Below are positions 1 through 64,000 of a stretch of DNA of 64,000 bases, one piece after another. Positions within the stretch are counted from its first letter, which is position 1; each line of letters opens with the position of its first letter. A program made the position numbers and the translations under genes. This DNA comes from Dysidea avara (lineage: Eukaryota; Porifera; Demospongiae; Dictyoceratida; Dysideidae), in contig NC_089276.1 in NCBI RefSeq assembly GCF_963678975.1, positions 3,869,098 to 3,933,097 on the forward strand. Reading direction: 5' to 3'. Under the pieces are notes generated by a model. The model saw nothing but the letters and a program-made list of their open reading frames with translations, did not search any database and was not told the origin of the DNA.

Positions 1-305
1 AAGTCTTCACCCACAAATATGATAAACATGCATAGTGGTATGTAGGAGAGAGTAGGATTGTATGATAAGTGTAAGGAGATTACATGTCTCGTGCAGACAC
101 TGCAACTATATATGTATCATTTTATTTCCTCATTCTGTACAAACATGTTACTGGTTATGTAAACCCACTGTAGAAATGTTGAATAACTTAATCAGCTGTG
201 ATATTAGTTCATTGTTACACGAGACTTTTGTTATTTGTAATGTTATAATACACAGCCAAGCCAGAGGGCTAGCATTGACACACTGTTTAGTACACGTTCA
301 CTAAG

Positions 306-950
306 GCTCCTGCTGTGGGAGAAAGAATTACATCAACAAGAAAGTGAATTGAAGGAGCTTCGGATAAAACTAAAGACCAGAGAAGCTGCCCTAGATCAGA
401 AAGAGAAAGATCTTACAGGTACAGAAACTAAGTTTCATTACAATACAATGGAATCACTTTAAGGTGTTGGGAAATTCAGTTTTGTGCATATCACATTCCA
501 CAGTAGATCAAAGAACTGTTCCATGCGATTAGCAGGTGTGATTAACACTGTCAGAACTCATATATTATGTTGGCTTCAATATGAAGGTAGTGTTAAAGTG
601 CATTTTAGAAAACTTAAATTTTAGGGTAGGGTTTCTGGAAATGTCATTACAAAATCACAAATACCATTTGATATAGTTTTTTTAACTTTCTCTTGTATGA
701 TTTGTATCAAATATTTTTTCTCTTTTAGCCAGAGAACAAGGGTTACACCAAAAGGATAGAAGGTACGCATGTCTCGTACTGTTGCCACTACCAACAATGT
801 TTGTCATGTAGAGAACTTTTGGAGTTGGTGAAAGTGAAGCAGCCAAGAGAAGGAGCTACATCACAGGAAAACCAGCCCCCAATACAACCAACATCATCAA
901 AGCCATTTCATCCCAAACCAATCTTAAAAGTGAAGTCATCAAGAACTTGA
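306..950 (+). CDS. Coiled-coil protein, C-terminal three exons (gene enters from the left)
   Basis: Three exons join in one frame with consensus splice sites: about 306-418, 729-762 and 812-950, ending at TGA 948-950. The joined frame gives roughly 95 residues. The first 50 are a heptad-like, highly charged helix (starts LLLWEKELHQQESELKEL and continues with REAALDQKEKDL), so a coiled coil is very likely. The tail is Pro/Gln/Ser-rich and basic (PKPILKVKSSRT at the end). The 5' part lies outside the window. A coiled coil of this style occurs after the kinase domain of mixed-lineage MAP3 kinases, but also in many scaffold proteins, and I see no catalytic domain, so no name is assigned. The gene is convergent with the sulfotransferase gene on the other strand. 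Confidence 0.6.
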
Positions 951-1458
951 TCCTAAATACATTAACCACCCACACACACACACTACATATGTGTACACAA
1001 CATGTGATATACAGTATCAATGATTTTTATTAAAGTACAAGAACTTTTCTCCTGTTTATAGGGTGCAAATTCCAGTGGTATGACATGTGATGTGAACAGA
1101 TCAAACAAGGATGGGTCTTAAAAACCGAATGGGTAAATGCCACACACATTAAAAATCTGGGTGGCCAGTCATCCTGGCTACAATTGCACTATGTCAGAAT
1201 ATTAAGTGTTGATTGCAGTGAATCACACTAGCTGTACTCATTTTTCTGAACTTCAATGGCTACAGGTTGGTTGTATAATACCACGTGTTATACACAAGGC
1301 ATGCATACATACATAGAGGTGTTATATTTCAGGAACCCAGGTGTATGGCAAGTAACTCAAATAATTTAATTATATAGACAAAGCTGTGATAGTGGCATTA
1401 AAAATTAAATAAAATGGCATATATATTTTACATATGTGAGGATAAAAATCTCTTAAAA
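951..1458. other. Convergent intergenic spacer
   Basis: This holds the 3' untranslated regions of two convergent genes. It contains a short CA-rich tract (about 968-985). I see no coding exon or RNA gene in it. Confidence 0.5.
1029..1034 (+). promoter_or_regulatory. Putative polyadenylation signal ATTAAA
   Basis: ATTAAA lies about 80 bp downstream of the TGA of the coiled-coil gene and is the first poly(A)-signal variant after the stop. It is followed by a T-rich stretch. Assignment rests on position and motif only. Confidence 0.35.
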
Positions 1459-2844
1459 TTAATAGAGAGTTGAATATGAAAAAATTGCTAAGTCTTTATC
1501 ATACTTTTGTACCAGCTTTCCAATCAGTGCTGGATTGAGTTGGTCCATGGTTGAACGTACATACTCAGCCTTTATCTGGTCCCAATTGTCTACAGGAAAG
1601 TCTGGTATCAAGGTGTCCAGTGAAGTTTCGTTCAAGAGTTCCATTGCGTCCTCTTTCACAGTTTCATGGTGTAGTATATAGTCGTAGCGTAATTCACAAG
1701 GTCTACACAATGTATATAACGGCTGCCAATGTTCATTCATTTTTTCAACATCTTCATCAACGAGATACTGTACAAATTCAGAGAATTTTACATCATCTCC
1801 GACAGGGTTTGGCGGAGCATTGTGACGATATTTCTTAATAATGTTTCTGCCGTAGCCTCGCTGAAACACTTCATTCTTCATATCAAATTTAGTCTTAAAC
1901 ACTACAATGATCCTAAGAAATGGATGTCTTGCTACAACAAATTTTAGGTAAGTATCAATTCGTTTTTTCTGCTCTTCTGGACTCAAGCTAGATAACCAGA
2001 CGTGGTTTGGTTTTTGTTGAGCAACACTTGCGGATACTTTAGAAATACTCTCAGCTGTATTGTGGTCTCCAAGAAAATACAGTACTTTCATCCACGAACT
2101 AGTAGCACTGAGCGGTACCATACAATACAACATCTGATGTTGATCATTCACAACAATTCTTTGACCAAGTGCTTTACGTTGCTCGTCAGTCAAGCTATCC
2201 CAAGTACTGTTGCTGTCTTGGCATGCTGAGGTCATCTCAATTTGACGTGACTTTTGAACTATACTGTAGTGATGCTTGTCAGCCTATAATAAAGAAGATA
2301 TACATGTGTAAAGGTGTAGCAGGAGAAGGTTACTGTTCAGGTGTTCTGTTGACAATTAAGCCTTACTACACTAAACACTTTACCGAGGTAGGCTTCTGAT
2401 GAGACGTTTCATTTTCTGGATCATATTGTTCATACATCAGATTTCTACCTCCAAACACTGAAAATCACAACACAATATTAAACCACATCGTGTACAATTA
2501 TTGATTGTGGGACCTACTGGCGTTCTTTGCAAGTGCCTCTTTGTTCTCTAGATGAATTTTGGTCTCTTCTGCTGCTTGAGCAACAGCTTTTCTCACTTCG
2601 CTACTGATCCTGTCCAGTATATCGCTCTTTTCTTCTGAAGTTATCGGATAAACTGCGTCCCTTTCTGACCATGGATACCGACCCTTAGCTGAGGTAGGTA
2701 ATCGATTAATGTATTTACCCCAGACAACACTAACTTACTTGTTCTACGTAAGGTTCTCTCTGACGAAAACGACACAACTAGAAAACACATCACAGAAACG
2801 ATCACCAACATTTGCAGGAGACGCTTGTTTCTACTCGTAGTCAT
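1459..2844 (-). CDS. Type II carbohydrate sulfotransferase (Sulfotransfer_2 / CHST8-14-like)
   Basis: Four exons on the minus strand join in frame: 2739-2844, 2518-2688, 2384-2457 and 1459-2283, giving about 391 residues, a usual length for the family. Residues 1-30 form a Golgi signal anchor: a basic start (MTTSRNKRLL), then a hydrophobic helix (MLVIVSVMCFLVVSF). The luminal stem is Lys/Glu-rich. The catalytic part begins near residue 150. The PAPS 5'-phosphosulfate loop is YCMVPLSATSSWMKVL and the 3'-phosphate loop is ARHPFLRIIVVFKTKF. Family members transfer sulfate from PAPS to glycans in the Golgi. Two normally conserved residues differ: the Lys of P-K-V-A is Leu (about 175) and the Ser after R-(L/I)-(V/I) is Val (about 244). 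Activity is therefore uncertain. The start was chosen because it directly precedes the membrane anchor. Confidence 0.85.
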
Positions 2845-2978
2845 TTTCGTCTTCTCGAAATTTCAACAACGCGACAGTAAATGATCACAATAATCTATCA
2901 ACATTTTTGGAAGAGTATATTACCTACCACGAACAGAGCTTTAATAAAATCATGGTGATTTGTACTCTACAAGTTTAG

Positions 2979-2986
2979 TGACGTCA
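2979..2986. promoter_or_regulatory. Perfect palindromic CRE (TGACGTCA) upstream of the sulfotransferase
   Basis: The 8-bp palindrome lies 135 bp upstream of the sulfotransferase ATG. It matches the CREB/ATF binding site. Function is inferred from position. The rest of 2845-3223 holds this promoter and the likely 3' untranslated region of phosphatase gene A, with no other recognisable feature. Confidence 0.45.
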
Positions 2987-3223
2987 TTAATCAGAAGCCA
3001 GCGCAAATCAGAAGCCGACAAGGTCAACATTTAATCTGCACAAAATGTGTTAATATTGGAATGTGCATGTGTACAGATAACACACAATAGTGAAAAACAT
3101 TTACAATACAGTTCAGCAAGGAGACACACAAAAAATATTGCATTTAAAAAAATAAGTCCAGGATATACGTATGCCAAATGCAGCTGAAATACAGCCAACT
3201 ATATATTATTGTGCCATATCGAG

Positions 3224-4813
3224 TTATATTGTAAAATTAGAGTAGGTATCATATCGTTGGATTGCTTCAAGTAGGGCTCTGTGAAGGTATTTGTACTGCT
3301 CCTAAAGAGAAAACAATGTAGCAGTAACTTTTGAGCAATTTGATCACATATTGACACAGATCATCAAGTACACTAGGAGGATGTGGGTGGTACATTAGTA
3401 ACATGGAACCATATCAGTAAACACATTTATGAATATACAAGGTAAATGGGGAAACTCTATGTAGTGTATTACATTGTACACAGGTAGCAATATCTTACCA
3501 CTGTTTCAACCATCCCTGCACGTTGTATACGCATTTTCTTCACTGTCTGAAATATGTCGGCCATCTGTTCGGCCTTGAATCGTTCCAAGCTGGACATCAG
3601 GGCACAGAAAGTCCCACTCCGGCCAATTCCATTGCTACAGATTCAAAATACAACAATATTATGATTTCACCCCTCACAGTACTTATAATATTATATAACA
3701 CTTGCTATACACAGCACACATACTTGCAGTGAACTGTGATTGCTCCATTTCCAGTTCTACGTTGTACTCGTTCTATGGATTCCAACATGTCAATTGTGGA
3801 TGATGGGACCTCTGGACAACTATTTAGTGGCCAGTTCTGGAAGTGGAACTGAGTGATGAAACGAGAATCATTTGGCTGTAAAAACAAAGAAGCCAAATCA
3901 CAGAGACAGAGACAATGAAGTGCATGACAAACTCTGACACAAAAATCAAAACACATACTAGCAATCAACAAGCACAGCATGATTGCAATGGTTGTCTGGA
4001 ATACCTTGGAGATTTGACTCAGTTTAAACTGACGTTTAAACCAATCCCCTATTGGTTCATCACATTCCAACATTTCTACAGTGTATGAGCCATACTCCTC
4101 TATACCAGCATCTGGCCAGTACTGGTAGCAGTGTTCCTATGAGGTGATGAATTAATGTTTTAGTTAAACACATTGAGATGGCTCACCTGTCCATTTTCCT
4201 CTAATTCTGAGAGCATCACAATAGCATGGGTCTTAGATTCCCATATCATCTGCCAAAATTCTGTAACAGTTCCTTCCAGTGGTCCTTGTGTTACAATATA
4301 GGCATTTCTTTGACGATATCCCTGAGTATTACATGTGCATATACATTAGAAGCTTAACACATAGGGTTGAACTTACATCAATTTTGGAAGCATTGATGTA
4401 TCCTGTCTTTCCACCAGCACTTGACAAAGCGACATAATTTTCATCAGCTATAAGTGAAACACTTGAAGTCAGATACACATAATACTAGTAGCTAGCACTA
4501 ACGTGCAAGATTAGCTGAATAGCGATTCTTTGCTACGTTCTTTGGAGCAGTGGCTGTAGTATAAGCAAATTTCTTTTCATGCAAAACAGCAGATGTCAGT
4601 GTCTAAATTGGTAGACAATCCCACAATATTATAGATCATAATCGATGTTTACTATACCTTGAATTGTTTACTATACAACGTCTCATTAGTTTTCTTGTCA
4701 ACAGATTCTAGATCTTTCAGACGATCTATAATGTTTTGTATTGGAGCTCCAATTGATGTATCCCCACACATGATTGCCTCCAGCAATACATCATGGATAA
4801 ATGTGTATTGAAC
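3224..4813 (-). CDS. RPTP A phosphatase domain D2 (WPD-less, probably inactive)
   Basis: Exons 4658-4813, 4503-4602, 4377-4447, 4187-4321, 4005-4136, 3724-3875, 3499-3634 and 3224-3301. Motifs: [17 protein letters not shown] in place of the pTyr loop, [45 protein letters not shown] at the WPD position (Asp replaced by Leu), and [16 protein letters not shown] with the catalytic Cys and Arg retained. In family D2 domains loss of the WPD aspartate and of the pTyr-loop Tyr abolishes most activity, and D2 acts in regulation or substrate binding. The protein ends YDTYSNFTI. Confidence 0.9.
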
Positions 4814-7800
4814 CTGTACAGATTCAAAAGTGATGGTGAATGTAAGTTTGTTAATGTTTTACCTGTGTCTGCACCATGTGGTTCCTGCTGTAACGGAGCA
4901 TCCGAACATTGTTAAAAACATCAACATTTCCTTCACGTTTAATCTTCTGTAGTTGAGTATCAATGACAATGAAAGTTCCAGTCCTGCCTACTCCAGCACT
5001 ACAGTGGACCACCATAGGGGTACTGATACGTTTGTGGAACTTTTCTACTCTGTTATGGAATGAGAGCAATGGAGTACCACACTCTGGTACACCATGGTCA
5101 GGCCACACTGTGTAATGAAACTGGTGAACTTCTAAAGTATCATCATCACTATGGGCACTTCCATTGATCTGAGTAGTAACCATATGACTTAGTTATTATG
5201 TTGTCACATTACAAGTACCTTCTCAACAGTGAATACTCTGATAGTGTATTCTGCTAAACATTCTACTGACTTTAATGTTACTTTGTGTTTACCACAAACA
5301 ATGGAGCCATATGATGGCCAGTATTGATGACATTTGATCTACAGAAACAAAAAATGTCATATACTACATCAGTAGCATTATTTGTTATCCCAACCTTGTC
5401 ATCTTCTTTTAGGTTGGTCAGCATCACAATTGTTGAACATCTCTTCTCCCATATCATCTTCCAAAAGTCACCAAATGTGGATGAGACTGGCCCTTGAGTG
5501 GCAATATATTCACAAGACCTGACATATCCCTATAGTTACACAATATGATACACACGTCATGTTGTGTAATATGTGCTTACTTCAATAAATGAAGCATTGA
5601 TATAGTCTGATCCAGTAGATGAGTAGTCGATTCCCAAAGGAACACGACTATGGTCATCTAAAATAGATCAATAATAATATTTTAACAGTACAATAGTTAC
5701 ATACAGGGTAAAATATTGATATATCGATTCTTGGTCCGGTTAACAGATATTTTAGCATTGTGTTGACTAAATGATGACTCTCCTATACCAAGGTCCAGGT
5801 TTTTGTACTCAATGTTAAACTTTTCCTCAATGTTGGAACGACACATTGCAACATGTTGAGCAAAGTCCTCAACCTTAATTGGTGGATGTGCCAGATCATC
5901 TGAAAGAGACAAACGAGTATGATTTACAATATAGTAGTGTGATGCACTACATACCTTCTGGTGGTATTGGTTGTACAACCTCAACCTTTATAGCTTCCTC
6001 AGAGTGTCCGGCAGAGTTAGTAACTTTAACAGTGTAGTTGCCACCATCAAGTATACGAGTGTTTGACATATACAGGGAGCCATCTGATAAAACATGATGA
6101 GTGACCGGGTTGCCGTCTTTAAACCACTGCACTTCAGGAGGAGGATGTCCTCCAGGCTCAATACATAGTGTAGTTGGTTGCCCAGCTGATGTCACAATTT
6201 CAACAGCTTGCGTGTTGATGAAAGGCACTATATTGATTTTTAATTTGCTTCTAAATGCAGGACAATAAGCTACAACTTACAGCTCTCTTTGCGAGGCAAA
6301 CTTGGCTTAGAATCTACAGTAGAAGATTTCTGTGCTTCAGAAGATGCTGACATTTCATGCTGTTTACTAAACATTCTGGTCGGAGCTGTTGTGTCATTAT
6401 TATTAGTGCACATGTATGGCACACTAGTGTGTGGAAGAGAAAAAGAAGACATACATACATACTAACTCAGTCAACTCACAGAAATATGATCAAGATGATC
6501 AACACAAGTATCACTACTACCAGTACTCCAACTACAACACCCACAATTACTCCAACTGGTGTGTCAGATGAATCATCTTCACTTGTGATTTCTGTGTGAG
6601 AGCAAACTAACATATGATCCTAAAACTGATCACTGAACTTACCAAAAGATGATGACAGTTCACTAGTACTGTAAACTGACTCATCCTACAATACACCACA
6701 CGTGTCTTTATACTTGAATCATACTGATATGTAACGTACATGTGCAGAGTATACTCGTACAAAGACCCCATATTTCTGATTGCTTCTCAGTGGCTGATTG
6801 TAATAGCCACCGATAGTCATTCCAGTTCCTAACGTGTGACTGATATTAGCTACTGTACCCCTTATTGCTACATAGTAGTTTAGTTTATTGTCCAAGGCTT
6901 CACGATATGGCAAAAGATTTCCATCTGGGATATCAGTTGTATCATCTGAGAGATCTCCTATTACCACCACCACTTTGTAGTGACTAAAAAGTCCAATGTA
7001 CAATAAACTTGGTACATGTATAACAAACATTATTACCTCATTCTTCCAATGGTTTCATCTACTGGAGGTGTAAATATTACAACAGATTGACTTGATGTAT
7101 CCACCTTTGGACGTTCCCCTCCAACTATTGCTGGAGCTATGATTTATATGTGTACAGTGTAACCAAATTGTACCATAGAATTATACTTTAGTTAGTGTGG
7201 GTGTTCAATTGGGGTTTAACTCACATAATGGGAACTAGAACTGAAACAAACGTTTGATTCACTCAGATATTCGTTCAGTTGTGCGAACACTTCAGCAAGT
7301 ATTTGAGTACAAAGCAATTAAACTTTTAGCAACAATATGTTTGTAATTTTAGGAACTTTATTTATTTCTAATTATATTTCAGTACTGAAAAACAATTGTA
7401 GTATATTTGAAATGGAGAGATCCAAATTAAGTTACATAAATTCAAATATTCAAACTATTTTGAATATTCGCTCATGGTACTATTCAACCTATTCAAATAC
7501 TAATTCGTTTCAGCTCTAATGGGAACACAGTGAGCTCAAGGCTTTGATGCCTAAACAGTTCAAAGATGTGATATGCTTTGACTTGTTATATTGAGTGACA
7601 TGGAGCATTAAATTGTGGGTTTGGGTTTACGGGTTAGGCTAGGTTTCAGATAGTTGTACATGTAGTTGCTAATTTATTAAAGTTTTACAGTGACCAGCAA
7701 TGACGAAAAATCAGTAAAATAATTGCTTGGGCAATGTGTAGATGTGTATTTCTATATCCCACGTGTCGACCATTGAACAGACCATGGAAAAACACAAAGA

Positions 7801-10800
7801 AGACAACTAGATTTAAATAGTACTAAGTACTTAATGTAATGTATTAACTTACTTACTGTCCCCATACACCACATAGCTTCTATCTATGATCACAAAGATT
7901 TTTTGTATCTGTCTCAAGTTACAATATCAACTGTAATTTTGTACTGTCTCAATATTTGCACATTGGAGACTATTGACCTTTCAAGTGATCCATGAAATAA
8001 TTGTGACCAGATTTTACGAAACCAATCCAAATCACACATCAGGCAAAATCAAACCAACACCACCAGTGGATAGCTACATTATCGTACTACCAGATTTGAC
8101 CCTCTGTACTACTCAAACTACTCAGAGCTGGTTTTAACAGATGTCTTTTCTGGGTGATGTGGAGAGCTCGAATGGCGGTTTCTGGCCTAGTGAAGGACCT
8201 GGCTTAGAAAGAATCAGTGGTTTACTGGTGGATGGCCTGATAATGTTGTATGTTGTCCAGACAATGTTTCTGTTGATTTTGTTACATACCAACTAATAAG
8301 GAGCCAGCACAGCCATATGATCTTATGTCTGGACTCAAATCATGCATGGTCTGTCTCCATTTTGGAGTCTATCTCTTGCTCACCCCACCACCCTCACCCT
8401 CCACTCCTTTGTGAGCACTCGTGATACTACTTCACTCATCCAACTGCTCAGATTTTCTATCTTATTTGGTGGGAAACTCTACAAGTAGCTATAGCTAGGT
8501 ACTGGAAGTGGTCTGATATGTAATGGATTAATTTTATGCATCATCTTTTGTGTAAATTTCATATGCATGTTTGCTATCCATGGCAAGTTATGTAGATTTG
8601 AATTCTTTAAAGCCATTTATCTCGAAACTTCTAATGTGTGAATTGGATCATTTTTCCAAATCCAGTCACAATTATGGAACTTTAATTTTAAATGCTTTTA
8701 ATGATTGGGTAAAATTTTGAAGCGGAGTGGGCCTATGTAAGTGCACAGTGGTGGGATTTGAGTAAATAAACAAAGTACCTCAGAAAACACTCTGGACATA
8801 TGGTGTTTTATTTAGTTAAAATCCACTCACAGCTATTGCCTACCTGCAAAACTTGTATTGGTACTGACTGAATTTGATTTAGGTCCTTCTAGGCCCTCTC
8901 CATTAGGATTACGTGTAACAGCACTGACAGAAATGGTATATGATGTTGCAGGATTTAGGTGTATAATTCGGTACTCTAGATCTGTATATACAATCCGGCT
9001 TCTTTTATTGTTATCTGCAGACAAGTAGTACACCTGATAAGGTGAACATGTAAATTATGTCACATAAACTTTACACATACAATATAGTGGTCGATAATTC
9101 CATACTGAACATCTGGAGGAGACCACAAAATCTGTATCCAATTAGTGCCCACTTGTTGGATTGCCAAATGAGTTGGAGCAGATGAAGCTACAGAACAACA
9201 GTATAGCAAATCAAAGTGTAGCGATATGGTATGTTGATATGATTTGAGCATTAATTAACGCTAAATGGAACTGATTAACAATAATTATTGTCAGTAAATA
9301 TCAAGTTAATGCTACATATAGGCAGGGGCTTAGCCAGACTGCTTTGCAGGGCCTATAGCTAGCTACATAACACTATAGCTAGGTAATACAGGGAAGGCAT
9401 GTGAAGTGTACTTGCATGCCAACCTGAGGGGGGGGGTCCTAGGAACAAGCTTCCCAAGGAAATATTATATATATATATATATTTACTAGACTGTTGTATT
9501 AGAGTAACTGTAAGATTAGTTTCATAGTAAAGTACCTTCTGCCATCAAGGAAATTTTTAGCAGTTTATTAGAATAGTTACTATTACCAACTGAATATTTG
9601 CCTGACTGCTGCATTAGGATGACTGTTCTATAAGAGTATCTTGATGTTGATGCCCAAGTTCTGGCTATACCACTGAATAATACACATAGGTGAATAGACT
9701 GCACCATGTGAAACACTGCAGACCTGGTTACACCTTTTGAATTTCACTACCAATCTAGAACAAATTAGCATCTAAATTGAACAATCACCATATTTAAAAA
9801 AAAAAAATCTAAAACTATCAATTCATAACTGCATGTACACTTCATTATCAATTACACTGTTTTGTGTGTCATCAAGATAAAGTTATGGGTCACATCTTAT
9901 TGCCTAGATTACTCTGTTATTTACATGTTTTGCAGCTACAAACAGACTTATAATCGATATGCTATCACAGAGAACACTCATCATCATTAACATACCAACT
10001 AGTGGAGTTTTAACATCACATATCATCTCACTGTCCTCATCAGTAAATCTCACACTATCTTGGCTAAACAACGCTCGTAGCCAGAAACAATAGGTGGAAT
10101 ATGGAGTCAGATCAGTTATAGTATACTCTGTAGCATCACGAGAGATTCCATCAATTTGGTAAGCTTGGTTATTAACTTGGCGTTTGACCATGTCACGCAA
10201 ACTACGGTTAGTATACAATATGTTGTAGTGATCAAGCAGAGGATTGTCAGACATTGAAGGCCACCGGAGGGTAAATGATAGTCCAGTTAGTTCTTTATTT
10301 GATGGCTCCATCACTACTGGTTTTGCACAATCTAAATAAACATACATGTAACAGCTATGCAGTAACATATGTAGTATACAGTATATAGTTCAGAGTTGTA
10401 AGTGGGTCAGTACTGCTGACCTGGTTGACCCATTGACCTGAATAGTACTCCAGATCTGGCCTGGATGTGACCTGGTTCAATTAATACAGAGACATGTGCC
10501 AAGAGTTAGATCTTAAAAGTCCCAAATCCAAAGCTCCTTTACTTAAAGTAGTTACCCTGCATATTTATAGCATAGATTATATATACAGGTTATTGCACTA
10601 CAGGAAGGATCGTCTACAAGAAGAGATAGAAATGAGTAGCTACCAATGAGTATTTTAACACACAATCAATGATATGTGGGTATGGCTCCATGTAAGTCCA
10701 CAGTAACTCACAAATTCCCAGCTTGCTTTAATGCCGCCAGAATGCTTTAATGCCAGAATAGTTGCCTACAAGCAGCAATACTCAATCGTTGTGTTAAGCC

Positions 10801-13800
10801 ATGCTTTCCCACAGACAGAAGCATGCAATTCTGACATGTGGGCATTGCTCCACATATCCTTCAAATAGCTAAACACATTCCTGAATGGAGGGCAAGTTTC
10901 TTGAACTACACTTTATCAAGTTAATTTATGATCTCATCCAGGTCAGACCTTGATATGTAATAAAACAGATGAGACCCACTTGATTCAGACAAAAAGCAAT
11001 CCAAATGACCCAGATAATCCAGATTTCCAGATGCACTCAAGGGCGGATTCAGGGGGGTGCTTGGGGTGCTGAAGCACTCCCCTACAAAATTTTACAATAA
11101 GCAAGCTGAAGCTTTTAGAAGCTGTACTACAGGTGCAGCTGCATTTTATACACATGTATCGGCAATGAAAAGATGGAAAGAGCAAGGGGAATAGCTAATC
11201 GTATCCAAGAATTACTAAAAGGGGTTCAAAATTATACTTTTGAGTAAGTATTACCTTAGAAGTTGCTAAATCCGAAATACTCTAATAGAACAGTCAACTA
11301 CTCTAATAGAACATCCAACATTAAAACTATAATTTTCAAGAAGTTACCAGAGTGTAAGCTGAAATTAACCTATTCTTCTAGACCTGTGCACTGCTACCCT
11401 CACCACTGTACCAAACATCCTGCCATATACCAATCACTTTAGGTAAAAGATTTATACCTTTAATGTACTATAAATTGTATAAAACATCATTAATTGAAAA
11501 TCTATTCTGAAAATAACCTTTTCTGTCAAATAGTAGTTTGTTAGGCTCTGCTACAAACTTGATTGTTGGGTTGAAATGCTTCTCACAAGTAAAACAGTAG
11601 TCTTGTATAATAGTGAATTTCTTAGCTTTTATAAAGTTCACAAGGCCGCAACATCTGAGAACTGTTCGTTTTTGTTTCTCTTGCTTGATCAAATCCCATG
11701 CTACATTTGTATAAATCTAGCAGCTTTGGAGTTTGCACTATCGAATCCCTTGAAGCTCAACTTTAAGCTTAAATGATATTGCAGCATTTATGTTGTCATG
11801 ATCATTGTGTGCTAAAAAGGAGTTAGTTGTGGCCAAAAACTAGTTGTATTTGTAGACTATAGTTGTAAAACAATTATAATGATGGATGGATCCATCATTT
11901 TAAAAGTTAGATTGAAAAAGCAACCTGCACTTCAGAACAGTGGCTACATATGAAGTAGATCCAATCCTGTGTTTTAAATATTCTCCTTGACCTTACATTC
12001 AATTAACTATACTGTCTATACACTCTGTATTCTCTTTGACAAGCCACTATTAGTGCTGAAACGAATAGCAATTTTACTATTCGAATAGTTGTTAACAAAA
12101 TGACTGAATATTCAATTATTCTTTAAGCTTATACTTCTATTGAATAAGCACTGAAACCTTTTGTGAGGGAGCAAGGTACAGCCTAAGAGCTATTTCTATA
12201 TTTTCTAAAATTGAATTTTTACATCATAGATGCATCACTTCATTCACAATTTTAAGTTTCAAGGCTGGCTTTTCCATCTGAATAAAGTGTACAAAGTGCT
12301 AACGATTATTCGAATAGTGTGTTAATGAATCGAATAGTGTCATGCCGACCGAATAGTCAAATAACCGAATAATCGTTTCAGCACTAGCCACTATTATACA
12401 TTTTCAAATCCAATAACAAGAAACAATGTATAGTTCTGTTTTTTAAATTAAAATTGCTTCCAACTGAACTCATTCAAATTAAAATTACTTTCACCTGAAC
12501 TCATTTATAATAGCTTCTAGATTCAATCTTGTGATAGCCATTTTCCAAAAATTTCCAGGGGGTCCGGGAGTATATATGCCACCAGATCTACACCCCCTCT
12601 AGCTGGAGAATTATATACAGCTGGGTGCAAATGCACTCCATACATTGGTGAGTCAGTCTACTTGCCCTCTCCACTCCCACTTTCCCTCTCCACTCCCACT
12701 TACCCTCTCTACCGTTTGGACAGCTAGTGTAGTTTGAGCCATGAGACTGTAAATTATGCTATTCTTCAAAACACTAAATTTGATCATGTGCAGCTGCCGA
12801 TACCCATATGTTTCCACTACTAGTTCTGTAAGATGTTAGTCTAAGATTGAATTTTAGCTACTGGCTGTGCCCTTTAGTTATATTGACAAGCTGTAGGGGA
12901 ATAATGGTATCACATAAACAAAGTGACATCATTTTTCACTCAAAATTACTACCATATTCAATCCCAGTAGGCCAAATTTGCAAAATATTCCTGTGAGGGC
13001 ATACCCCCAGGCCCCCTAGATAGAGCACGCTCCGCATGCTGAGTGTGCTTCTCACACTAGTTGTATCAACTATCTTGCTACATATATAAATGTCCATGTT
13101 AGCACCCCTCCTTCTGAAATCCTAGATCTGCCCCTGGCACTGATATAGTTATGTGTAACTGAGCTTATGTGATATATGTAACATGTAAGAGTTAAAGCAC
13201 TGCCACGATGTGGTTCGAGTTTGCAAAATGAACGCTCCAAACAAGACGACAAGACAGCACTTAAATCAGTTAAAGCACTGCTACACTTGTACAATATGAG
13301 AATAAAAGCACTCAGGCATGGTCTCAATTCTAATATAGCAATAATGCTCTACGATATATCGGTAATACCGTTTATCGTGATAAATTATCATAACTGATTA
13401 TCATACCGTGACAGCATTTAATAACCGATATATCGAAATACCAGTATATTGATGAATACTGGTATAGGGTTGTTTTTAACCCAGCCTTTGGGATTTATTT
13501 ATCCGATCTGTTGATGGTTTAGCAGACACACCCTAAACAAAAACTTGAGGTTGTCACATTACAACACATGCTTACTTGTACTGAACTATTATATATTTTT
13601 GATTTTTGGGATGATACCGCTTCATACTAGACCCAAGAAATGATGCAATAGTTACAATAACAAGCTAACTATATACTGATATACCGCGATATTTTCCTGT
13701 TACTAATACCATGTATTCAAATTTCAATACCGCCGAGCTCTATATAGCAGTTGGCTTTGCTTTGTGCTATATTAGTCTCTCACCCATGCCCTTGTGCTTT

Positions 13801-16800
13801 TATTTTCATATTGCGTGCGAGGCGGTGCTTTAACTAAAATATTAAAAACTTTGCGTGGGAGGATCAAAGCAAAAAAAATTTGTTCTATATTAGCCATACA
13901 AACACAAGTGTTCTATATTGGGCAGTTATAGAATACTTTATAGACCCACAGTTCTATATATCAGGTAGTTATAGAACTGCCAGGCCTATTTGCAGGTTAA
14001 TAGCCTGCTTTGAGTGAGCAATCGCTCGCTCTTGGCCAGTACAACCAATCACCCAAGCCAGTCTAGGCTGATAGCCTGTACTGCATTGGTTGACTAGTCA
14101 GTCCAACCAGTAAGAGGAGAATCACTGGATTTAATTTATAAACAAACTATGATGGTTCCTTGTGGTCAGCAGAAGTGAACGTTCTTACTACATTTTGTTC
14201 ATATAAATGGATGAGTCCTAGGAATATCACAGAAATATGCTTTACCAACTTTTAGTCATTGAGAAGACGGACTAGACTTACAAAACGATTAATGCAGGCA
14301 CAGCACAGTGCAATACAGGCGAAATACAGATGCAATGCCTATTCTACCAATGATAACAACACTACTCTGTGAGTTTCTAATTGTTTTGTGCGTACCTCAA
14401 GTTGACAGTTCTCTGTACCAGATAAAGCACTGCCTTTTGCTCGTGCTATACGGAAATATAGCACTCAAAGAGTGGTCTCAAGACGAAATATAGCACTCGG
14501 CTTTGCCTCGTGCTATATTTGTCTCTCTCCCACTCTTTTCGTGCTATGTTTCCCGTATAGCACGAGCGAAAGGCAGTGTTTTATCTATTATAGAACCTTT
14601 GTGTTCTGTATGGCTTTTATAGAACTGTTTTTTGTTTTGATCCTCCCACGCAAGATATATTTTATAGTTATAACACGCTTATGAGGAATATAACTAAAAT
14701 ATACGCACGATTTATGAGAACGCGCAGCGCTCGAGTGAGAGTGTGTATATTTAGTCATATCCCGAGTAATCGTGTTATAACTGTTATATTCTACACCCCA
14801 GTAGATGAAAACGATTATAGATTGTAAGTTATAGTGAAACAGTACCTCCTGGAGATGGAAATCAACAGAAATTCTTGATGGATCAGACGTTTTACACTTT
14901 TAACGGTGCCACGCCCACATAGTCGCGATCAGTGAGTTATCCACGAAGGAGACAAGAGTTCATCGAAACTTGTTCCAGTTTCTGAGGTGAATAATTGTTG
15001 GCTGATTTAGGTGCTTGTTATAAGAGAGTTGTTTACCGTTTGGATAAGGATTTTGCGGAATGTGTCTTTACACCATATATGGTAAGTGTAGCTACAAAGC
15101 GTGGTATATCAGTTATATACCACAGCGTGGCGCTTTTGATCTCAACCACAGGTGGGGTATATATATACATATAGCCCAGTCACACATAAATTTATATATA
15201 ATAGCATGCGCATGTCTATCTGATGTATAAACTGCAACGTTTAACTGTGGTACTAAGAATTACACATACCTTGACACATTCTAGACATAACTGAAATACT
15301 AACAGAAGAGCTGGTGTAGACATTCCTCCTATAAACAGCTGCTACAGATATATTGTACATAGTGTTTGGTATGATACTATCAATAGTAACAGAGTTATCA
15401 TCTCCATGATAAGTTATTGATCTGTTGTGATTCTTAAAAGTGGCAGTAATCAAATATCCTGTAATCATTGATCCATACAATGGAGGGTCCATCCACTGTA
15501 TTGTTACTGACACATCAGTGGTTGTTGTTACTGTCAAGTTTCTGATGGCTGTGTTTTCTGAAATTTAATAATATACCATCAATTTAATCTCTTGTAGTAT
15601 AGTGCAAAGTCCCAAAGCATATTGTTCATGTGAATAACACCCAAGCATAAGATCAAATATTGAACCTAAATCTATGAATGAGCTACGCACCAGATAAAGG
15701 CTAACTAATGACCTACGTACTAAATTGTAATAGTCACCAATTCACAATTCTTTTATGACAATTTTACATTTATTTGACATACCTGAATTAGCAATTTGGA
15801 TTTTAATGAAATCTGACTTGCGACCTTCACTAATTTCATTTACTGCTGCAACAGAAAATTCATAGAAATAATCAGGCATTAGTCCATCAATTACAACAAA
15901 AGTATCATCTTTAACTTCTACTGGTGATATTCTACACTTTCTACATCTCACAACATAATGCGTTATAGGACTGTTATTGTCATCTGGTTTGCTCCATGTA
16001 ATGTTAACTGCTGTCAAATTAGTCACTGAAATAGCAATATCTCTGACACGATCAGGTTTGTCTACATACATAATAAAAAGCATACCATTATGAAAGTATT
16101 AAAAACTACCTTGAACCATAACTTCTATAGACTTTGTAGCCACTGAAAATGGTTCCCCAATAGCTCTGCTGTTACTGCTGGCATTACAAGTGTATGTTCC
16201 ATTATCTTTCAGTGTTGCAGAAGTTACTGAATGAGTTATTTGATCAAATCCTTCTGGGTTTTCTTGGATTTTGTCACCATCTTTGTACAGTACAATTGTT
16301 GGTGATGGAACACCATTTGCTGAGCATAATAAATTAAAAGGCTCTTCAACTTTAACCGGATCCACCTCAGCAAACTCAACAATTGTCGGAGCATCTATTA
16401 ATGTAGATAAGTAAGACAAGTTTAGTTAACAACACAAAGCTGACCACTATAAGAATCTTCGAACATTACAGTCAATAGAAAGCATGCACACAGCAAAACA
16501 TTAGATCTGATGGTACAGACATCATGAGCTCGTGGCATGTAAATGTGCAAATAGTACCTCCAAGGAAAAAATTACCGTGAAATTAATTGCACTATATTTG
16601 TGTAAAAGTCATTAATCAGTACGTAATCAACATAGCAAAATTTTAATTGCTGAAGTAGCTCATGATTACTTGAAGCATGTGGTTTAAGTCTAACTAATTA
16701 GTGATACAATACTCACATACAATAATACAATTCCCTTACATTCCACTATCACATTAGTGGTCACTTTATATTCAGTATCACCATCACTGACTGAGCAGGA

Positions 16801-19800
16801 ATATAGTCCTCTGTCGTCATCCCTGATATTGTATAAAGACAAAATCGAATAAAATTCACCATCTTTTTCAAAATTAGTTGTTGATAAAGACACATTGTTG
16901 TTGTCATTTCTGAACCAAGTAATATCAACTTGTTGATGAGGAGTTATTGCTACATTACAGGAGATTTGTGCATCCAATCCTCTTATTGTATAGTACTCTG
17001 AGTTAGTATCATTGATGATGATGTCTATAAAATTGTGTATACATGAAGTAAGCTTATTATTTGACAAGGAAAATAATGTAATGTACAGTACCGCTCAAAT
17101 GCAATGTCGTTTTACGGGACTGTGAGCGATTAAAAACTTGCTAATTAAAGGGCGTGGCACCCATTTCACTTACAGTTAACCATCCCAAACAAAACAGGAT
17201 GAATACTTGCAAGTGAAATGGGTGCCACGTCCTTTCATTAGCAAGTTTTTTAATTGCTCACATTCTTGTGAGACGACGTTGCATTTGAGCGGTACATACT
17301 GTAGCACCAACTTTTTGTGAATTAACAACACAGTAAAAATAGTCTTCTAAAATCTCAGGGTACACCCTAAATGATTTAGAACAGCACACCTATTGATGAG
17401 ATACTTGTTACTTGTTGTGTGCTTTGAACACTGCTATTGGTCATCCGACCAGGATATACTTGGTCCGATTTGTCATTAAGAGATAACAAAAGCCACATCA
17501 CTCAGCTTGTGATTTTTATGTAGGATTGCACCATCAAAAAAACTAAAAACAGTTTCTCAGGAACACATCAGTCCTTTAATTTGAATGCTGCATGACAGAG
17601 ATTTCAAAGGTGAACTTATATGTATATATATATATATATTACAAGATTTAGTTAAACATTATGATAGAGCTATGTATACAACACTATTAGTTACAAAACA
17701 TTTTGTGATCAATCCTTCCAGCTTTACACCTTGTAATACATAAATTATATTGCAAATACAACAGCTTACTTGATACAATCAACTGAGCTGGATTAGAAGT
17801 GTTCTTATCATTCCAATGGTTAGTCACAACACATTGATATGTGCCACTATCCCCTTCTCTGACTGATGAGATGGTAAACACTTTATCAGTGGCACCATCT
17901 ATGTTAGTTCCATTAATCCCCCACTGGTATTTGAATTGATCTGATCTGTAGCCATCTGCTTCACAAGTGAATTGTACCATGTCATACACTGCTACTGAAT
18001 GTACAGGTGGAATCATAGAGACTTCAATTAATCCTATCAATACAAAATATGTGCTTTACATATGTATCAAGATGCTCACAAGGTATAATAATTTGTTTAT
18101 GCCAAGGATTCCTGTGTGCCTCAGCATAAATAACAAGGAAAAATACTATATGTATTATCAGTGAAATATGGAGTGTAAGTTCTAATGTTCAGCAGTTGCT
18201 TAAATGAAATAAATTTTATATCATAATGAAATGACAACTTTCCAAGTCATAAATATCACTGATTTTAGGTTGAGGTATATATTGTAAGCATATCTACTGT
18301 TAGCCTGCTACATGACACATTTACACATGCATCAAGAGTTACTATGTACTATGCATAGCGTACATGAGTGATAGCTAGAGATGTACTAATAACAAAATAA
18401 ATGAACATATGAAATAGTTTAATATGCCAAATATATAGCACCAGCAGAAATGCTTACCACTAATTGTGATATTGGCATCACTGGATGTTACCGATCCTGC
18501 ACTGTTTACAGCTATGCATCTGTAGTCTCCAGTATCATTCTTAGTGACATTTACAACTGTAAGGTTATTTCCACTAGGTGAAATAGTCTTAAAGGAATCA
18601 CTGATATTGACTCCATCTTTTTGCCAGTATACATAACCGTCCCCTTCCACCACACAACCAATTGTAATACGATCACTTGTAGCTGCCACAACGTAATCAG
18701 AACTGCTGGGGTGTTCCAATATCACTGGTAGATCTATATAAACAACAGAATGTTAAGCAATGGACAAATGTACATAGATCAACAAAAATTGTGATTGAAT
18801 TTGACAAAACCTGGCTTTGACGCACAAAGCTTCATTAGGAGATATGGTGATTTTAAGTAATCATTGTGTAGTAACTTCCCAGTGCCTACAGCTGTGCAAA
18901 CAAAATTTGCAACAATTATTCATCTATTTACTAGCTATCACTGTGTGGGTGTATAAGTTTCTGATACCCAAAACATGCCCTGTTTTGGACAGCTTTTTTC
19001 GAGCAGGTAATAATATCACAGGTGGTAGTAATAGGGGCGGTGGGCTTAATATAGGAGTATAAAATGGAGCAAGAAGACGAATGGAATCCAGAGGCAAAGT
19101 TTGGGTCCTCTATGGCCCTCAAATCACTCCAAATTGACTGAGAACACTATTGGCAAGCTCTCTGTGAAATCCCAGCTCACTACACACCATTACAACAAAG
19201 CCATGGCCATTTAATGGCACCAATCTTCCACTCGTGGCTTTGACAGGGTCAGAAGAAAGCTGCTGCAGAAACCAGACTTGCCAGTCCTGAAGGAAATACA
19301 GAGTGGAATATTATAGTGTATTAGACCAGTAATCCATTTCTGGTAAAAATGTAAGTTTGATTTTGTGTGTATGGAAGCCGGGTTATATGAAATCTGGTCA
19401 CAATTAACCATTGAGCTGGGAAGTCATTATGAATTATTTTAAGAAAAAAAGGAAGCAGATATATCATACAGTACGATAGTAACTGTATAGTAGGGACCAC
19501 AAAATAATATCACCCAAAAACCAGCCTCAATTTTCCCTGACGACGATGAGGCAATATTAGATAGGTAAAACTAAGCCCAAACAAGCTTTCAGATTGACCC
19601 GAAACGCTTTCAGATTGACCCGAAACGCTTTCAACAAGTTGCTACAGAATTTAAAAAAAAATTATTCTACAGAATTTCTACTGACTGAGTAAGTAACTGA
19701 CTGACTGATGCCTGCAGACAAGCGTAACTTGATAACGGCTAAGGCTATGGGCTTGATTTTTTCACTATTCGATGTCGCTTCGGCCCGACAGGTGCCTTTT

Positions 19801-22800
19801 GGCATACCGCATTATGTACAATGCATTCTTCGTGGATTTACCAGTGTCCTCCTTTGCGTCCCATTCATCTTTGCTGACAGCGAAAGGTTGATTTGGCGGT
19901 AGCACGTGATGGCTTCCCTTCGTAATGGAAATCGTCCGTATTTTTCATAGTGGCTATTTTGATTGCAGAGGTGCTTTTCAAACAGCTTGATTTGAAATGC
20001 TGTGTAACGGGTTAAACATAACTGACAACGAAGTGTAATGGATACTTCACTTTTCAGACGATGATTGATATAGCTGGGGTGCGCGGTGCCATTTCAGATG
20101 CGGTATGCATGGGTTCACCAGTCATAATAAAATTACTTACAAAAAAAGTTAACAAACAAGTACACGAAAAAATTTGGAATTTTCAACTAGAATAGAACCA
20201 TAGCACATCGATAAAAAGTACTGAAACAAGTTGGAGTAGTCCATGATATTAAATCACAGTAAAACAATAAGAAGTGGTATATCCCTACTGTGCATTTCCA
20301 TTATGGTGTCTTGAGCACAGTAGGGAAATAACACTTCTTATTGTTTTACGGTGATTTAATATCATGGACTACTCCAACTTGTTTCAGTACTTTTTATTGA
20401 TGTGCTATGGTCCCTACTCTAGTTGAAAATTCCAAATTTTTTTCGTGTGGTATAACTGCACAAAAACAGCCAAGCTGTGAAAAAGGGTGTGGCCTTAAAA
20501 GCCTGGGTGAAAAAAGTTGTGATATCAAAGGTGGTGGCCAACAAATGGCTGCAATGATGTTACACTGTAATACTAATAAATTTTACAGCCATTATTAAAT
20601 TTTATTAGCATTAACATCATTGCAGCCATTTGTTGGCCGCCACCTTTGATTTCACAACTTCTTTCACCAAAGCTTTTTAAGGCCGCACCTTTTTTCACAG
20701 CTTGGCTGTTTTTGTGCAGATATCACTTCTATTTGTAATTGTAAGTTCCAAAGTCAGTCTATGGTTGACCTTGATAATTCCTTTTAACATTTTCCCTTTA
20801 CTACAGGAATCATCAAAGACTGCGTGGCTATATGAAGGACTGAAATGAGATGAATTTTGAAGGTACGTACACCCCAATGATACGTAGCTGGGCAGATTCG
20901 ACTAGGATTGGGAGGAAGCTTCCACTGCAGAAATGGTTAATCATACCATTCAAGCACTATGGAGCTATGGATACATGAAAACTTTTTTATTTAGATTTTT
21001 TTATTATTATTCCTAGAGTTACCAGCAACCCTTGCCACCACCCTGACATCACAGAACTATATGACACTACTCCTTCTGAAGAGAGACAAGGAGAGCAAAT
21101 CTTCTGTAAATACAGCACTGAGCAGCATGACCCATACCACCCTTTAATGTTGAAAATACAAGTGGGGTAAAAGAACCCATCTCAATCTCATTGTTCATAC
21201 TTCTGTTTTTCTCATGTTCAAAACGTCGATATGAGGATAGCTACTTGGGTAGCACATACGATATGAAGATGCAACAGCCTAGTAACTTTGACATAAAAAA
21301 ACACCTTAAGAGATGTTTGCTTACCTCCCCAGAATCCTGAAGCATAAATGTCTACACGAACTCCATCTTCATTATTAGCTGTTGCATATCGAAGGCTGGG
21401 TCTTACCTGTAAAGAGGCTACAACAATAACTGTTGCAGCTTCTTTCGTACTGTTCCTTCCCTTGTGGTAAATTGATAATAAACAGATGCATGAAAATGGT
21501 GTTTTCTGGTTCTGTAAAATGAGTATTTCGCCTGCCTACACTGGCTGTATTTGGCCACACGACATGGCTCTATACATTCATAATTTTTGTAGAATGTTCT
21601 AGAACAATCTAGATTTTCCGTTGGTAGATCTACTATGAAATTATGAACTTGACTACTGAGTAGAAATAAAGTGAGATGATCAACTGTGATAACAGTGGCT
21701 CAGTGGTAAAGGATTTGGGTGTCTAGTATTGAGATTCCTGGTTCAAATGTTGGTCAGTAACTTTTTCCCGATAATTTTTGTGCACCTTTTTACCCCGCGG
21801 TGACTGTTCTATTAGATCATTTTGACCCCACAATTTACAGTTGTTTGGTTTTTGCCTTGTAACTCTGTAGCTGTCAATGCGATTTCTTTTAAACCACAAA
21901 AGGTTGAGCTATGATGATTAACCTATCATATATGCATACTGATTTTTAACACCATAAGTGGTTTACCCTGTAGGCATGACAACAAGTCGGCCTTTTTAAA
22001 TGCAAATAACCATCCATAGCTCTATGAATATTAGTCAGATTTGCACCAAACTTGGTACATGATTGTGCTGCAATACATTCTTAAAGTGTACCAAAGCTCA
22101 AGACAATTGAGCTACACATTTGTATTTTATAATGGTTTTTGTAAAGTGTGTGAAAAGAATAATCTAAGCTCCCCGAGTCCCCTGAACAAAGAAAAAAAAA
22201 CTGAAGAAATCAAGCCAAATTTTGAAGGCTTATATTTCACGACTGCATTAAGCAATCTTGCTAAAACTTGGTATGTGGGGTCCTGTAGGTGGAGGGCATT
22301 TGCAGTATAAAAATGATTCTGAAGGGAACACAGAGCTACATATGCGTGAAAATCGCATTTTGTTTCTTCCTGTAAATATACTCATGGTGTGGTGTGCTGG
22401 CTTTCTTGGCCGCACAACATACTACTGTGTGTCTTGATGTAGCCTTACTTCTACAATGAGTATGTATGTACATAATTATTCAAATTTTGCGAGGTATACA
22501 CATAGTTATGACAGCAACTACTGCGAGGAGAAAGTTTATGTTGTGTGAAATTGGATGGGACTTTTACGAATATGTACACAACTAACAACACACAGCTAGT
22601 ACATACATGCATGCATACATACATGTGTAGGCACACATGTACATCCGCACGAGCACACACATGTACGCGTGCTTGCACACATGCGCACACGCACAAACAT
22701 ACTTGGGGTAGGTGATGGACTACTAGTGATAATCATGGATGTGACAGATGCTGTGTCTGTTGATACTGTAAAAATAAATAATATATATTAAAATCTGTTA

Positions 22801-25800
22801 TTACAAATTATGCTCACAATAATTTTAAAACAACCAAACACAGTTAAAATTAGGTCACTCCAACTAGTACATAATGTTTTTTACACTACCAGTTTAGAAT
22901 GTGGCCATGCAGTAATTCTACAACATACGATGACTACTTAATTATACCATCTGACTGTATTATTAAAGTATATTGATCAACTTAGGTAGAATATTAATTC
23001 TTAATATACCGTACTATTGTACTGCTCTATGATAACACCAGATCACTTTGAAGTATCCACCAGAACAGTAATTACACATGACCGCAAATTATGTGCAACG
23101 GATCCGTTTATCCCTGTTCCTGTTTAATTAGGGATCTTAGAATAAGTGCATTACCTGCTAGAAGACACAATAAAAGCCACAGAGTGCCTAAACATTAACA
23201 CTAGAAGTGTTTATAGGGCAAATGCACCATATGACAGCTACAGCAGTGAATCGGTTTTTAAGTACTACAATTTTTTTCCACCATTGGAACTGCAATTGTG
23301 CAAAATAGCCAAAATTGCCTTTTCCATTTGAGCCCTAAAAATTGGATTAATTGATTTTCATTTCACGGGCATAGATATATCTCAAGAATCCTTATAATAG
23401 CAAATGTATAACTCAAATACAGTGCATGTTAAGGACACAAATTAAAGTACAAAGTCTGGTGGTGAATCCATTGAATGTTCACAGAGGAGTTGTGGATAAT
23501 TATAAACTAATTTTTGTCAACTCTACAGGATAAACTATTATGAGAACAACTTAAAAATCAATCTGTGGATGGATTTAGTGCAAATGTTAAAAGAAGGTGA
23601 AGAAATATCTACAAAGCTACACAAAATCAAATCAACTGTAACAATCGCAATGTCAAAATTCTCTAATGGGACAGTCACACAGAATAGTGCAGAAAAACAT
23701 CAAAGGAGGTTGCCAGGTTCAAGTTAGGGTCCTGCATACTTGAACCCCCTCAACGTTAGCCACTTTAAACTCTTATAAATGTTAGCTTTGTTTGAAAGTT
23801 CATAACTTGTATAATCTTTATATAGCCACAAGCAAAAATTAAAACATACCAAACAATATAGATACAACTGGAATATTGCATCTTCATAGTGGTTTATTGA
23901 GAAAAAGAAGATGGATAAAAACAAAACTGCTATAGGCTGGCTTTTGACTTGCAATTACAAAGGGTGATATTCATGCCAAAACAGCCAAGCTGTGTGAGAA
24001 ACAGTGTGGCCTTCAAAATTAAAAGGAGGTAGCTAAGACATTGCTGCAATAATGTTACAGTGTAATGTCAATTGCTTTTTTTAATGATGACAACCACAAG
24101 GTATGAACCAAATAGCAACATACATAAGTGTTACTCAGAATTTACTACTCTTTACATACCAATTACATGTGATGTAACTATGTCACTTGTTGATGGAGTA
24201 GGATCAACAGCCATACTTGATGTGGCTATGTCACTTGTAGATGGAATGGGATCAACAGCCATACTTGATGTGGCTATGTCATTTTTTGACGGAATGGGAT
24301 CAACAGCCATACTTGATGTGGCTATGTCACTTGTAGATGGAATGGGATCAACAGCCATACTTGATGTGGCTATGTCACCTGTTGATGGAATGGGATCAAC
24401 AGCCATACTTGATGTGGCTATGTCACTTGTAGATGGAATGGGATCAACAGCCATACTTGATGTGGCTATGTCACTTATTGATGGAATGGGATCAACAGCC
24501 ATACTTGATGTGGCTATGTCACTTTTTGATGGAATGGGGTCAACAGCCATACTTGATGTGGCTATGTCACTTTTTGATGGAATGGGATCAACAGCCATAC
24601 TTGATGTGGCTATGTCACTTTTTGATGGAATGGGATCAACAGCCATACTTGATGTGGTTATGTCACTTGTTGATGGAATGGGATCAACAGCCATACTTGA
24701 TGTGGCTATGTCACTTTTTGACGGAATGGGATCAACAGCCATACTTGATATGGCTATGTCACTTGTTGATGGAATGGGATCAACAGCCATACTTGATGTG
24801 GCTATGTCACTTGTAGATGGAATGGGATCAACAGCCATACTTGATGTGGCTATGTCACTTGTTGATGGAATGGGATCAACAGCCATACTTGATGTGGCTA
24901 TGTCACTTTTTGACGGAATGGGATCAACAGCCATACTTGATATGGCTATGTCACTTGTTGATGGAATGGGATCAACAGCCATACTTGATGTGGTTATGTC
25001 ACTTGTAGATGGAATGGGATCAACAGCCATACTTGATGTGGCTATGTCACTTGTTGATGGAATGGGATCAACAGCCATACTTGATGTGGCTATGTCACGT
25101 GTTGATGGAATGGGATCAACAGCCATACTTGATGTGGCTATGTCACTTGTTGATGGAATGGGATCAACAGCCATACTTGATGTGGCTATGTCACTTGTTG
25201 ATGGAATGGGATCAACGGCCATACTTGATGTGGCTATGTCACTTGTTGATGGAATTGGATCAACAGCCATACTTGATGTGGCTATGTCACTTTTTGACGG
25301 AATGGAAACAACAGCCATACTTGATGTGGCTATGTCACTTGTAGATGGAATGGGATCAACAGCCATACTTGATGTGGCTATGTCACTTGTTGATGGAATG
25401 GGATCAACGGCCATACTTGATGTGGCTATGTCACTTGTTGATGGAATGGGATCAACAGCCATACTTGATGTGGCTATGTCACTTGTTGATGGAGTGGGAT
25501 CAACAGCCATACTTGATGTGGCTATGTCACTTGTTGATGGAGTGGGATCAACAGCCATACTTGATGTGGCTATGTCACTTGTTGATGGAATGGGACCAAC
25601 AGCCATACTTGATATGACTACGTCACTCGTTGATGGAGTGGGATCAACAGCCATACTTGATGTAGCTACATAGTAAATGAAATAGAACAAATTTAGAAGC
25701 CCTATATTAAATATATACGTTACAGTATATATAGCTGGTCTACGTAGTTAGTTGTGGGTTTGTTTCTTGTTGTCATTTCATTAACATGTATACATGTGCT

Positions 25801-27363
25801 CCCTCATGCTGTGCAGGCACACACACATTTTTCATTTAGTACAGCTACTGTAAGGTCCTCATAAATCTTTTTAATAAACTTTGTGAAGGTATTGACCACA
25901 TTTAGGATCAGTGTGTGTTGGGCTAAGGCTTTGGTTCTAAATTATTATTACACTGGAATGATGGCATTCCAATGTATTAGAACAAATAACACAACCCAGT
26001 GCAATTTTGGCAATTTTTATCACTGTTACATGCATTAGAATAGGAGTGGTGGATGGAGTAGCAAGAAACAAGTGAAGCAAAGGTGGTAGTCCAGTTTAAA
26101 ACTTGAGGCAACTATAGAACTAAATTTGTATTAGTAGCAGTCCCACCTAGGATGATGGCCAGATTGAACAATCTAGATCACACTGGGGGCCTGAACAATC
26201 TGGGTCAATAAAAGTCACGGAATGAGCTAAAACTTTAATTTCAGGTACATTTCTGTATTATAATTGCAAGAACCAAAGTCAAAATGTATAGATTTGGCTA
26301 TGTATTAACTAAATAGTAATGCAGGTAAACTCCATTCATTAGTACACAGTGTAGCGAACTATGAAGTTGTAAATATGGATTTTTATGTGCTTTATCAGTG
26401 ATACAATGTATAATACAATGTATATTTGGTGGAGGGGAGCGATTCTTAGCAGGTGACCTTTTTTTTGCTCAACACTGTGCACAACCAAATCAAGAGCCTA
26501 TCTAAAATTATCTTACTATATACACCTATGGCACAAGGCACTCCATCAACAGAACATTGTTAACTTCTCCTGTTTGGTCTTGTGGTGAGTGGCTGCTGGA
26601 ACTATTAATGAAGTGGCTGTATTAGCAAAACTTAAAGAAATTGAAATAATATGGAAGATAACAAGGTGGTCTTATTAGCAAGGTGATTGCTAAGTGAAGT
26701 TTCACTTTATAATCATTAACACTTCAAGTAACTTGTACCACAAGGTCTATGAAGTAGAGTTTATAATATGATTGAATCACACCAACGTTCTCCTTTTTAC
26801 ACCAACAAGAGGATATTCAATCACTTTTTTGATAGTGTAGTTTTCATAGCAAATTTGGATCAAAGCACGCTGAAACTTTGCAAGTACACAACTAGTACAT
26901 ACCTGTAATGGGTGATGGAGCACCGCTAACAATTGTGGATTTAACAATTGCACTGGATTTCATCACTGTTAAACACACAAAAAATTATAATACAATATTA
27001 TTTCATACTTCAAATATTATGTGCATAGAAAGCAAAGGTGTACCACATACCTGGAAAATTGTGTGGTATGTATATTTCACGGTTATGTACTTTGTCAGGA
27101 TTTTAGTGTTTTAAATTTCAAAGATGCCAGGTAATCGTGTTTTAAATACAGATCACTGTTGCTCAATTTGAAGATTTTTGTTCTCAACCACACACCTACG
27201 AAGAGTCTGGATTGATTTTTACTTCAAACATCTAAAGCGTGTCTGAACCAAGTAGTACAGTAGTGGCATTCTCTGTGTGAGACATAGTCTAGTCTTGGAG
27301 TAGGCCAGCTTGTTCGTGAGCCATGCCCACTATAATTTCTGGAATGTATGGTATTGTTTGTAA

Positions 27364-27412
<49 letters not shown>

Positions 27413-30400
27413 GAGTCATATGCCTAAAAACAGTAGCATCACACACCAGGAGCCACACTAATTTATCAGCAAGGTGAGTTGAAGTTTGTAGGACACACAT
27501 AAATTTTCATGTGATAAAAAATTTCACGGTAGCTTTACTAACTGCGAAAATCTGAAAATTATGTACTGTGAAAAATTCCAGGTATACTTCTGTATGTACA
27601 GAGAAAAGTGTACCACTGATACTGCTGTACATTAACGCAGCTCCTACGTACCAATTATAATTGATGATGTGGCCATGTTCCTTGTAGATTCAGCAACCTT
27701 ACTTGTTGGAATGGCTAGAGAATAATATAACAAGATGACAATTCTGATCAGACAATCTTGCTATATTAATAAACATAAAGATACAAAATGACATTGAAGT
27801 GGTAGGCCGGCTACCTGAAAATTAATGGAGGAAAAGTTAACCAAAGGTGGTAGGTTCAGTTTAAGGCCTGGCTTGACATGTAGCCAGCCATTAATTAATT
27901 AAAATTTGACCAATTTTACATAGAGTCTGTCTATGTGCATTACACTTGCTTGTATATGTTCAGTCAGCCTCACGTAAGTCTAAGCTAACTAAGAGCAAAG
28001 ATCCATCATCCATGATATACAACATTATGCAATGTTATGTACTATATAAAAAAGCTTGGTACTTTAACAGAATAGAATGTTTAATGAAAACACTCCTACT
28101 ATGATACCTGTTGGCTATTCCAAATGATTTCATAAGTGATTCTACTTATTGGCTTGGTTTTATGGATGCCTAGATGTACCTCATGGCTATGCCACGATTT
28201 ATGTGACATATAATTCATATACGTATTTTATCCCTTGTGCATGAACATGGGTGGTAACAGTTACTAACTATAGTTAGCCAGCCCGTATTAGCAGTTCCAG
28301 CTAAGCCAGTGTCATCTCAAGGCAGCAGATTGTCACTAATGCATTGTAGCTATAGGGACTTCAGAATTACATCGATATGAATGATTCTGTAGTGTGGCAC
28401 ATGACCCTAGTATACAGCCTAATAAATTTGCATGCAAAATGGTGCACTGTCATCTGTTAACTGTAGAATATAGTATATTGTCAGCATACAAGTACTTAGA
28501 CTCTATTTAGGTTGTTATGGATGGGTAATAAATCTCATATACACCACCTTGTTTTCTAATATACTCCATGCCTTCAGGCACAATATAACATATGCTCAAA
28601 ATCTAGGTTTATCCAATTGCTATGCATTGTTCACTTGCAGTGATTTAACAAGCGCTATGCATTGTTCACGTGCAGTAAACGCTATTATTTTTGTCACGTG
28701 AGGACGCATAGTTGCCATGATGCTAGTATTATTGCAAGAAAACCAGCCGCTTTTGCCGAGCCTACAGCAGAAACAGCCATGGATGAGGTAAGTAATCTGA
28801 GTGTAATGTGAAATAGAGTCTAAAGCAGTAGTTATAAGGGCACAATGTGGAGTCTATAAAATTTATAAACCCTCAGGCCCTTAGTAGCGCCCTCGCTTTG
28901 CTTGTGCACTACAGCCCGGGCCTTCAGGTTTATAAATTTCATAGACTCCACATTGTGCCCGTATAACTATTATATAACATACCTGAAGTGGGTAACTGGC
29001 TACTGCTAATCATGGGTGTAGTTGAACTGGGTGATGTCATTACTGTTGATAAGAATATTGACATTACTGCATATCTTATTTGAACCACAGCTCTCAAGTC
29101 ATGTTTTTGAGAAATACGTACCATTAAAGTACACCTCATTGGCACACACAGACATACATACATATATTTGCTATATACTCCATATGGAGGTTTTTCTGTA
29201 CAGTAAAATATATGATGCAATACAATAATTAATGCAATGAGTAATGTTGCAGCTAGATTTTTTTTATTGCTTAACATCGTCTAGGCCTATAAAAAGTATG
29301 TCTGTTCAACTCCCACAGGAACTAAAAGGGATGCAACACAAACACATATTTCTGTCAGCACTACTGCAAAAGTGTCAATTTGTGTACAACAGCTTTGTGC
29401 GCAGGATTTCTGGAGCAATTATTGTCTGTGATTTTCACAATGTGCTTCTTACAGTTGTGTGAGTCAATTGATTTCAGAGCAGTTTCACATATTCTGAATA
29501 TGTAACATGACATAACATGTAGACAATATCAAAAATGAAGTGAAATGCTTATTTTAATAACCAAGGCACATAATGACTCATGTGATCTACGTATATAGAA
29601 TTGTAATCTAACGTGTCTGGTGCCATTTTTTTCCTTTGGTAGAACATACATGCAATTATTAACGATAAATTAACCAAAAATTGTAAATAAGAAATTTCTT
29701 TATATTTGCTATCTTCCTACATACCAGCCATAGTGGATGATGATGATGATGTGGCCATACCTATACTGGGATCAGTGTCCAAATTCATTGAAATAGCTAG
29801 CAAATAAAATGCAGCAAATTATCATGTAACACTCTTTATCACTATAGCAAATGTTAATAATACATATAGTAGTCACTTGACATTAGCCTTATCAAACTTT
29901 ATTATTGTATCATACAGTACGGTAGGAATGTATATTAGGAATCATGGAGGTTTGGGCTTTCTGCTGAAAAATATAACTCAGAAACCAGCCTCACTTTTCT
30001 CTTGCAACAGCTGGCAGCATTGGTTAGGCATGACCAAGCCCAAAAATTCCTTCAGACCGACCCCAAATCCTTCCAACGATTTCTTTTAATTTAGTTGAAT
30101 TTTCTACTATATAACTGATTGCCACCTAGTCTTGCAAAGCCAGACTGTATTTTTTCTCTTTTTTTGTGGGAGCAGGATCCCATCCTCACAAAAGAAAAAA
30201 ATGTGGTCTGGCTATGTGAGACTACTGCATGCCCGCCTGCCTCCAGCCAAGCATACTCAACAATGGTTAAGGTTACGGGCTTGATTTTTTCACTGTTCGA
30301 CATTGCTTCGTCCTGAGACATGCCTTTTCACCAACCACAGTATGTACAATACACGCATCATGGATTTACCTTTGTCCCCCAGTTCTTTTTGCTGGCAACA

Positions 30401-32689
30401 GAAGGTGTCAATTTGTGAGAACATGATATATGGCTTTCCCATGGCTGTATCGCTAAACACCTGTATTTTCCATAGCAAGTGAATTGATTGCAGAGACACT
30501 TCTAGTACTGTCCTTCATTTGAACGCTGCGTAACGGGTGGAACATGGCTGAAAATGAAAAGGTTTGGCAAAAGACAATTCACTTCCAAATTCACCAAACC
30601 TTCCTGCTATATGGTAGGGATGCATGATGTTAAACTTAGTATCTGGATATTTGAATGTCTTAACAAATGAATACCAAACTAATTGATAACATTTATATTA
30701 ATGCAATAGTGCTAGAATTCAGCAAAATTTTTCCACCCACTTTCCACTTTGTCCCTGAAATATATGCATTAATAGTAGCTGTCTTTATAATCAGTTTTAC
30801 ATAACAGAACAAGCCATCTAGTAGAAATATAGCTTGTAACCAAAGCCACCATCACTGTACACAGCTGTAATTTACTAGTAAACGAATATTCGAATGGTAA
30901 ATTTAGTATCTGGATGCCAAATTTCTAATGAAAGTCCAAACGAATCAAATATTTGTTGCAGCCCTATGTGGATATTTTACAAATTGGAAACAACAGTACA
31001 TCACTCATGGCCGTACAGTGGAAATCAGTAAGTCAAAGTCCAAGCTAAATGTTTTGGCATACAATTTGCTACTTATCAAACCTCTGCACAATTGTGATCA
31101 CAAATACACAACTAGCACATACGTACCTGAAGTGGGTGATGGGTTATTGGTAATACTTGTGGATGTGGCAGATGGGGTGGACGTCATTGCTGTTGATGAC
31201 ACATACATGTATTATTATTTAATAATTCTACAGCACCTTGACACTACAAATTGTATTAATAATAATAAGGATATCCTCAAGTGGGCAAACATGATTTGTG
31301 ATAATATCCTACATTACACAGGGGATATACACAGACGGACATAAATGGACAAAGAGAATTGACAGTTGAGATTATAATTTGGCAGTTTGGTTATTTCGCC
31401 AAACTAAATTTTATGTCAATCTCACTGAGATATGTCACAGTTATTTAATTATTCAACTGACCCAAAGCTTTATCACCAGTCCTACATTTTATAATATTTT
31501 CTTGTTCTCAAGTAACTATAGGCTTACAAAGAATATAGTCTCAAAGATAATGTAGTGCAGTAATCAAAATAAGAACAAGTAGTAGGTAGCCAAAATCTTG
31601 TAAATTGCTACTGTGATAATTCTACCAACTTAAAGCAACTGTTTTTTGGTTACACACTTGTAAGATAATCTTAAATCAATTCAGTGTGCATGTAAAATAA
31701 TGTGAACCATTGACTGAAATTTTCATATTCCTTGAACTTCATTTTACAACTTTGTTTGTCTAGAGAGAAAAACCAATGGGCTGTTAAAGTTTCCCTTATC
31801 TGGTAAGAGCTTTCGGAGTTACAGTGATAGACAACATGAAGAACAAAACAGTCAATTTGTACAGTGCCTATAAGGAAACATTACAGGTGCTTGTTTAATT
31901 GATCATAAGTCTGGAGTGTAATGGACCGATCTTTTACACCATTAACAAATATTAAGGTAGAAAGTGATGCAAATAGGCATGAGAAAAATATGTCTGCTTG
32001 ACCCATTAATGTAGCCGAGGAGTTTCTCAAGTTACCCTAACTGCCCTAAATTGCTGTATAGAGGTAGCTACAAATAAAATACTACCAGCGGTTTGCTGCA
32101 TGATATCGAGTGTAGTAACTCTTGCTAATATTAACTTATCAAATTTTGCAAGTAGCTATAGCTGTGCACAAAATTAATCGTAGCTATAAGCAGGCCGACT
32201 CAACTCACCGATTAACTTAACAGGAGTCCGTGGTTTGGCATTCTTGCCTCCGTCTTTTACACAACGGAATACACTCTGGTTTAAGTCAACAGAAAATTCT
32301 GGAATGACTAAAGTAGAGCCTCTCTTCTTTGCTTGTGAATCTCTTTTAGGGCGTGTGAAGTAGACCCCATTGGTGTTTTTGGCCTCTTTTGCCTCGGTCG
32401 TTTGAGGAACTTTATTTCCATTTCTGAAGCGCCATACAAGTAGTTCAGAGTCATCATCACATTTACAATTGATTTCTATCCTTTCTCCCACCACAATATC
32501 GCTAGTTTTATCAACTACAAGGTTGCAGCTGTTGCCGCCCCCTTCTGCACTAGGAATTGCTAATAAAAATTGGAAGATCGTCAAAACAAGTTACTTGACA
32601 TCAATAGCTACATAGCTATCAAACTTACCCATAAAGTACAGACAGACTACGAGCAGGCAAAGCTTGAAGAAACTGGCGCGCACAGCCAT
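3224..32689 (-). CDS. Receptor-type protein tyrosine phosphatase, gene A (whole gene model)
   Basis: I reconstruct 37 exons from the ATG at 32689 to TAA at 3224. All junction phases agree and the sum is 7,320 nt (2,440 codons). Order: signal peptide; N-terminal Ig-like domain; mucin-like stalk (residues about 138-767); four Ig domains (to about 1137); four FN3 domains (to about 1537); membrane-proximal module; transmembrane helix (about 1675-1700); linker; cytoplasmic Ig-like domain (about 1752-1842); phosphatase D1 (to about 2120); phosphatase D2 (to 2439). This is the layout of cell-adhesion RPTPs, which couple extracellular binding to dephosphorylation of cytoplasmic phosphotyrosine. The mucin stalk and the intracellular Ig fold are unusual. 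Introns range from about 47 bp in the phosphatase region to almost 5 kb. A paralogue follows immediately upstream in the same orientation. Confidence 0.85.
4863..5899 (-). CDS. RPTP A phosphatase domain D1 (active-type)
   Basis: Exons 5705-5899, 5581-5657, 5395-5529, 5219-5338 and 4863-5168. The motifs of an active PTP domain are present in order: pTyr loop [15 protein letters not shown], substrate helix [11 protein letters not shown], core YIATQGP and FWKMIWE, WPD loop [17 protein letters not shown] (aspartate about residue 2042), catalytic loop [14 protein letters not shown] (Cys about 2074), and Q-loop region HMVQTQVQY. The domain should therefore hydrolyse phosphotyrosine. Introns are only about 47-65 bp. 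Confidence 0.92.
5955..6227 (-). CDS. RPTP A cytoplasmic Ig-like domain
   Basis: A single exon of 273 nt joins in frame to the transmembrane/linker exons on one side and to D1 on the other. It encodes an I-set-like Ig fold: [12 protein letters not shown] (first Cys), [11 protein letters not shown] (core Trp), then [20 protein letters not shown] (strand E/F region). The strand-F Cys is replaced by Val ([11 protein letters not shown]), so no canonical disulphide can form. Membrane topology puts it in the cytosol. Ig domains without the disulphide are known in titin-family and other cytoplasmic proteins; one between the membrane and D1 of an RPTP is not an arrangement I know. It could bind the phosphatase domains or the cytoskeleton (speculative). 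Confidence 0.75.
6281..7136 (-). CDS. RPTP A membrane-proximal module, transmembrane helix and cytoplasmic linker
   Basis: Exons 7037-7136, 6740-6983, 6643-6685, 6480-6591 and 6281-6423. The second exon ([10 protein letters not shown] ... [20 protein letters not shown]) resembles the segment next to the membrane in vertebrate R2A/R2B RPTPs, where a G-Y-x-N-x-P-L-x-x-x-x-x-Y pattern precedes the helix. The exon at 6480-6591 contains an acidic stretch (EDDSSD) and then the helix [20 protein letters not shown]. The linker exon is Ser-rich with few basic residues directly after the helix. In gene B helix and linker are one exon, so an intron (6424-6479) differs between the paralogues. Confidence 0.8.
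7995..8790 (+). repeat. Interspersed repeat family H, copy 1 (in RPTP A intron)
   Basis: Several blocks here recur in inverted orientation at 45790-46675 in gene B: the stretch with ACCAATCCAAATCACACATC, the block around 8160-8250, and the block around 8590-8680. The remaining intron sequence 7137-7994 and 8791-8843 shows nothing recognisable. Confidence 0.55.
8844..16061 (-). CDS. RPTP A fibronectin type III domains 1-4
   Basis: FN3-1 at 15783-16061 ([20 protein letters not shown]), FN3-2 at 15270-15557 ([20 protein letters not shown]), FN3-3 at 9996-10331 ([20 protein letters not shown]), and FN3-4 split over 9081-9187 ([20 protein letters not shown]) and 8844-9033 ([20 protein letters not shown]). 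Each shows the FN3 Trp in strand B, the Tyr of strand C and a P-x-T-x-Y strand E/F motif. FN3-2 and FN3-3 are separated by a 4.9 kb intron full of transposon remnants. Frames join through all five exons. Confidence 0.85.
9188..9995. repeat. Intronic repeat debris with dispersed CTCTAATAGAACAGT-like motifs
   Basis: Intron between FN3-3 and FN3-4. It contains a G-run (about 9427-9435), a short (AT)n at about 9466-9482, and two copies of the dispersed motif (near 9490 and 9615). No coding capacity was seen. Confidence 0.4.
11038..13136. mobile_element. hAT-like element remnant with GGGCGGATYCAGG-type ends
   Basis: The left end CAAGGGCGGATTCAGG at 11038 is approximately mirrored by the right end CCTAGATCTGCCCCTG ending at 13136. 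Ends of this CAGGGGCGGATCCAGG type are frequent in hAT elements. The 2.1 kb interior has no transposase frame and is interrupted by a MITE (12051-12386). Low-complexity CCCTCTCCACTCCCACTT repeats lie near 12665-12715. No clean target duplication was identified, so the boundaries are tentative. Confidence 0.45.
12051..12386. mobile_element. hAT-type MITE with 8-bp target-site duplication
   Basis: The terminal inverted repeats start TAGTGCTGAAACGA and end TCGTTTCAGCACTA. The element is 336 bp and flanked by identical 8-bp GCCACTAT at 12043-12050 and 12387-12394. An 8-bp duplication and a TAGTG terminus match the hAT superfamily. The interior carries several ATTCGAATAG palindromes and no reading frame. 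Confidence 0.8.
13257..13840. repeat. Inverted-repeat element with CGATATATCGGT-rich core
   Basis: The arms at about 13257-13345 and 13740-13840 are inverted copies (AAAGCACT..., ATATTAGTCTC..., TAAAAGCAC...). The core, about 13350-13460, is itself palindromic and rich in ATACCG/CGGTAT. Related core sequence appears near 52250-52330. This looks like a foldback or MITE cluster. Confidence 0.45.
13980..14270 (+). repeat. Interspersed repeat family F, copy 1
   Basis: The segment from GCCTATTTGCAGG through GATGAGTCCTAGGAATAT recurs at 51470-51750 with the same block order, including the TGATGGTT...TTGTGGT and GAACGTT stretches. No coding capacity. Confidence 0.5.
14418..14592. mobile_element. 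Foldback element (about 175 bp perfect-style hairpin)
   Basis: The left arm AGATAAAGCACTGCCTTTTG and the right arm ending AAAGGCAGTGTTTTATCT pair outside a second inverted pair, GCTATACGGAAA / TTTCCCGTATAGC. It lies in the intron between FN3-2 and FN3-3. The rest of that intron (14593-15269) has no feature I recognise. Confidence 0.6.
16110..18733 (-). CDS. RPTP A Ig domains 1-4
   Basis: Four one-exon Ig domains, all phase 1-1: 18458-18733, 17770-18033, 16740-17024 and 16110-16394. Each has the Cys...Trp (or Tyr)...D-x-G-x-Y-x-C pattern. Domain 1: [15 protein letters not shown] and [12 protein letters not shown]. Domain 2: FTCEADGYR and GTYQCVVTN. Domain 3: [13 protein letters not shown] and GLYSCSVSD. 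Domain 4: NLLCSANG and GTYTCNASS; its core Trp is replaced (IVLYKDG). Several N-glycosylation sequons are visible. Such I-set domains mediate adhesion in RPTPs; the ligand is unknown. Confidence 0.85.
17089..17297. mobile_element. Foldback MITE between two Ig exons of RPTP A
   Basis: The terminal inverted repeats GTACCGCTCAAATGCAATGTCGT and its approximate complement ending in ATTTGAGCGGTAC enclose a second, inner pair: AGGGCGTGGCACCCATTTCA / TGAAATGGGTGCCACG. Total about 209 bp. It is inserted in the 745-bp intron between Ig domains 2 and 3. Confidence 0.65.
19463..20450 (+). mobile_element. Repeat family 1 (about 1 kb) with foldback 3' part, copy 1
   Basis: The block from the ATCATACAGTACGATAGTA stretch through the AACTCGATAACGGCTAAGG-like and GACAGGTGCCTTTTGGCATA blocks recurs at 60605-61737 and partly at 29885-30560. 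The 3' portion is a long hairpin (20162-20449) whose arms read ACACGAAAAAATTTGGAATT outermost. No transposase frame was seen, so it is a non-autonomous element. Confidence 0.7.
20464..20715. mobile_element. FB2 foldback element (AACAGCCAAGCTGT ends), copy 1
   Basis: A near-perfect palindrome: left arm CAAAAACAGCCAAGCTGTGA through TGGCTGCAATGATGTTA, right arm its complement ending CAGCTTGGCTGTTTTTG. The loop lies around 20570-20600. Homologous foldbacks occur at 49369-49685, 52952-53225 and 59280-59515, with a half copy at 23972-24060. Confidence 0.75.
21325..21406 (-). pseudogene. Candidate SRCR-like exon inside RPTP A, frame-incompatible
   Basis: An 82-nt segment with an acceptor (TTTACAG) and a donor (GAG|GTAAGC) reads in one frame [20 protein letters not shown] then FWG, which resembles the first strands of a scavenger-receptor Cys-rich domain (G-R-V-E-V-y ... 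W-G). Direct splicing from the preceding stalk exon (phase 1) gives a stop within the exon. Skipping it joins stalk and Ig domain 1 cleanly in phase 1. No second half of an SRCR domain is visible nearby. It may be a relic, a poison exon or chance. Confidence 0.3.
21692..21757 (+). repeat. tRNA-like (SINE-head-like) sequence
   Basis: An A-box-like TGGCTCAGTGGTA and, about 40 bp on, a B-box-like GGTTCAAATGT are spaced as in a tRNA. The acceptor stem does not pair convincingly and there is no clear tail, so this is better read as a tRNA-derived SINE head or relic than as a functional tRNA. Confidence 0.4.
21790..22440 (+). mobile_element. Repeat family 3 (about 650 bp, terminal hairpin), copy 1
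   Basis: It begins with the GACTGTTCTATTAGA motif and a TTTAAACCACAAAAGGTTGA block and ends with CACACTACTGTGTGTCTTGAT-type sequence. The same body recurs at 53660-54262 and 50655-51432 and inverted at 56080-56215, 56985-57145 and 62637-62695. The end forms a 7-bp GACACAC/GTGTGTC hairpin, imperfect in this copy. No long reading frame. Confidence 0.7.
22573..22702. repeat. Low-complexity CATACATG/CACACA tract
   Basis: ACACAC and TGCATACATACATG repeats directly abut the donor side of the last stalk exon. It is simple-sequence DNA with no gene. Confidence 0.6.
22703..31189 (-). CDS. RPTP A mucin-like stalk exons (seven phase 1-1 exons)
   Basis: Seven exons, each starting and ending in phase 1: 31127-31189, 29725-29796, 28983-29042, 27652-27714, 26903-26965, 24160-25665 and 22703-22765. 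Four of the six small ones are exactly 63 nt. All encode Ser/Thr/Pro-rich peptides, for example [39 protein letters not shown] and [20 protein letters not shown], so they look like duplicates of one module. The large exon is a 48-bp tandem repeat. Together they give about 630 residues of extended stalk, probably O-glycosylated (inference from composition). The symmetric phases mean any of them can be skipped or duplicated without a frameshift. Confidence 0.7.
23972..24060 (+). mobile_element. FB2 half copy
   Basis: The sequence CCAAAACAGCCAAGCTGTG through GCAATAATGTTACAGTGTAA matches one arm of FB2. The second arm is absent. The remaining intron 22766-23971 has no recognisable feature. Confidence 0.5.
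24160..25665 (-). repeat. 48-bp coding minisatellite, about 31 copies, inside the RPTP A stalk
   Basis: About 31 near-identical 48-bp units run from about 24175 to 25665. On the minus strand each unit encodes [16 protein letters not shown] with minor variants (Thr to Lys, Ile to Thr). The exon is bounded by an acceptor after a TATGTAG and a GTATGT donor, is 1,506 nt (a multiple of three), and starts and ends in phase 1 like its neighbours. The opposite strand is also open over the whole array (533 codons) because 48 is a multiple of three. That frame lacks splice context and I treat it as a shadow. High unit identity indicates recent homogenisation and probable length polymorphism. Confidence 0.9.
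25666..26902. other. Intron of RPTP A, nothing recognised
   Basis: Between the minisatellite exon and the preceding 63-nt stalk exon I see neither a coding exon nor a repeat shared with the rest of the window. Confidence 0.4.
27366..27410. repeat. (AT)n microsatellite
   Basis: About 22 uninterrupted AT dinucleotides, likely length-polymorphic, in an RPTP A stalk intron. Confidence 0.9.
28690..28800 (+). other. Promoter/first-exon-like segment within RPTP A intron
   Basis: A CpG-bearing stretch containing two direct copies of GCTATGCATTGTTCAC (one just upstream) and a TCACGTGA E-box-like palindrome is followed by CAGCCATGGATGAGGTAAGT. That is a good start context (ATG at about 28779) directly joined to a consensus donor. 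No downstream plus-strand exon was identified. It may be a captured 5' end of another gene or chance. Confidence 0.25.
28833..28973. mobile_element. Foldback element, about 140 bp
   Basis: The left arm GGGCACAATGTGGAGTCTAT and the right arm ATAGACTCCACATTGTGCCC are perfect complements, with an inner pair TTTATAAACC...CAGG/CCTG...GGTTTATAAA. It ends about 10 bp from the donor of a stalk exon. Confidence 0.7.
29885..30560 (+). mobile_element. Repeat family 1, partial copy with nested foldback
   Basis: The AATCATGGAGGTTTGGGCTT block, the AACGGGTGGAACATGGCTGA block and others match family 1, but this copy lacks the long 3' hairpin. A smaller foldback (about 30125-30230, arms GCAAAGCCAGAC / GTCTGGCTATG) is nested in it. 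Confidence 0.55.
31190..32208. other. RPTP A intron, nothing recognised
   Basis: Between the N-terminal Ig exon and the first stalk exon I see no repeat from the families in this window and no coding exon. Confidence 0.4.
32209..32689 (-). CDS. RPTP A exons 1-2: signal peptide and N-terminal Ig-like domain
   Basis: Exon 1 (32629-32689) encodes [20 protein letters not shown], a typical signal peptide with a basic start and hydrophobic core. It ends in a GTAAGT donor in phase 1. Exon 2 (32209-32559) continues in frame with a domain of about 116 residues: one Cys in the B-strand region (EINCKCDDD), a central Trp (LLVWRF), and a Cys near the end ([10 protein letters not shown]), consistent with a single divergent Ig domain. 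Exon 2 ends in phase 1, like all the following stalk exons. The ATG is the only one upstream of the hydrophobic core. Confidence 0.75.
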
Positions 32690-34010
32690 CTTTCAACAAG
32701 CACTCTATGTTAACGCCCTCTTTAATATTTCGCGCTGCAGGGGAGCAGCGACAGTGTACCGACTTCCTGCCGTTACGTAATCTATACAAACACATTGTTT
32801 AGGGAAATTATTTATTATTGCTTTACAATCATCATGACGAAGAAATCAATATACGGCATACCGATGACCAACATGTATACAGGTGCATAGGTTTAATAGC
32901 TGTAGCCTGTAGCTAAATAAATCGTAACTATATATTCCATGGTAGACAACATGGTTAATGATCTAACAATAGTGGTTAATGATCTAAACACTTGTGTACT
33001 GTGGTTAGATGTGATGCAGCTGTCACTGCAAAGTATGCAGCTTTTAGTGAGATTTGATCTACTCAGTGAATGGAGTGTTTTCAGAACAAGATTTATACAG
33101 TAATAGCTATCTATGGTTGAAAGTGGAAATCATCCATACATAATACAGTGTGATGGGTGCATGTTTTCCATTTTCAACCACAGAGCATTGCTATGTATTC
33201 ACTTTATGTACACTTTTGGTCTACATGACCTCAGCCCCTTGGGCTACAAGTTTACATGACAAGTGCAAAATAACCAACATCAAAAGAACCACTAACAAAC
33301 AAAGAGCCAACTAAACAATGCCAGTCAGCATTATTATTCCCACTATAGGTTAGCAACATATAATGGTGATAGTGTTCAACTGCCACATACAGTAAAAGTA
33401 TATATGATTGGTATAGCTAGCTAATTGCCACTCCTATTGCTACATACATATACTATTATTTTTGATCTAACTATTGTTTTGACCAAAAGAATTTAGTAAC
33501 CATCAGTCAATCATGTATAGACTCACTGCATATACTCATTACTTTATAACTGAATTGACAAAGATGGATGATCTCTTCCTACGCTAACATGCATGTATGG
33601 GTCATGTCAAGCTCCCCAATGTAATGTGTTTGTGGGTTCAGCATTCTATTTTACATGCTTTTAAAGGTACAGATCTCCTGCATGTGTGACATATTTTGTA
33701 ACCGTTACTTTTTTGTTGATTGCATGTTTTAGATCTCTTGCCACCACAGGCAGTGAACTTTATATGAACTGTGTGTGTACGCATGCAATAAATTTTAATT
33801 TATAAATTGTAGCGCAAGGATATTAATTTGCACATAAAATATGTTATTAACCAATAATTAAACAACAATATAACAATGAGTTTCTGATCCATGCATGGTA
33901 ATCATAGTATAAAAGTACTTTGTGTAGCCAGAATTGTATACTACACAAGTTATTGTGACATCACCACAGTACAAAAATAAAAAAAATGCAAATTTGAAGG
34001 ACCACAAAAT
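32690..34010. other. Intergenic region between RPTP A start and RPTP B stop
   Basis: It holds the promoter side of gene A (a GC-richer stretch about 32670-32770 around the start) and the 3' flank of gene B. No other gene is visible. The two receptors are 1.3 kb apart in the same orientation. Confidence 0.5.
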
Positions 34011-37000
34011 TTACAAAGTAAAGTTAGAGTACATATCATATCTTTGAATTGCTTCAAGCAGGGCTTTGTGAAGGTATTCATACTGCTCCTAAAAGAGAAA
34101 AAATAATAGTATTGACTCCACACAAAAACATCTACATCTGTGCAACCTCCTGTACTACTTCCACTTACAAAGTGACCCTACAGTAGAACCTAGCTGGTTT
34201 AAGACACTGTAAGTACTGCGGCTTGCAAAATGGCACTTGTCAAGTTAAACTGATGCCTAACAGCGAAAAGTTTGAGTTACATTTGCTTGAAGACATCAGT
34301 TAGACAGCTACATTGTTAGAAGAAAATTCCACTATGCAAAGTTTGAAAAAATGTAGCAACTTAGTCAGATGAGTTTCAGACTGCACTGAAGCCACTTTTG
34401 TACTTGATTTTATGCCTAACAAATACTGCCAAGGCATTGCAAAGTGTTAGGATGGCTTTTGCTCATATTTCTTAATGGGAAAGTGCAAACATTATAATCC
34501 CTACTATACAGCATTAACAAACTGGACATTCTATTAGCATCTACAACAAAGTAATCATGAATTTGACTCAAACTCCCTCATAAATTAAGCATACTTTCTT
34601 ATCAACTTTTCTTTGAGACATATTGATAAGTAGTCTTTATACTAGTAACAAATCTAATTTTAGTTTGATAATTGGTTGTAGTGGACTCCCAGCATGCAAA
34701 ATGTATTCATGTATGACGATTAGTATGTGGTCTGTAGTAAATTCCTGGAATTCACTACTATACTTAAATCTGGTCACACACAGGTTCAATACTTTTATCA
34801 TGTTACAATACTAACCAATGTCTCGACTATTCCTGCACGTTGTGTACGCATTTTCTTCACAGTCTGGAATATGTCAGCCTTTTGTTCAGCTTTAAACTGG
34901 TTCAAACAGTACATCAAAGCACAGAAGGCCCCACTGCGGCCAACTCCATTGCTACAGAATATGATAATAAGTACATACAGTATTGTTCCTAAATAATGAA
35001 ATCCATCTACATCATATACACTGGCTGTTGTAAGTGTTTATTAATTGTATTTCATGAGATTCGCTGCATGCAACACTGGTATTCCTCTTTCTACACGTCA
35101 AAATACACTTAATTAGTAACTCAATACAAAAATTTAATTGAAAAAATTAGTCCCATATTCAATCATGCATGCACACAATTTTTGTTGCATGTAACTAGTA
35201 GCAGAAAATGCAAGACTTTGTCACAGCAGAACAAATTGTTTTGATACTATAAATTTCTTGCAAGGAACAACCAGAGTGTTTTCCAAGGTGGATTTTTGGT
35301 GTATTATATATTAGGATTTTTGAAATTTGAAAAATGGGTGGTCCCTATTATTAACCCACTATCATGGCTCATGCATCACAGCAGAACACCTCCGTGGGGT
35401 AGACAATAGTGAGGCAGACAAGGAATTTAGGGCAATACAATCAACAGCATTAGCAGAGTGGTAACTACACCAGTGAATATTTCAACAGATACTGGTGACT
35501 CTTGGTAACAGCAACATAGATCTGTGGCACCCCACCTCAGTGCTCAACTGAAACAGTTTATGAGCAGGAGACCAGATCCTGACACAGTGAGGGCAGCTCC
35601 CCTGGAGCAGGTGGAAGGGATACACTTCCCACCTTTCTGCCTAATTGGCAGATGTGTCAAGAAGGTCAGGGTGGACAGGGCTTTTCTGATTCTAGTAGGG
35701 AGATCATAGCCATGCTATCCAGCATTACTGGAACTGTCAGTAAACTTTGCAGGAAATTCCAATGCTCCTGACAGAACCATTTGCCAAGACACACCTTCTG
35801 ATGGCAATGGAACAGCTCCAACTAGCTGCTTGTAAACTATCAGGCATTGAACGAGGCTTCCCAACTTTTGGTAGTTGGGATGGAGTAGACACACAAACAT
35901 ACGAGAGTGCCACAAAGGTAAAACAATCCCATTTCATGTGCTATCCAGCCGTCTTAGAATTAACAAGTAAGAACTAAGATATTGGACAACCAATACAATC
36001 TGATCTGCCATCTCAATGACCCATGACCATGAAATTCTATCGACACCTGCTTGCTACCTTCAAAGCTATAGGTGCTGACAACACACACCCACCACAACCC
36101 TGGGATGTTGGTTTAGATATCAGCATTTTCAGTCTGTATATTATTGGCATTTGTGCCATTCACTGTCTTTGTATGTACCATTTGCATCATTGGCTATTTA
36201 GACCATTGGACACTTTGTACCAGTTACATTATTACCATTGAATTTTGTGTCATTTACATTATAGATCTTTTTTGTACGTTATTGACAATTGCGCCATTTG
36301 TACTATTAGTCTTCATATGTATGTACCATTTACACTAATGACCATTGGCCTTTGTGGCATTTATACAAGTGAAATTGGTGGCCTGATACAAGTATTTGTT
36401 GGACTAAGTAATCACCTAGCTGTCACTGTTCATGCAACGTGTCAGCATGTATGAATTAACCTCTACCAGTGTTACATGTAGTGAATCTTACCATATAGAG
36501 CAGGAAATTTTGGCAAATATGGCAAGTGCATAGTCTTTTGCCAAACTAAAATCTTCCATTAATATTTTGTCTAAAACTATGGCCATCATTATTAAATTCC
36601 TTGTTTCCCGTCACTATCCACATCAATTTTAGGTAGCTGCACCAAATTTTAATATTATAGATCACATGAATGCACTATTTCACGATAGGAGGGGGCACAG
36701 CGTGACCAATTTTAAGGTAAAAGCATTAGTTGTGCATATAAACATAACAGAAGGGTGAAAGTCCTACCACTCTTGTTCAACAGGGTGCATGGATATACAG
36801 TCCTGGCAGCCTTCAAGATCGAGATACTCTAATATAGAGCAGTCAGAGACTGAAATAACAAGAGTCAAGTGTATAATTAAAAATCAATAATAACCTCCTG
36901 CCCACATCTCCCATGTTGTTCACTCTGTAGGCTCACTATGGTGGCAGCAAAATCATAAAGCGGGTGTTGAGTGCATGAGTGATGGAAAATAGGACTCTCT

Positions 37001-40000
37001 TTTTTCTGTTTAGTTTTTTGTATTGAACTAATATTTTCATGTGTAGAAGAGAGGTATTTGCTCATCTTACTCATAATTTGTGACTGTCTCTGGGAAAACC
37101 GGTCTTATCACCCATTTAAAAGTATCGAGAAATGTCGGTTTTAAATATTCAGTGTGTTGTAGCTGGCCAATGGTGGTAGCTACGCATACCAAATTTTCAC
37201 ACGTTTCATACCAATTTCTTACCTTCCTGATCATCCACTGAAGAAGTAGTCAACAGCTAAGTTTCCCGCCATTTTAGATAGTTTTTAAACCAAGGTTGTC
37301 TGTATCAGGCGAGTTCCAGAAGGGTGGGAGGTGGGGGCTCTGGAAGGCGGGCAAGATGATGTTCAAAAATTGTAAAGAAACGTGCTGGGATGAATTAGGC
37401 CAAGTTATAGGCCATTCAGGGCTCAGAACTGGCTAAAATGAAAGGAAATTTACAGCACAGGTCATTGTCCAACACCACGGAGCTGTACAGCCACACACAG
37501 CCATCTCCTGGTTGGCCAGGGCTCCATTAATACCCCAGACTACTCGTACGGCTCGCCACTGTGCTCTAAAAAAGAGCCAGCAAAAGCAGACCACTTTACT
37601 CTGGTTGACTGTGGCAGTGAAACTTGATAGTGCATTCATTAAGCTCTGTGTTTGTGTGAAAAAATCAAACTACCTGTCTTGGGTGATAAGAACGGTTTTC
37701 GTAGATCCAGTCACATTTGTTATTTAACTTCAGGCCAATCAAATCAATTAAACCCTCGGTTATCTGACCTTCACTGCAACCTCACATTCACATCACAGAC
37801 TGTTCACAGTGACGTCACATGCTAATCACCTCTGACCCTTGTTTATCCGAAATTGGAAATGACTGTTCTATTAGACTATTTTGAGTATAGGTGTATGTTC
37901 TATTAGAGTGTTTCAACAGAGCTCTGTATATAAATGTATGGGCTTCAGTTATCTGAACAATCACTTACCTGAACATTTTTATCATTGCCTGAGAACAAAG
38001 GGGTTCAGATAACCAAGGGTTCACTGTACAAGGAAAAGTGGGGATTCTATTGAAACAAGAGGTCACCTACATGTGAAGCTCACTACTTAGTTGTCGTTTC
38101 CTTGTACTTGTGTATGCTGGTGAAGGAAGGGACTTACTAGAGTATAAAGTCTCTGGTAGGAGGGCATAGGCCCCCAGAAATTGTAGTCATTTTAGCTTTC
38201 ACAATGCCTCAAAGTTCACTAGAATCAAAGTAAAGCGTTCTCAACTAAAACACTGACTTACGTATATAGCCATAGGTATTTAAAATAGGTTATCTGTAGC
38301 CATTAATTTATTTGGAAAGTTCTAAATTTGAATGGGATCATGACTGAGTTAGGGATTAAATGTCCACTAGTAAATCTGCACCTCTCTTGTTTCAATACTT
38401 TTATTTCTATGACCCACTACTTGAATTTATTTTCTTATACTTGTTTGCTTACTTTTTTGCAACATATGTAATTATATGACTGGTGAACCCATGCAAATGT
38501 ATCAAAGAATAGGATGGCACCAGACATATCATAAAACAAGTTTGCATCTGGACACTTGCCCCAACTATTAAATAGTGAAAGTGAAGTAGCCATTCTGCCT
38601 CGTTTTCAACTATTTACTCAGCAATACAAATGAAGAACAGCACAAGAAATGCCTCTGCAATCAACCTAGTCACTACAGAAATTACAGATGGTTAAGAGTA
38701 TAAATATGACAGTTAGCACAAGGAAGCCACTACATGCTACCCGCTAATCAACAGCTACATGGTAACAAAGAAAGAAATAGGACACAAAGGAGGACAGAGG
38801 TAAATCCATGATTCATCTATTGTAGCTGCTGTGGGAGGCAAAAAGGCACATCTTGGATGTTAGTAGTGAACAGTGAAGAAATCAAGCTTGCACGTGTTAT
38901 GCATTGTCTGTCTAATGCATGGCTGAAGGCACTAGTTGGTCAGTCAGTTAGCTAATCCAGTTAAATTTTAAAAATTCCATAGATACTTGTTGGAAGCATT
39001 TGGGGATACGCTTTTGGGTGTGATTATGTATAAATAATACTACAAAGCTGTCATGAAGAAAGCTAGGGCTGTTTTTAGGGTGACAGGAAAGCCCAAAACT
39101 CCATGACCACTACTATGCATACAGTACTACTGTATGATTATAATGAAACAAGAGAGGTTGCCATATACTAGATTAATATCTATACTTTAGTCTATAGACA
39201 TAGGGATTAAATGCTTACTAGTGCATCTGCAGGTATAGGCAACCTTCCTTGATTCTATGATTGTAACAGAACCTAATCTTCTTGTACTTGTTCGTAACCT
39301 ACATGGTGAACCTGCCCGCTCATGCTTCATCAAAATGAATGAATGGGGTCAGGCATATCATAAAGCAGTGACCACAGGAAAGCCATTATGTGCTACAGCA
39401 AATTCACATCTTTTTTGTCAACAAAAAGAATGGGACAAAAAGGAGGACAAAGGTACGGCCATGATGTGTACATAATAGGTATTGCAGTATGCCAAAGGCA
39501 CCCATTGGGCTAAAGTGATGTCTGGTAGCCTTAGCTGTTATAGACCAGAAACCAGCCTCACAATACTTTCATGGTGCTTTGGCAGTAACTGAGCTCAACA
39601 GTGCCTTCAGTGTGATCTCAAACACCTCACTACTAATTTTTAAACAAGGAACCTGGTTTACTGAAATTAGTTTGGCAAAAACCATGTGTCTGTGTGTCTG
39701 TCCAACACTCAAGTGAGCAAACAGACTTTGAGCTACAGAAACAAACCTTCCTTCAATGAATGAAGGCAGTTAATGTACAGTATTAAAGCCCAACTTTTTG
39801 CTTTTGTTGTGTTTACAGTGAGCGTGGCCGGTAACTGAAAGCAGTTGCAACAGTCCACTAGGGGCTAGCCTACATGCTGTAACAGGCATATAAAGACAGA
39901 AACAAGCTTTGTAAGCTACCAGGAATGGCATTATTTACTCAAGTTAAAAAGGGACATATCCCCTTTATACGTGAATGAAAATTAAGAGACTCTGTGCAGA

Positions 40001-43000
40001 GAATTTGCATATGGAAACACGATAGACAAACTATAAAACAGTTAAGGTTACGGTATAGTTTTAAAATGCGTGGGCGGAACAAATTACAAAACCTGCTTTA
40101 AACCAAGCAGGGATAAATAATTTCAGCAACTGTGTTGTGTTAGCAATACAACTAATTGTGCTTGTTTGTTTTTACTACAGAACAACGACTGTTCTTGGGT
40201 GTGTGGTCTACAATAGAGGGATGTTTTATAAAAACGCGCCGCCAAAAACCAGACTAACAGATTACTGAATCCTTATAATTTCAACACAAGTGGCTAAACA
40301 ATTTAAATATCTAGGTCCTGTGGAAGCGATTTTTTAAGTTACTGGTTGTATAGACGTTTTATTGAACTTTTAGTAGTTTTTTCGAGTGAAACAAGCTCTT
40401 TGAAGGCATGTATCTGAGTCACTGGGAAGAAACACGCCAAAAACGCTTCCACAGGACCTAATAAATTTAATATACAATATCACTATGCCCCAGAAAAGCC
40501 AATAGAGCCTACAGCTTTTGCTGTATTTGGCGGCGGAAAAACATGGTAGTGACAGCTGGAGCTGAGCGGTGTACGGGCTGGCTTACTTGTGTTACTACAA
40601 CAAATTGTAGTGTTCCACCTCCCTCAAACTACACTGTAGCTACATAAAAACATTAAATATGAAGGCTTCACCTTCATTTAAAACTTTTTACGCTGCTAGA
40701 CTGGTTTTATGGGCTTCTCAAAAAGTATCGATAGGCATTCAAAATTTTGAACGATTGCCCGTGACTATACCGTAACCTTAAGAAGATACTTCTGTCCATA
40801 ATTTGTTGTTTAAAGCGGATTGCTTGAATTATGTTTCCTTAGAGATGCATAGCAATGTAATTGATGAATTACAAAATAATTGGTGAATTACAAAGTACAT
40901 TTAACTTTATTGTACTGCATCTAAGGATGGGTGATACTAGGATTTTTTTTGATTCAATCCGATATGTGACCCAGTCTGAGAAAACTAATCTTATCGCCCA
41001 TGTCAGCAGATTTGATTTTTCACCCAGGACACAAAGCTACATGAATGAACTATCTAATTCCACAATCAAAACCAGCTATACTTGAGTGGTCTGGTTTTGC
41101 TGTTTGCTTTTCCCAAGCCCAGTGGCAATCCGTACATGCGGTGTGGGGCCTTAATGGAGTTCTGGTCAGCCTGGGGATGACTGTATGTGGCTGTACAGCT
41201 CTGTGGTGTTGAATAAGTTCCTCTGCTGTGAATTTCCTTTCCAATTTTGAGACCTCAATGGACCAAAACTTGGCCTAATTCATCCCTACGCCTTCCTTTT
41301 CAATTTTTGAACACCATCTTGCCCACCTTCCAGGCCCCCCACATCCCACACATTTTGCAGTTTGCCTGATACAGTCAACTTCGGTTTAAAAACTATCTAA
41401 AACGGCAGGAAACTTAGTTGTTGGCTACTTGCACACTGGATGCTGTGGAAGGTAAGGAATTGGTGTAAAATGTGTGAAAATTTGGTATATACACATAGCT
41501 TCAACCATTGGTGAGCTACAACACACTAAATACTTAAAACTGGTGTTTCTTGATACTTTTGAATAGGCGATAAGACCAGTTTTCCCAGACTGGGTCACAT
41601 ATTTGATATTTTCATGTAAAGATACGTATGATACCAATGTGGCTCAAAAGCTGCTGAAATGAAGGTATCTTGGTATACAACACAAGCTTTTTGCTAGTTA
41701 AAAGTATAAACAGTGCTTTAAATAGCTTGGTCAAGCATTAAAGTGCCATCTAAAGATGCTTCAAATAGCAGTCACTTCCCATATACAATGAAATTTTACT
41801 ATCTGATCATGTGAGTTACCTGTATCAGTATTGACCCTATTAGTATCGAGTATCGATACTCATTGTGAATTGTATCATATTGGTGGTATCGATACTTTTG
41901 GTATTGTATCACCCACTTCTAATTGTTACAAAGCAACGCGAGTAACAAAGCTATAGCATGCTGTATGGTTAATTTAAAGAGTTGAATAATTTAAGGGATA
42001 GTATTTACTGGGCACCTGGTTTTAGAAGTAACACAGCATTAACTTGTTAAAGTTGTTATTCTGTGGAATTTTCTGCTACTTTTAAATTGAGATGTATAAG
42101 TGGCTCAATTCATGCTAAAGGCAAAATTTTTCGCTATTAGGAACATGAGCATTTGACTGCACTATTAGGACATTTAAACATTTTATTAAGCATATTGATG
42201 CTAAGGGGATGGACCAAGGGGGAAGGGAGGGTTAGTCTCTTAGCCCTCCCCTCTAAAATCCTGATGCTTGTTTGTTCACTTTTTGTAACACACATAATTT
42301 TTGAATGGTAAACCCATACATATTGTAATAAGGAAAAAATGTTGCCAGATGTAATTTCGCATCTGAAAGCACAACACAACTATCAATTACTAATAGTGCG
42401 TTTACACTAGTAGCTCCAGCTCGGTACGGTACAGCACAGTATGGTACGCTACGTTTTAAGTGCACATTTACATTGGTAAGGAAATAACCGTGCTGGGCAA
42501 GTTTATACATAAGCACGTGATGGCTAAAGTATCGTCCTACGAGATGCCCTCGCCGTTTTCAAGCTTGTTTCAAGCTGTTGCTGTCGTACAAGTTACCAGC
42601 AATCCGTTTGAAGGACAATATCAGCGGCTATCACTCTATGGACAGCTCATTCAAGTTGAACTTGGTAACTGGACTTTGTTTCATGTTTGGCCATGGTAGA
42701 AGCCATCGTATTTACGTGCAGCAGCCAAGGATATAGCAAGGTTTGTTTCAATTTGTCTACCGTGCCGTGCCGTACCGAGCCAGCATGGTTGAAGTAGCAG
42801 GGCCAGGTCAGCCCGGCACGTAACAGTTTGGCTCGGATCGATACCCATTTACACTAGCAAAATTAAGCGTACCGTGCCGTGCTGTACTGTACCGTACCGT
42901 GCCCAACTGCTAGTGTAAATGCACTATAAAAATCTACAAGGCCAGTTCCCCTCATTTTTAGCTATGTTCTTCCCAATACAAAGTGCTGCAAAAAGAACAA

Positions 43001-44533
43001 CATGAGAAACACCTCCGCAATCAAGCTACAGAATTATGGATGTTTCTTGTTACAAATGTGATGGGCCAAGAAACCATTGCCAAACTACCCATAAATCAAC
43101 ACCTACAAGGTAGTGGAGAGGAACACAAGGGAGGACTGCTGCATAAGGCAAAAGTCTTGGGTCAAAGTAATATTGAATCATAGTCGACATAAGGTGTTGG
43201 TGAAACTTTTTTTAAGGTCACTGTGAGTTCACTTATTAATACTGCCAAGTTGCTTTGAAGGAAAAATGAAGCTGGTTTTGGGTGACACTTTTGGAAGCTT
43301 CTTCATGATCTCTACTATACTCATTTGTATCTATGTACACACTACATACTTGCAGTGAACTGTGATTGCTCCGTTTCCAGTGCTACACTGCACTTGTTCT
43401 ATTGAATCCAACATGTCAATTGTGGATGATGGGTCCTCTGGACAACTATCCAGTGACCAGTTCTGGAAGTGGAACTGAGTGATGACACGAGAATCCATTG
43501 GCTGTATGAATAAAGAAACTATTGGGAATACGATCACATTGATAATACCACACATGTAAAATTTTGACTGAAAGGTTAAGCTGAGGTAAAACAATTGCTA
43601 CATGTCACTGGAATTATGTTGCAGAAAGACAAATACAAAGGACTGAATGGAAACTTATATAACAAAAGTTGAACAAGTAGTCCGAAGTTGACTAATGATT
43701 ATTAGTACAAAAATTGGTTGACAATTCTACAAACACATGTACCTTGGAGATTTGGCTAAGTTTAAACTGACATTTAAACCAATCTCCTATTGGTTTATCA
43801 CATTCCAACACTTCTACAGTGTATGAGCCATACTCCTCTACACCAGCATCTGGCCAGTACTGGTAGCAGTGCTCCTATGAGGTGATGAATTATGTTTTAG
43901 TTAAACTCATTGAGATGGCTCACTTGTCCATTTTCCTCTAATGCCGAGAGCATCACAATAGCATGGGTCTTAGATTCCCATATCATCTGCCAAAATTCTG
44001 TAACAGTTCCTTTCAGTGGTCCTTGTGTTACAATGTAGGCATTGTTGTGACGATATCCCTGAGCATTACATGTGTACAATAAAATTAAGATTGGTTGAAC
44101 TTACATCAATGTAGGAAGCATTGATATATCCTGATTTACCATAAGTGCTTGGCAAGCCAACATAATTTACATCAGCTGTAAGGAAATTTCTTAAGTGAGA
44201 CACACCTAATTAATATACTTACGTGCAAGATTAACTGAATAGCGATTTTTTAGAACATTCTTTGGATCAGTAGCAATGGTATAAGTAAATATCTTTTCAC
44301 CTAAAATGCCAGATGTAAATATCTATTGGAAATATAGCAGATTAAATCAGTCTTCACTGTTATGTAATAGTACATACTTTGAACTGTTTGCTATACAAAG
44401 TTTCATTAGTATGTTCATCAACAGACTCTAGCTCCTTTAGCTGAGTAATAACATTCTGTACTGGAGCTTCAATTGAAGTGTCCCCACAAGTGATTGCCTC
44501 CAACAGCACATCATGGAGAAATACGTACTGATT
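34011..44533 (-). CDS. RPTP B phosphatase domain D2, last two exons displaced by an 8.4 kb intron
   Basis: Exons 44378-44533, 44223-44322, 44105-44175, 43924-44058, 43743-43874 and 43350-43501 lie close together. The last two, 34816-34951 and 34011-34088, lie 8.4 kb further on. The junction inside the catalytic loop has matching phase ([12 protein letters not shown]). At the WPD position the sequence is [13 protein letters not shown], so both Pro and Asp are lost. The Thr after GRSG is Ala. D2 is therefore probably non-catalytic, like its gene A counterpart. If the long intron is not spliced, the protein loses the catalytic-loop Arg and the C-terminal helix. Confidence 0.8.
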
Positions 44534-47500
44534 CTACATAGCAACAGATTAACAGTGATTGTCAATTGTAAAGTATTTGCATTTTACCTGTGTTTGCACC
44601 ATGTGATTTCTACAGTAACGGAGCATCCGAACATTGTTAAAAATGTCAACATATCCTTCACATCTTATTTTCTGTAGTTGAGTATCAATAACAATGAAGG
44701 TTCCAGACCTGCCCACTCCAGCACTACAGTGAACCACCATAGGAGTATCACCACGCTTGTGGAACTTTTCTACTCTCTTATGGAATGAGAGCAACGGAGT
44801 ACCATCTTTTGGTATGCCATGATCAGGCCACACTGTGTAATGAAACTGGTGGACTTCTACAATATTTTCGGAAGAACTTGCAATTTCCTGAACAAAAGTA
44901 CGAAGATTTTGATCTATTAACACTGCATTAAAAAGTACCTTCTTAACATGAAATACTCTGATAGTATATTCTACCAGAGGTTCTACTGATTTTAGTGTTA
45001 CTCTGTATGCACCATAAACAGTACTACCATATGCTGGCCAGTATTGATGGCACTTAGTCTGTAAAAGAAGTACGTCAAATTTAAACCAATCTATTTTATC
45101 ACTAACCGTTCTGCCTTCATTAAGATTAGTGAGCATCACTATTGTTGAGCATCTCCTCTCCCAAATCATCTTCCAAAAATCACCAAAAGTAGATGGCAAT
45201 GGGCCTTGAGTGGCTATGTACTCACAAGGCCTAGCATATCCCTACAGTTACACAACACGGTATACACATCACCATGTACATTATTCTTTTACATCAATAA
45301 AAGAAGCATTGATATAATCTGATCCTGTAGATGTGTAGTCAATTTCAAGAGGAACACGAGTATGATCATCTGAAAGAATATATTAGATTGACTGTTTTTC
45401 TAAAACAAGCACATACAGGGCAAAATACTGATGTATCGATTCTTTGCTTTGTTAACAAGTAGATTAGCATTGTGGTGAGTAAAAGCCCACTCTGGCATGT
45501 TCAAGCCTTTAAACTCATTGTAAAAACCAATCCCCATATTTGAACGACATATTGTAACATGTTGGACAAACTCTTCCAGTTTGACTGGTGGATGGGCTGG
45601 ATCACCTATAGAAAAAACAATCAACTTATCAAGCTTGGTTTATACCCCACAGAACAGGTACACACAGTGGGACCCTCTCATCTCACTTACAAACATGAAT
45701 AATGCATTTTAAACACGATAATTTTTTGGGATTATGGTGCAAGGAAGGAACTAAAAGGATGAGTGGATTGTATGCTACTAATAAGCAGTAACTACATTTG
45801 TGACTAGATTTTGGAAAAATGATCCAAATCACACATTAGAAGTTTTGAGATAAACGGTACAGAATTCAAGTCAGTATATCTTGCCAAGGATAACAAGCAC
45901 ACATATGAAATTCACACAACAGATGCATCAATCCATTACCTTTCAAACCACTTCCAGTACTTGTAGCTGCTTGTACAGGTTCCCACCAAATAAGATAGAA
46001 AATCCTAGCAGTCGGACAAACAAAATAGTATCAAGAGGGGGTGGAGGGATGGGGAAAAGATAGACTTCAAAATGGAGGCACACCACCATTGAAGTTCAGG
46101 CACGAGATTACAGGGTAGTGCTGGCTTCTTAGTGGCTGACATGGAGCAAAATCAACAGAAAAAACAACTGGCCAACCATCCAACAATACACCACTGATTC
46201 TGGCCAAGCTAGGTCCTTAACAAGAGCAAAACTGCCATTTGAACTTGCCATACCACCCAGAAAAGACGTCTTGTAAAACTAGTTTGAATAATGAATAATT
46301 TATTTAATATCCATTTGGTTCCACACGGGGTATATACTTTGAGATACATATACATGAAATTGACAAGGAGAAAACACCCTGACCGCCTGGCAGACTCCTG
46401 TAAGCGTTCGAGCATTAATCGGATAGCAGCAGGTTCGAGGCTGCTTAGGTCCAGTCATGGATTTTTTCTCCTTTCTCCACCTTTTCAAACACACTTTCTG
46501 TAACAACTTTAAACAGGCAGGTGTCCTACAGACCTTAAGCCTTAATAAAAAAAAATAAAAAAAATAATGTTAAGGGTCAAGACTAGTAGTATGATAGTGT
46601 AGCTATCCACTGGTGGTGTTGGTTTGATTTTGCCTGATGTGCGATTTGGATTGGTTTTGTAAATCTGGTCACATTATTAAAATCTAAGAAATTTATATTT
46701 CATACCTTTTGGTGGTATTGGTTGTGACACCTTAACATTAATATCTTCTTCACAATATCCAGAAGAGTTGGTGAGCTTAACAGTATAGCTACCACTATTG
46801 TGAGTTTGAGCATTGGCTATATACAGAGAACCATCTGATAAAGTGCAATGCTCAACCATATGATTGTCCTTGAACCACTCCACAGTAGGAGGAGGATGTC
46901 CTCCAGACTCAATGCAAAGTGTGGTTGGTTGACCAGCTGATGTCACAACTTCAGTAACTGTCACATCAATGTATGGCACTGTAGTGGCAATATGGAAAAC
47001 GATAAGTGTCCTACTGTAAATCTAAAAGTTACAACTTACAGCTTCCTTCATGAGATGATTCTGTTTCGCAAACTAACTGTATTCCATATGTCTCAGACAC
47101 TGAAGATGACCGTGAAGAAGACTGTGCTTCAGGAATTGTTGCCATAGGACTCTTTGTAAGTTCTAGCATCCGAATGTTGGAAAAGTGTGGTTGTGTAGTT
47201 GATGACTGTGCAGCAGAACGTGTCAGTACTTCAACTTTTTTTCTGTGGCTTTTTTTTGGAGGAATTATGATCAAAACAATTAGAATTGTAAACAGTAATA
47301 CCAGAACTGCAACTATACAACCCACAATGACTCCCAGTGGTACACCTTCGTCATCATCATCAGATGAGTCAGTAGACTCAGCACTTGTAATTTCTGTACT
47401 GAAGAATAATTTAAAATACAAGTAGAGTAACAGTGCTTACCAAAAGAAGATAACAAGTGACTGGTTGTATAAACAGTTTCATTCTACAAAGACCACACAT

Positions 47501-50500
47501 TCCTTATGGTACATATAATATCATATAACATACACAACATTGGAAGTATACTCGTATGAAGTAACTGTATATCTGACTGTGGTTGAGAGGTTGATTGTAG
47601 TAGTACTCTACTGAATCCACACTGGTAGTCACTCCATTTCCTAGTGTAAGATTGTTATTAGTCACTGTACCCACTATAGCTACATAGTAGTTTAATTTAT
47701 TGTCCAAGGCTTCACGATACGGTAAAAGAATTTCATCTGGGATATCAGTTGTATTATCTGAGAGATCTCCTATTACTACCACCACTTTGTAGTGACTACA
47801 AAAATAGAAGCAATGCACAATCACCACAAAGTCATGTATGTATGTAAGGATATGAATACATCTGTTGTACAACTTTATGTTTTGTTCAAGTACAGTTCTG
47901 TTAGTTTCTTCATCAGAAATCTGCTATGCCCTTCTAGCCATTTACAAGCATTTAAAGTACACTAGTAAACTTAACTGAACAAGAAACTGAATTATTATTA
48001 CTATCTCTGCACTGCGCAGGAATCATGTGCAATTATATAATGTAACTATCAAAAAATATTACAAAAGTCAGCTTATGTGGAAATGTTTGGTATGTCGTAT
48101 TCGCAGAGACATAAAAATGGTTCACTCTTAGTATTTAATTTAGGGTTTAAGTATATTTTAAAAAGTGTGGTGTGACAAATGCTTTAAACAAGCAGAGATT
48201 ATAACTGTGTTGTGGTAGTATTACAACTATTTGAATTACAGAACAACAACTATTCTTGGATGTTTGCTCCACGATAGAGCAACATTTTATAACTAACCTG
48301 CTGCCAAAAACAAGACTAACAAATGATTGAATCCTTAAAATTTCAACACAAATAACTAAACAACTAAAATATTTAGGGCATGTGGAAGCAAATTTTAAAA
48401 GTTACTTATGAAGAAATTTAGTAAATGCTTTGCCAAGGCCAGTATTTCTGTCACTAGGAAGAAACATGCCAAAATTCTTGTATATGCCCTAATATATTTC
48501 GCCCCTGAAATGCCCATAGAACCTACCACTTCTGCTCTATATATAGTGTAACAGAAAAACATGAAGTAACAACTATAGTGTGAGTGATGTACTGTTTGTG
48601 TTTACATGTTTCACCTGCCTCAAACTGCAGACAAATTTGAAGTTGAAACTCTATTAGACTGATTTATTTGAATGATTGCCCATGACTACATATGCATAAC
48701 CTTAATAATTAATTAATTAAGTAAAATAGCCACTTTATAAAAGATCGGGAAACAGTCATCTGAAATCAAAACTAAATGATGCAGGCCAGAGTGCAAGTGC
48801 GTATATTTCAGGCAAATCAGTGGTGGAGGAAGTAGTTGATATGAGGATGGACTGACCAGGGGAGGAAATGAACTGAGGCACTACATTGTCTCTGGTTTTG
48901 TAAGTTGAGACCAAAAAAGAAGAAGGTCACAGCCAACTGACAATAGCTGTCCACCTCACCAGCTACACATTTATAGCTGATAAACTATATAAAATCCTCA
49001 CATAGCTTGCTACACACTGCTCTAATACTGTGAATGCTTTATTAGAGTGATTGCTCTGTAGAGTATCTCGATCTTTATCTCGGTTTTCAGCCCCACTCCA
49101 AGAAGGATAATTTCAGTGTAATATCATTCTGAGGGGGGCTAAGCCCCCCTCAGCAGACCAAGGGGGGAGGGGCTTCAGCCCCCTAACCCCCCTTTCTGCT
49201 GCCTATGAGGCAAATCAATCGTGCCCATGTTACAACTACTACATATACCATGATCACTTGAAACTTCAAACGTAAAACTAGCTGTACAGTTTGGCATATA
49301 GCCCTCAGACCACAAGTGAGTATAAATATACACTTACCCGGGAACTAGTGAGTACATATATTTAATCCAAAACAGCCGAGCTGTAAAAAAAGAGTGCGGC
49401 CCTCAGAAAGGCTATGGTGAAAAAAGATGTGAAATACAAGGTGGCGGCCAAGAAAAGGCTGTGATGGTAGGCTAATGGTAAAAATTTTAATAACAACAAT
49501 TCAGGTGAATTTGGTGCCGCTTGGTCTTCGCACAAAATTCACCTGAATTGTCGTTATTAAAATTTTTACCATTAACCTACCATCACAGCCATTTCTTGGC
49601 CGCCACCTTGGATTTCACATCTTTTTTCACCATAGCCTTTCTGAGGGCCGCACTCTTTTATTACAGCTTGGCTGTTTTGGATTAGATTTCACTTCTTTTT
49701 GTATTTCTATACCCCAAAGCTGGCCTATGGCTGGCTTTAGGGCTTTTTAACCTATCATTTTTTTCTATACCACAGGAAGAAGAAAAGATGAAACAGGGTA
49801 ATTTCTCTGTAGCTGAACTCTCTACAAGGTGATCCTTCTAGTTGATCTCTCTACCAGATGGCTTGTTTGTAGCTGAACTCTCTACAGGGTGATTTGTTAG
49901 TAGCTGAACTCTCTACAGGGTGATTTGTTTGTAGCTGAACTCTCTACAAGGTAACTTCTTCTAGCTGATCTTTCTACAGGGTGATTTGTTTGTAGCTGAA
50001 TTCTCTACAGAGCGATTTGTTTGCAGCTAAACTCTCTACATGGTAGTTTCTTTGTAGCTGAACTCGCTACAATGTAACTTCTTCTAGCTGAACTCTCTAT
50101 AGGGTGACTTGTTTCTAGCTGATCTCTCTACAGGGTGATTTGTTTGCAGCTGATCTCTCTACAGGGTGATTTGTTTGCAGCTGAACTCTTTTACATGGTG
50201 GTTTCTTTGTAGCTGAACTCTCTACAAGGTGACTTCTTATAGCTGATCTCTCTACAGGATGACTAGTTTCTAACTGAACTCTCTACAATGTGTTTTGTTC
50301 ATAGCGGAACTTTCTACTGGGTGATTTGCTTGCAGCTGGACTCTCTGCATGATTGTTTCTTTGTAACTGAACTCTCTACAAGGTAACTTCTTCTAGCTGA
50401 TCTCTCTACAGGGCAATTTGTTTGTATCTGAATTCTCTACAGGGTGATTTGTCTTGCTGAACTCTCTACATGATGGTTTCTTTGTAGCTGAACTCTCTAT

Positions 50501-53500
50501 TAGGTACCTTCTTCTAGCTGATCTGACTACAGGGTGACTTGTTTGTAGCTAAATTCCCTACAGAATAACTTGCAATGTAATATAATTGAGTAAATTATAA
50601 ATGCAGCTGGATTCTTTGTTAGGGTGACTGTTCTATAAGAGTATCTCGATCTTGCATTTGCTACACGTAGTTGCCTTTCGAATCATAACTCAGTGGTTTG
50701 CAATCCGATTCTTCTGTACTACTGCAAGGACTTTCTATGATGATTATTCCAGCTACATACTGATTTTCAGCTTGTTGCTCTAAACGGTTTGCCTGGTAGA
50801 CACGAAAACTAATAGTTTTTTAATTCATAAAAATTGATCGCGTAATTTTGACACAGGTTAGGTTTTGTGTCATATCTCCATGGTCTTTATCCCGATTCCT
50901 TTCAAACCACAAAAAGGCACTCCTACGATGGTTGCTCCATCTACATATCAATGTTCAACTGATTCCTCCGAGGGGTTTACCCTGTAGGCATGACAGACCT
51001 TCGACCTTATTTTATGCAAATAATCGGTGATAACTCCGTGAATGTTCATCAGATTCCTACCAAAGTTGATACGGAGATCCGCCTTAATGAGCCCTTTAAG
51101 TGTGCCAAAGTTCAGCCCGATCTGAGTACGCATTCGTGTTTTATGGCGGATTTTGCGAAGTATGCGAATGAAGAAGAAAAAAACGAAGAAATTAAAACAA
51201 AAGTTTGTTCGCTCATATCTTGGAAATGGCTGGAGCGATTTTATTCAAAGTTGGTGTGTGGACTCCCCTAACTGGCCGGCACTTCTCTAGCAAATTTGGT
51301 TCCAATTGGATAAAGGATTGCAGAGCTACATAGGTGTGAAAATTGTGTTTTCTTTCTTCCTGTTAATATACTCACGGGTGGCTCGTCAGCTTCTTGAGCC
51401 GCACGACACACTACCGTGTGTCTTGATACTTACCTGTGGTTTGGCACATGATACACTACTGCATGTCATGCCTATTTGCAGGATAACAGCCTAACACGGG
51501 TGCTGGTACGATCAATCACCTAAGCCAATCAGGCTTCTTCTCCTGCACCAAGTAACCAATTACCCTAGTCACCCCAGCCAGTATGAGTGCGATCAATGGA
51601 TTTGTTTTATAGACATATCTGAAGAGTTCGATGATGGTTGCTTGTGGTTAGCAGCAGATAACGTTGTTACTACGTTTGTTGAAATGAATGGACAAGTCCT
51701 AGTAATATACAGAAATATGTTTACTAAATGTCACAATTGATTTTGTGCTGTGAGCCAACTCCATCGCTAAAGGAAGAGTATGACTAATTCTACCAGCCAA
51801 ACTGTGATGAAATATGTGTGAGTTAGTTGGTTATGAATATTCTCACGATCAATTTTGCGCTGTGAGCCAACTCCATTTCTAAAGAAAGTATATGACTCTA
51901 TTCATTCTACCATGCCAAACTATGATGAAATACGTGTGAGTTAGTTTGTTATGTTACTTTGTGTGTATGGTGTGTTTTTGTGCTCTATGGTGTGTGTTAA
52001 TTATGAGGCATGGTATATATTACATAAACCACAGCTATGAGGTGTATTGTACTTATGTATGCCCCGAGTCCGAAGTTGGAGGAAGTTTACTGGTGATACA
52101 CCCCAAGGTGAATACATATACATCATGATCACATGGAATTTCAAATGTGCCGCCAGGTGTATAATTTAGCATATAGCCCTCAAACTACAGGTGAGTATAT
52201 TTATATGTACCTACTTGGGAATAGGTGAGTATATACATACTCACTAGAGCTGGGTGATATACCAGTATTGTTAGTAATCTGCGATATTTAAGTGATACCG
52301 GGTTTGATACTGCCTGTTTTTCTTTAAATACCGCCATACCGTCAGGGCATTATGGCCTCCCTGTGGACTTCTTTCATCCCATATTTAGAGGGTAGCCAGA
52401 CATGTGACAATGTGTGTAGGTGATGTAGCCAGCTAACCAAACTATGTAAAACAAGTTTTTTTTTGGTAATTTGTACCTGAGACTTGCTGAGCTACCATTA
52501 GTATTTGGTGCTTTTGTTGAGGTAAATGGCTGTTACTTTAATACCAATGGTCTTTACATTAATAGCGTGATATTTAGTAATATTGTGATACTTTTTAAGG
52601 AAGGTATACCATTTGCTATCTTTCAGTAACTGCTCAGCACTAATACTCAGCCGAAGCATGAGGGGTGCAGACCTGAGGGCTAAGGGTGTATATATCAGCA
52701 CAAAACCTGACACAATCGTAATATATCTCTAGGGACACTCACCTAATAGGTAAAATAACTACAGAATGCCCACCCCCAGTATATGATGATTGAAAGTACT
52801 TTTAATAACGTGGGCTAATAGCCATTGGAACATTATTATGCCATTATGCTTTACACACAATGCCAGACAAACTGCAAATGTGGGATCCAGTGAAGTTTAG
52901 TTTTGGAATATTAAGCCTACTAACTTTGCTATTGAGACAGTAAGTATATCCATGCAAAAACAGCTAAACTATATAAAAAGGGTGCAGCCTTCAAAAAGCC
53001 TTCAAGGGTGAAAAAGTTGTGAAATCAAAGGTGGCGGCCATGAAATTGCTGCAGTGATGTTAATGATAATAAATTTTAATAATGGCCTTTGTGCAATAAT
53101 AAAATTTATCATCATCGACATCATTGAAGCCATTTCATGGCCGCCACCTCTGATTTCTCAACTTTTTTCACTCAGGCTTTTTGAAGGCAGCACCCTTTTA
53201 TACAGCTTGGCTGTTTTACATGGATTTCACTTCTTTTTGTATTTTAAATATATACCCAAAGCCAACCATAAACTGGCTTTGAGGTTAGTTTTTATACAAA
53301 TCATTGTTTTTGTTATCTACAGATGCGATGAAGATGATGTAAGACAAACTAGTGCTCTACCAATACAGAAAAATACTCACTGATTTGATACCAAAAACCA
53401 ACTTAAATTTTTTGCTTCTTTGTTCATGGCTATAATATGTACGCTAAGCAGCTACGCCCAGCAGCTACATATGTATGTACAATAGTTACATGCCGTAATC

Positions 53501-56500
53501 ACAAATTACGTTTTATAACTACAGTGTTAATTTTGTTACGGATTAACTACAATATGCTACGTTAACTATTTTTTGCTCCCTACTGTATATATGTAGTGCC
53601 TGTATTTCTTTGCAATAGTGCATGTTTTATAACAAAGTAAATTCCTAGGTATCTATTAAGATTTTGCAGTGACTGTTCTATTAGAGTATCTCAATTTTTC
53701 ATAAAACCTGACGAGCTGCAGTTGCTCAATTGTTACAAAGTAAATCCTGCACCTTTTATGCTAGAATACATTTTACAGTACTGATTTACCATAATTAGTT
53801 TACTATATAGGCATGACAACAAGTCAACCTTTTAAACACAAATCATTGTCCATTGCTCTATGCTATTAATCAGATTTGCACCAAACTTGGTACGTGATCA
53901 TGCTGCAATATGTTTACAGTGTACCAAAGCTCAAGAAAACTGTGCTTTGCATTTGCATTTTATAATGGTTTTTGTAAAGTGTGTGAAGAGAATAATCTAA
54001 GCCCCCCCTTAAAAAAAGAAATTAAGCTGATTTTTAAAGGCTTATATTTCATGATTGTGTTATGCAATCTTGCTCAAATTTGGTATGTGGAGTGTTGAAG
54101 GTGAAGGGCATTTGCAGTATGAAAATGATTTCAACTTGAGAAGGGAGTATGGAGCTATGTATGCATGAAAATCGTGTTTTGTTTCTTCCTGTAAATATAC
54201 TCATGGTGTGGCGCCCCGGCTTTCTTGGCTGCACGACACACTACCGTGTGTCTTGATATTAAGTTAATAAGTTAAGTAGTTGGGACTATAAGTTACTCAT
54301 CAATTTAAATCTAGTTGCCCTCTTAGTGTTGTTCAGTGGTCTGCTCAATGGCTGACACATGGTAGGTAGAAATATGCATCCACACGTTGCTCAAAAAACT
54401 GTTTTGTTGTTTAATAACTGTCAACTAATTGAAACTTAGCAACTACATTGAGCCTAGCCTAACTTGTACACCCAAACCCATAACTAAATGCTTCATGTTG
54501 CTCAATATAATCAGTCAAAGCGTATCGTATCTTTGAACTGACTGGGAATTAAAACCTTGAGCAAGCTGTATTCCCATGATATTTCCCAGGCAGTATGCAA
54601 GTTAAACCCCAAGCAGCATCTTTTAAAACCCACGCTAAAGTGGTACATCAAAGTGCAATGTTACAGCAATTTATTACTGCAAGTATATTCAATACATTGA
54701 CCATATGAGTATGTAAGTGTAAAATACAACGATCAAAATTCAACATACATACATACACGCATGCAAAAATAGAAATGATATACCTTATGTTCCCGCTCCT
54801 GAAAGGTGATTGGAATTGAACAGATTGATTGTTTGAAGTAATGATATCAAGATTTCTGTTTTCAACTATATTAGGATCTGTCATGGTACACAATAGCATT
54901 ACAAATGTGGACAATTATGAAGTATTACTTTGTACAATAATTAAGTAAGGCAAATGTGTTGTTGTTAAAATAAATACATACAGGACATTGCCAGGTTTTG
55001 TGAATGTGAAAAAGCAGTTTCTAGATTTGACAAAGAGTCAGGGTCTGGGAAGCACAGCCCCCAGTTATTAACAGATTTTGAACATTTTAAATGGCTTAAA
55101 GTTTATTACATTAATAATTACCGTATATGATCGTATAGAAGACCGGGCGTTTATTTCCTATAAATCATTTTTGACCATGCACACTCAGTAGCTCGAACTC
55201 AGCTACAGTGGATCTGCTGTGTTAAATCCTGGGCGTTACTCCAGCCAGTAGCCAATACCTTTAGTAACAACAGCAAACAGAGTAACGAAACTTGTCTGGA
55301 ATAGCCTTTAAAAGAAATTCCGACTTGTTGAACGGCTCTATTTTTAGTCCACCCCTTTGTGCAGTTACTCAACCTTGTAAAGCCGGATACCCGAGAGGTG
55401 TACTTCTCTTCCGCTTCTAGTATGAGTTCTCTTCACCGCCAGAAGAATTCTGTAAACACAATACACTGAGCGAACTATTACATGGTTCACCAGTACCATA
55501 GATAGGGTAGGGTACAATGGCGGATCCAGGATGGGGCATTTGGGGCAAATGCCCCCCCCCCCCCCCCACTTTGTGGAGGAACCATACTTCTGATTAAAAT
55601 ACTAAACTTTATGTCAGGCCAAGGTCAGCTTATAAATTCACGAAAATATGCATATTTTACTAGCATTTATTACAAGTTGACCTGAAGCCAAGCTAACTAT
55701 GAAATGGTCACCCAGCACCTTCGTGCGTACTAAGTGCCTCTAAAAATAATTATCGTGTTGCTGTTCTTTAAGACATTCATAGCCTCTTAAACAGCTTTTA
55801 AGACTTCACAACCATCTGCAAAGGCCAAAATAGTAAAAATCAACAGTGAATACTACTAAGAGGTGTATTATTTGCTGTTTCAAAAATGCAGCAACTAACA
55901 AGAGAATCTAGGACCTACAACTTGGCCTGTTTGTGCCCCTCCCCTTGCCAGGTCCTGGATCTGCCCCTGGGGTGTATACTATCTATGCCAGTACAGTGGT
56001 TCACCAATATGGTGGACGCGTAGGTGAAACGTTAAATTACGTAATGAAGATCACGTGTTGAAAATGCTCTATATGTTGTCACGCCTACAGGGTAAACCGC
56101 GTATGGGATGAAGCTGAAAATCGGTGGGTGAATAGGTTAACTATTGAACCTCAAACCTTTTGTGGTTTGAAAGAAATCTAGCTAAAAACGAGGAAGATAC
56201 AACGAAAAAATCAACAGTGTGTAACAATTATGCAATCGAGATTAGCTAATGCGAATTTAAAGTTCCACCAACACGCTTCTGAAGTAGCTATGAAAGCGAA
56301 CAGGGTATTGGCTTGTATGAAAAGAAGCTTTATCGATTTGAATGAATTTGTACTATCACGGTTGTATAAATCAATGGTTTGACCAATATTAGAATACGGA
56401 AATGTAATTTGGGGACCCCATTATGTATTAGATCAACGTAAACTTGAGGGTGTGCAATGGCGTGCTACAAAACTAGTACCATCCTTAAGAGACAAGTCTT

Positions 56501-59500
56501 ACATAGATCGACTGACATCAATGAATTTACCATCTCTTTTGTACAGGCACAGACGTGGTGACTTAATATTTCTTTTCAAGATGTTGAACGATTACTTCAA
56601 TCTGGATCACTCCAACTTTTTTACTTTCTCCCACAATACACAAACTAGAGGTCATGCATATAAATTACTTAAGCCCCCTGCCCACCTTTCATGTCGGGTC
56701 AACTATTTTAGTACTAGAGTAATTAATGATTGGAACAATCTTACGAGTGATATTGTAGGAAATTCTTTATTAAATAATTTTAAATCAGCTGTAGATAATT
56801 ACTTTTATGACTAGATTTATGTTAATGTAATAATTATATTCATAGTTAATTTTTGTTCATTGCATCTAATTTATGTGTGCATAAGTATGTAATTGAGTGG
56901 GTGAACAGGCTTCTAAGCCTCAACCCAAATCACATCATAATCATAATCATAATCATAATCATAATAAAAAACGACTACTTGCCACGCCTACCAGAAAAAC
57001 CGCTTGGGGTAATGCTTTGAAAATCACTGTACAGATGGAGTAATCATCTTAGAAAGGCTCTTCAATGGTGTAGAAGAATCAGACTCAAAGCCACGGAGTT
57101 ATAACACGAAATCCAACTTAGTGTAGCAAGTGCAAGATCGAGATACTCTAATAGAGCAGTCACCCTAATAGAGCAGTCACCCTGAAGAGAATTCAAGAGA
57201 TCAGCTACAAACAAGTCACCCTGTATAGAGATCAGCTACAAACAATCCACCCTGTAGAAAGATCAGCTAGAAGAAGTTACCTTGTAGGGAGTTCATGCAA
57301 GTATGGAAAGAGATAGTTTAGCTAAAAGAAATCACCTTGTAGAGTTCAGCTACAAAGAAACCACCACGTAGAGAGTTCAGCTACAAACAAATTGCTCTGT
57401 AGAGAGATCAGCTAAAAGAAGTTACCTGGTAGAGAGTTCAGCTACAAAGAAACCATCATGTAGAGAGTTCAGCTGCAAACAAATCACCTGTATATAGTTC
57501 AGCCACAAACAAATCTCACTGTAGAGAGATCAGCTAGGAGAAATTTCTTCAGTTACAAACAAATCACCTTGTAGAAAGATCAGCTAGAAGAAGTAACCTT
57601 GTAGAGAGTTCAGTTACAAAGAAATCACCATGTAGAGAGTTCAGCTACAAACTAGTGACCTTGTAGAGACATCAGCTAGTAGAAGTTACCTTGTAGAGAG
57701 TTCAACTACAAACAATTCACCCTGTTCAGAGATCAGTTAGAAGAAGTTTTCTTGTAGAGAGTTCAGCTACAAACAAATCACCCTGTAGAAAGATCAGCTA
57801 GAAGAAGTAACCTTGTAGAGAGTTCAGTTACAAAGAAACCACCATGTAGAGAGTTCAGCTACAAACTAGTGACCTTGTAGAGACATCAACTAGTAGAAGT
57901 TACCTTGCAGAGAGTTCAGCTACAAACAATTCACCTTGTTCAGAGATCAGTTAGAAGAAGTTACCTTGTAGAGAGTTCAGTTACAAAGAAACCACCATGT
58001 AAAGAATTCAGCTACAAACTAGTGACCCTGTAGAGACATCAGCTAGAAGAAGTTACCTTGTAGGAAATTCAGCTACAAAGAAGCCGTTCTGTAAAGAGCT
58101 CAGCTGCAAACAAATCACCTATACAGAATTCAGCTACAAACAAATCACCCTGTAGAGAGATCAGCTAGAAGAAGTTAGCTTGTAGATAGTTCAGCTACAA
58201 ACAAATCACCCTGTAGAAAGATCAGCTAGAAGAAGTCACCTGTAGTGAGTTCAGCTACAAAGAAACCACCCTGTAGAGAGTTCAGCTACAAAGAAACCAC
58301 CATGTAGAGAGTTCAGCTGCAAACAAATCACCCTGTAGAAAGATCAGCTAGAAGAAGTCACTTTGTGGAGAGTTCAGTTACAAAAAACCACCATGTAGAG
58401 AGTTCAGCTACAAACTAGTGACCTTGTAGAGACATCAGCTAGTAGAAGTTACGTTATAGAGAGTTCAGCTACAAACAATTCACCCTGTTCAGAGATCAGT
58501 TAGAAGAAATTTTCTTGTAGAGAGTTCAGCTACAAACAAATCACCCTGTAGAAAGATCAGCTAGCCTTGTAGAGGGTTCAGTTACAAAGAAACCACCATG
58601 TAGAGAATTCAGCTCCAAACTAGTGACCCTGTAGAGACATCAGCTAGAAGAAATTACCTTGTAGAAAATTCAGCTACAAAGAAACCATTCTGTAAAGAGC
58701 TCAGCTGCAAGCAAATCATCTATACAGAATTCAGCTACAAACAAATTACCCTGTAGAGAGATCAGCTAGAAGAAGTTACCGTGTAGATAGTTCAGCTACA
58801 AACAAATTACCCTGTAGAGAGATCAGTTAGAAGAAGTTTTCTTGTAGAGAGTTCAGTTACAAACAAATCACCCTGTAGAAAGATCAGCTAGAAGAAGTCA
58901 CCTTGTAGAGAGTTCAGCTACAAAGAAACCACCATGTAGAGAGTCCAGCTACAAACAAATCACCCTGTAGAGAGATCAGCTAGAAGAAGTTACCTTGTAG
59001 ATCGTTCAGCTACAAACAATTCATCCTGTAGAAAGAGCAGTTAGAAGACGTCACCTTGTAGAGTGTTCAGTTACAAAGAAACCACCATGGATAGTTCTGT
59101 AATAAATAAATCTATTATATTATAATTTGTACATTTACTGATAAAATCAGAAATATTTAAACTATTTAAAATCTGCTTCATCTTTTCTTCTTCCTGTAGT
59201 AAAGAAGAAAAGATAGGTTTAAAAAGTCCCAAAGCTGGCATAGGCCAGCTTTGGGGTATACAAATACAAAAAGAAGTGAAATCTAATCCAAAACAGCCAA
59301 GCTGTAAAAAAACAGTGCAGCCCTCAAAAAGGCTATGGTGAAAAAAGATGTGAAAAGTGGCACCAAATTCATCTGAATTGTCGTTATTAAAATTTTTACC
59401 ATTAACCTACCATCACAGCCATTTCTTGGCCGCCACCTTGGATTTCACATCTTTTTTCACCATAGCCTTTCTGAGGGCTGCACTGTTTTTTTACAGCTTG

Positions 59501-62407
59501 GCTATTTTGGATTAGATAAGCATTACAAGAAATTACACGTTGAATGAAAGTTCATTATGCCATGCAGTCTCTATAGCTAAAACTGGAAATTCTGAAACTG
59601 CATGACATGTAATGGAGCACAACACAATTGTAGCACAGTGTGGTACCAGGTTTAACTGTAACGTATGCACAGTTTTTGGATATGACCCTCAGAAGTTGGT
59701 CTAATGCTCAGACATGTTGGGTTCATTCTAGAATATAAGGAAATCTTATCTGAAGAGATGCATGGTGTATCTTAGTTGCTTAAAGAATGCTCTATGCTAC
59801 TCTCTGGTGTGCCTGACTGTTTTAATAGAGTACACAACTATTAGAATAATTGACTGCTCTATTTGTTCTTGAAAGTGGATACACTCTGAATAAAAGTCAG
59901 TGGAGAAGTTGTCGTCCGACAGGCTCACTCCTGCCACATGGTTGTCTTCCCCATCTTGACAGGGGTAGTGCTGGAAGCCTGAAGCGGTATTAAAGGTTAA
60001 CTATGTGATTACACATTGCTACAGTTAACATAGCTTTACTATCACTGAGCACTTTATTGCTAGTCTGCAAACTACATCACCGCCTGCCTGTGCTGCAAAC
60101 TGATTTCGTACATGCGCACTATTTTCAGTGGAGGTTTCAGTCGAAACCATTGCAACCTTCTATCTGCTGTTACTAAATTCAAAGGGCTGTGAATCACTTG
60201 TTAATTCTACTTTTATAGTCTTCTTACACATTTTGTAGATGTAGTCTGATATGGATTTTGTGACTATTTAATTAGTGTAGTTATGACTGACTGCTCTATT
60301 AGAGTATCTTGAAGATTTCTTACAAGTATAACTCCTACCTTTGTTCTCTCTGTATCCACTAGTGAGTACAGTACTAAGTGAAAAGGAATCACTATGTAAT
60401 TTAATAATATGGTAGTACTGTACAGTGGCAATCATGGAGGTTTCGGCTTCCCTGTCCAAAATATCACCCCAAAACCAGCCTAATTTTTTCTTCATAACAG
60501 CTTGGTACAATTGGTTAGGCATAATCAAGCAGTTATGCAACTAACATGAAATCCTTTTGATAGTGCTTACTTTGTGTTGGCACTCCTCTGTGTTCATAAA
60601 ATGAAAATTCTTAAAATATAATCATACACTACGATAGTAGTGTATAGTAGGGACCACAAAGGAGTAGGCGTGGCCCACGAAATAATATCACCCAAAAAAC
60701 AGCCTCAATTTCCCCTAACGACGATCAGACAGTATTGGATAGGTGAAACTAAGCCCAAACAAGCTTTCAGATCGACCCGAAATGCTTTCAACAAGTTGCT
60801 ACGGAATTTTAAAATAATTTATTTAACGTAATTTTCTACTGACTGAGTAACTGACTGACTGATGCCTTCAGACAAACATAACTCGATAACGGCTAAGGCT
60901 ACGGGCTTGACTTTTTCGCTGTTTGACGTCACTTCGTCCCGACAGGTACCTTTTGGCATACCACAGTATGTACAATGCATTCTTTATGGACTTACCAGAG
61001 TCCTCCTTTGTCTCCCATTCATCTTTGCTGACAGCGAAAAGTGTCAATTTGGCGATAGCATGTGATGGCTTCCCTTCACATAACAGAAATCGTCCTTATT
61101 TTTCATAGTGGCTATTTTGATAGCAGAGGTGCTTGTCAAACAGTTCTTGATTCGTACTGTTGTGTAATGGGTTAAACACAACCAACAATGAAGCGTAATG
61201 GATACTTCACTTTTCATATGATAATTAATATAACTGGGGCGCACGGCATCATTTCTTTCGGAATGTATCTTGGTGTGCAGAGGTGCTTTTTGAACAGTTC
61301 TTGACTTGAAAATGCTGCGTAACGGGTTGAATATAGCTGACAACAAAGCGTAATGGATACTTCACTTTTCAGACAATAATTGGGGCGTGCGGCGCCATTT
61401 CAGATGCGGTATGCGTGGGTTCTCCAGTCATAGTAATTATTTACAAAAAAAGTTAACAAACAAGTACACAGAAAAATGTGAAATTTTCAACTAGAGTAGC
61501 ATCGATAAAAAGTACTGAAACAAGCTGGAGCAGTGCACGATATTAAATCACAGTAAAACAATAAGAAGTGTTATATCCCTACTGTGCTCAAGATGCCATG
61601 CACAGTAGGGATATAACACTTCTTATTTTTTTACTGTGATTTAATATTGTGCACTACTCCAACTAGTTTCAGTACTTTTTATCGATGTGCTATGGTCCCT
61701 ACTCTAGTTGAAAATTCCAAATTTTTTTGTGTATACAGTTATTATGCAAGTAACAATATCACTTACCAATTACACACAACATAGCAGTATCAGACAATAT
61801 ACTAGTAGCATTGCACACATAACAACCGCTATCTGGTAATTGTACATTTAGTATCATCAGTGTTGTGGTGTAAATGTTAGTATTTGTAATAGTAGTAGTA
61901 ATAATTCTTGTTGGGTCTTCATCTAGTACCTCTCCATTGTGTAGCCATGTGAGACTGGCTGGTATATAACTAAACACTTCACAAGTAAATGTCACACTTG
62001 ACCCATTGTCTGCTATTACATCCATGGGGTGGGCATTAATTGTGGGACGAGGAACTGTATGAAAAATAACACATGTTAATATGACAATAAACACATTCAG
62101 TCTTACTTACATGCTATAGCAAGTTGTGCAAAGTCACTGTCAGTTGAACCTGCACTGTTAGTCAATATACATCGATATCTTCCTTCATCATTAGTTAACA
62201 CATTTGGTATAGTCAGTACACTAGTAATGAGGTTAGCTCTAATAGTAGTAGTAACAATAGCTTTATCTACTAATGGATTATCATGTGGTCCTCTAAACCA
62301 TCTAACTTTCACATCTCCACATGCTTGACCAATACACGTGAAATTAACATCACGAGTTGGTATAACTGTTTGGTCCATTGGCTGCTCAGAAATAACTGGT
62401 CTAGTCA
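34011..62407 (-). CDS. Receptor-type protein tyrosine phosphatase, gene B (paralogue; 5' end not in window or not found)
   Basis: Twenty exons join in frame (3,392 nt, about 1,130 codons) from 62407 to TAA at 34011. Order: Ig, Ig, membrane-proximal module, transmembrane helix, cytoplasmic Ig-like domain, D1, D2. From the 43-nt exon to the stop, most exon lengths are identical to gene A (43, 273, 77, 135, 120, 156, 100, 71, 135, 132, 152, 136, 78 nt), so this is a tandem duplicate. No FN3 exon and no signal peptide is found in the window. Phase 1 at the last Ig exon meets phase 1 at the membrane-proximal exon, so the direct join is legal. Introns of 6.9, 7.0 and 8.4 kb are full of mobile elements. 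No premature stop was seen in the exons. Confidence 0.75.
35380..36460 (+). other. Intron segment with non-homologous open stretches and ACCATT-rich degenerate repeat
   Basis: Two short plus-strand open stretches (35524-35709 and 35747-35977) have normal amino-acid composition but match no family I know and do not join. From about 36130 to 36360 the DNA is a degenerate tandem repeat built around GTACCATTTGCA/GACCATTGG words. Probably decayed repeat DNA. Confidence 0.3.
37075..37590 (+). repeat. Interspersed repeat family E, copy 1
   Basis: It begins near GGGAAAACCGGTCTTATCAC and runs through CCCGCCATTTTAGATAGTTT and AGCTGTACAGCCACA blocks. The same blocks occur in reverse order and orientation at 41075-41605, so the two copies form a large inverted pair within the gene B intron. 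Confidence 0.6.
37748..38030. mobile_element. pogo/Tigger-like MITE candidate
   Basis: The left end AAACCCTCGGTTATCTGACC is mirrored by the right end TCAGATAACCAAGGGTTCAC, about 280 bp apart. The interior has a TGACGTCAC and two copies of the dispersed GTTCTATTAGA motif. Ends of this GGTTATCYGA type occur in pogo-like elements. The flanks are TA-rich but a clean TA duplication is not certain. Confidence 0.45.
38340..39480 (+). repeat. Interspersed repeat family D, two tandem diverged copies
   Basis: Blocks such as ACTTGTTYGYTTAC...GGTGAACCC, ATGCATCAAA-like and AAAGGAGGACARAGGTA occur at 38340-38830, again at 39240-39480, and a third time, split by another element, at 42230-43280. Short open frames within them are not conserved. 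Confidence 0.5.
40046..40777. mobile_element. TTAA-flanked inverted-repeat element (piggyBac-like MITE), 732 bp
   Basis: The left end GGTTACGGTATAGT and the right end ACTATACCGTAACC are exact complements, each bordered by TTAA (40042-40045 and 40778-40781). TTAA duplication is the hallmark of piggyBac elements. A diverged copy of the interior lies at 48110-48715. No transposase frame. Confidence 0.65.
41075..41605 (-). repeat. Interspersed repeat family E, copy 2 (inverted)
   Basis: Reverse-complement counterpart of 37075-37590, with the landmarks GGCTGTACAGCT, TAAAAACTATCTAAAACGGC and GATAAGACCAGTTTTCCCAG. A short extra fragment of the same end occurs at 40960-41010. Confidence 0.6.
42394..42926. 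mobile_element. TAA-flanked inverted-repeat element (Harbinger-like), 533 bp, nested in family D
   Basis: The termini TAGTGCGTTTACACTAG and CTAGTGTAAATGCACTA are mirror images with one mismatch, flanked by TAA on both sides (42391-42393 and 42927-42929). Subterminal GGTACGGTACAGCAC / GTGCTGTACTGTACC repeats are also inverted. A 3-bp TAA/TWA duplication suggests PIF/Harbinger; the family assignment is inference. It interrupts a family D copy. Confidence 0.65.
44588..45605 (-). CDS. RPTP B phosphatase domain D1 (active-type)
   Basis: Exons 45417-45605, 45293-45369, 45107-45241, 44939-45058 and 44588-44887. Motifs: [65 protein letters not shown] (WPD intact), [20 protein letters not shown]. All catalytic residues of a classical PTP are present. 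Confidence 0.9.
45790..46675 (-). repeat. Interspersed repeat family H, copy 2 (inverted, interrupted)
   Basis: Reverse-complement blocks of 7995-8790: the AATGATCCAAATCACACATT block near 45830, the block near 46110-46265, and the block near 46600-46670. It is interrupted by a SINE-like insertion (about 46280-46570). Confidence 0.55.
46280..46570 (+). mobile_element. Possible tRNA-derived SINE with A-rich tail
   Basis: It contains a B-box-like GGTTCGAGGCT (about 46431) downstream of a weak A-box-like TGGCAGACTCC, and ends in an A-rich tail with AATAAAAAAAAT (about 46541-46567). It splits a family H repeat, which supports an insertion. No target duplication was confirmed. Confidence 0.35.
46706..46978 (-). 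CDS. RPTP B cytoplasmic Ig-like domain
   Basis: A 273-nt exon, exactly the length of its gene A counterpart, with the same landmarks: [32 protein letters not shown] and [13 protein letters not shown]. The strand-F cysteine is again Val. Independent conservation in both paralogues supports a folded, functional cytosolic domain. Confidence 0.75.
47040..47795 (-). CDS. RPTP B membrane-proximal module, transmembrane helix and cytoplasmic linker
   Basis: Exons 47534-47795 ([20 protein letters not shown] ... [20 protein letters not shown]), 47441-47483 (43 nt as in gene A) and 47040-47393. The last exon has the helix [20 protein letters not shown], a basic stop-transfer segment (KKSHRKK) absent from gene A, and a Ser-rich linker. 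Helix and linker are one exon here but two in gene A. Confidence 0.8.
48110..48715 (+). repeat. Diverged copy of the TTAA-flanked element
   Basis: Interior blocks match 40046-40777 (TTTAAACAAGCAGAGATTATA, ACAGAACAACAACTATTCTT, AATATTTAGGGCATGTGGAA). The right end ATAACCTTAATAATTAATTA is eroded. The flanking intron 47796-48109 and 48716-49368 shows a GGGGGGCTAAGCCCCCCTC palindrome near 49134 but no gene. Confidence 0.5.
49369..51432 (+). mobile_element. Composite repeat: FB2 foldback, spacer, 31-bp minisatellite, family 3 body
   Basis: In order: FB2 palindrome 49369-49685; spacer with CCAAAGCTGGCCTATGGCTG to about 49795; minisatellite to 50578; the dispersed motif AGGGTGACTGTTCTATAAGA (about 50622); family 3 body ending at GTGTGTCTTGAT (51432) with a GACACAC/GTGTGTC hairpin. 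The same order in mirror image occupies 56985-59515. A version without minisatellite is at 52952-54262. Confidence 0.6.
49805..50578 (+). repeat. 31-bp minisatellite array, copy 1 (about 25 units)
   Basis: The unit begins TAGCTGAACTCTCTACAGGG and continues TGATTTGTTTG, with alternating variants in the second half (AACTTCTTC, GGTTTCTTTG). Unit number is estimated from length. Not coding. Confidence 0.85.
51470..51750 (+). repeat. Interspersed repeat family F, copy 2
   Basis: Matches 13980-14270 in block order. It is followed (51750-51950) by two direct copies of a segment containing TGTGCTGTGAGCCAACTCCA, a local tandem duplication of about 110 bp. Confidence 0.5.
52952..54262 (+). mobile_element. 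Composite repeat, second copy without minisatellite
   Basis: FB2 palindrome 52952-53225, a spacer with CAAAGCCAACCATAAACTGG (53255), unrelated sequence, the motif GACTGTTCTATTAGAGTATC (53674), and the family 3 body to the terminal hairpin at 54262. Confidence 0.55.
54784..54877 (-). CDS. RPTP B membrane-proximal exon isolated between 7-kb introns
   Basis: A 94-nt exon with an acceptor (CATGACAG) and donor (AAG|GTATAT), phase 1 to 2, encodes [20 protein letters not shown] then [12 protein letters not shown]. It aligns with the 100-nt exon of gene A ([20 protein letters not shown]), has the same phases and completes the same split Ser codon with the next exon. It lies 6.9 kb from the exon on either side. 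Recognition rests on homology to gene A. Confidence 0.65.
55515..55969. mobile_element. hAT-like element with CAATGGCGGATCCAGG end and poly-C tract
   Basis: The left end CAATGGCGGATCCAGG mirrors the right end CCTGGATCTGCCCCTG. About 455 bp, non-coding, with a run of about 17 C at 55552-55568. Same end type as the 11038-13136 element. Confidence 0.5.
56230..56820 (+). pseudogene. Non-LTR retrotransposon (LINE) reverse transcriptase 3' end, 5'-truncated with a stop
   Basis: From about 56230 the plus frame reads [20 protein letters not shown], then SRLYKSMV, a TGA stop at 56380-56382, and [12 protein letters not shown], continuing to TAG after DNYFYD at 56814. The KANRVL...LYKSMVRPxLEYG pattern and the end RVINDWNNL...[12 protein letters not shown] are typical of the C-terminal region of CR1/Jockey-like reverse transcriptases. 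The stop replaces the usual Arg by one C-to-T change. The catalytic domain is absent. Confidence 0.8.
56937..56966 (+). repeat. (ATAATC)n tail of the LINE remnant
   Basis: About five CATAAT units followed by a short A-run lie 120 bp beyond the LINE stop codon. Short tandem tails of this kind mark the 3' ends of several non-LTR clades. Probably the end of the insertion. Confidence 0.6.
56985..59515 (-). mobile_element. Composite repeat, mirror-image copy
   Basis: In order along plus: inverted family 3 start (56985-57140), motif CGAGATACTCTAATAGAGCA (57145), inverted minisatellite (to 59096), inverted spacer CCAAAGCTGGCATAGGCCAG (59229), FB2 palindrome to 59515. This is the reverse complement of the order at 49369-50830. 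Confidence 0.6.
57190..59096 (-). repeat. 31-bp minisatellite array, copy 2 (about 60 units, higher-order structure)
   Basis: Reverse complement of the array at 49805-50578, with units such as GTAGAGAGTTCAGCTACAAA. Marker variants (ACTAGTGACC, TAGAGACATCAG) recur at about 218-bp spacing (seven units), and a longer block at about 58007 recurs at 58606, so the array has higher-order repeats. Not coding. Confidence 0.85.
59516..60604. other. RPTP B intron, mostly unique with a family 1 fragment
   Basis: 60400-60540 matches part of family 1 (AATCATGGAGGTTTCGGCTT ... GGTTAGGCATAATCAAGC). The dispersed motif occurs near 59820-59865 and at 60291. No exon was found. Confidence 0.45.
60605..61737 (+). 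mobile_element. Repeat family 1, copy 2, ending in a long foldback next to an Ig exon
   Basis: It matches 19463-20450 throughout and has an internal tandem duplication of the GGTGCTTTTTGAACAGTTCT region (61131 and 61281). The final 270 bp (61464-61734) form a long hairpin with arms beginning TACACAGAAAAATGTGAAAT and containing TAAAAAGTACTGAAACAAG. The element stops about 30 bp from the splice donor of an RPTP B Ig exon. Confidence 0.7.
61767..62407 (-). CDS. RPTP B Ig domains
   Basis: Two one-exon Ig domains, phase 1-1: 62111-62407 ([20 protein letters not shown] and [12 protein letters not shown]) and 61767-62054 ([20 protein letters not shown] and GCYVCNATS). They have the same exon phase as the Ig exons of gene A. 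A family 1 foldback repeat ends only about 30 bp from the donor of the second exon. They could belong to a separate neighbouring gene, but strand, phase and fold fit gene B. Confidence 0.7.
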
Positions 62408-63782
62408 CTAAAATATACACAATAATCATATTGCGAACCATTCATAATAGGGATCGACTATTTTTTAAAAAAAATCCTAATACAACACACAAAAAAACAA
62501 AAACAAAAATACCACCTAGGAAAACACTCTTCAACTAAAAAAGAACCGTCTGGTGGATCTTTGCAAGAAGCTTATAGTATCAAATTAAAAGAAAACAATA
62601 AGTGCATTTTAGAAATTGATCATAATTATTTTAATTAAAGACACACAGTAGTGTGTTGTGTGGCCAAGAAAGCCGGCGTGCCACACCATGAGTAGGGGTT
62701 GAAAGGATTCCATGGAACCTCTCTTTTTTTTTTCCCTTCGGCATAAGAGAAACTCATACAAGCTTTCTATTACTGAGTCAACAAAGAGTAACCTTCTTAA
62801 AGTATTCTTGCTATTTTATAGCATTCCACAACTGTTTAAACAACTCTATTTACTCAGCAACCTTGTTCTGAAATACTTCCACTCTTTATCTACACAGCAC
62901 AGGCATTTCATGGTAACTTTCGTCATTTCATGGTAACTGCATGTGATTTAGTGTGCATTATTTAGAATTCATACTATTTTGTTGGTGATTATGACTGCTA
63001 TAAAGTTCCCTTCTTTGATAACACACTTGGAACCAAAGACTAAATTATTATTATTATAATTTTACAATGCTATACTGAATCTATATAGATAGCTAGTCAG
63101 TTTACTATGTAACGATTGGCTGCATGCAGCTCAGTAATAGACTATATGTGTGGTCCATTTATTGAACAAAATGTAATCAATTTGCATTGAATAGCAGTGT
63201 GCCCGAGAATTTTTGATGGTGAACGACTATTGTAAACCACATACAAAAGTACCGGTAACAAATGCGGCTTGAGCTATAACTCGCCACTAACACTACGAAC
63301 TCGGCTCTTCTTTCCAGCTACTATTCTATACAGGTAGAGGAATCTATTGATCTGCAAAAAGTACTGGTAAGTAGTCTATTTTCTGAGATTCGTATTTTTC
63401 TATGTACATTTATCACAGTCGTTCACCATTGTGACGTACTAAAACATAACAAAACATGTTAAAATATCACATGTTTTTAGGATGTTTTTGGCAGTGCATA
63501 TAGTCTATTTGGTGTTGAAAAATTAAGTTTACATTACAAAGATTACGATAATATCTTGCTGCTAAAATAACATATTAACAAGCGTGGCTGCTGAATATGT
63601 GAATTTTAACTACAGTTAATTCTCATTCTGCACAAGAAGGGGTCAATGATTTAGCCATGGCCAGTAAGCAGAGCCAGCAAGTAGCATGAAGTAAATTTTG
63701 ATGGCAAATGAGAGAGAGATAGCCAGTCAAAACATGTGCACTCTGAGAGTGATAAGTTACAGAGTGCTTAGAATGTGATGCT
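62408..63782. other. Upstream flank of RPTP B Ig exons with repeat fragments
   Basis: An inverted family 3 end lies at 62637-62695. A foldback (arms GATGGTGAACGACTATTGT at 63217 and ACAGTCGTTCACCATTGTG at 63415) spans 63215-63435. No further Ig or signal-peptide exon was recognised, so the 5' end of gene B is probably beyond the window. Confidence 0.45.
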
Positions 63783-64000
63783 ATGGGCGTTTATATATCG
63801 AAACTGCTATACGGCAGTTGTGACAGTGAGAGGGTTAATATTGTAGCAATACAATTCTGTGATGAAATTTTGTCAGAAATAAAAGAAGTCAAATACTACT
63901 CTGTGATTGCAGATGAGGTGTGTGATGTGTCAGACAAGGAACAGCTTTCAATCTGTTTACGTTGTGTGCATGACAAAGTTGTCAAGGAAATGTTCCTTGA
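63783..64000 (+). CDS. hAT-type DUF4371 transposase-like protein, 5' fragment
   Basis: From the ATG at 63783 the frame is open to the window edge (72 codons). It reads MGVYISKLLYGSCDSERV, then DEILSEIKEVKYYSVIADEV and DVSDKEQLSICLRCVHDKVV. The pattern I-x-x-E-I-x-x-x-x-(F/Y)-(F/Y)-S-(V/I)-(I/L)-A-D-E-x-x-D-x-S-x-x-E-Q-L is typical of the DUF4371 region of hAT-derived proteins (zinc finger MYM-type-like), and the Asp belongs to the presumed catalytic core. The frame is closed by TAA just upstream of 63783, so the N-terminal part is missing or in another exon. Probably a transposon copy or relic. Confidence 0.7.
   Translation, partial: MGVYISKLLYGSCDSERVNIVAIQFCDEILSEIKEVKYYSVIADEVCDVSDKEQLSICLRCVHDKVVKEMFL

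Follow-up and report, generated by a model that had tools for sequence, protein, structure and literature searches.

The known classes of receptor protein tyrosine phosphatase (RPTP) are distinguished mainly by their ectodomains. Those that most resemble the receptors described here are LAR, PTPRS, and PTPRD, the R2A RPTPs, which have an ectodomain of immunoglobulin (Ig) and fibronectin type III (FN3) domains, one transmembrane segment (TM), and tandem phosphatase domains, D1 and D2. The Ig domains of Robo, which are I-sets, are extracellular, while titin, a filament protein, has cytosolic I-sets that are free of disulfides. Ig domains in general are mostly extracellular modules, and those in the cytosol often lack the canonical disulfide. 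Work on sponge PTPs was reportedly done by Ono et al. in 1999. A sponge receptor phosphatase with FN3 repeats belongs to the R3 RPTPs, and no cytosolic Ig is mentioned for it in the available part of the paper on this receptor (PMC5336234).

We have analyzed a window of 64,000 nucleotides from Dysidea avara, a keratose demosponge, in which two RPTP genes, here called A and B, each encode an Ig domain between the TM and D1. The features of both genes are collected in Table 1.

Table 1. Coordinates of the features of genes A and B in the window.
Feature	Position	Strand	Basis or remark
Gene A, extracellular exons, four Ig and three FN3-type, phase-1 introns	9996..18733	-	Pfam on P0123
Gene A, FN3 and membrane-proximal extracellular exons, five	6643..9187	-	
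Gene A, TM exon	6480..6591	-	In-frame GT-AG exon; only strong hydrophobic peak of the C-terminal model
Gene A, juxtamembrane linker exon, Ser/Thr rich	6281..6423	-	GT-AG, in frame
Gene A, cytosolic Ig exon, 273 nt, phase 1-1	5955..6227	-	Pfam I-set; phases; present in P0123
Gene A, phosphatase D1, six exons	4658..5899	-	In-frame model; Pfam Y_phosphatase
Gene A, phosphatase D2 and stop, seven exons	3224..4602	-	HCNNGIGRSG kept; NWPLN replaces WPD Asp
Gene B, TM and juxtamembrane exon	47040..47398	-	
Gene B, cytosolic Ig exon, 273 nt, phase 1-1	46706..46978	-	
Gene B, phosphatase D1, six exons	44378..45605	-	In-frame GT-AG exons
Gene B, phosphatase D2, first part	43350..44322	-	Resumes at 34951-34816 past a long intron; last exon near 34085

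Organization of the two genes

From the FN3 exons to the last exon of gene A, all of the borders are GT-AG, and the frame is open until the stop. The spliced model is 100% identical to P0123, a 2419-residue D. avara protein annotated as 'receptor-type tyrosine-protein phosphatase S-like isoform X2', over the region searched (residues 975-1372 of the 1671-residue query). The order of the domains is four Ig, FN3 domains, TM, linker, cytosolic Ig, D1, and D2, and Pfam finds five Ig_3 and four fn3 stretches in P0123. This protein has the features of a receptor-type classical PTP, with a leader-like hydrophobic N-terminus, one strong TM, and a D1 with WPDHG. The single strong hydrophobic segment in the 901-residue C-terminal model of gene A is that encoded by the exon at 6591-6480, and a hydropathy scan found no second TM after the Ig in gene A or gene B. 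D1 of gene A retains KNRY and WPDHG. Despite the HCNNGIGRSG motif, its D2 is probably weak or inactive, judging from the NWPLN sequence at the WPD site.

Gene B lies at higher coordinates than gene A and is oriented the same way, which suggests that they are tandem paralogues. We considered that gene B might be a broken copy, since the automatic model truncated its membrane-proximal exon, yet the frame continues, and this idea was rejected. An intron of about 8.4 kb (34952-43349, minus strand) splits two D2 exons of gene B, and the corresponding spacing in gene A is 89 bases. At 61767-62441 (minus strand), there are two extracellular-type Ig exons with Cys pairs, which belong to gene B or to another gene.

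Several other features of the window were observed. The ectodomain of gene A contains a long array of 96-bp repeats at 24066-25673, with a unit of 32 residues rich in Ser, Thr, and Pro; both strands of the array are open, and P0123 contains the encoded repeat as well. It is perhaps a mucin-like stalk. A sulfotransferase gene (1459-2283, minus strand; Pfam Sulfotransfer_2, E 3.9e-44) is located just downstream of gene A, with a possible further exon at 2597-2683. Two self-complementary stretches of about 290-330 bases, at 20162-20448 and 49360-49687, are 89-91% matched and have related copies elsewhere in the window; they are perhaps small hairpin-type transposable elements.

The cytosolic Ig exon

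An earlier sequence-only reading of the window had placed an in-frame Ig exon after the TM exon of gene A. Its coordinates, 5955..6227, proved to be exact. The exon (6227-5955, minus strand) has the borders ag|TGCC..GAAG|gt, has 1-1 phases, is open in the frame that joins its neighbors, and ends adjoining D1; on the plus strand, the translation is interrupted by several stops. An automatic gene finder had put the acceptor at 6206, which we dropped, as gene B and P0123 support 6227. The translated exon matches Pfam I-set with E 3.5e-14 (53.1 bits, cut-off 23.7) and Ig_3 with E 1e-10. A hidden Markov model (HMM) of seven cytosolic Igs, which includes the gene A sequence, finds the gene A ORF with E 8.1e-39, while 22,500 shuffled ORFs gave no match to it at E ≤ 10. 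The Pfam scores and the shuffles rule out a chance ORF. The best PDB sequence matches of the Ig are Robo, titin, and neurofascin. Like the extracellular Ig exons of gene A, the exon is bounded by phase-1 introns.

The same reading had attributed to gene B a 273-nt exon with the same Val, and this was confirmed: the exon at 46978-46706 encodes an I-set (E 2.6e-14) with the sequence GSYTVKL and is 62% identical to that of gene A in protein and 72% in DNA (197/273). As only 13 of the 41 aligned residues of the TM-Ig linker are identical between the two genes, the Ig has been kept while the linker drifts. The dN/dS for the Ig is 0.35 (bootstrap 0.17-0.62; 90 codons), and that for D1 and D2 is 0.23 (325 codons) and 0.28 (242 codons), respectively. 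At the level of codon substitution, then, the cytosolic Ig is under purifying selection between genes A and B.

The cysteines required a partial revision. The Ig of gene A had been described as having the first Cys and the core Trp, with Val replacing the strand-F Cys. The Trp and the Val (GNYTVKV) are as described. However, the Cys (TTLCIEPGG) lies one residue before the canonical strand-B Cys of the relatives (TTLMCEASG in P0001) in the ungapped alignment. The HMMER alignment to Robo, contrary to this register, pairs Cys with Cys by a one-residue gap. We prefer the register that has no gap in this stretch of the 16-row alignment, in which the canonical strand-B position is Ile. The canonical B and F sites are then Ile and Val in both genes, which leaves no B-F disulfide. 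Thus, the loss of the disulfide is real, but genes A and B have lost the two canonical cysteines rather than one, while Corticium retains both.

This alignment consists of 15 cytosolic Igs from 14 database proteins (one Geodia protein gives two near-copies) and that of gene B. P0002 and P0006 were counted as demosponge-type from their position in that branch of the D1+D2 tree described below. At the strand-F site, all 13 demosponge-type rows have Val, Ile, or Leu, and the three Corticium rows have Cys. At the canonical strand-B position, there is Cys in P0001, P0002, P0004, and the three Corticium rows; the remaining 10 rows have Ile or Val there. As a control, we used only the HMM-found extracellular Igs of P0123, P0126, P0127, P0047, and P0087; the Cys pair is present in 24/24 of these stretches, 14 of them from one P0126 array, and the Trp pattern in all except one (23).

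Occurrence in other sponges

The sample for comparison was 242 proteins among the matches listed in length-limited searches (7263, 2, and 7983 matches at E ≤ 0.001). D1 was matched in 240 of these, with a TM found before D1 in 215 and none found in 25. An Ig lies between the TM and D1 in 10 of the 215 (P0001, P0002, P0006, P0033, P0047, P0087, P0123, P0126, P0127, and P0158). The second half of P0124 has the same order, giving 11 database proteins, and in P0003, P0004, and P0007 an Ig precedes D1 in models that have no TM. The named sources are D. avara, Halichondria panicea, Amphimedon queenslandica, Geodia barretti, and Corticium candelabrum; P0087, with an Em-type gene identifier, is presumably from Ephydatia muelleri. 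Geodia and Halichondria are Demospongiae, and Corticium belongs to the Homoscleromorpha. Three more Dysidea proteins, P0126, P0127, and P0003, carry an Ig ahead of D1. The domains listed for P0127 also include a Calx-beta domain (PF03160), which means that the cytosolic Ig-D1-D2 unit occurs with more than one kind of ectodomain. The proposal of an RPTP class with an intracellular Ig is thus supported in that other genes of Dysidea and other sponges share the TM-Ig-D1-D2 order, and the TM-Ig-PTP order in sponges is well supported.

No protein with a non-sponge name has this order among the 240 PTP proteins listed, a sample limited by similarity and length rather than a census. P0046 and P0048 were flagged merely because a TM was not found, and were set aside because their Ig ends more than 500 residues before D1. 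In P0076 and P0113, the linker is long and shows no Ig match. The one hexactinellid protein, P0012 of Oopsacas, has no Ig, which as a single protein excludes nothing for its class. A region-limited Ig search returned two proteins, neither a phosphatase; it missed known relatives and so is uninformative on absence. The Geodia and Corticium models P0158 and P0124 have more than one receptor phosphatase unit per protein, perhaps because neighboring genes were fused in annotation.

Among the literature matches listed, no title or opening of an abstract describes a cytosolic Ig between a TM and a PTP, and the word 'phosphatase' is absent from the main text of the Dysidea genome paper (PMC12909245). 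An RPTP subclass with this order is therefore apparently undescribed: the genes are public under RPTP names, with their architecture unremarked in the literature searched.

Predicted structure and juxtamembrane geometry

AlphaFold2 gave a poor model of the window Ig from a two-sequence alignment (pLDDT 48.7). For the Dysidea paralogue P0003, the mean pLDDT is 89.9 and the pTM is 0.89, from an alignment of 20 whole proteins, of which only eight have the Ig. The Ig region (about residues 11-100) consists of strands and one short helical turn, with block pLDDT of 90-96, and the pLDDT of the Ig-D1 junction is about 91. P0003 is thus confidently predicted to fold as Ig-D1-D2, and its pTM is no proof of a fixed angle between Ig and D1. 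In Foldseek, the top 16 PDB rows for this model are the tandem domains of PTPRS, LAR, RPTP alpha, and epsilon (TM-score by target, 0.91-0.96), and no listed PDB row spans the whole model (best TM-score by query, 0.79). The BFVD matches are mostly PTPs, with phage Ig-like domain proteins at ranks 46 and 50 (over 107 and 110 columns).

The gap between the TM and D1 has a median of 49 residues (range 8-140) in the 205 Ig-less receptors, which are mostly LAR-type animal isoforms and not independent, compared with 133-193 in the 10 with the Ig (143 in P0123). The Ig has therefore been added to an otherwise ordinary juxtamembrane segment, which it lengthens by about 90 residues. In genes A and B, it ends a few residues before the HPP that starts D1. 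Of the nine rows in the larger demosponge clade, six have a short PP[EKS]..HP junction, namely gene A, gene B, P0001, P0002, P0004, and P0006; P0126, P0127, and P0003 do not have it. In Corticium, 34-66 residues separate the Ig from D1, so close coupling of the two is not general.

Phylogeny

The D1 tree has 37 rows and the D1+D2 tree has 29, with P0003, P0007, P0047, gene B, the second Geodia receptor, Mercenaria, Ciona, and mouse PTPRS left out of the latter as long-branch, partial, or near-identical. In the D1+D2 tree, a single branch separates the 11 Ig-bearing rows from the rest; its support is 87/78, below the tool's mark, and it occurs in 84% of 200 bootstrap trees. By contrast, the D1 tree requires two changes, and 0/200 bootstrap trees have one. 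Mercenaria and the second Geodia receptor, both without the Ig, sat among the Ig rows in the D1 tree, and their removal favors the one-branch result. From these trees, a single origin of the sponge class is plausible at most. In the D1+D2 tree, the nine LAR-type rows form their own branch (100/100), and the sponge Ig rows join two Ig-less coral rows (100/99). In this tree, Corticium joins Geodia and Ephydatia (88/75), in which case the strand-F Cys would have been lost more than once.

An HMM was also built from six cytosolic Igs. The held-out P0127, P0002, P0004, P0047, and P0033 are in its top ten together with the training rows, although P0033, at 43.2 bits, barely exceeds the Igs ranked after it, which are those of a hemicentin-like protein (42.9) and of fish receptors (42.4). 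The Ig domains of Geodia, Ephydatia, and P0124 rank outside the top 70 matches, so for these lineages common descent of the Ig itself is no more than possible.

Discussion

The exon order, reading frame, Ig family, single TM, two PTP domains, and recurrence in sponges are established from the sequences. The best PDB matches of the tandem D1-D2 are PTPRS (2fh7, E 9.5e-156; 4bpc), with LAR close (1lar, 3.6e-152). This similarity to the R2A RPTPs does not extend to the tree, in which there is no grouping with bilaterian LAR. Nor does P0123 have their short juxtamembrane segment without a folded domain, and gene A has in addition a mucin-like repeat and the cytosolic Ig. The R3 RPTPs have one PTP domain, whereas there are two here. 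The top PDB match of the Ig is Robo2 (6iaa; whole-sequence E 5.3e-26 over several domains), but the F Cys is present in the Robo rows aligned over strand F. The aligned titin rows have Leu or Val at that position, as the sponge Ig has Val, but the sponge Ig is located in a single-pass receptor ahead of a catalytic domain.

We propose that these genes form a sponge LAR-like RPTP subclass in which the cytosolic I-set Ig folds and serves for docking and positioning, and we would put the chances of this proposal at about even. The earlier reading suggested that the Ig may gate D1 or bind the cytoskeleton, and both of these roles are putative. The exon would have originated among the Ig exons of extracellular type with 1-1 phases, and would then have been placed so that its domain faces the cytosol. 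The disulfide may have been lost in demosponges because it is unreliable in the reducing cytosol. The disulfide-independent Ig would bind a cytosolic partner or another receptor next to D1, and clustering of the ectodomains could thereby be relayed to the phosphatase. Clustering of LAR through D1-D1 contacts is reported, in the available part of the paper, to lower activity (PMC6954185). For the history of the class, we tentatively suggest, at somewhat less than even chances, that in an early RPTP class an extracellular-type Ig exon moved to the cytosolic side and became a control or docking module for D1, that Corticium represents the state before the loss, and that demosponges lost the F Cys and then the B Cys.

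The main rival to docking is direct gating of D1 by the Ig. The short PP[EKS]..HP junction in six of nine rows of the larger demosponge clade and the high junction pLDDT in the P0003 model are what one might expect from it. However, the motif is not in P0126, P0127, or P0003, and the Corticium junction is longer. Furthermore, the available part of PMC2638020 argues against the inhibitory wedge model for most RPTPs, leaving juxtamembrane control open. We regard direct gating as unlikely. If the Ig were instead a passive rigid spacer that raises D1 off the membrane, the roughly 90 residues that it adds to a juxtamembrane segment of ordinary length would be explained, and its sequence would be unimportant. 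This is distinctly improbable, given the purifying selection on the Ig between genes A and B, its better conservation than the linker, and the identity of T12, S13, and T18 in 7/7 and of G15, Q16, P17, and T19 in 6/7 sampled rows of the larger demosponge clade.

An exon of 273 nt with symmetric 1-1 phases can be skipped without a frameshift, and P0123 is named isoform X2, in a cluster of five member sequences, so the exon could be an alternatively spliced cassette that switches the receptor between Ig and Ig-less forms. It is, however, included in P0123 and in the relatives read, and we give the cassette very little credence. Finally, the order could be an artefact of annotation or assembly, or the Ig could truly be extracellular. 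Gene A itself has no basic stop-transfer stretch after the TM, but inspection by eye shows basic residues there in 9 of 10 relatives, as would suit an Ig that faces the cytosol. The order is shared by two genes in the window and by proteins of other species, and no TM follows the Ig; thus, an artefact or an extracellular Ig is scarcely credible.

A docking and positioning module remains our preferred reading. A folded Ig between the membrane and D1, in two classes of sponges, would be a new way of wiring adhesion to tyrosine dephosphorylation in early animals. It would provide a natural experiment on juxtamembrane-side control of RPTP activity, and an example of how a module of extracellular type can adapt to the cytosol through loss of its disulfide.
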